DNA from: Deltaproteobacteria bacterium GWF2_42_12
GTDB lineage: Bacteria; Desulfobacterota; GWC2-55-46; UBA9637
DNA length: 35,740 bases
Direction: 5' to 3'
Assembly (NCBI GenBank): GCA_001797665.1
Contig: MGQA01000071.1
Coordinates: 1-35,740, forward strand
Numbering within the stretch: the stretch's first letter is position 1; each line of letters starts with the position of its first letter. Below, piece after piece: positions 1 to 35,740 of this stretch. The translations under genes were made by a program, and so were the position numbers. Below the pieces are notes generated by a model, which saw only the letters and a list, made by a program, of their open reading frames with translations, was not told the origin of the DNA and searched no databases.

Positions 1-148
1 ACTGGTTAGTATGCATAAGTGTAGGGGTTTATACCAGTGTTTATCCGCCATAGGCGGAGGACTTTCTGGTGTGGTGGTAAATTAAACATCTAATACTTAT
101 TCATTGACTATCAGGAAGATTAGGTTTTATATTAACGGAGGATTTTTT

Positions 149-592
149 ATGGAAATTATATTAAAGAAAGAGATGCCGTCACTGGGCAAGATAGGAAGTA
201 CTGTTAAGGTTGCAGAAGGCTATGCCAGGAACTATCTCATACCAAGAGGAGTTGGTATTGAGGCAACGCCTAAGAATCTTAAGTTATTGGAAAGAGAAAT
301 AAAAATATGGGAGAAAAAAGCTCAGCAATCAAAAGATGAGGCTATCAAATTAGCAGCTGAAATAGAAAAGCTTAATTTAAGTTTTGCCAGGAAAACAGGT
401 GAAGAAGATAAACTCTTTGGCTCTGTTACCACCATAGATATTGCTGAAAGTATTAAAGAAGCAGGTTTTCACATAGACCGCAAACAGATTCATTTAGAAG
501 AACCGCTTAAGACCCTGGGAGATTTTACAGTACCTGTTAAACTTCATCCAGATGTCGCAGCAAACCTTAAGGTCACAGTTGTAAAGGAATAA
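149..592 (+). CDS. rplI: 50S ribosomal protein L9
   Basis: MEIILKKEMPSLGKIGSTVKVAEGYARNYLIPRG is a typical L9 N-terminus; RBS cggagg upstream of ATG at 149, so the 104 start is too long. Confidence 0.97.
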   Translation: MEIILKKEMPSLGKIGSTVKVAEGYARNYLIPRGVGIEATPKNLKLLEREIKIWEKKAQQSKDEAIKLAAEIEKLNLSFARKTGEEDKLFGSVTTIDIAESIKEAGFHIDRKQIHLEEPLKTLGDFTVPVKLHPDVAANLKVTVVKE

Positions 593-674
593 AGGCAGAA
601 TTGAGGTTAAGGTTAAGGCTGAGGCTAAGACTAAATCTCTTTTGCCTCAACCTCGTTTTCAAGAGGCATTCCCT

Positions 675-2096
675 ATGGCAATTTCACCGCAAGAGTTGTC
701 CCTTCATAAATTACCTCCCCAAAACATCGATGCTGAGCAGGCTATCATAGGCGGCATACTTATTGAAAACGACGCTATTGATAAAATTGTCGGCATCTTG
801 GATCAAAATGGAGAAGACTTTTACAGGGATGCCCATAGAAAAATATACAAGGCAATGCTCTCCCTTTCAAACCAAAATGAACCGATTGATTTAGTCACCC
901 TTTCTTCGACACTACGAAGCGGAGGTGTTCTTGAATCTGTTGGCGGAAGCTCGTATTTGGCTGCGCTTGTAGAGTCAACGCCAACAGCTGCAAATATTAT
1001 TTACTACGCAAACCTCGTCAGGGAAAAATCCCTTTTACGCAGACTTATAAATTCTTCCACAGAGGTGGTAACGAGATGTTATGCGGGGGGAGAGAAAATA
1101 GAAAACCTTTTAGACGACGCTGAAAAAATAATATTTGAGGTGGCGCAGGATAAAACAAAGCGCTCTGTCTATCATATAAAGGACTTGATTAAACACACCT
1201 TTGAGGCCATTGAAGAGCTCTCAACGCGCGAAGGGCATCTCACAGGCGTCACAACAGGCTTCAACAGGCTTGATGACCTTACCGCAGGCCTACAACCCTC
1301 AGACCTCATTGTTATTGCCGGTAGGCCGAGCATGGGTAAGACAGCATTAGCGCTTAATATTGCACAGAATTCTGCAGAGGCAGGGTTTCCTGTAGCCATC
1401 TTTTCATTGGAGATGAGTAAAGAACAACTTGCGCAGAGACTTCTTGCCTCAAGGGCTAAGGTTGATTTGCACCGCATAAGAAGTGGTAAGTTGAAGAATG
1501 AAGATTGGCCAAAGCTTACTACAGCGCTTGGTATCCTCTATGAATCTCCAATCTTTATAGATGATACAGCTGCTCAATCTATACTTGAAATAAAGGCAAA
1601 AGCCAGAAGACTAACAAAACAACATAATATTAAGCTTATTATTGTAGACTACCTACAGCTCGTTAAAGGTAGACATGATGCGGATAATAGAGAGCAGGAA
1701 ATCTCAGACATCTCACGCTCACTTAAGGCCATGGCAAAAGAATTCAATGTGCCTGTTATTGCCCTTGCCCAGCTTTCGAGAATGCCTGAGAGAAGAGAGG
1801 AGAAACGGCCTCAACTTGCTGACCTTCGAGAGTCCGGGGCTATTGAACAAGATGCTGATGTGGTCGCATTTGTTTTTCGTGAAGTGGTTTATACCGCCTG
1901 TAAGTGCCCTGAGGAAGATAAAGCGAATAAGCGCTGTGCTTGCGACAGGAGTAAAATCGCAAAGGATGCTGAGATTATTGTAGCAAAACAGCGCAACGGC
2001 CCTACTGGTCCCATTAAACTTACATTCTTAGATGAGTATACAAGCTTCGAAAATCAAGCTCAGGGACATTATAGCGCATCTGGCTGGGTTGAATAA
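675..2096 (+). CDS. dnaB: Replicative DNA helicase DnaB
   Basis: Walker A GRPSMGKTALALN, LIIVDYLQL, ALAQLSR, KQRNGPTG motifs; start likely MAISPQELS at 675. Follows rplI as in many bacteria. Confidence 0.96.
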   Translation: MAISPQELSLHKLPPQNIDAEQAIIGGILIENDAIDKIVGILDQNGEDFYRDAHRKIYKAMLSLSNQNEPIDLVTLSSTLRSGGVLESVGGSSYLAALVESTPTAANIIYYANLVREKSLLRRLINSSTEVVTRCYAGGEKIENLLDDAEKIIFEVAQDKTKRSVYHIKDLIKHTFEAIEELSTREGHLTGVTTGFNRLDDLTAGLQPSDLIVIAGRPSMGKTALALNIAQNSAEAGFPVAIFSLEMSKEQLAQRLLASRAKVDLHRIRSGKLKNEDWPKLTTALGILYESPIFIDDTAAQSILEIKAKARRLTKQHNIKLIIVDYLQLVKGRHDADNREQEISDISRSLKAMAKEFNVPVIALAQLSRMPERREEKRPQLADLRESGAIEQDADVVAFVFREVVYTACKCPEEDKANKRCACDRSKIAKDAEIIVAKQRNGPTGPIKLTFLDEYTSFENQAQGHYSASGWVE

Positions 2097-2178
2097 AAAT
2101 TTTCTGAACTACTTTCCCAGCGCACAGAAGGCTTTACCGCACCCCAAGGATGAATGTTTGGTTTAGAGTTTTGTTTAA

Positions 2179-2964
2179 TTATTGATGGCCGTATTCTTTA
2201 TGTTCATGGTCGGCACTTTTCATTCCCTTAGGTAAGGCAGGCGCTGGTTCTGGTTTTATTGGCAGAAATATGTTGGCATCCACAGTATGCGGGTTATGAC
2301 ATTCAGTGCACACCCACCACCTCTTTTTACCACCTTTTGTCCATGAGCCTATCCTTTTGCCGTGTATCCCATCTCGCCAGTCACGGTATACCTCACCATG
2401 GCATTTACCGCAAAGCTTTTGTGGCTGATTTAAGCTGATTTCTTCAGCCCGAAAAGATATCAACTTATCGCGGTTCGTCATGCTGTGACAATCTAAACAC
2501 CAGATAGACCCCTTCCCATGCATCAACTGCAATGCGTTAGGCACGATATCCTGGTGAAACTGGATTAATCTCGGTTCTTTATTTTTTGGCACGGGTACGG
2601 TTTTACCATTATGACATGTAGTACAGGGCATAAAAATCTTCAGTTGTTTTTCTCTCGGTGTCACAACAGCTTCTTCATGAGAATAATCAGCTTCAAGGGG
2701 CATATCGCCTAGCGGTATGGTGCCATCATAGGGGTCTCCCCACCACAGGACCCTGGATGTGGTTTGCGAACATATTACATTTGGTAGAGCAGGTTCAATA
2801 TCTCTTCGCTCAACATAACCATAGTCCTCTCTGCTCTCATAGCAATCCTTTACCAGTTCTTCATCCTGCGCAGGCTGCGCATCCTGGGAGTAGCCAATTT
2901 CAGTAATCATTAAAAGCGCTAATAAGGCATAGAAAATATTTCTTGAAAGTTTAATATTTCTCAT
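2179..2964 (-). CDS. Periplasmic tetraheme c-type cytochrome of an NrfD/FeS quinone-interacting module
   Basis: Signal peptide; four CxxCH motifs (CTTCH, CLDCH, CGKCH, CTECH); adjacent to NrfD-type and FeS genes. Confidence 0.85.
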   Translation of the reverse strand: MRNIKLSRNIFYALLALLMITEIGYSQDAQPAQDEELVKDCYESREDYGYVERRDIEPALPNVICSQTTSRVLWWGDPYDGTIPLGDMPLEADYSHEEAVVTPREKQLKIFMPCTTCHNGKTVPVPKNKEPRLIQFHQDIVPNALQLMHGKGSIWCLDCHSMTNRDKLISFRAEEISLNQPQKLCGKCHGEVYRDWRDGIHGKRIGSWTKGGKKRWWVCTECHNPHTVDANIFLPIKPEPAPALPKGMKSADHEHKEYGHQ

Positions 2965-3018
2965 TTTATCCTCTTTTTAGAATACAGGAATTTGCAATAC
3001 ACCAAAAAATTGGAGATA

Positions 3019-4314
3019 TTAATCACTCAAATGCTCATCAGCCCCTTTTCCTACAACGGCTGGATGTTTTACCTCGCCGAGCAGCACCCCAATCCCTCCC
3101 TTGGCCATCAGAGTAAACATCATTAATCCCATAGCCCAGACCCCTAACGAGTTAATTATTTCAGTCAGGTTAGGGGTATATTCTGAAAATTCACCAATAG
3201 GGGTTGGAATAAATCCCGGCAAAACAAACCCAAGCCCCTTTTCAATCCATATCCCGATAAAAACCATGAGGCAGGCTATGCGAAGCTTTTTATAATCTTT
3301 CCTGAAATCCATATTCAAAAGCAATAGAAAGGCTGTTACGTTTAATAACAGTGATGCCCAGAACCATGGGACTAACCGTGACAGGCCATTCTTGCCAATC
3401 ATCAAATATTTTAACGAGTACGAATGCTCAGTGCCATGATAGAGTTCAGTAACTATCTCTGACATGGTTAAAAACAGCGCTATGCCAAGACACCATACAA
3501 CTACCTTTGCGAGCAGTGCAATGGCTTCATCTGCAATATTTAAAGTGGTGTTATTTTTTATTATAAGGAAGGCAACTATTATAAAGGCAGGACCAGCTGC
3601 AAAGGCTGTTGATATAAATTTTATTGGTATCATGGTATGAAACCACATAGGCCTTGAAGGCATGGTATTCATCAAAAAGGCTGTTACTGTATGAATGCTT
3701 AATGCCCAGACAATAGATATATAAATGAAGGTCATATAAAACCTTTCATTAAGCGGCTGTCCGGTGTATTTTTTGTATAGATAATAAAATGCGCACATCA
3801 GATTAAGGCCAAGATAGCCGTTCAATACGACTGTATCCCACTGCAACATTGAACCAGGAAAATTAAAGATGCCAATAACCGGGAACATATGCCAAGCCCT
3901 ATCAGGTCTGCCCATATGCAGGAAAATAAACAAAAAAACCATTATAACCGCAGTTATCGCCAGCATCTCTCCTAATATAACAACACTTTTCAAATGTTTA
4001 TGCTGGTAAATGTATGATGGGAAAACAACAGTTACAGCAGCCGCAGCCACGCCAACCAAAAATATAAAATTAGACTCATATAATCCCCACGATACCTGAT
4101 CTGTCATAGCAGTTACAATCAGGCCTTTGGTAAATTGTTCATAGATACCAAACATTGCCAGAAAAGCTAAAAAACATAAAAACAACATCCAAGTATAAAA
4201 CTTAATTCCGCCTTTCAGGGCATAAAAGGTAAAATCAATGGCAAATTGTATTTTTGTCCGCACAGCAGTTCTCCTTAATCCGAAAAATGCAATAGCATTT
4301 TCCGGGTTAATCAA
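3019..4314 (-). CDS. NrfD/PsrC-family integral membrane subunit
   Basis: 431 aa, about 10 hydrophobic segments, HMGRPDRAWHMFP motif typical of NrfD-like proteins; overlaps the upstream FeS gene. Confidence 0.85.
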   Translation of the reverse strand: MINPENAIAFFGLRRTAVRTKIQFAIDFTFYALKGGIKFYTWMLFLCFLAFLAMFGIYEQFTKGLIVTAMTDQVSWGLYESNFIFLVGVAAAAVTVVFPSYIYQHKHLKSVVILGEMLAITAVIMVFLFIFLHMGRPDRAWHMFPVIGIFNFPGSMLQWDTVVLNGYLGLNLMCAFYYLYKKYTGQPLNERFYMTFIYISIVWALSIHTVTAFLMNTMPSRPMWFHTMIPIKFISTAFAAGPAFIIVAFLIIKNNTTLNIADEAIALLAKVVVWCLGIALFLTMSEIVTELYHGTEHSYSLKYLMIGKNGLSRLVPWFWASLLLNVTAFLLLLNMDFRKDYKKLRIACLMVFIGIWIEKGLGFVLPGFIPTPIGEFSEYTPNLTEIINSLGVWAMGLMMFTLMAKGGIGVLLGEVKHPAVVGKGADEHLSD

Positions 4315-5353
4315 TGAAATAGAAAAATTTTGGGTATGTATTCAGCTCAGCCTTTAATCTAAAAACCCCTTTTCTTGCCAAGATCTTTCTGACTTCGCTA
4401 TCAGGGTCCAAGAGGTTGCCAAATTTCCTTGCCCCTACTGGACATGCCTCAACACATGCCGGATATCTGCCATTTCTGACCCTCTGTAAACAAAAAGTGC
4501 ATTTTTCAGTAGCTCCATTCATCCGAGGTCTGTTTCCCAGGTAGTGAGTTTTCGGGTTCATCTCCTCGGCAGGGAGATTGGGTTCACCCCAGTTGGAACG
4601 TCTTGCCCAGTAAGGGCATGCACTTATACACATCCTGCAGCCTATACACCAGTTGTAGTCTATGACAACGATGCCATCCGGCTCTCTGTAGGTTGACCTG
4701 ACTGGACATACTTTTACGCATGGGGGTTTTTCACATTGCATACACTGAATGGGAAAGTAGAAATAATCCTTTTCAGGCACCGTCTCAGGCTGGTAATAAT
4801 GCTCTCCTTCCAAGGTTACCCCTGCATTTTCATATGCGTTGCCGCCAACCTCTATTCCATAATCCTTTGGATAGCCCTTATCCATATTCGCGGCTAGGAA
4901 CTCGCCTTTTTCCATTTTTATTACCCGTATCCACTGAAGCTCAGGGTTATAGCGGGACTGATTGTTTTCCTTGACGCAGGCATGCACACATGTTCTGCAG
5001 CCGATGCATTTCTTTATATTCAAGGCGTATCCAAACAATACATCCTTCATAGCAGGCGAGCCATCAACGGTCACCTTCTTACCAAATTCCTGTGAATGCC
5101 TCTCTTCCAATCGCGCAATGGCATCCTTTTGTTCTTCGTTTGTCATTAACCGATAGCTTTTCTGAAACCATTCTGCCCACGTAACCCTTGCCTCTGCCTC
5201 CTGAGAGCCTGTTAAAAGAGTAGCAGCGCCTGTAAGCGCGGCCACGCTTAAACCAGTCTCTTTTAAAAAATCGCGCCGGTTCGTACCGTTGTCTTTTTCT
5301 CCAGGCTGATCGGGTATTTTTGAATTTGTATCTGCCACGTTTACTCCCCTCAA
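4307..5353 (-). CDS. Tat-exported ferredoxin-type iron-sulfur subunit (DsrO/HmcB/NrfC-like)
   Basis: Tat motif NRRDFLKETG; multiple 4Fe-4S motifs CIGCRTCVHACV, CMQCEKPPCVKVCP, CIGCRMCISACP, CTFCLQR..CVEACP. Confidence 0.9.
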   Translation of the reverse strand: MRGVNVADTNSKIPDQPGEKDNGTNRRDFLKETGLSVAALTGAATLLTGSQEAEARVTWAEWFQKSYRLMTNEEQKDAIARLEERHSQEFGKKVTVDGSPAMKDVLFGYALNIKKCIGCRTCVHACVKENNQSRYNPELQWIRVIKMEKGEFLAANMDKGYPKDYGIEVGGNAYENAGVTLEGEHYYQPETVPEKDYFYFPIQCMQCEKPPCVKVCPVRSTYREPDGIVVIDYNWCIGCRMCISACPYWARRSNWGEPNLPAEEMNPKTHYLGNRPRMNGATEKCTFCLQRVRNGRYPACVEACPVGARKFGNLLDPDSEVRKILARKGVFRLKAELNTYPKFFYFID

Positions 5354-5360
5354 AAAAAGT

Positions 5361-5666
5361 TTATAGATTATCTTTTTGGTAGTTCTCTACAAAAAACTGC
5401 ACTAGGTCCTCTTTTTCCCTTTTGGTCATGAGTATATACTTTTTTTGGGCCATGGCAATATCGCCAGCAATGACGTCATTCATATTCAACTTCTGAGGAT
5501 TCAGGTCTGGGATGGCCAGGGTTGACACTTTTTTTGCAAGACTGACAGTTGTGGCCATGGCTACACCTGATATCAGGGCCTTCTTTAAAAAGATGCGCCT
5601 CGAAAGGCTGTTCTTTACCTTGCTTGAATCTTTCTTTGTTAGAACCTTTTTATATCTGTCAGCCAT
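5361..5666 (-). CDS. Small Tat-signal protein associated with the FeS/NrfD module
   Basis: MADRYKK...SRRIFLKKALISG Tat motif; start at 5666 preceded by cggaggtgtgcg RBS; no cofactor motif in the mature part. Confidence 0.7.
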   Translation of the reverse strand: MADRYKKVLTKKDSSKVKNSLSRRIFLKKALISGVAMATTVSLAKKVSTLAIPDLNPQKLNMNDVIAGDIAMAQKKYILMTKREKEDLVQFFVENYQKDNL

Positions 5667-5833
5667 CGCACACCTCCGATAGGGTAAACTATTAAGAGAA
5701 AACATTTTTAGGAAAGGCTGCACGTTCGTTTATTATGTGTTTCTCAACGCCCTACGAGATTCTGTTCGACCACTTAGCTGCTATACGGATCAAAGGCAAC
5801 ATATTTGTATATTCGTATATGTGTATATGTGAA

Positions 5834-5862
5834 TATATATATCAGCTCACCCGCTTTGTCAA
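5834..5862 (-). promoter_or_regulatory. Sigma70-like promoter for the Tat/FeS/NrfD/tetraheme operon
   Basis: Minus strand TTGACA (5862-5857), 17 nt, TATATA (5839-5834). Confidence 0.5.
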
Positions 5863-6223
5863 GAAAAATCTTTAAGCAAAGAAAAAAAGTGAAGAACCAC
5901 ACCCGCAGGCGAGGCTTCTTGAATGCAGAGGAAGATAACATTTTAATTTCCATGATAAAAGATTGGTCTTACGACCGCTCGCCTCAATCCTGCCTACAGG
6001 CAGTGCTTACAGTGAACTACGGCAGTTATCTAATATTTTACGAGTAGAAAGAGAACAAATTATGAATAGAATAGCTTACTTCTTATAGTTCACTGAAGTA
6101 ACTTAATCTATAGAGACTTGTGTTTTACCCACGCCTTGACAGGATAAAGAAATGCGGGTTTTTATTCGTCAGCAAAATGATTTTACAGAACTATATTTGC
6201 CATACCTACCTAATAAAAATTTG

Positions 6224-6799
6224 TTATTTTTTAATTTTTAAAAGATATGCAACAACGTTAGCAATCTCTGGATTTGAAAGTATCACTTCTTTTGGAAACA
6301 TTACTGTATTATGACGGCCAAATCGTATAACACTTGCCAATTCTCTCTCCCCTAAAGGACTCATATCCAGATCCGGAGCTCCAAAAAGCTTTTTTGCGCC
6401 CCCATCTTTTGCATGGCATCCAGCGCATCTCAATTTGAAAATCTTTTCGCCTTCCCCGGGGCTTGGTTGATAGGAAAATGAACGGACATATTCGGCAACA
6501 TCTCTAATTTCATCGGCATTCAATATATCTGCCCAACCTTTCATTTCTCTGCCGTAGACCCCGTATTTAATCGTTACCAGAAGTTCTTTTGGACTAATAA
6601 AAAGCCTGTTTGTCCTTAAGTCCCTTGCTGGCATTGGTTTTAACGACCTTCCATATTCAGATACACTCCCGTCATTCCCATGACATTTTACACAATACTT
6701 TTCAAATATCTTTTTGCCATTTCCGTTTGCAAAAGCAGCGCTATAAACTCCCAAAACAACAAACAACATGATCGCAATAAAGAATAAGCTCTTTCTCAT
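6224..6799 (-). CDS. Diheme c-type cytochrome
   Basis: Signal peptide and two CxxCH motifs (CVKCH, CAGCH) in repeated class I cytochrome c domains. Confidence 0.88.
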   Translation of the reverse strand: MRKSLFFIAIMLFVVLGVYSAAFANGNGKKIFEKYCVKCHGNDGSVSEYGRSLKPMPARDLRTNRLFISPKELLVTIKYGVYGREMKGWADILNADEIRDVAEYVRSFSYQPSPGEGEKIFKLRCAGCHAKDGGAKKLFGAPDLDMSPLGERELASVIRFGRHNTVMFPKEVILSNPEIANVVAYLLKIKK

Positions 6800-6848
6800 A
6801 ATTCGCCTCTTTAGAATTAAGATACGGTATTGTTTTTCAAATATCTAA

Positions 6849-6989
6849 CAGGCTGCTGAAAAATGCTATTTTTGTGTCACCCTGAGCGTAGCGAAGGGTC
6901 TCGGGTAGTTGATCATACGAGATTCTTCGTCCGCCTTGGGCGGACTCAGAATGACAATTGCTGTGTTTTTTAACTTTTTCAGTAGCCTG
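6849..6989. repeat. MITE-like/dispersed intergenic element with terminal inverted repeats
   Basis: caggctgctgaaaaa (6849-6863) and tttttcagtagcctg (6975-6989) are 15-bp inverted repeats with one mismatch, flanking a ccctgagcgtagcgaagggtctcg core. Confidence 0.55.
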
Positions 6990-7091
6990 CTCATGATTTA
7001 GCGTCTTGTTTTTAACAAATCTTCGGCTCTGCAAATCCTTTCTTATCAAAAACCTGTATGAACTATCTTCAAGAGGTTCTGCTGAGCAATC

Positions 7092-7424
7092 CTATTTCTG
7101 CAGCTCGCCTTGCAAAAACTTTACAAGTGCATCTACATCGGCATCTGACATCGGGATTTTTGGCATATCTATTGCCATATCTTTATACTTTTTTGCCTTT
7201 CCAGTACGACCTTCAAGGATAACCTTTTTAATATCTCCTACGTCTCCTTTAGTGGTAAACTCATTTCCTTTTAAGGCTGGCGCCATACCTTTCATGCCTT
7301 GACCTTTGGGGCCATGACAGGCTGCACACTTTGTATTATAAAGTGATGTTCCATCTGCTGCTATGGCAGCCTCTGTAACAAAAATGCCACTCATTATAAT
7401 AACTATCCAAGTAAAGTTTTTCAT
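7092..7424 (-). CDS. Monoheme class I cytochrome c
   Basis: 110 aa, signal peptide, CAACHGPKGQGMKGMAPAL, distal Met region. Confidence 0.9.
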   Translation of the reverse strand: MKNFTWIVIIMSGIFVTEAAIAADGTSLYNTKCAACHGPKGQGMKGMAPALKGNEFTTKGDVGDIKKVILEGRTGKAKKYKDMAIDMPKIPMSDADVDALVKFLQGELQK

Positions 7425-7464
7425 GAGTTGCCCTCCTTTTTCTCAATATTTAATCTGACGATAA

Positions 7465-7492
7465 TCTATACCCGATTTACTACTTTTGTCAA
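7465..7492 (-). promoter_or_regulatory. Sigma70-like promoter of the monoheme cytochrome c gene
   Basis: Minus strand TTGACA (7492-7487), 16 nt, TATAGA (7470-7465). Confidence 0.45.
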
Positions 7493-7549
7493 GCGCTTTT
7501 TGATACGTATTTTTTTGAATTTGATGGTAGCCAGCGCCACACTTGTAAA

Positions 7550-7672
7550 CCCCGTTAGAGAACTTTGTTCTATAACGATTAAACAGATGGCGGCTTTACA
7601 GCGTCATCTTTAAGAAATTTCACAACTGCCGTCCACCTAAGGCGGAGGAGTCGGCGGCATTCTCTAACAGGG
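7550..7672. repeat. Intergenic element with 13-bp terminal inverted repeats
   Basis: ccccgttagagaa (7550-7562) and ttctctaacaggg (7660-7672) are inverted copies with one mismatch. Confidence 0.4.
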
Positions 7673-7712
7673 TAAAGATGTGCTCGTAAATAATTCTCTC
7701 TCTTGATATAGG

Positions 7713-8840
7713 TCATTTACTCATTTTCTGAATCGTTGTGACTTGTGGAAATAATTTAAAAAATAATAAAACAGAAAGCACTGTAGCCGCAAGGCCGGCC
7801 AATATCAATGAGATTCCCGCCCAACTAACAACTATCCACTCTGACCCATCAGAGAATACAGGCATTATCAACAAATACCTGTTTAGCCACATGCCTGCGC
7901 ATATTATAGCTGCAACAATGGACAAGCCAGCCGCAGAGAACTTAATTACCTTCTGAATCAGGGCAAAGAATGGCATGATAAAAAGCATTACAAGCATTAC
8001 AAGAAAAACAGACGTGTAATTCCCTCCCATCTGTTTATTGAGAGGATCTATTATATTTGGGAGGTCTCCATACCATGTCACAATATGTTGAGACCAAAAC
8101 ATATATATCCAAAGTATGGTGAATCCCAGAAGTAGCTTGCCCTTTGAATCTAAATGTTCTCTATCTAATCTCTTAGAATCTATAAATAGACGTGATAAAA
8201 GGAATAAAAAGGCAGCGCCAGCAAATATATTGCCAACCCATACATAGGCAGGGAATATCGTACTTTCCCAGTGGGGTATAATCATCATGCCAAAATCCCA
8301 GGCAAGGTTTGATTCTGCTATGACAAAGGAGACCATTACAAAGGAGGCCAGCACATTCAAACGCTTCTCCAAGTCAAAGGTGGTTGCATCCCCTTTTTCT
8401 GATAGTCTGCCTGTGCGGAAATAAAGGTAGCTTAAAGCGTAAAAGATACCCCATGTAACTATTGTTCTCCAAAGGAAAAAACTTTTATTGAGCCAAGGGC
8501 TTAGATGCCCTTTTGCTGCCTCATCAGATGAGTTATGAGCTGCCCACCAGAATAAATGTTCTGAACCCCCAAAATATATAATAGTAAATATAATGACCGC
8601 AACGGGTAAGAAGGCTAACGTAAGAATCTCACCAAGGCGAGAAAAATATACCCCCCATTCTGATTTGGCTATTTTCATATAGGCGGAAAAAATTATACCG
8701 GCCTGCGAAATGCCGACATAAAAGAAGAAATTTATTGCCAGCATAGCCCAAAGGGTTGTTGGGTCAGCGCTATTTATAGCAACATACGCAAATGAAATAA
8801 TTCCGTTCAATAAGAGTATTAAAGATACCCAAAGAAGCAT
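7713..8840 (-). CDS. actF: Alternative complex III membrane subunit ActF
   Basis: Polytopic 375-aa protein in ActF position downstream of ActE; FYVGISQAGIIFSA, SQHIVTWYGDLPN, WLNRYLLIMP segments. Confidence 0.82.
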   Translation of the reverse strand: MLLWVSLILLLNGIISFAYVAINSADPTTLWAMLAINFFFYVGISQAGIIFSAYMKIAKSEWGVYFSRLGEILTLAFLPVAVIIFTIIYFGGSEHLFWWAAHNSSDEAAKGHLSPWLNKSFFLWRTIVTWGIFYALSYLYFRTGRLSEKGDATTFDLEKRLNVLASFVMVSFVIAESNLAWDFGMMIIPHWESTIFPAYVWVGNIFAGAAFLFLLSRLFIDSKRLDREHLDSKGKLLLGFTILWIYMFWSQHIVTWYGDLPNIIDPLNKQMGGNYTSVFLVMLVMLFIMPFFALIQKVIKFSAAGLSIVAAIICAGMWLNRYLLIMPVFSDGSEWIVVSWAGISLILAGLAATVLSVLLFFKLFPQVTTIQKMSK

Positions 8841-9001
8841 CGGTTCATCCTCTAATAATATGATTGCACCACGTTATTTTACACTCTCTCATTTGCCTAA
8901 GCGCCGATTTAGTGACTTAGTCCACTATTATTTTTAGCGCATCGGATATTCAATGAAAAAGAGACTTATCTGTAAGTTTGTTTTTACACCTGTATCAATC
9001 C

Positions 9002-9496
9002 CTATTTACCCAATCCATACTTTATATAATTAACAATATGCCACCTGTCCTCAGGTAATATAGAATCTCTATAATAAGGCATTATTGCCAGCCCACCGTA
9101 TGTTATCGCGTAATAGATGTTCCCTTCAGATTTTTTCTGGACATATTCACTCGTAAGGTCAGTTGGAGGGACATATTTCTTTCCAACAACACCATCTCCA
9201 ACGCCCTTTTCTCCATGACACACAGCACAGTAAGTAGTATATAACCATTTACCTCTTTCAAGGGATTCTTTATTAAGAGAGATTGGGTTGCGAACCTCAT
9301 CTGACTGTGCCCTATCTTCAATAAGTATTGGTCTACCACGCGTGGATGTTGTTCCATGCGGTATCTCAAGCGCCTTATCCTCCTGGGCCTTATGGGAAGG
9401 CTGGAAAAACATGTCTGTTGTCCAAGGCCATCCCCAGCTATGTCCAGGACTAATCAGTATTAAGAGACAATAAAAAACAACAGGTCTAATCCTCAT
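9002..9496 (-). CDS. actE: Alternative complex III monoheme cytochrome c subunit ActE
   Basis: CAVCHGEKGVGDG heme motif, ERGKWLYTTYCAVCHG; genomic position after ActD. Confidence 0.85.
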   Translation of the reverse strand: MRIRPVVFYCLLILISPGHSWGWPWTTDMFFQPSHKAQEDKALEIPHGTTSTRGRPILIEDRAQSDEVRNPISLNKESLERGKWLYTTYCAVCHGEKGVGDGVVGKKYVPPTDLTSEYVQKKSEGNIYYAITYGGLAIMPYYRDSILPEDRWHIVNYIKYGLGK

Positions 9497-9995
9497 AAAT
9501 CCTTTTAACCTCCTCAGCGCCGGCTTCTTTCAGAACCTCTTCTACGTACCTCAGTTTTTCCTCCTCTGCCCTAACAAGTAAACCAAATCTATCTACGCCA
9601 ATCTTTATGTCATATACCCTTTTCTTATAGTAAGGCAGCCTTGCAAAAAACAGGAAACTGACAAGTGTAGCAAAAACCCCCAAAAGGATTGTTGTTTCAT
9701 AGGCTATCACAACAGTAGGCGTGACAGACCAGACGGGTTTCCCAAATCTGGGGAGAATATAAAGGGCTGCAGTGCCGAAGGCGAGAGTGGTTCCAAAGAA
9801 AAACCCTGTCAGGCTGCCAAAGAACGTAAAAAATTTAATTGGGTTCTTCTTCTCTCCCAAGACGTGATCTACTTCATGGACAATAGGTATCGGCGAGAAG
9901 ATTGTGATATTCCTGTAGCCAGCCTGCTTTAATCTCGCAGCGGCTCCAAGAAGTCTGTCTGCATATGGAAAGAAACCTAAAACGCTATGATTCAT
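9486..9995 (-). CDS. actD: Alternative complex III subunit ActD
   Basis: Two TM helices; PIPIVHEVDHVLGEKKNPIKFFTFFGSLTGFFFG typical of ActD; gene order. Confidence 0.87.
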   Translation of the reverse strand: MNHSVLGFFPYADRLLGAAARLKQAGYRNITIFSPIPIVHEVDHVLGEKKNPIKFFTFFGSLTGFFFGTTLAFGTAALYILPRFGKPVWSVTPTVVIAYETTILLGVFATLVSFLFFARLPYYKKRVYDIKIGVDRFGLLVRAEEEKLRYVEEVLKEAGAEEVKRIYED

Positions 9996-9996
9996 C

Positions 9997-11328
9997 TTAG
10001 TGCCCTTTCTTTTCCATCGGAATACCTATGTCTTCTTTAATTTCATAAATGGAAAAACTCGGCCACAGTTTTACAAATAATAAAAAAAGAAGGGTGAAGA
10101 ATAAGAAAGTGCCCACGGTCAGGGATATCTCCACCCATGATGGAAAGTAATCCCTCCACATATTAGGCAAAAACTTTCGCGGCAGAGAGGTAGAGATAAT
10201 GAGGTATCTCTCTATCCACATCCCTATATTGATGCCAATTGAGATAAGTAGCGCAGCCACTATAGATACCCTTACTTTTCTGAAGACGAAGAGGAGCGGG
10301 AAAAAGGTGTTACATGCAATCATGAGCCAGAATAGATAGGCAAAAGGAGTCGTAAACATTCTGTATGACAGACTCTCCAGCTCATAGGATGTGCCAGTAT
10401 ACCAGCCGGTAAAAACCTCTGTTATATTTACATATGTCCATAACAAAGACATCACTACCAGCAGGATTCCAAGCTTATCAAAATGCACATGTGTTATGTA
10501 TTTTTCAAACTTGATGGCCTTCCTTAGCAGTATCATAAGCGTGACTATCCCGGCAGAGCCTGAATATATAGCGCCTATGACAAAGTAAGGGGCGAATATG
10601 GTTTTGTTCAGCCCAGGAATCTTTGATGAGGCAAAGTCCCATGACACGATACTGTGAACAGATACAGCCAATGGTATGATAAAGACCGCAAAGAATGTAT
10701 ATGCCTTTTGGAGGAGATCCCACTCCCTGTCTGTCCCCCGCCACCCCAGGGCAAGGGCTCCATATAAACTTTTCCTCCACCCTGCAACCCTATCCCTGAC
10801 CGCAGCCAGATCTGGTATAGAACCAAAATAGAGAAAGATAAAACTTGCCGTGGCATACGTGCCTATGGCAAAGACATCAAACATCAGTGGAGACTTGAAG
10901 TTTGTCCATAGCTCTCTCTGGTTGGGATAAGGGAATGTCCAGTACCAGTTCCAAGGCCTCCCCATATGGACGAACACCATAGTAGCGGCTGTTACAACAG
11001 AAAAGAAAGTCATTGCCTCAGCGCTTCTATATATAGACCTCCTCCATGGGGTTTGGGTAATAAATAAAATAGCTGACAGAAGGGTCCCAGAGTGACTTAT
11101 ACCTATCCAGAATACAAAGTTTGTAAGATATACCCCCCAGTAGGCAGGGCTATGTAGTCCCGTAACCCCCTGACCTGTATATATCTGATATACCCATGGA
11201 AGACCGAACGTAATCACAATACCCACCAAACATAAAGATAGAGCGATATAATAACTACGGCCAGTCTCGGTCATAGTCCTTACTACATCATCATTCACTT
11301 CTCTGTAAGATATATTACTCATGTCCAA
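9997..11328 (-). CDS. actC: Alternative complex III NrfD-like subunit ActC
   Basis: Polytopic; GISHSGTLLSAILFITQTPWRRSIYRSAEAMTFF, FVHMGRPWNWYWTFPYPNQRELW. Confidence 0.9.
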   Translation of the reverse strand: MDMSNISYREVNDDVVRTMTETGRSYYIALSLCLVGIVITFGLPWVYQIYTGQGVTGLHSPAYWGVYLTNFVFWIGISHSGTLLSAILFITQTPWRRSIYRSAEAMTFFSVVTAATMVFVHMGRPWNWYWTFPYPNQRELWTNFKSPLMFDVFAIGTYATASFIFLYFGSIPDLAAVRDRVAGWRKSLYGALALGWRGTDREWDLLQKAYTFFAVFIIPLAVSVHSIVSWDFASSKIPGLNKTIFAPYFVIGAIYSGSAGIVTLMILLRKAIKFEKYITHVHFDKLGILLVVMSLLWTYVNITEVFTGWYTGTSYELESLSYRMFTTPFAYLFWLMIACNTFFPLLFVFRKVRVSIVAALLISIGINIGMWIERYLIISTSLPRKFLPNMWRDYFPSWVEISLTVGTFLFFTLLFLLFVKLWPSFSIYEIKEDIGIPMEKKGH

Positions 11329-12169
11329 TGGTTGAACTTCCTTTCATTACCCTTTTCAAGTATATTATGGTGGGAGCAGCATTAAGGTCTTCCAAGAGTC
11401 TGTATGCCCTGGGATTTTTTGATATCTTAGCGAGCTTACTTCCTGATTCCCTTAAGTAATAAGGTTCAGCTGGTAGCCCAGCTAATTTAGATACCTGGCT
11501 ATTGGGATCATTCAAGTCGCCAAATGTAAGCGCCTTTGATGGGCATGACTGGACACACGCAGGAATTACCTCTCCATCCCTCACCTTTCTATTTTCATCC
11601 TTTGCCCTGTCCTTTGCAGCAACGATTCTCTGGATACAGAATGTACATTTTTCCATTACCCCCATTGTCCTTACAGTCACATCTGGATTTAACTGTTCAT
11701 CAAGGGGTGATTCAAACGACCCCTTATCCTTATAAGTAAACCAGTTAAAGCGACGCACATCATAAGGACAATATGTCGCACATGTAAATGTCCCCACACA
11801 ACGGTTGTAAACCTGAACATTTAAACCATCCTGATTGTGGTATGTAGCATATACAGGGCAGGCAACCTCGCAAGGGGCTTTATCACAGTGGGCGCAGAAA
11901 ACTGGAATAAACTTGACTTTGACATCAGGATATTCTCCCTCCACATATCTTTCAATCCTCATCCAATTTAGCACCCTTCCTTTACCGGATTCTTCTTCAC
12001 CTACAACAGGCGTATTGTTTTCGGCCTGACATGCGGTAACGCACGCCCCACAGCCTGTGCATCTGTCCAGGTCTACCACCATAGCCCACCAGTAATCATA
12101 CCTCTTATAGTAGCCAGGCTCCCTATATATCTTAAACCTTTCCAGTAGTCTATCTAAAAACCCAGCCAC
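11315..12169 (-). CDS. actB2: Alternative complex III iron-sulfur subunit ActB2
   Basis: FeS motifs CTGCGACVTACQ, CAHCDKAPCEVACP, CVGTFTCATYCP, CTFCIQR..CVQSCP; directly follows ActB1 as a separate ORF. Confidence 0.87.
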   Translation of the reverse strand: MAGFLDRLLERFKIYREPGYYKRYDYWWAMVVDLDRCTGCGACVTACQAENNTPVVGEEESGKGRVLNWMRIERYVEGEYPDVKVKFIPVFCAHCDKAPCEVACPVYATYHNQDGLNVQVYNRCVGTFTCATYCPYDVRRFNWFTYKDKGSFESPLDEQLNPDVTVRTMGVMEKCTFCIQRIVAAKDRAKDENRKVRDGEVIPACVQSCPSKALTFGDLNDPNSQVSKLAGLPAEPYYLRESGSKLAKISKNPRAYRLLEDLNAAPTIIYLKRVMKGSSTIGHE

Positions 12170-14416
12170 CTATCCCTCCTTCACCTGAAATTCTTCTGGG
12201 GTGATGGTCTGAACAATATCCCTGCCCAACTCCTTTGTCCACCCTGCCATCTTTACCAATCTTCCGGGACTATTAGTCTTTGTAATCTTAACCTTTGTAG
12301 AATTATGAGATACAGCGCCTGTCCTCTCGTCTACTTTAAATGGTAATAGGTCAAGGGGATTGGCGCCCCTGCCTTCAGCATACTTACCGTAGAATTTGTG
12401 TCCCTGGCCAATAGGAATACTTATAGTATCTGGTCTTTGACCTGCATATAGGCAAACTGGAGCATATATCTTGCCAAAAGGTGATTCCACTTCTATCACA
12501 TCCCCCTCTTTTATCCCCATAGTTGTTGCTCTTTCAGGGTTCATCTCTATCCATGTCCCCCATACCACTGATGTCATAGCATCGGGTAACTCCTGGAGCC
12601 ATGGAAGATTTGCGCCCCTCCCATCCATGTAACTGGAATGGGGGTAAAGGGTAAGGTAAAATGGGTAATCTTTATCATCCCCGTCAAAGCTGGCAGGACC
12701 TTTAGGCAGATATGGAGTTATTTTATTCACCGATATATAGACTTTTTTCCCTGCCTGTGATTCCTCTTTCCACCAACCACCCTTTGATAGGAGATTATTC
12801 CAAAACTCTTCAAAGGTTGTTTCCCTAATCTCTTTCATATCTTTATGCTTGTTATATACCATCTTCCAGGAGGCCTGTAGATATGCGCCAAAGTCTGTCC
12901 ATGGTATCTCTTTCTGAAAAACCCCTGCTAAATTTCTGGCAAGGTGGATGAATATATCGCCTACGCTTTTCGTATTAAATACAGGATTGACTGCTGGTTG
13001 CATTATTGTAGCCACAGGATAACCCACTGATGGTTCTGTGAAATTATCGCCCCAATCTTCAAGATACGTATGCGTGGGAAGTATAAGGTCAGATAGAAGT
13101 GTGGTCTCATCCATAAAACTGGACAGACTAACTATAAGCGGGATATTCTTTAATTGTCCTTCAACCTTCACAGCCCCTGGCGTAGTGAAGACCGGGTTTG
13201 TATCATATAGGATAAGGGTCTTTATTTTCCCCTTTGATGCATCCTGCATAAGGCTATTTACTGGAATAAATGAGCTTTTTTCTATATCCCGATTTGGGAT
13301 AATCCCGCCGCTAATCCCTATATTATTGCCTGCTAAATAATTGAGTATATTAATAGCTACAAGGTTTGATACCCCATTCTCATATGATGATACATTTTCA
13401 CCCCCAATGGCAAGGCTCGGTTTTGTTTTAGAAAACTCCCTCGCTATACCAATAATCCTCTCCTCTGCCACCTCAGTTACCTTTGCCACATCCCGTGGAG
13501 TAAATCTCTCCAGGGCAGCCAGCCATTTCCCTCTATCCTCGCCTTTATAGTAACCTCCCTCAACGATTTCATAAGCTATAGCAAGGGCAAGAAGCCCTTC
13601 TGTCCCTGGTTTCACAGCAACCCACTCATCGGCATTGGCTCCTGTAAGGGAAAGTCGCGGCTCTACCTGAATCACCTTACCCCTCAAACCCGGCCGTCCC
13701 TGCCTCATATGACCATAGGCGTAGCTATAATTTACAGGGGATATCCATGTGGTCAGGAAATCAGCGCCAAAGGATAGCAAGAGATTGGTATTTTCTATAT
13801 CATAATGAGGCAGGCTGTTTTGACCAAATGTGATATTATTCGCAAAACGGAGATTTTCGTAATTAATAAGCTCATAGGCAAAGTATTTGGATGAGCCGTA
13901 GGCATTCATGAAATTTTTAAGCAGTAACTTAAGATGTCCACTTATAGGCGAAGTGAGAAGATAAAGGCCATCACCCTCACCCCTGTCACGAAGTTCTTTC
14001 AGATTTTTGGACAGTATGGTAAGTCCTTCTTCCCACGTGATTTCTTGAAACTCCCCCTTTCCCCTCTCGCCAATGCGCCGCAGCGGGTTCTTAATCCTTC
14101 CGGGATTATAGAGAACCTGCAACCCTGCCTGTCCCCTGGCGCAAAGACCGCCTTTACTAATTGGATGGATGGGATTCCCCTCGATTTTCTTTGCCCTTCC
14201 TTCCATAACCTTGACAACTATCCCGCAACCGGCCCCGCACTGCCGGCATACACTCGCATACCAGTTGGCCACGCCTGGTATTATATCTTCAGGCGGAATA
14301 AGATAAGGTATGAGCCTGGCAGGGTTGGGCGCGTTTAACTCAGCAAGGGCAAAGCCTGCTGCCGCGCCAGCGCTGCCTATTCCTACAACTCTTAGAAAAT
14401 CCCTTCTGTTTAGCAT
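12170..14416 (-). CDS. actB1: Alternative complex III molybdopterin-oxidoreductase-like subunit ActB1
   Basis: Tat motif NRRDFLRVVG; CRQCGAGCGIVVKVMEGRAKKIEGNP..GGLCARGQAG; molybdopterin oxidoreductase-like fold motifs. Confidence 0.88.
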   Translation of the reverse strand: MLNRRDFLRVVGIGSAGAAAGFALAELNAPNPARLIPYLIPPEDIIPGVANWYASVCRQCGAGCGIVVKVMEGRAKKIEGNPIHPISKGGLCARGQAGLQVLYNPGRIKNPLRRIGERGKGEFQEITWEEGLTILSKNLKELRDRGEGDGLYLLTSPISGHLKLLLKNFMNAYGSSKYFAYELINYENLRFANNITFGQNSLPHYDIENTNLLLSFGADFLTTWISPVNYSYAYGHMRQGRPGLRGKVIQVEPRLSLTGANADEWVAVKPGTEGLLALAIAYEIVEGGYYKGEDRGKWLAALERFTPRDVAKVTEVAEERIIGIAREFSKTKPSLAIGGENVSSYENGVSNLVAINILNYLAGNNIGISGGIIPNRDIEKSSFIPVNSLMQDASKGKIKTLILYDTNPVFTTPGAVKVEGQLKNIPLIVSLSSFMDETTLLSDLILPTHTYLEDWGDNFTEPSVGYPVATIMQPAVNPVFNTKSVGDIFIHLARNLAGVFQKEIPWTDFGAYLQASWKMVYNKHKDMKEIRETTFEEFWNNLLSKGGWWKEESQAGKKVYISVNKITPYLPKGPASFDGDDKDYPFYLTLYPHSSYMDGRGANLPWLQELPDAMTSVVWGTWIEMNPERATTMGIKEGDVIEVESPFGKIYAPVCLYAGQRPDTISIPIGQGHKFYGKYAEGRGANPLDLLPFKVDERTGAVSHNSTKVKITKTNSPGRLVKMAGWTKELGRDIVQTITPEEFQVKEG

Positions 14417-14427
14417 CCTATATATAC

Positions 14428-14988
14428 CTATTTATGGCATGTCCAGCAATCAGTGCCATTCCTTACCGGGCCTCCTATAAATTCTTTTGCCCCGTTTTTA
14501 TGACAGTCAAGACACCACCCCATCTTTAGAGGAGAAACTCTTAGAAATGGGACACCAAAGATAACAGTCTGGCGCGTAATTCTATCCATCTTTGCCACAT
14601 CCCCATGGCACCTCTGGCAAGGCACCGATGCCTTTACATGTCTTTTATGGGAAAAATAAACATAATCAGGAAGGTTATACACCTTGATCCATGGGATGGG
14701 TTCCTTCTTTTCCCAGTAAGAGACAACCTTCTGTATCTCCGGAGAATCGGTCTTGATTATCTTATGACACCCCATGCACTTCTGCACACTGGGAACCCCG
14801 GATATAGTAGATTTATCTGCGTAGATATGACAGTACAGACAGGGGATACTGTTATCAGCCGCATGGACTTTATGACTGAAATTTATGGGCTGTTCAGGGG
14901 CCCTATCAGAAAAGTAGATGAGATTTATATTATAACCTATTGTAAATGTTATAATTGCCACTGTGAGATATAAAAGAAATCTTTTCAT
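14428..14988 (-). CDS. actA: Alternative complex III pentaheme cytochrome c subunit ActA
   Basis: Five CxxCH motifs (CLYCH, CMGCH, CQRCH, CLDCH, CWTCH), N-terminal TM anchor, first gene of the act operon. Confidence 0.9.
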   Translation of the reverse strand: MKRFLLYLTVAIITFTIGYNINLIYFSDRAPEQPINFSHKVHAADNSIPCLYCHIYADKSTISGVPSVQKCMGCHKIIKTDSPEIQKVVSYWEKKEPIPWIKVYNLPDYVYFSHKRHVKASVPCQRCHGDVAKMDRITRQTVIFGVPFLRVSPLKMGWCLDCHKNGAKEFIGGPVRNGTDCWTCHK

Positions 14989-15211
14989 TGCAATTTCAAA
15001 GCTCTTTATTCAAATTTCCTATTATCTCGCCTAAAAAATATAAACGCATTAAATAAATTTCTTTATTCCCAAAAATAGACTTTGATTTTTGGGGAAACTG
15101 CCCCCGATTGATTCTATCGGGGGCTGCCAGACGAGGCGGAAGCCATTTTTGCGATGAGCCCTCCCCCTTTATCCCCCTTTTCTGGGGACAGATTTGAAAT
15201 CTGTCCCCACA

Positions 15212-15320
15212 GGGGGACAGGGGGAGGATACGGTGAAGAGCAAAAATGCGCCGACAACGAAGTATGGCAGGCAAATCGCCAGTTTGTAAAATAGCGAGGT
15301 TTTTAATCGCTATTTTACGG
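15212..15320 (+). repeat. Dispersed repeat copy A with a 12-bp stem-loop
   Basis: Near-identical to the reverse complement of 35555-35662; contains gtaaaatagcga (15286-15297) / tcgctattttac (15307-15318). Confidence 0.85.
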
Positions 15321-15696
15321 TTATTGCATTTGTATTAGCTAACAACTATACTCCGAAATATTTTATACTGTCATCGTTACCATAAGAGCAGAGGCTAAGA
15401 ACGGAGCAATTTAGAAAGATAGAAGATATACTAAATTCATGCTGGAGTTTGCCCCTGAGAAATATAGACAGGAATAACAACCTCGAGGCGTAAAAATATT
15501 CTGTCTCCCTTCACATTGTCATATACTGCCAAAGGAAAAACTATCTTGGACAAGTGTGGTGTCCTTATTTAGCAAATATTTTTAATGTCGTCAAGAAAAA
15601 TATATACATCAAGCAGAAGCTGCTAAGGATTGGATAAGACGGGTAATACTTTAACGAAGAATATTTAAACTTTAAATAAGGAGGCTTGTGGCTCCA

Positions 15697-16515
15697 TTAA
15701 TGTCCGAACCGCCTTTGAAATAGTACCGATATGTCTCTTCCCCAGATAAATAGGATGATTATTAGGATAGTCATGCTTTCAAGGACCATCTTCACAATAA
15801 ACGGGTAATCAAGTTTGTATGTCCCTGTTGCATTGTCATATTTATAACAAAAGAGTTTAAGCCTATCTATAAACCCTCCTATTTTTATCTCTTTTTGTTC
15901 TGCTGTCTTATAAATCGCCTCAGAAACAGGTTGCAGGACATCCCGCGGTTTAAAATCAATGCCATAAACATGTTCGTATATCTTGCCTTTAGAATCCACA
16001 ATTGTCAAAAAATTGAGATGGTCAAATCCTCCTTCTATCTTCTTGTAATAAAATCCGAGGTTATTTGTTAATCTTTCTATCGTCTCTCTATCGGCTGTTG
16101 CAAATCGCCAGTTTTTAACATCAGCAGTAAAGTTAGCCCCATATTCCTTCATCCTCTGCGGCGTATCATTTTCTACATCAAAACCGATTGTTATCACACT
16201 AAACTTATCGCCAAAATCCTTGTCAGCCTCTTGAATTGCATTACCAAGATTCGCTGTTATAGTTGGACATATATGGCCGCAACTCGTATAAATAAAACTT
16301 ATGACAAGTGGCTTGCCAACTGCAAACTCCCTAAGGCTAAAATTCTTGCCATCCTGATCAATAAGTGTGTAATCACCAACTTCCTTTCCGATTGCGTCAT
16401 TTGAGAGCTTAAGCGCCTTGGAAGCCTCTTGCTCAGATACTGAGGCAAGCGAGTTCGAGTAAAAAAAGGCAAGAGATATTACAACAAATAAAAATAATTT
16501 CTTTAGAATTTTCAT
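15697..16515 (-). CDS. SCO1/SenC/PrrC-family copper chaperone with extra C-terminal TM helix
   Basis: SFIYTSCGHICPT copper motif, DHLNFLTIVDSKG; start MKILKKL at 16515 just after the cyoE stop. Confidence 0.88.
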   Translation of the reverse strand: MKILKKLFLFVVISLAFFYSNSLASVSEQEASKALKLSNDAIGKEVGDYTLIDQDGKNFSLREFAVGKPLVISFIYTSCGHICPTITANLGNAIQEADKDFGDKFSVITIGFDVENDTPQRMKEYGANFTADVKNWRFATADRETIERLTNNLGFYYKKIEGGFDHLNFLTIVDSKGKIYEHVYGIDFKPRDVLQPVSEAIYKTAEQKEIKIGGFIDRLKLFCYKYDNATGTYKLDYPFIVKMVLESMTILIIILFIWGRDISVLFQRRFGH

Positions 16516-16522
16516 AAGCCCA

Positions 16523-17389
16523 TTATCGAACAATGACATCAACAATAACAGCCAAGAATAGCACGCCAAGATAGACCATAGATGCCTTGAAGTTTTTCCA
16601 TGCAATCTCTTTTGATGTGTTTGACAGCAACTGAATATTCCTTATGATGAAGAACGCACCAAGCCCTATGGCCGTCACAGTATAAAATATACCCAGGTAG
16701 CCAAAGTAGGAAGGAAGAAGAGAGGATATAACCAGAAGTATTGTGTTTAACAAAATATAACGGGCGGTCTTTGAATCCCCTATTACAACAGGAAGCATTG
16801 GAATGCCTGCCTTTGCATATTCTTCCCTGTGGACTATGGCAAAGCTCCAGAAATGGGACGGTGTCCAGAAAAACATTGTCACTGCTAACAAAACAGGCGT
16901 CATACAAAACTCCGGCGTAGCAGATGCCCCTCCAGCGAGTACAGCAAAGCTTCCTGCAAGCCCTCCGATTATTATGTTTAACCAACTCTTTCTCTTAAGC
17001 CATACAGTGTAAACCACTGCATATACCAAAGCTCCAAGAAACAGGTGCAGGCTTACCATATAGTTAAGGGCATTAAACGAGACAAATATAGCGGCAATAA
17101 AAAGAATGGCTGCCACGAACAGGGGCTTTCTTGAGTTATCGATACTCCCTGAGGGTATCGGCCTCTTTTGCGTCCGTTTCATGACAGCATCTATGTCCAT
17201 GTCAAAGTAGTGATTGAAGGCACTTGCAGCAGATGAGGCCATCATTGTAGCAAGAATTAAAAATGCAACATTGCTTATAGAAACACTATCTGATGATGTG
17301 GCAATAAGACCAACAACGGCACTAAAGGTGATTAACGAACAAATCCTGAATTTAAAAAGAGGGAAATAATGTTTTAGACTTATCTGCAT
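16523..17389 (-). CDS. cyoE: Protoheme IX farnesyltransferase (heme O synthase)
   Basis: SAFNHYFDMDIDAVMKRTQKRPIPSG prenyltransferase motif; polytopic UbiA-type protein. Confidence 0.93.
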   Translation of the reverse strand: MQISLKHYFPLFKFRICSLITFSAVVGLIATSSDSVSISNVAFLILATMMASSAASAFNHYFDMDIDAVMKRTQKRPIPSGSIDNSRKPLFVAAILFIAAIFVSFNALNYMVSLHLFLGALVYAVVYTVWLKRKSWLNIIIGGLAGSFAVLAGGASATPEFCMTPVLLAVTMFFWTPSHFWSFAIVHREEYAKAGIPMLPVVIGDSKTARYILLNTILLVISSLLPSYFGYLGIFYTVTAIGLGAFFIIRNIQLLSNTSKEIAWKNFKASMVYLGVLFLAVIVDVIVR

Positions 17390-17506
17390 GAGTTTCCTCC
17401 TTTTTGAAGTATTAAGTTATTATTTTATTAGTAACAACCTTCTTTAAATAGCTCGTTTTCTTTATCATAAGCATATGTATAAGTAAAGCTATTTCTACTA
17501 ATCTTG

Positions 17507-18982
17507 CTACCAGGATTTATTCTCTTGAAAAGACTTTTTAACAGGGTCGGCAACCGGAAAAACCCTTTGGGGCCCAATAAGAGACAGAATAGAATTTACA
17601 ACAAATATAATGCCGCCTGTGATAGCTATGAGGCCACCGATACCAACAATAGACATACCTATGATCTTGGCAATATCATCAAGATTCTGGGCAGCGCCAA
17701 AGGTCTTTCGCTGTACACCATGAGAGCCTGCTATGAACATGCCTATCACAAAAAGTGTCTGACCAATACCATAAACATATGGTTGCATCCTTGCCAGCCT
17801 CGCACTGTAAATATCCCTCTTTAAAGTATAAATCATGTGGTTTGTAAGCCCCATAAATGACAGGGTAACTCCGCCTATTACACCGTGATAATGGGAAGGT
17901 ATCTTTGTATTAGAACCATATATCATCAGCGAAATAAAACCACCAAAGACAAAAATCGCCATAGATATGACAAGGGATGAAAATGCCGGTTCTGCCCATG
18001 GAAGACCTTTGATTTTTGATAAGAGTTTATTGCCTCCGCTTGAGCTCATTATCAGGATTAAAAGTGCTATTGCAAAAATACCTGTAGATGGCCCAAGACC
18101 ATACTGCATAAGTGATGTAAAGGTATCTTTATATTCCTGACTGGCAGTGTCATAAATAAAATAAATGAAAGGGGCAGGAATGACAAATAAGAGGTAAAAT
18201 AAATAAAGCGCCTTTGCATACATGTCTTTTATTGGAAATTTTTTAAATACAAGATTTGCCGAAAAAAGCCATACAGTAACCATTGCGATGGTATTTGCAA
18301 ACTGGAGAATATGTCCACCCCCCCAGAAGAGTGTCTCAAAGTCCAGCAATACCTTCCTCGAAGGCGCAAATATCTGAAAATAGTAGGAAAGCCCAAAACA
18401 GATAAATGCAATTGCAACTGCCATACCAGACATTGCCATCCCAAATGTTATTAAGGGAACAGGGCCGCTATATGTCCGTTCTTTAAATGCCTTCCTTATT
18501 GTCAGAAAGGTGTTTAAGAGGGTAATGGCAATGCCGGCAGCCAGTATCAGGAGTCCGGTATAAAAGAGAGGATGCGTCAATACAGGGATATAATTGATAA
18601 ATAAAGGGATACCGAGACCAAAGATTGCAGCAATTACTATAAATACTGTGCCAGCCACAGAGAGCCAGAAACCAGACCACGCCACTGCTCTGCTAAAGAT
18701 TCTAACACCAAGAAACTCTGTGCTGGTGAATGTCCACAGCACGCCTTCAAAAGCCAGAAACCATATTACAACTGACAGGATGACATGCCCGACAAGCGCA
18801 ATGCGGATGTAGTCCTTTCCAGGAAGGATGTCCTGAATAACCGGCGTGCGGGCCATAGCCACGAGGAATGCAAATATACCCGCAAATATAAGGGAGGATA
18901 CGGCAAAGAAAAGCCATGCATAAATAAGATTATTACTCCTCTCATTACTCTTTTGTTGATTGACGAACTCCATAGGATACAC
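17507..18982 (-). CDS. Heme-copper oxidase/NOR superfamily subunit I homologue lacking CuB His-His
   Basis: About 12 TM; helix II LVGHVILSV, helix VI FWGGGHILQFANTIAMVTVW, helix X HYHGVIGGVTLSFMGL; HH dyad absent by ungapped alignment to the 26261-27796 product. Confidence 0.8.
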   Translation of the reverse strand: MYPMEFVNQQKSNERSNNLIYAWLFFAVSSLIFAGIFAFLVAMARTPVIQDILPGKDYIRIALVGHVILSVVIWFLAFEGVLWTFTSTEFLGVRIFSRAVAWSGFWLSVAGTVFIVIAAIFGLGIPLFINYIPVLTHPLFYTGLLILAAGIAITLLNTFLTIRKAFKERTYSGPVPLITFGMAMSGMAVAIAFICFGLSYYFQIFAPSRKVLLDFETLFWGGGHILQFANTIAMVTVWLFSANLVFKKFPIKDMYAKALYLFYLLFVIPAPFIYFIYDTASQEYKDTFTSLMQYGLGPSTGIFAIALLILIMSSSGGNKLLSKIKGLPWAEPAFSSLVISMAIFVFGGFISLMIYGSNTKIPSHYHGVIGGVTLSFMGLTNHMIYTLKRDIYSARLARMQPYVYGIGQTLFVIGMFIAGSHGVQRKTFGAAQNLDDIAKIIGMSIVGIGGLIAITGGIIFVVNSILSLIGPQRVFPVADPVKKSFQENKSW

Positions 18983-19120
18983 TTTATCAGGGCAGGGGCT
19001 TAGGCTATGGGGATAGGCTATGGGCTATGGGTTATCCCCATCGCTTTTTGCCTATCACTTTTCGCCTATATTTACCGAAGCTTCCAGATGCTATCTAAGT
19101 ATTTGAAATTTAAAACATAT

Positions 19121-19180
19121 ACAGACCAACATGGAAATTGGTTTTAATTTACCCTTATGTATATGTGATGTCAAGTTTTT
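19121..19180 (-). promoter_or_regulatory. Promoter region of the CuB-less HCO operon, shared with 28890-28949
   Basis: Minus strand TTGACA (19174-19169), 17 nt, TAAATT (19151-19146), plus conserved downstream AATTAAAnCCAATTTC..GGTCT. Confidence 0.55.
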
Positions 19181-19347
19181 TAATCTGTGCAAAGCCAAAA
19201 TAGAAAAATCCAGTTTTATACCATAGCCTTTCTTAGTTGTTTCGTCATACTTTATTTGGCTTGCTTAAATTCCATAATTGTAGTAATCTTTGCAATCGAT
19301 TAAATGAAATTACTTTCATTATTAAACTAACAGAGGAGGTTTTATAA

Positions 19348-19806
19348 GTGGATAGGAAAAAGAAGATATACCTTCAATATGGGGCTATTTTCATATTCAT
19401 TATGGTCTTCGGCATCATAAACTTTTTAGTCAAGACACCGGAGGTATGGCGCAGTAGTATGCCCAAATACAAGTATGCAACAATTCCTCCAAAAGACCTC
19501 ATGGATTTGATGAGCCGAAATACTGAACTTATAATTGTTGATGCAAGGGCTACAGATGATTTTAAAAATGGCTATATAAAAGGGGCTACAAACTTCCCCT
19601 ATATAAACCTTAAGAAGATGGAAAAGGCATTAAAAAAAGACAGGGAAAAAATAATTGTCATATATTGTAAGGATGGCAAAATTTCAAAAGAGATCAGCGA
19701 TGTTCTTTCAAATCTCGGTTTTAGCAATATCAAGAATCTTGATGGCGGTATAAATGGCTGGATAGCAGCGGGTGGAGAAATTGTTACTACTGGTAGCATA
19801 AAATAG
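19348..19806 (+). CDS. Membrane-anchored rhodanese-like protein
   Basis: N-terminal TM; LIIVDARATDDFKNGYIKGATNFPY, IVIYCKDGKISKE, NLDGGINGWIAAG; GTG start with gaggaggt RBS. Confidence 0.88.
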   Translation: MDRKKKIYLQYGAIFIFIMVFGIINFLVKTPEVWRSSMPKYKYATIPPKDLMDLMSRNTELIIVDARATDDFKNGYIKGATNFPYINLKKMEKALKKDREKIIVIYCKDGKISKEISDVLSNLGFSNIKNLDGGINGWIAAGGEIVTTGSIK

Positions 19807-20091
19807 TTCGCTTTTCAATCCCCTATTTGTCATTCCCGCAATCCCCCGCTTACTGCCTGCGGGGGCAAACTTTAAGCGGGAATCCAGAGTCCCCCGATAT
19901 AGACATTCGAGGGCAGGCTTTATGTTTTAGCCTATATCGCAAGACGCTGGATGCCCCTCCCCCCTTTATCCCCCTCACAGAGGGGGACAGGGGGAGGAGC
20001 ATGACAGAAGTGGTGATGTGCAAGACAAATATAACCTATATTATGCTCTCATTAGTAAGTAACTCCTTCGTATAAAAATAGCTCTCACCCC

Positions 20092-22134
20092 TTATAAAGA
20101 ACTTTTTAGCATAGTGGACAAATCTATTACAACAACCCCTCTTGCCTCAACATCTATTTTCTCTTCAAATGTATAATCAAAGGCAGGCCCCTCTTTTGAC
20201 TCCCCCATCCTAACCTTGACCTCATGCATCCCAGGCACAACAGGTATCTCCTCGTAGGCAAATACTGGGCCATCCTTTCTCAGACCCGCAGGGTAATAGA
20301 TTTTGGACAATACATTCTTATCATCTAAATCTACCTCTACATATACCGGGAACCTTTCTCTGCCGCAATCCATCCTGATACTGGGGAATGGAGAGTTGGT
20401 TTTCCTCATATGCAGGGGCAATGCCTCTATCTCCTCTTTAGTTAATTCCCTGCAGCCGCCTATATGCTTACTGGAGTGTTTAAATGTGAATTTTATTAAG
20501 GATTTATCCTTGCTGTAGAACGGGTATATAGGCTTTGTGGATAGAAAGAGTATCAGGAAGGCCGGCAACAGAAATGCAGGTATGGCAGACGCTATTACTC
20601 TTTTAAAAGACCATCTCCTGTCTTCTATTGATTTTATAATCCGGGGTTTTTCATGCACAGATATATTATAGGCATTGAGATTTTCTTCAAAAAGCCGCAG
20701 TTCCTCTGCAAGTTTTGTGGTGTTAATGGATGATAGCCAGTACTCTCCGATTCTCTGGCAATCAACCATCTTATTAGAAAACGGCGGCCTCTCACCTCTA
20801 AGCCTTGCCTGCAGCCAGACATTGCCCTCACGATAATGACAATCGCCAATTACACAGCCGCAGAGAAAAATACCGTCTGCGCCTGATTTAAATCCTGTTT
20901 CTATCATTGAGGGTTGCACCATGCCGATGCAGGGTAGCGCTATTGCCTTAATATTTGCCCTCTCCTTTATAATGTCTGCCACTGCATCAAACCTTACACT
21001 TCGCTTACAAACCAGCAACAGGATTCTGGGGCGCCTATCCGTTTGTATGGCAGCTAAGAGTTTTATTATCTCTTCTTTAATCTGTGTCTCGGTCATTTCA
21101 GGCAGGTTGATAGCATTAAAATCACATGCACCTACGCAGATGCCGCAGGCAGCACACCTCTCAGGCATAATGACTGCCTTTAGCCTATAAGGAAATCTCT
21201 CTTCAGGGGGTTGCAAACGGATAGCCCCGTAAGGGCAATCCTTATTACATTGGTCACAGCCTGTACAGTTTTCTGATGTTACCTGTGCAGTAAGCAGCCT
21301 GTGCCTCTTCGTCCAAGGGAGTATAAATAGTATAATGGTTCCGCCTATGGTAATTAACCAGAAGATAGATTTAGGAAGAAGAGACCTTACAGGGTAGATG
21401 AAAAAGAAAAACCAATCAAAGGGTGTGTTTATCGGCAATCTGGCGAGGTCTGCTGGTTGAGCGCTGGTGGCAGGTAGAATGATAGATGCAATGAGTAGCA
21501 CAACAGCCACACCCGCAGTAACAGCCCTGGGGGTTTTAAGTACAGGTCTTGGGCATCTAATGATATGGATACCTATCAGAACAATCATGCCGAGCGGCAA
21601 AGCCACATGCAAAAAGTGCAGCAGGAAAAAAAACATTCCGCTGATAGATTCATTGCTGAGAAAAGACCTTGACGGAGGCTCCATAAAAAAGAATATGTCA
21701 TTCAGCAGCTCTGCTGTCTTTAGGGCAATTAACTGGGCCCTTTCATCCCAAACCAGCCAGTAACCTGAAATACCCAACATTAAACTGACTATAAAAAGCA
21801 CCACACCTGAGACCCAGGCTATCCATCTGTAGTGGCTGTATCTGCCATTAACGTATTCACGGATTGTATGCAGGACAATGGAGATTACCAAACCATCAGA
21901 GGCATATCTATGGAGGCTTCTCATTATGCCGCCCAGATACCATTGTTTCTCAGTTAAGTCCTGGACTATCTTATAAGGGTTATTAGTCCTGTAAAAGATA
22001 AAGAGGTATATGCCGCTTATTAACAGTATAAGAAAGAAAAGGGTGGATATTGCTCCGAGGTAGTAGAATGGGTTGTACTTGGGTGAGAAGAGCCTGTTGA
22101 GCTGGTCTTCAATATAGAGGAATAATTTTTTCAA
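20092..22134 (-). CDS. Cytochrome b / 2x[4Fe-4S] ferredoxin / MvhD-like fusion protein, paralogue 2
   Basis: b6-like HRYASDGLVISIVLH and HVALPLGMIVLIGIH; CTGCDQCNKDCP, CAACGICVGAC; MvhD-like CIGMVQPSMIETGFKSGADGIFLCGCVIGDCHYREGN; extra C-terminal TM plus soluble domain. Confidence 0.87.
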   Translation of the reverse strand: MKKLFLYIEDQLNRLFSPKYNPFYYLGAISTLFFLILLISGIYLFIFYRTNNPYKIVQDLTEKQWYLGGIMRSLHRYASDGLVISIVLHTIREYVNGRYSHYRWIAWVSGVVLFIVSLMLGISGYWLVWDERAQLIALKTAELLNDIFFFMEPPSRSFLSNESISGMFFFLLHFLHVALPLGMIVLIGIHIIRCPRPVLKTPRAVTAGVAVVLLIASIILPATSAQPADLARLPINTPFDWFFFFIYPVRSLLPKSIFWLITIGGTIILFILPWTKRHRLLTAQVTSENCTGCDQCNKDCPYGAIRLQPPEERFPYRLKAVIMPERCAACGICVGACDFNAINLPEMTETQIKEEIIKLLAAIQTDRRPRILLLVCKRSVRFDAVADIIKERANIKAIALPCIGMVQPSMIETGFKSGADGIFLCGCVIGDCHYREGNVWLQARLRGERPPFSNKMVDCQRIGEYWLSSINTTKLAEELRLFEENLNAYNISVHEKPRIIKSIEDRRWSFKRVIASAIPAFLLPAFLILFLSTKPIYPFYSKDKSLIKFTFKHSSKHIGGCRELTKEEIEALPLHMRKTNSPFPSIRMDCGRERFPVYVEVDLDDKNVLSKIYYPAGLRKDGPVFAYEEIPVVPGMHEVKVRMGESKEGPAFDYTFEEKIDVEARGVVVIDLSTMLKSSL

Positions 22135-22146
22135 TCTAAATAGATT

Positions 22147-23460
22147 TTATAAAGAATTGCCGGCGCTGCTCCGCAGAGGACATTTCCTTTCATGGATGTG
22201 AGCCTCAAACTCCTTCCTGAAATGTCTGACGGCGCCCTCAACAATAAAGGCAGCCCCGGATAGAAGATGACAGTATCCCTGTCCCTTTGAAGAACTGCAT
22301 GTATTTTCAATGTTGACAAGGTCATCCATTTCACCCTGACCATCCTCAATCTTCTGGAGCAGCCGGGCCATTTTGGCAGTCCCCATCTGGCAGGGTGGGC
22401 ATTGACCGCATGACTCTTCCATGCGAAATCTGGAAAAGCCCAGTGTTGTATCCACAACACATGTTCTGTCTCCCAGAACAATAACAGCAGCACAGCCAAG
22501 CCCTGAGCCTATCTCTTTTAATGAGTCAAAATCAAGAGGGACATCAATCTGTGACTCAGTAAGAGGGGGATTGCCAGGCAGAAAGGCTGCCTTAAATCCT
22601 CTTCCGTTTTTTAACCCGTTACCGCAATTATTGATAAGCTCTTTCAGGGTAATCCCTAACGGCAACTCATATACCCCAGGTCTATTTATATCGCCGGTAA
22701 GTGTAAAGAGCATATTCCCCGGGCTCTTTGGAGAGCCTATTTTAGAAAACCACTCTCCGCCTTTTAGTACAATATGCGGTATGTTTGATAATGTTCCAGT
22801 ATTGTTCACAATGGTCGGCTTTCCATAGAGTCCTCTATTGGCCGGATAATGCGGAGGTTTTTGCCATGTCTTTGCCGCCCTGCCTTCTATTACCTCCATC
22901 ATAGCCGTTTCTTCACCAGCAACATATTTATTAGGGCACTTACGAATGCAAATATCCAGAGAAAAATCAGTTCCCAAAATTTTCTCGCCGATGTATCTCT
23001 TTTCTTTAGCCTCTTGTAATGCCTTCTCAAGCACAGTAATTTCTTTGCTATAGCTTTCAGTTATATAGAGGTAAGATTTGCGAGCCCCAACTGCATAGGA
23101 AGCTATAATAATCCCTTCTATTAATTGATGGGGATTTGAGCGGATAAGACAACGGTCCTTAAATGTTCCCTGTTCACCCTCAGCAGCATTACAGCAGAGA
23201 TATTTCTCATCTCCTGCTGCCCCGGCTACAAATTCCCATTTCCGCCATGTTGGAAACCCAGCACCTCCCCTGCCCCTAAGTCCCGAACTCTTTACCTCTT
23301 TTATAACACCCTCTGGCTTTAATTCTTTGAGTGCCTTATCCAATGCCTTATAGCCGCCGGTTGAGACATATCTTTCAATTGAGATTGTCTCTATAGAGTT
23401 AAAATCGTCCATTTGGATATCCCTGGACAACAATATCCTCTGTCTTACTGTATTATTCAC
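22147..23460 (-). CDS. NuoF-like FMN/NADH-binding flavoprotein subunit
   Basis: GLRGRGGAGFPTWRKWEF, CNAAEGEQGTFKDR, AGEETAMMEVIEG, N3-type cluster ESCGQCPPCQMGT...NTCSSSKGQGYC. Confidence 0.88.
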   Translation of the reverse strand: MNNTVRQRILLSRDIQMDDFNSIETISIERYVSTGGYKALDKALKELKPEGVIKEVKSSGLRGRGGAGFPTWRKWEFVAGAAGDEKYLCCNAAEGEQGTFKDRCLIRSNPHQLIEGIIIASYAVGARKSYLYITESYSKEITVLEKALQEAKEKRYIGEKILGTDFSLDICIRKCPNKYVAGEETAMMEVIEGRAAKTWQKPPHYPANRGLYGKPTIVNNTGTLSNIPHIVLKGGEWFSKIGSPKSPGNMLFTLTGDINRPGVYELPLGITLKELINNCGNGLKNGRGFKAAFLPGNPPLTESQIDVPLDFDSLKEIGSGLGCAAVIVLGDRTCVVDTTLGFSRFRMEESCGQCPPCQMGTAKMARLLQKIEDGQGEMDDLVNIENTCSSSKGQGYCHLLSGAAFIVEGAVRHFRKEFEAHIHERKCPLRSSAGNSL

Positions 23461-23465
23461 TTTTT

Positions 23466-25658
23466 TTACTCCTCATTTTGTCCAAGAACATAAAATTTAT
23501 TATTCACCTCGTCAAAGTCAATTATAGCGCTCATCTCTGCCTTAATATTAATCTTCTTTTCAAAGGTATAATCAAGGAGGATATCATCTTTTGAAGCCCC
23601 CATTTTGCTACTGTTTTCATGTTCTTCTACGTGCTCTTCCACTTCTTTACGTTCATAGGCTTCCTCTACACTGAGGTCCCTCATTTTAACCTTGATGTCA
23701 TGAACCCCCGGTACAATGGGTATCTCCTCATAGGCAAATGTTGAACCATCTTTTCTAATGCCTGTGGGATAATAGGTTTTGGAAAATATATTTTTATTAT
23801 CTAAATATACCTCCACATACATAGGGAGTCTTCTCCTGTCACATTCCATCCTCAGACGGGCGAAGGAAGACCGTGTCTTTCTCATATGTTTAAGCTTGGT
23901 CTCTACCTCTTCTTCAGCCAACTCCCGACAGCCAACCTGTTTACCAGAACGTTTAAAGGTGAATTTTAATAATGACTGGTCTTTGCTGTAAAACGGATAT
24001 GTAGGTTTTGTTGATAGAAAGAGTATGAGGAATGCAGGTATCAGGAGCAGAGAAGCTGCAGAAAATGCCATTGCCTTTTTATATATCCTTTCTCTGGGTA
24101 TCGCAGGTTTTATAAGACCATATGTTCTAACATTTGATATATGGCTAAGTTCATCCCGGAAAAGGTTTATCTCACTTATGAGATATTTACCATGAAGTTG
24201 AGATAGGGGAGATAACCAGTATACACGGATCCGAGAATAATTGCTCGCCGGGCCTTTAAATGGCAAAAGAACAGGCGCCCTCTCTCCCATCAATCTTGCA
24301 TTGGCCCACTTGGCGCCCTCACGATAGTAACATTCCTCCATCTGGCAGCCGCTTACAAATACACCATCCGCCCCTGATTCAAGGGCATGTTCAATTATAG
24401 AGTGTTGAATCATACCGGCACAGCGGAATGTAATAATAGGTACATTTGGCATACCTTTAATGCTTCTATTTTTAGTATCAACAATCTCGTCCAGTTTGAC
24501 GCTTTTTTCACAGATAAAACCCAGAATCTTTGGTTTTCCGTCTTGCCTCTGGGCAAGGTGTAAGAGTTCTGTTATCTCATTTTCTATTTGTTCCAATGTT
24601 CGGTCAGGCAGATTAGTCGCCTTTGAATCGCATGACCCAATGCAGATACCGCAACTCGCACACCTGCTAACCATTATCTCTGCCTGCAGAAGGTATGGTC
24701 TCCCGTCTTTTCTTGGAGCCATTCTGATGGCTTCGTATGGGCAATCTTTATTACATTGCTCACATCCTACACATTTCTCTAATATTATCTGGGCTGGCGG
24801 CAGCCTTCTGGACCTGCCAAGCCAAGGTGCCATAAAAACTATTAAGACACCTCCAACTGATGTGAACCAGAAGACCCACTTAGGCAGGACAGAAGCCAAG
24901 GGATAGATAAATAAGAAGAACCAATCAAAAGGGATATTAATTGGCAACTTAGCCATATCAGCTGTTTGAGCATTAGTCGCCGGGGCAATAAAAGATAGTA
25001 TAAAAAGGACAATTAATGTTGCAACAGCAATTACACGCGGAGGCTTAATTGCTGCCCTGGCGTTTCTTGATACATGTATAAATATAAAAGCGCTTATGCC
25101 TATAAGTGATATGCCTATATGTGCCAGGAGGAGGACAAAAAATAACATCTTGCTTATGGTATCATCGCTTAAAAAGGACCGTGAAGGAGGCTCAACAAGA
25201 ATGGGGATATCGTTAAGTAATTGGGCGGTTTTCTGGGCAATTAATTGGGCCCTTCCGTCCCAGACCATCCAGTATCCTATAATTCCAATGATAATAGAGG
25301 TTATCAGGAGGGTATTCCCGGAAAACCAGGACAACCAACGCCACTGACGGTATCTGCCGAGAAGGAACTCCCGCAACAGATGCAGCGCCATGAACATGAC
25401 TAATCCATCTGAGGCATAGCGGTGTACACTCCGCATAATGCCGCCAATATACCATTGTTCAACAGTAAGATACTGGACTGATTCGTAGGGGGTGCCGGTT
25501 CTGTAAAAGAAAAAGAGGTAGATACCGCTTATAAGTATCAGCATCATGCAAAAAAAACATAGTGTGCCTAACCAGTGCAATGGATTGTATTTAGGAGTGA
25601 ATACCCTGTCTGCCCACCCATCAACAGCATATACAATCCTTTTCCCATAATAATCCAT
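23466..25658 (-). CDS. Cytochrome b / 2x[4Fe-4S] ferredoxin / MvhD-like fusion protein, paralogue 1
   Basis: HRYASDGLVMFMALH, HIGISLIGISAFIFIH; CVGCEQCNKDCP, CASCGICIGSC; RCAGMIQHSIIEHALESGADGVFVSGCQMEECYYREG; start MDYYGKR by alignment to its paralogue. Confidence 0.86.
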   Translation of the reverse strand: MDYYGKRIVYAVDGWADRVFTPKYNPLHWLGTLCFFCMMLILISGIYLFFFYRTGTPYESVQYLTVEQWYIGGIMRSVHRYASDGLVMFMALHLLREFLLGRYRQWRWLSWFSGNTLLITSIIIGIIGYWMVWDGRAQLIAQKTAQLLNDIPILVEPPSRSFLSDDTISKMLFFVLLLAHIGISLIGISAFIFIHVSRNARAAIKPPRVIAVATLIVLFILSFIAPATNAQTADMAKLPINIPFDWFFLFIYPLASVLPKWVFWFTSVGGVLIVFMAPWLGRSRRLPPAQIILEKCVGCEQCNKDCPYEAIRMAPRKDGRPYLLQAEIMVSRCASCGICIGSCDSKATNLPDRTLEQIENEITELLHLAQRQDGKPKILGFICEKSVKLDEIVDTKNRSIKGMPNVPIITFRCAGMIQHSIIEHALESGADGVFVSGCQMEECYYREGAKWANARLMGERAPVLLPFKGPASNYSRIRVYWLSPLSQLHGKYLISEINLFRDELSHISNVRTYGLIKPAIPRERIYKKAMAFSAASLLLIPAFLILFLSTKPTYPFYSKDQSLLKFTFKRSGKQVGCRELAEEEVETKLKHMRKTRSSFARLRMECDRRRLPMYVEVYLDNKNIFSKTYYPTGIRKDGSTFAYEEIPIVPGVHDIKVKMRDLSVEEAYERKEVEEHVEEHENSSKMGASKDDILLDYTFEKKINIKAEMSAIIDFDEVNNKFYVLGQNEE

Positions 25659-25771
25659 AATCAGATTCTCCCTGCTGCACTTTAAATGATGCAACAAATT
25701 CTTTTTGTTTATTACGATTAATTACTATCTGTTCTATCAGGTGCATAATTGCACGGGTTGGTGTTCAAAAG

Positions 25772-25787
25772 TATGACAAAAATCATA
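25772..25787. promoter_or_regulatory. CRP/FNR-family-like operator (site 1)
   Basis: TATGACAAAAATCATA, arms TATGA/TCATA, matching TGAY-N4-RTCA; about 114 bp upstream of the cyt b fusion operon; identical to 29012-29027. Confidence 0.55.
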
Positions 25788-25953
25788 TCCCGTTTTGTCC
25801 TGTTCTGAAAGGGTTAGAAGATAGATGAGCTACTTAAGGGCATGCATAAACAAGGAGCTTACGGGCTGTGTCTTTTGAGGGCAGCTTTATACTCCGTATA
25901 ATAAATAAAATCCCAACACTGCTCGCAGTAATGAGCTGCTGATTTAATACAAA

Positions 25954-25989
25954 ATGGGGCAGTAGTTTATTATAAAACTACTGCCCCAT
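25954..25989 (-). terminator. Rho-independent terminator of the HCO operon
   Basis: 15-bp stem (atggggcagtagttt / aaactactgccccat), 6-nt loop; followed by TTTT on the minus strand. Confidence 0.65.
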
Positions 25990-26022
25990 AAAAACTATCT
26001 ACAAACTTGAAAGCAACTTCCT

Positions 26023-26157
26023 TCATTTCCCAATATTCCAGACCATTGACAGCCACTTCCAGTTTAAGAAGTAGAACAAAACGAACATTACAAAAAAGAT
26101 CATAATAATAACAAATGTGCCTGGCGCTGGAAAACCTTCTTCATGTTTTTCTTCCAT
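26023..26157 (-). CDS. 44-aa single-TM protein, putative small HCO subunit
   Basis: Read manually: MEEKHEEGFPAPGTFVIIMIFFVMFVLFYFLNWKWLSMVWNIGK; aggagg RBS; between coxI and terminator. Below the ORF-track length cutoff. Confidence 0.7.
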   Translation of the reverse strand: MEEKHEEGFPAPGTFVIIMIFFVMFVLFYFLNWKWLSMVWNIGK

Positions 26158-26260
26158 GATAACCTCCTATATCATTAATTGATTACACAGATTTTGAAAA
26201 CCGATTACACCAATTCATCTTCTGAACAGTGTAATCTGCTCTTTAATCTACGCAATCGGT

Positions 26261-27796
26261 TTATAACATCTTGGCCTCATTTGGAGCCATCTTCCTGCCA
26301 AAAAATACTGAGAGCACAGACACTCCAACATACATCGCCCCGCCTACAACTGCAACTATAACACCTATAGCTGCTATTGTTGTGAAAAAGAGCACAGCAG
26401 GGTCAAATGAGAATGGGATTACAGCATCAGCAAAGGTGATGTCCCAGTGCCTCCTTGGTGAACCAAGCGTTCCAGCTCCTCCCATTCCTAATGCAATTAG
26501 AATTATCCCAATGGCAAAAATGTATGGCTGGAGTGTAGCTATTTTTTTCCCTATAATTTCCCGTCTGAAGATAAGGGGAATCACATAATAGGTAAGGCCC
26601 ATAAATGCAAGGGTTGTCCCTCCCACAACAGTGCCATGGAAGTGACCGGTCATGGCCCAGGTATTATGAGTCTTGATGGATAACTGCTCTGTTCCATATA
26701 CAACACCTGTTATGCCGCCAATAAATCCAAATATGAACAACGAAAATATCAAGGCCGGAAAACCGGGTTCACCCCACGGCGCCTTGGTAAGCCATTCAAA
26801 TAGTCCTTTTGTATATCCCTTCTTTCGCTGGGCAACCTCAACACACATAGGAATTGCCAGGGCATGTATCATACTGGCAAGCACAGCCAAATACATGAAG
26901 TAAGAGGTATTTGCCATCTTATGGTATGGGCTTAAGGTTGGGTCTGTAAGGAGGTGGTGTTCGGATGCAAGGTTAATAAAAAGTATATACAGGAGAAATG
27001 CACTTCTGCATATCTTCTCATTAACAGGTTTTGCCCCAACAGTCAGCGCGCCCAAGAGGTACCATACAGAGACCATTGCAGTAACATTTATCTGCTGGGA
27101 TGAATGACCAAATCCCCAGAAGATTAATCTGTATACACCTGGGTCTAAGTTTGTTATCAACCCAAGAGACCAGAGTAATGTTGGTATATAGATTATAGCC
27201 CCGCACGCAAGCGTGAAAACTGCAATTATGGCTGCAGCAGACAGGCCAAATGTTACAAGCGGGACAGAACCCTCATATGTCTTCTCTGCCTTGGCGATTG
27301 CCAGGGTACCAAAGAAGATAGCGCATCCAATCAAGGCGCCAACAGCAAAAAGTATAATCCCCAAATAGTATAGCGGATCCGCCTGTAAAGGCACATAGGA
27401 GCTGAACATTACAGTCGCCTTGCCTGTAAATACCATTACATCTACCAATACTGCACCAACAAGCATAAGTAGATATGCCAGCCATGCAACCTTTGGCGCC
27501 GCAAGCCTTGAATTAAGCAAAACTGATGACCCAAAATACAGACCTGCTATCTCAAAAAATACAATCCAGAAGACAAGCATATTCAGCCCATGGGCTGTCA
27601 GGAATCTATAAAACAGGTCAGCAGACAGCAGGTGAACTGCTGGCCATCGCGTCAGTCCAACTAAAAGCGCCATTATACCGCCTACAAGGATAAATACAAC
27701 TGCTGTTACCGCATTTATCCAGACGAGGTTCTGGGTTGCTGCAAAAACCTTTTTCCCTGTTATGGGACAGGTTCTAAACTCTGATCCATTTGACAT
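26261..27796 (-). CDS. Heme-copper oxidoreductase subunit I (B-family/eNOR-like)
   Basis: Helix II TAHGLNML, helix VI GFGHSSQQINVTAM, CuB-type SEHHLLTDP, helix X TGHFHGTVVGG; GSPRRHWDI. Confidence 0.87.
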   Translation of the reverse strand: MSNGSEFRTCPITGKKVFAATQNLVWINAVTAVVFILVGGIMALLVGLTRWPAVHLLSADLFYRFLTAHGLNMLVFWIVFFEIAGLYFGSSVLLNSRLAAPKVAWLAYLLMLVGAVLVDVMVFTGKATVMFSSYVPLQADPLYYLGIILFAVGALIGCAIFFGTLAIAKAEKTYEGSVPLVTFGLSAAAIIAVFTLACGAIIYIPTLLWSLGLITNLDPGVYRLIFWGFGHSSQQINVTAMVSVWYLLGALTVGAKPVNEKICRSAFLLYILFINLASEHHLLTDPTLSPYHKMANTSYFMYLAVLASMIHALAIPMCVEVAQRKKGYTKGLFEWLTKAPWGEPGFPALIFSLFIFGFIGGITGVVYGTEQLSIKTHNTWAMTGHFHGTVVGGTTLAFMGLTYYVIPLIFRREIIGKKIATLQPYIFAIGIILIALGMGGAGTLGSPRRHWDITFADAVIPFSFDPAVLFFTTIAAIGVIVAVVGGAMYVGVSVLSVFFGRKMAPNEAKML

Positions 27797-27832
27797 GTTT
27801 TTATCCCCCCTCTTTTCAAAAATATTATAGAA

Positions 27833-28357
27833 CTAACTCACGATTATCTTACCTATCATAGTATGATGGCCTATCCCGCAGAATTCATTGCAGAGTATAT
27901 GGAATGTCCCTGCTGATGTAGGGGTCATATTCAATATATTGTCATGTCCAGGCACTACCTGAAAATTCATAACAAGCGGCATAAGCGAAAAACCATGCAT
28001 CAGGTCTGTTGATGATATATGGAACTTATAATTTACACCTTTCTTGAGTTTCAGTATGGGGGTCCATGTCCACATCTGCCCCCTAAGGTATACATCAGCG
28101 CCATCGGGTGGTTCAACAATCGGTATACCCCCCTCTTCCCCAACCTTGTATTTCTCTATAAAGGCGTCACTCATCTTTCTATAATCCTCTGTTCTTATCT
28201 TCATCGGATTGACTGAAGGGTTCTGGGTGCCTATGACATGCATGAGCGGCATCATAATAGTCAGAACGAGGCACCACAATAAAGCTATAGTAATCCACAA
28301 TTTTTCTTCTTTGTCTGCTGGTTTCCACCAGTACTTTTCAGGAGACGTTATAGGCAT
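27833..28357 (-). CDS. HCO subunit II with CuA site
   Basis: STDLMHGFSL and CNEFCGIGHHTM give a full CuA ligand set; one N-terminal TM helix. Confidence 0.9.
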   Translation of the reverse strand: MPITSPEKYWWKPADKEEKLWITIALLWCLVLTIMMPLMHVIGTQNPSVNPMKIRTEDYRKMSDAFIEKYKVGEEGGIPIVEPPDGADVYLRGQMWTWTPILKLKKGVNYKFHISSTDLMHGFSLMPLVMNFQVVPGHDNILNMTPTSAGTFHILCNEFCGIGHHTMIGKIIVS

Positions 28358-28387
28358 ATATTACCTCCGTTAAATTTTAAATTAAAT

Positions 28388-28543
28388 CTATGGTGTTGGA
28401 ATAGAAAATGTTGGAGCAACTGCATACTCCATAACTCCCCATATAACATAAATCACTGTTGGAATTACCACACCCAGGAAAAACAGCATGGAAATATCAT
28501 CCATCAAGAGCTGCCACGCTGATATCTTCTTTTCTTCTGCCAT
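28388..28543 (-). CDS. 51-aa single-TM protein, putative small HCO subunit
   Basis: Read manually: MAEEKKISAWQLLMDDISMLFFLGVVIPTVIYVIWGVMEYAVAPTFSIPTP; AAAGGAGGTG RBS; first gene of the HCO operon. Not in the ORF track. Confidence 0.7.
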   Translation of the reverse strand: MAEEKKISAWQLLMDDISMLFFLGVVIPTVIYVIWGVMEYAVAPTFSIPTP

Positions 28544-28889
28544 ATTTTTTCACCTCCTTTTTAGAATAAAAACTAAATTTCAAGATTAAATGAAAACACT
28601 GTTTCTATGAGAATAACTCACCTCCCTTCATAATCCCCAAAACATTGAAGCGCTTTTTAATAAAAAAGATACGGAAAGCGTAGTGCTTAAACAGATTACA
28701 CTTAAACGGTGAAATGATGTATTGTAATATTCTATGGAAAGAATGCATTGGTCTTTGACCCATGAAGCCCTATTGGATTTCTATCTTATATCCATAGGCA
28801 GTCCCGAGACTCCTATACAATAATAAAGACAGATATCCTTTTGGAAGGTCAATAAGGCAGGTATGGGGGCCATGAAAAACATCCCCCTT

Positions 28890-28949
28890 ATAGACCGGTT
28901 TTGAAATTGGCTTTAATTTACTCTTATACATGGTTTATGTCAAGCTTTT
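28890..28949 (-). promoter_or_regulatory. Promoter region of the HCO operon, shared with 19121-19180
   Basis: Minus strand TTGACA (28943-28938), 17 nt, TAAATT (28920-28915), conserved flanking bases. Confidence 0.55.
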
Positions 28950-29011
28950 TTTAGGATTATTTTTTTAGGATTAAATTCTTGAGCATTGTATTAAAAGGGG
29001 TAATCGGTTGA

Positions 29012-29027
29012 TATGACAAAAATCATA
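29012..29027. promoter_or_regulatory. CRP/FNR-family-like operator (site 2)
   Basis: TATGACAAAAATCATA, identical to 25772-25787; about 46 bp upstream of a TATAAT -10 box at 29073-29078. Confidence 0.55.
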
Positions 29028-29099
29028 TTTTAATCCTTGCAGATAGTGCATTATTTATGTAGAATTTAGTGATATAATAAATTCATGGAGGTGTTTTAT

Positions 29100-29327
29100 A
29101 TGATAAGGGAAAAGGTAGAAAAGGCCCTCGACAATATAAGACCAGCGCTTCAGGCAGATGGTGGAGATATTAGGTTAGTAGATATTGATGAAGCAAAGGG
29201 TGTTGTGAGGGTTCAGCTTCAGGGCGCATGTGCAGGTTGTCCGAGTTCGCAGATAACACTTGCCATGGGCGTCGAACGGGCAATAAAGGAAGAAGTGCCA
29301 GAGGTGAAAGAAGTAGTGTCAGTGTAG
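29100..29327 (+). CDS. NifU C-terminal-domain (Nfu-like) Fe-S scaffold protein
   Basis: MIREKVEKALDNIRPALQADGGDIRLVDI...CAGCPSSQITL; ggaggt RBS before ATG 29100. Confidence 0.93.
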   Translation: MIREKVEKALDNIRPALQADGGDIRLVDIDEAKGVVRVQLQGACAGCPSSQITLAMGVERAIKEEVPEVKEVVSV

Positions 29328-29389
29328 AACTTTATTGCAAATTGAAGATTGGAAATTTTAAAATGAAAGAAGGTAAATCTGCAATCTGA

Positions 29390-29650
<261 letters not shown>

Positions 29651-29696
29651 AATAACGGCAACACGGTTGCCTTGGTCCAAAAACGGAGGTCTCTAA

Positions 29697-30104
29697 ATGA
29701 GCAAGATTACAGTTTGGTTTATCAAAAGCGCGCTGGTGTATTTTATCCTGGCAGTGATACTCGGACTGCATATGGCAGTTTCTGGCACGCAATATCCTTA
29801 CATGCCTATCCATGCCCATTTCAATCTACTGGGCTGGATGTCAATGATGATATATGGGGTTGGATATCACATACTCCCGAGGTTCAGCGGTAGGCCTCTT
29901 TACAGTGAAAAATTGGCTGAGTGGCAGTTCTGGCTCGCAAATATCGGACTTGTCGGCATGGCCCTTGGCTGGATTGTCAAAACCGGCTGGGGAGATGCAA
30001 ATATGTTGCTTATATTTTCTATTGTAGAGGCATTGGCAGCAGTATTCTTTGTTGTAAACATGTTTAAGACAATAAAGGCTGCACCGCCGGTTCCGGCAAA
30101 CTAA
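29697..30104 (+). CDS. Stand-alone HCO subunit I-like 4-TM membrane protein
   Basis: IHAHFNLLGWMSMMIYGVGYHILPRF resembles helix X (HxH) of the HCO I proteins in this window; only 135 aa. Confidence 0.72.
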   Translation: MSKITVWFIKSALVYFILAVILGLHMAVSGTQYPYMPIHAHFNLLGWMSMMIYGVGYHILPRFSGRPLYSEKLAEWQFWLANIGLVGMALGWIVKTGWGDANMLLIFSIVEALAAVFFVVNMFKTIKAAPPVPAN

Positions 30105-30122
30105 CTTAACGAAGGTGAGCAA

Positions 30123-30434
30123 ATGAATACTCTCTCTCTTAAAGATAAAATATCCTTTTCAAAAGATTACCCGAAAAAGGAAATACTCTATGATTCTGAA
30201 AATGCAAAGGCTGTGCTCTTCTGCCTTGAACCAGGCCAGGGAGTCGGACCTCATGCAGTCTCGTCAGAGGTAGCGCTCATGGCAATAGAAGGAAAAGGGG
30301 TATTTATCACTGGCGATGGCGAAAAGAAGGTAGAAAAAAACTCTCTCATAGTTTGCAAAGAAAATGAACAGCACGGCATAAGGGCTGAGAAGGAAAGATT
30401 CGTTGTCATGGCGGTTATAAGCCCAAGACCGTAA
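30123..30434 (+). CDS. Small cupin-domain protein
   Basis: LFCLEPGQGVGPHAVSSEVALMAIEGKGVFITGDGEKKVEKNSLIVCKENEQHGIRA; single cupin pattern. Confidence 0.8.
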   Translation: MNTLSLKDKISFSKDYPKKEILYDSENAKAVLFCLEPGQGVGPHAVSSEVALMAIEGKGVFITGDGEKKVEKNSLIVCKENEQHGIRAEKERFVVMAVISPRP

Positions 30435-30493
30435 AAAAGACAGTAAACAGTATGCAGTAAGGAGTAAGCAGTAAAAAAATGAGGTAAAAAACC

Positions 30494-30703
30494 ATGATAG
30501 CAATTAAAGAAAAAATCACAAAAGAAACGATTGTCAATGATGCGATTAAGTTGTATCCAAATACAATCGGCGTCTTTAATCAGTTTCACATAGATTCATG
30601 CTGCGGCGGCGCTGTATGCATTGAAGATGCTGCAAAGAGGGATAAGGCAGATTTAGACGCACTTCTTAAAAAATTAAATGAGGTGGCAGGTGGAGCCCAT
30701 TAA
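30494..30703 (+). CDS. DUF542/ScdA N-terminal domain protein
   Basis: ITKETIVNDAIKLYPNTIGVFNQFHIDSCCGGAVCIEDAAKRD matches the ScdA_N (DUF542) signature. Confidence 0.88.
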   Translation: MIAIKEKITKETIVNDAIKLYPNTIGVFNQFHIDSCCGGAVCIEDAAKRDKADLDALLKKLNEVAGGAH

Positions 30704-30989
30704 TATTAATGAAAAAAAACAGTTCTTTAAAGAAGGCTTCAAGCCGCAGATATTACATATCTCACCGAAACTAAAGGTCCCGCTTATATGTATGGAGCCA
30801 GGACAGATGATCCCAACTCATCCGAGCGGCGCAGGCATCTTTTATGTACTTGAAGGAAGCGCAATATTTACTGTAGCTGGTGAGAAAAAAGAGGTTAAGT
30901 CCGGCTCTGTAGTAATAGCGCCGCATGGCGCAGAAAGAGGAATAGAGGCAAAGGAACGGCTCGTGGTTGTAGCATTTCATGCAGGATAG
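30678..30989 (+). CDS. Small cupin-domain protein
   Basis: LICMEPGQMIPTHPSGAGIFYVLEGSAIFTVAGEKKEVKSGSVVIAPHGAERGIEA; start may be GTG at 30690. Confidence 0.78.
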   Translation: MRWQVEPININEKKQFFKEGFKPQILHISPKLKVPLICMEPGQMIPTHPSGAGIFYVLEGSAIFTVAGEKKEVKSGSVVIAPHGAERGIEAKERLVVVAFHAG

Positions 30990-31244
30990 TTCTCGCTGAA
31001 AAATACCCATCTGCTGCGCTGCCGGAGCCTGTTCCGAGCAGAGCGAGGAATCTCATTGGCACTATCATAGATGTTGTGCTTACATTGGCTTCGACAGATT
31101 GCTTCGTCCGCCTAAGGCGAACTCGCAACCGCTGTGCTCCTCACATACCTAAAAAAGTATGCTCCGCTGCTCGCTCCTCGGCGCCTTGCATCTATGCAAT
31201 TTTTGAGCAAGAACTAATGCAGGAAGGAGAGTTTCGATAAAATT

Positions 31245-32315
31245 ATGGCTAAGGTAATGGAAAGTAACATAGCTCAGGCTTCTGTATTGCAGGCATTAAG
31301 CAAGGTAATGGACCCAGAGTTGGGGAAAGACCTTGTCACCCTCAATATGATAAGGGACATACGGATTGATGGTGCAAAGGTCACATTCCGCCTTGTCCTT
31401 ACCACGCCAGCATGTCCTTTAAGAAAGGAACTTACCGACAATTCAAGAAACGCTGTCCTTGCTATCCCAGGCGTGAAAGAAGTTATTGTTGAAACAAGCG
31501 CGGAGGTCCCGGCAGCCAAGAAACTTCCTGATAAGGAACCCATACCAAAAGTTAAAAACACCATAGCAGTAGCAAGCGGTAAAGGCGGGGTTGGAAAATC
31601 TACAGTTGCAGTAAATCTTGCAATTGCGCTTGGAAAGAGCGGAGCTAAGGTTGGACTTCTTGATACAGATATCTATGGTCCGAGCATACCCACTATGATG
31701 GGGATTCACAAACAGCTTGAGACAACACCTGACCAGAAGATTCTGCCATTGAATAATTACGGTATAAAGTTGATGTCTGTTGGATTTATGCTTGATGAAG
31801 AAACACCCCTAATCTGGCGAGGCCCATTGGTCATGCAGATTGTGAAACAATTTCTGACAGGCGTTGCATGGGGAGAACTTGATTATCTTGTCATAGACCT
31901 TCCACCCGGCACCGGAGATGCCCAGCTTACCCTTGTCCAGACAATCCCGCTGACTGGCGCAGTTGTTGTTACAACACCTCAGGATGTTGCCTTAATTGAT
32001 GCAAGACGCGCAATAAAGATGTTCCATGAAGTAAAGGTGCCTATACTCGGCATTATAGAAAATATGAGCTATTTCCAGTGCCCTCATTGCGGCGAAAAGA
32101 CAGAGATATTCAGCCACGGCGGCGGAGAAAAGACAAGCCAGAGATACAATGTCCCTCTCCTTGGTCAGATCCCTATTGACCCCAAGATAAGAGAAGGTGG
32201 AGACAGCGGCAAACCAATAGTTGTTGCAGAGCCATCTTCACCTCAGACAGAGGCATTTATAAAGATTTCGCAAACAGTCGCAGCAAAGATAAGTATGCTG
32301 AATATGTGCGAGTAA
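31245..32315 (+). CDS. Mrp/NBP35-family Fe-S carrier ATPase with N-terminal DUF59/MIP18 domain
   Basis: VMDPELGKDLVTLNMIRDI; GKGGVGKSTVAVNLA; DTDIYGPSIPTMMG; C-terminal CPHCGEKTEIF. Confidence 0.95.
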   Translation: MAKVMESNIAQASVLQALSKVMDPELGKDLVTLNMIRDIRIDGAKVTFRLVLTTPACPLRKELTDNSRNAVLAIPGVKEVIVETSAEVPAAKKLPDKEPIPKVKNTIAVASGKGGVGKSTVAVNLAIALGKSGAKVGLLDTDIYGPSIPTMMGIHKQLETTPDQKILPLNNYGIKLMSVGFMLDEETPLIWRGPLVMQIVKQFLTGVAWGELDYLVIDLPPGTGDAQLTLVQTIPLTGAVVVTTPQDVALIDARRAIKMFHEVKVPILGIIENMSYFQCPHCGEKTEIFSHGGGEKTSQRYNVPLLGQIPIDPKIREGGDSGKPIVVAEPSSPQTEAFIKISQTVAAKISMLNMCE

Positions 32316-32372
32316 AAGCCACCCCTCACCTTAATCCTGAGGGGAGAGGGAAGGGTGAGGGGGAACTTAAAT

Positions 32373-32993
32373 ATGAAACCAAAAGAGGCCCTCAAAATAG
32401 CCCCATCTCCCAGCCCGGAAGAAAAGGCTGTTTCTCCTTATGATATAGCTGTCTGCAGAGGAGGAACCACAGGCTGTCCGCATGCTGTAATAAATCCCAA
32501 AGATATTATCCCAAAGATAGAAGCCCTGCTTGATGAACTCGGCCTTGGCGAACATATTAAGGCAAAGGCTAAGGGAAAACTCCTCTACCACATGAAATTC
32601 AAGATGGCAATTGCATGCTGTCCGAATTCCTGCTCCCAGCCCCAGATTAAAAGTTTTGGCTTAAGCGGACAGGCAAAGCCAGTACCCACTGATGAGCCGT
32701 GCATTGAGTGCATGAAGTGCGTTGAGATATGCAAAGAAGAAGGCGCTGTCCAGATAATAGATGCAAAACCTGTATTTGACTATAATTTATGCGTCTATTG
32801 CGATGACTGCGCTGAGGTTTGCCCTACTGAATCTATTGTAATTGAGAAGAATGGATATAAGGTGATGGCAAGAGGAAAACTGGGCAGGCACCCAAAACTT
32901 GCTGACGTTCTCAAGGAATTTGCAACAGAAGATGAGGTATTAGAGATTTTGAAAAGTGTTGTAGAAGAGTATATGAAAAATGGTAGGTCATAA
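32373..32993 (+). CDS. Small siroheme/[4Fe-4S] sulfite/nitrite reductase-like protein with ferredoxin domain
   Basis: CRGGTTGCPHAV and ACCPNSCSQPQIKSFG siroheme/4Fe-4S-type motifs; CIECMKCVEIC and CVYCDDCAEVCP ferredoxin motifs. Confidence 0.8.
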   Translation: MKPKEALKIAPSPSPEEKAVSPYDIAVCRGGTTGCPHAVINPKDIIPKIEALLDELGLGEHIKAKAKGKLLYHMKFKMAIACCPNSCSQPQIKSFGLSGQAKPVPTDEPCIECMKCVEICKEEGAVQIIDAKPVFDYNLCVYCDDCAEVCPTESIVIEKNGYKVMARGKLGRHPKLADVLKEFATEDEVLEILKSVVEEYMKNGRS

Positions 32994-32997
32994 GAAA

Positions 32998-33723
32998 CTA
33001 TTTATAATATCCTTTCCAGTCATAGAATCTTACCTTTAGCACATCTATCAACATAGAACTTGAGCCGCTTACAATACCCACTCTGCTATCAGGCGAGTTT
33101 ATCCATCTCACAGGATGTTCCCTTATCTTTAAACCAAGTTTTTTGGCAATATAAAGCATTTCTACATCAAAAGCAAATCCAGAGAGTTTCTGAAGGGGGA
33201 ATATCTGCATTGCCGCTTCTCTTTTAAAGCACTTAAAACCGCATTGGGTGTCTCTAAATCCCTTTAAAATAAAGGTTCTAATTAAGAAATTAAATATCTT
33301 TCCCATAATCTTTCTATACCATGGCTGCGATACTTCTACAATAGAATCTGACAATGCCCTTGAACCTATTACAATATCATAACCTTTATCAATCCACCGC
33401 ATCATATTGTCAAGCTCCTCAATTGGCGTAGAAAGATCTGCGTCTGAAAAAAGGACTATCTCACCATGCGAGGCCAGTATGCCTTTCTTTACTGAATAAC
33501 CTTTACCCTGATTGACCGGATTCTTAATGATTGTTAACCTGTTATCTTTTACAATCCTCCTTGCTACCTCAGATGTTTTGTCTATAGATCCATCATCTAC
33601 AAGGATTATCTCACCATGATAGTCTTTGGTAGATAGGTAGTTAACTATCCTTGTAATGGTGGGAGCAATTCTTTTCTCTTCATTATACGCTGGAATAATT
33701 ATACTTAAAGAATTCATTATCAA
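32998..33723 (-). CDS. Family 2 glycosyltransferase (dolichyl-phosphate glucosyltransferase-like)
   Basis: SIIIPAYNEEKRI, ILVDDGSIDKT, LFSDADLSTPIEEL, DTQCGFKCFKREAA. Confidence 0.9.
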   Translation of the reverse strand: MIMNSLSIIIPAYNEEKRIAPTITRIVNYLSTKDYHGEIILVDDGSIDKTSEVARRIVKDNRLTIIKNPVNQGKGYSVKKGILASHGEIVLFSDADLSTPIEELDNMMRWIDKGYDIVIGSRALSDSIVEVSQPWYRKIMGKIFNFLIRTFILKGFRDTQCGFKCFKREAAMQIFPLQKLSGFAFDVEMLYIAKKLGLKIREHPVRWINSPDSRVGIVSGSSSMLIDVLKVRFYDWKGYYK

Positions 33724-33782
33724 AATAAAAAATTTGTTGAATATAAGCCCTTGATAAGAATTAAAGGAGATTCAATATGGGT

Positions 33783-35504
33783 TTATTTTCTCTCATTGGC
33801 TTCTTTTTCAAGAATTTCCTGAAGATTATCGCGTGCCTCTGGAAAATTTGGTCTTAACATTAATGCGGTTTGATACCGTCGCACGGCTTTATCAAGCAAA
33901 CCCTTGGCGCGGTAGGCATTGCCCAGATCATTATGAGCATCTGGATAATTCGGCATTAGGCTCACAGCAATCTGATAATGCTCTATAGCTTTATCAATAA
34001 AACCCTTAGTCAAGTAGGCTGTGCCAAGATCTCGGTGAATTACTGGGAAATTAGGTCTTAGCCTGAGGGCTATCTCAAAATGTTCTACAGCTTTATCAAT
34101 AAGACCTTTCTCATAGTAGATTTTGCCAAGACCAAGATGAGGGGCATAGCTATCTGGCGATTTTTTTACGGTGTCCGTCCATAATGTAAATTCATCTCTC
34201 CAGACATAATTCCTTTTGATTGTCCCTGCAGAATACAGTCCAGTTAGAGCAGTTACCGTCAGAATTACCATAATGGTAACGGCTTGTCCCATTACCTTAA
34301 TCTTGTATGTCGCATTTACTGCGAAAGATGCCATAATTACAAACCCCACAGATGGAAGATAAAGATACCTCTCCGTAAATGGATTGCTGGTCAGGGCAGG
34401 TATATATAAAACAGGAAGTAGAGGAATAGTAATCCACAGGAGACAGAAAAAAATAAGCCTATTTCTTCTAAACATATAAACAAGAGTTATAAATGAAAAA
34501 GTAATAATAAGAGCCAATATACCCTCCAATTCAAGAATAGATGAAATGGGATTAAAGGTATAAAAGGCATTAAGGTTTATTGGGAAGAAGAGTTTTTCAA
34601 GATATTGCGCAAAAAGGGGGAAAATATTTATAAAATACTGGTAGTCACTTAAATTAGCATGCTCTTTAGCAGGGGCAAATCCTCCAATCGCATAATTTCT
34701 AAATATAAGGTATGCAACAGCAACCAATAGGTATGGCATATATCTCTTTATGAGGGGCGCCAAATTCTGCAACGAAATGCGAAATAAATTCTTTCTAAAA
34801 GAATAGTCATAGGCTAACAAAATGAGTGGAAGTGTAAGGGTCGTTTCCTTACAAAGAGTCGAAATGGAGAAGAAGGCCACAGATAAGAGGTGTGCTATAC
34901 TCAATGGCTTATCAGCTTTTATATACCAATAGAGAGAGATGAGATAAAAAAATGTGAATAACAGTTCTGGTATTGCGCCTATCCATGCCACAACCTCTGT
35001 ATGAATAGGGTGGGTGGCAAACAAAAGTGCTGCTATGAAGGCAAACATCAGAGTGGAGGAATTAGGTAAAGCCTGTTCAGATTCCAATCTCTCGCTGGCA
35101 GGAAAGCCGGATGTTATGGCTATTTGTTGAGTAAGAAGAATAGTTGCAACAAAAAAAACCAAGACTGAAACTCCAGCATGAAAGATTATATTTGTTAGAT
35201 GAAATCCCCAAGGTTTAAAACCAAAAATATGATAATCAGCCATATAGAGAAGATACATCATAGGCCGGTAATGGTTTGAAGCCCCTTTGAACCCTGCAAA
35301 CCCCCATACATCAGAGAGGAATATATCCGGAATATATTTTACATCCTTAATCCAGGGATTTCTCAACAGTTGGACTTTATCATCAAAAATAAAATCATTA
35401 GGCAGGGTATTCAGATAGACACCAACAGAAGCCATCAGAATAACAAGTGAAAGGGTATACTTTGAGCTAAATATCCTTTTTATAAAAGATAAATCGTATG
35501 ACAT
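33783..35504 (-). CDS. Polytopic membrane protein with C-terminal TPR repeats (TMTC/O-mannosyltransferase-like)
   Basis: About 10 hydrophobic segments then three TPR units (APHLGLGKIYYEKGLIDKAVEHFEIALRLRPN etc.). Confidence 0.83.
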   Translation of the reverse strand: MSYDLSFIKRIFSSKYTLSLVILMASVGVYLNTLPNDFIFDDKVQLLRNPWIKDVKYIPDIFLSDVWGFAGFKGASNHYRPMMYLLYMADYHIFGFKPWGFHLTNIIFHAGVSVLVFFVATILLTQQIAITSGFPASERLESEQALPNSSTLMFAFIAALLFATHPIHTEVVAWIGAIPELLFTFFYLISLYWYIKADKPLSIAHLLSVAFFSISTLCKETTLTLPLILLAYDYSFRKNLFRISLQNLAPLIKRYMPYLLVAVAYLIFRNYAIGGFAPAKEHANLSDYQYFINIFPLFAQYLEKLFFPINLNAFYTFNPISSILELEGILALIITFSFITLVYMFRRNRLIFFCLLWITIPLLPVLYIPALTSNPFTERYLYLPSVGFVIMASFAVNATYKIKVMGQAVTIMVILTVTALTGLYSAGTIKRNYVWRDEFTLWTDTVKKSPDSYAPHLGLGKIYYEKGLIDKAVEHFEIALRLRPNFPVIHRDLGTAYLTKGFIDKAIEHYQIAVSLMPNYPDAHNDLGNAYRAKGLLDKAVRRYQTALMLRPNFPEARDNLQEILEKEANERK

Positions 35505-35554
35505 GGTTGCGTATTATATATCATATAAGATGAGCTTACAATATCCTATACTAT

Positions 35555-35662
35555 CCGTAAAATAGCGATTGAAAACCTCGCTATTTTACAAACTGGCGAT
35601 TTGCCTGCCATACTTCGTTGTCGGCGCATTTTGCTCTTCACCGTATCCTCCCCCTGTCCCCC
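35555..35662 (-). repeat. Dispersed repeat copy B with stem-loop (inverted relative to copy A)
   Basis: Reverse complement nearly identical to 15212-15320; one A-tract length difference and one substitution noted. Confidence 0.85.
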
Positions 35663-35740
35663 TCTATGAGGCTGTGTCGCAATGTCATTGCGAGGGAGCG
35701 AAGCGACCGAAGCAATCTCATAACATATTGAAAATAAAAA

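Follow-up and report, generated by a model that had tools for sequence, protein, structure and literature searches.

A conserved trio of twin cytochrome b-ferredoxin-MvhD fusions and a NuoF-like flavoprotein, a candidate NADH-linked membrane complex beside an eNOR-type gene

What a NuoF-like flavoprotein does between two paralogous membrane fusion proteins, and with which enzymes the three might work, is the question raised by a locus in the window (the whole stretch of DNA analysed, 35,740 nucleotides of Deltaproteobacteria bacterium GWF2_42_12). On the minus strand the trio reads A1, NuoF-like gene, A2, with intergenic gaps of 5 and 12 nt in the ORF listing (Table 1). The preliminary description had reported twin cytochrome b-ferredoxin-MvhD fusions (here the A proteins) flanking a NuoF-like gene, and the ORFs, strand, gaps and Pfam domains all agree with it; its A1 coordinate of 25658 is the one set by the internal ATG. 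Cytochrome_B, Fer4 clusters and FlpD were matched in A1 and in A2 alike by Pfam, the FlpD profile scoring 65.9 and 57.1 bits against a cut-off of 22.3.

Table 1. Coordinates of the trio, its domains and the neighbouring genes in the window
Feature	Position	Strand	Remarks
A1	23466..25697 (TTG start, 743 aa) or ..25658 (internal ATG, 730 aa)	-	cytochrome b / 2x[4Fe-4S] ferredoxin / FlpD(MvhD) / TM / periplasmic beta domain (predicted)
A1 cytochrome b region	24819..25646	-	six predicted TM helices; His pairs H92/H106, H193/H208
A1 2x[4Fe-4S] ferredoxin domain	24615..24794	-	8 Cys
A1 FlpD/MvhD-like [2Fe-2S] domain	24183..24527	-	Cys 396, 426, 451, 456
NuoF-like FMN/NADH flavoprotein, 437 aa	22147..23460	-	Pfam Complex1_51K + SLBB + NADH_4Fe-4S
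A2, A1 paralogue, 680 aa	20092..22134	-	domain build as A1
A2 cytochrome b region	21310..22134	-	H75/H89, H176/H190; PEWY-like D240-W241
A2 2x[4Fe-4S] ferredoxin domain	21109..21288	-	Cys 290, 293, 296, 300, 327, 330, 333, 337
A2 FlpD/MvhD domain	20674..21024	-	Cys 376, 402, 427, 432
A2 C-terminal beta-rich domain, predicted periplasmic	20095..20517	-	encoded separately in many single-A operons
eNOR-type heme-copper catalytic subunit I	26261..27796	-	GHSSQQ: Gln where O2-reductase has Tyr; HH and HFH kept
CuA subunit II (CNEFCGIGHHTM)	27833..28357	-	cupredoxin subunit upstream of eNOR-type gene
SCO1/SenC copper-assembly factor	15697..16605	-	
UbiA-family prenyltransferase	16523..17389	-	heme-O synthase (CtaB/CyoE) by context
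Second heme-copper-like membrane protein	17507..18982	-	without Cu_B His-His pair
Rhodanese protein	19348..19806	+	conserved beside A2, opposite strand

Thirty-five A homologues were aligned, one row of which (A2_L028) is incomplete and starts just before H75. The four heme His, the eight ferredoxin Cys and the four FlpD Cys are invariant in 35/35, in keeping with the two His pairs and the ferredoxin and MvhD-like domains reported earlier. Residues like those of a Qo site are also conserved, namely W129, D130 and D240 (A2 numbering) in 35/35 and W241 in 34/35. AlphaFold2 models of A1 and A2 are weak (pLDDT 56 and 59, pTM 0.42); with this low-confidence model as query, the fold of A2 matched cytochrome b over ~290–310 columns, plus MvhD (5odc_D).

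With cytochrome b of the bc1 and b6f complexes the A proteins have in common the two His pairs, the cd-loop and the PEWY-like D-W. Six TM helices precede the Fe-S domain in the trio fusions, a point of comparison with both bc1/b6f and ExtP/ExtQ-type proteins. Unlike bc1/b6f, the trio has its Fe-S domains fused and predicted on the cytoplasmic side, and among the proteins scanned there is no Rieske protein or cytochrome c between or directly beside its genes. ExtP (NF040969) was matched at 98 and 85 bits (cut-off 290) and ExtQ at 26 bits (cut-off 150). In ferredoxin-FlpD order and in sequence the A proteins agree with the HdrA2 C-terminus (119.5 bits, A2 residues 281–488), but they have cytochrome b joined on and lack the HdrA FAD domain, HdrBC and hydrogenase of HdrA2/MvhD systems. 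No described family with the trio architecture was found in the curated families and literature searched.

The NuoF-like protein resembles NuoF of the complex I N-module and HydB of bifurcating hydrogenases in its FMN, NADH and N3 cluster residues, its best PDB matches being HydB-type subunits (7t2r, 7q4v) and Thermus Nqo1. N90, E93, E95, E183 and the N3 Cys (C351, C354, C357, C398) are retained in 14/14 trio NuoFs; the GRGGAGF loop carries G for A65 in two and Y for F67 in one. In contrast to complex I and HydB, the trio locus has no NuoE or NuoG partner, and the FMN pocket carries changes unique to trio NuoF (D92 to A/S, C180 to A/T, R358 to Q) which could alter the donor or the potential. 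Neither a NuoE-like N-terminal domain nor a C-terminal ferredoxin is present, the score against TIGR01959 (NuoF equivalog) is 458.5 bits, under the cut-off of 558.65, and in the tree the trio NuoFs form a separate 100/100 clade, apart from complex I NuoF. E. coli DNA searched for NuoF gave no match.

Conserved synteny in other genomes had been proposed as a check on the unit, and it was found: the trio occurs in the same order in 12 named records (L021–L032), wherever the contig is long enough, and in two further Nitrospirota genomes, both with a shortened A2. These hosts are uncultured groundwater bacteria from at least two phyla. A1 and A2 are each a 100/100 clade; since the same holds for NuoF, the trio has a single origin and was kept together. 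Chance adjacency of the three genes is ruled out by the synteny and the three clades. That A1 and A2 appear to have split once and to have stayed together fits a putative heterodimer.

The window holds no NuoE, NuoD or other complex I subunit, as the preliminary description had stated, and a NuoD/NuoB/NuoH core is absent from the conserved trio neighbourhood. The same genome encodes a separate complex I, with NuoD, NuoE and NuoF in order (G000:C36), and a NuoD homologue is present in 12/12 trio-bearing genomes searched. Replacement of complex I by the trio is thereby excluded; the trio is an addition to it. That the genome already has a complex I counts against the preferred reading of the trio given below.

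The gene at 26261–27796 has Gln for the active-site Tyr and a cupredoxin subunit II upstream. It shares this diagnostic Gln, and the position of the CuA subunit immediately upstream, with the eNOR-type NO reductases (PMC8756737), and the Gln is common to its Thermus, Thermomicrobium and Defluviimonas homologues. We class it as eNOR-type, a putative NO reductase; an O2 oxidase, as the Pfam COX1/COX2 matches had it, was dropped on the active-site Gln. In 8/8 contigs long enough to be informative, the trio has just upstream of it a gene for a CuA subunit, for a heme-copper subunit bearing the eNOR Gln, or for both, often accompanied by heme-O synthase and SCO1. More commonly, the A protein occurs as a single copy with no NuoF, in a cluster of this kind, and this form tracks the eNOR-like gene (both in 34, neither in 24, 5 discordant; 34/3/2/24, p=5e-12). 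NirS co-occurs with A (22/37 versus 2/26, p=2e-5). An independent Defluviimonas single-A operon comprises CuA, eNOR, heme-O synthase, SCO, A, the C-terminal protein and hemerythrin. In the Thermus and Thermomicrobium loci with the eNOR signature the cytochrome b-ferredoxin-MvhD/NuoF partner is absent, and neither the fusion nor NuoF is named as a partner in the accessible published eNOR accounts.

We would put at about even the chance that the three genes specify an NADH-linked cytochrome b complex of the membrane, added on to the eNOR-type NO-reductase module; we infer its electron direction, acceptor, quinone use, stoichiometry and all activity. The A1-A2 pair would carry the NuoF-type NADH/FMN subunit at the cytoplasmic side, and electrons would pass from NADH through FMN and the NuoF [4Fe-4S] cluster N3 to the FlpD [2Fe-2S] cluster, then through the two ferredoxin [4Fe-4S] clusters and the two b hemes to quinone, bound in a pocket like the Qo site of bc1/b6f. 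The quinol could then supply the eNOR-terminated chain, for instance via the alternative complex III that the window also encodes. Known MvhD systems pass electrons from a dehydrogenase via MvhD to a ferredoxin domain (PMC9012536), and this favours the NADH-oxidising direction. Why the genes are linked to those for eNOR, SCO1 and heme-O synthase is not accounted for by electron flow from NADH to quinone alone, and since single-A operons without NuoF exist, NADH via the trio NuoF cannot be the universal donor. The membrane NAD(P)H-quinone complex originally suggested is partly supported, the trio being a co-inherited three-gene unit with sites for FMN/NADH, [4Fe-4S], [2Fe-2S] and two b hemes; that suggestion had omitted the eNOR cluster, complex I and the single-A form.

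The cupric reductase CcoG/FixG, a ferredoxin-bearing membrane protein with a periplasmic beta-rich C-terminus encoded near oxidase genes, presumably resembles the A proteins. It is rather unlikely that they are a CcoG-like biogenesis factor, one that moves cytoplasmic electrons across the membrane so that copper or a thiol is reduced in the assembly of CuA/eNOR, acting jointly with SCO1 and heme-O synthase and, in the trio, with NADH as donor via NuoF. Such a role would accord with the linkage of A to an enzyme and not to the quinone pool, with the many loci in which A adjoins SCO1 and heme-O synthase, single-A operons without NuoF included, and with the extra TM and C-terminal domain noted earlier in both fusions, which is predicted to be a beta-rich periplasmic domain after one TM helix (we infer a topology with the Fe-S side cytoplasmic and the C-terminus periplasmic). 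The A proteins differ, however, from CcoG/FixG in having b-heme ligands and FlpD, and their C-terminal domain has no FixG/CcoG Pfam match even at E up to 10. Nor does this domain contain an invariant metal motif: a universal copper site (C..HM..C) was rejected, the H-M pair being kept in trios but missing from some single-A proteins, and the two Cys being lost jointly in several trios and lineages. The quinone-pocket Asp-Trp is kept, and some A genes occur singly and apart from eNOR genes, both of which also argue against biogenesis.

Reverse or bifurcating flow is unlikely; reverse electron transfer was the other direction allowed by the preliminary description. The Qo-like site would oxidise quinol and send one electron to the CuA/eNOR side and the other via the b hemes and Fe-S clusters to FMN, forming NADH. 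The conserved Qo-like residues are consistent with this, as is the membership of some trio hosts in a family predicted to oxidise sulfur autotrophically, which needs NADH from higher-potential donors (PMC11033732). Against it, the membrane potential would oppose this flow, which runs from the p to the n side, and the cluster has no Rieske-type branch. Futalosine-pathway genes are found in 0/41, and UbiC-like chorismate lyase matches in 18/21, of the window's class; the lineage appears to make ubiquinone, a high-potential quinone that makes a poor donor for NAD+, and reverse flow is energetically disfavoured there. A direct wire, in which the CuA of eNOR would draw its electrons from NADH via the b hemes with no quinone between and the whole would clear NO rapidly as an NADH:NO oxidoreductase, would suit the tight linkage to CuA and/or catalytic subunit genes, yet it is very unlikely given the retained quinone-pocket residues, no periplasmic redox cofactor visible between heme b and CuA, and an alternative complex III and c-type cytochrome encoded in the same window. 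The NAD pool might also be coupled to NO reduction by eNOR in a respiratory complex unlike the known types, a NuoF head on a cytochrome b heterodimer acting as a dedicated NADH:NO supercomplex or as a quinol-bifurcating NAD+ reductase; this too is rather doubtful.

For several MAGs among the trio-bearing records, the missing enzyme could be the product of the eNOR-like gene next to the trio. With the trio, eNOR would gain an NADH-linked cytochrome b complex; none of the curated families or papers searched has this combination. If the preferred reading is true, the trio would be a further NADH entry to denitrification besides complex I and may provide a new electron route in that process.

The trio is real and conserved. 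It has the layout given in the preliminary description, three minus-strand ORFs with gaps of 5 and 12 nt, and the domain calls made there were borne out by Pfam. A1 and A2, the paralogous fusions, each possess Cytochrome_B, Fer4 and FlpD (MvhD) domains, and the NuoF-like middle gene specifies FMN-binding, SLBB and NADH_4Fe-4S domains. An alignment of 35 A-type proteins, encoded either in trios or at single-copy loci, shows no variation in the four heme histidines, eight ferredoxin cysteines and four FlpD cysteines. Hydropathy and structure models predict six helices ahead of the ferredoxin domain and one behind FlpD; from the known b6 orientation, the Fe-S domains and NuoF would be cytoplasmic and the C-terminal domain periplasmic. 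For A2, the model resembles cytochrome b (across ~290–310 columns) and MvhD, matches used at fold level alone given a mean pLDDT of 56–59. Cysteines ~C560 and ~C589 of the A2 C-terminal domain are kept or lost as a pair in most aligned rows, which suggests a disulfide in the C-terminal domains of A proteins. The window's own genome (G000) also carries an extra truncated A cytochrome b part of 254 aa (L114 449–1213, G000:C10), and broken A pieces occur on L120 of genome G003.

Features of the window (coordinates in nt; single values as reported)
Feature	Position	Strand	Remarks
A1	23466–25697 from TTG, or up to 25658 from ATG	minus	ORF + Pfam
NuoF-like flavoprotein	22147–23460	minus	ORF + Pfam
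A2	20092–22134	minus	ORF + Pfam
Heme-copper subunit I, eNOR-like	26261–27796		upstream of trio; GHSSQQ
CuA subunit II	27833–28357		upstream of trio
Multiheme cytochrome c	14428	minus	in alternative complex III cluster
QrcB/C-like subunits	12170, 11315	minus	in alternative complex III cluster
NrfD	9997	minus	in alternative complex III cluster
ActD	9486	minus	Pfam ActD; in alternative complex III cluster
Cytochrome c	9002	minus	in alternative complex III cluster

Conserved synteny, on which the proposal of a three-gene membrane NAD(P)H-quinone or reverse-electron-transfer complex depended, was found: the trio recurs in other genomes, in the order A1-NuoF-A2 in every contig long enough, often followed by an opposite-strand rhodanese gene. 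GTDB 220 was scanned with the window's NuoF as query, one genome per species; among the best 80 of 199 confirmed relatives, the 12 top-ranked are 63–95% identical and the next one 45%. These 12 are trio NuoFs, in records labelled Nitrospirae/Nitrospiria/Thermodesulfovibrionia, Nitrospinae/Nitrospinota and Deltaproteobacteria. Locus L021 and G003 seem to be one record: each contig measures 34335 bases, and A1, NuoF and A2 are 93–96% identical to the window's. Two additional Nitrospirota genomes, G152 and G115, carry the trio with A2 proteins of 496 and 356 aa, respectively; since A2 is shortened, its C-terminal domain may be dispensable in these two genomes. The G115 protein (L162 8031–9101) also lacks the first heme-ligand helix, and could be an assembly error or decay. 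In a 295-genome sample of the phylum of genome G107, 19 had an A-type match, nine of them counted as trio-bearing. Among 63 genomes of the window's class the trio is present in G000 and G003 only, and most remaining A-positive genomes have A without adjoining NuoF.

Subunit I upstream of the trio retains the heme and Cu_B histidines, with Gln replacing the cross-linked Tyr of O2 reductases. In a published study that Gln serves to define eNOR, whose type MAG has a cupredoxin subunit II immediately upstream (PMC8756737). Homologues with the GHSSQQ motif on Thermus, Thermomicrobium and Defluviimonas plasmids are annotated as oxidases. Subunit I lies upstream of A1 in 8/8 contigs long enough (the window, L021, L022, L027, L028, L031, L161, L162) and the CuA gene was seen in six; the L027 and L031 contigs stop within subunit I. 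A further heme-copper-like subunit (17507–18982), in which the histidines of helices II, VI and X are retained and the Cu_B His-His pair is absent, is of a type conserved beside the trio and found also in trio-less genomes. On the plus strand, 29085–30104 encodes one after another a NifU-like protein, a small ferredoxin and a COX1-like fragment of 135 aa; L021 and L131 share this row, and L108 has part of it.

The single-A operons of most relatives have the order CuA, eNOR, SCO1, A, and the C-terminal part as its own ORF. The operon of Defluviimonas sp. SAOS-178_SWC comprises CuA, eNOR, heme-O synthase, SCO, A (36% identical to A2), C-terminal protein and hemerythrin. With presence thresholds chosen by eye, A and the eNOR-like gene were both present in 34 of the 63 class genomes, both absent in 24 and discordant in five (Fisher p=5e-12, kinship ignored). 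NirS tracks A (22/37 vs 2/26 genomes; p=2e-5), and the window's genome has a NirS-type match (G000:C51, E=6e-120). A genes stand alone at L106, L107 and L116, so the A-eNOR linkage, though strong, has exceptions. Many loci have genes for heme-O synthase and SCO1 nearby, in variable order, and given this linkage the A proteins may instead have an assembly role.

Single 100/100 branches set off A1, A2 and the single-A proteins, pointing to one duplication followed by joint inheritance. The trio NuoFs group in a long-stemmed clade with 100/100 support, which under midpoint rooting a 99/96 branch joins to presumed HydB-like rows (a label taken from tree position and PDB ranking), away from the same genome's complex I NuoF. 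The window's eNOR-like gene is 92% identical to those of G152 and G115, 82–87% to those of L022, L027, L028 and L031, and no more than 69% to those in the same order but other families. The entire module probably moved between phyla.

Comparison of 14 trio NuoFs with 43 others (E. coli numbering) showed that the trio proteins retain the N3 cysteines as well as N90, E93, E95 and E183, and that their glycine loop is almost fully conserved. In the trio proteins D92 is replaced by A or S (14/14), C180 by A or T, and R358, beside the cluster, by Q, each original residue being present in 43/43 others; G174-A175 is C-P. With the FMN/NADH and N3 residues kept and their neighbours replaced, trio NuoF likely uses NADH in altered flavin and cluster surroundings.

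MvhD accepts electrons from a dehydrogenase and hands them on to a ferredoxin domain (PMC9012536). By analogy, NuoF would take the dehydrogenase role and a b heme would be the next acceptor. Conservation of a PEWY-like Asp-Trp (D240 in 35/35, W241 in 34/35 A-type proteins) and of a cd-loop W-D (35/35) points to a putative quinone pocket on the p side. Passing electrons from NADH on to quinone runs downhill. The reverse direction, for which the balance could differ in menaquinone-using trio hosts, is less probable in the lineage of the window, since a futalosine pathway gene was found in 0/41 genomes and UbiC-like matches, some weak, in 18/21, as for the class GWC2-55-46, reported to make ubiquinone (PMC13386864). 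Elsewhere in the window, an alternative complex III cluster occupies 7713–14988, and a second NrfD with a 4Fe-4S dicluster protein (3019–5353) forms an additional putative membrane oxidoreductase.

As far as the literature and curated families could be searched, neither an earlier description of the trio nor a biochemical characterisation of its architecture was found. The trio, whose function we infer, is best called known modules newly combined, joined to an eNOR-type cluster. In 9FT-COMBO-42-15 Nitrospirota, norB is reported missing with norD and norQ present (PMC11033732), and the eNOR-like gene is a candidate for their NO reductase.
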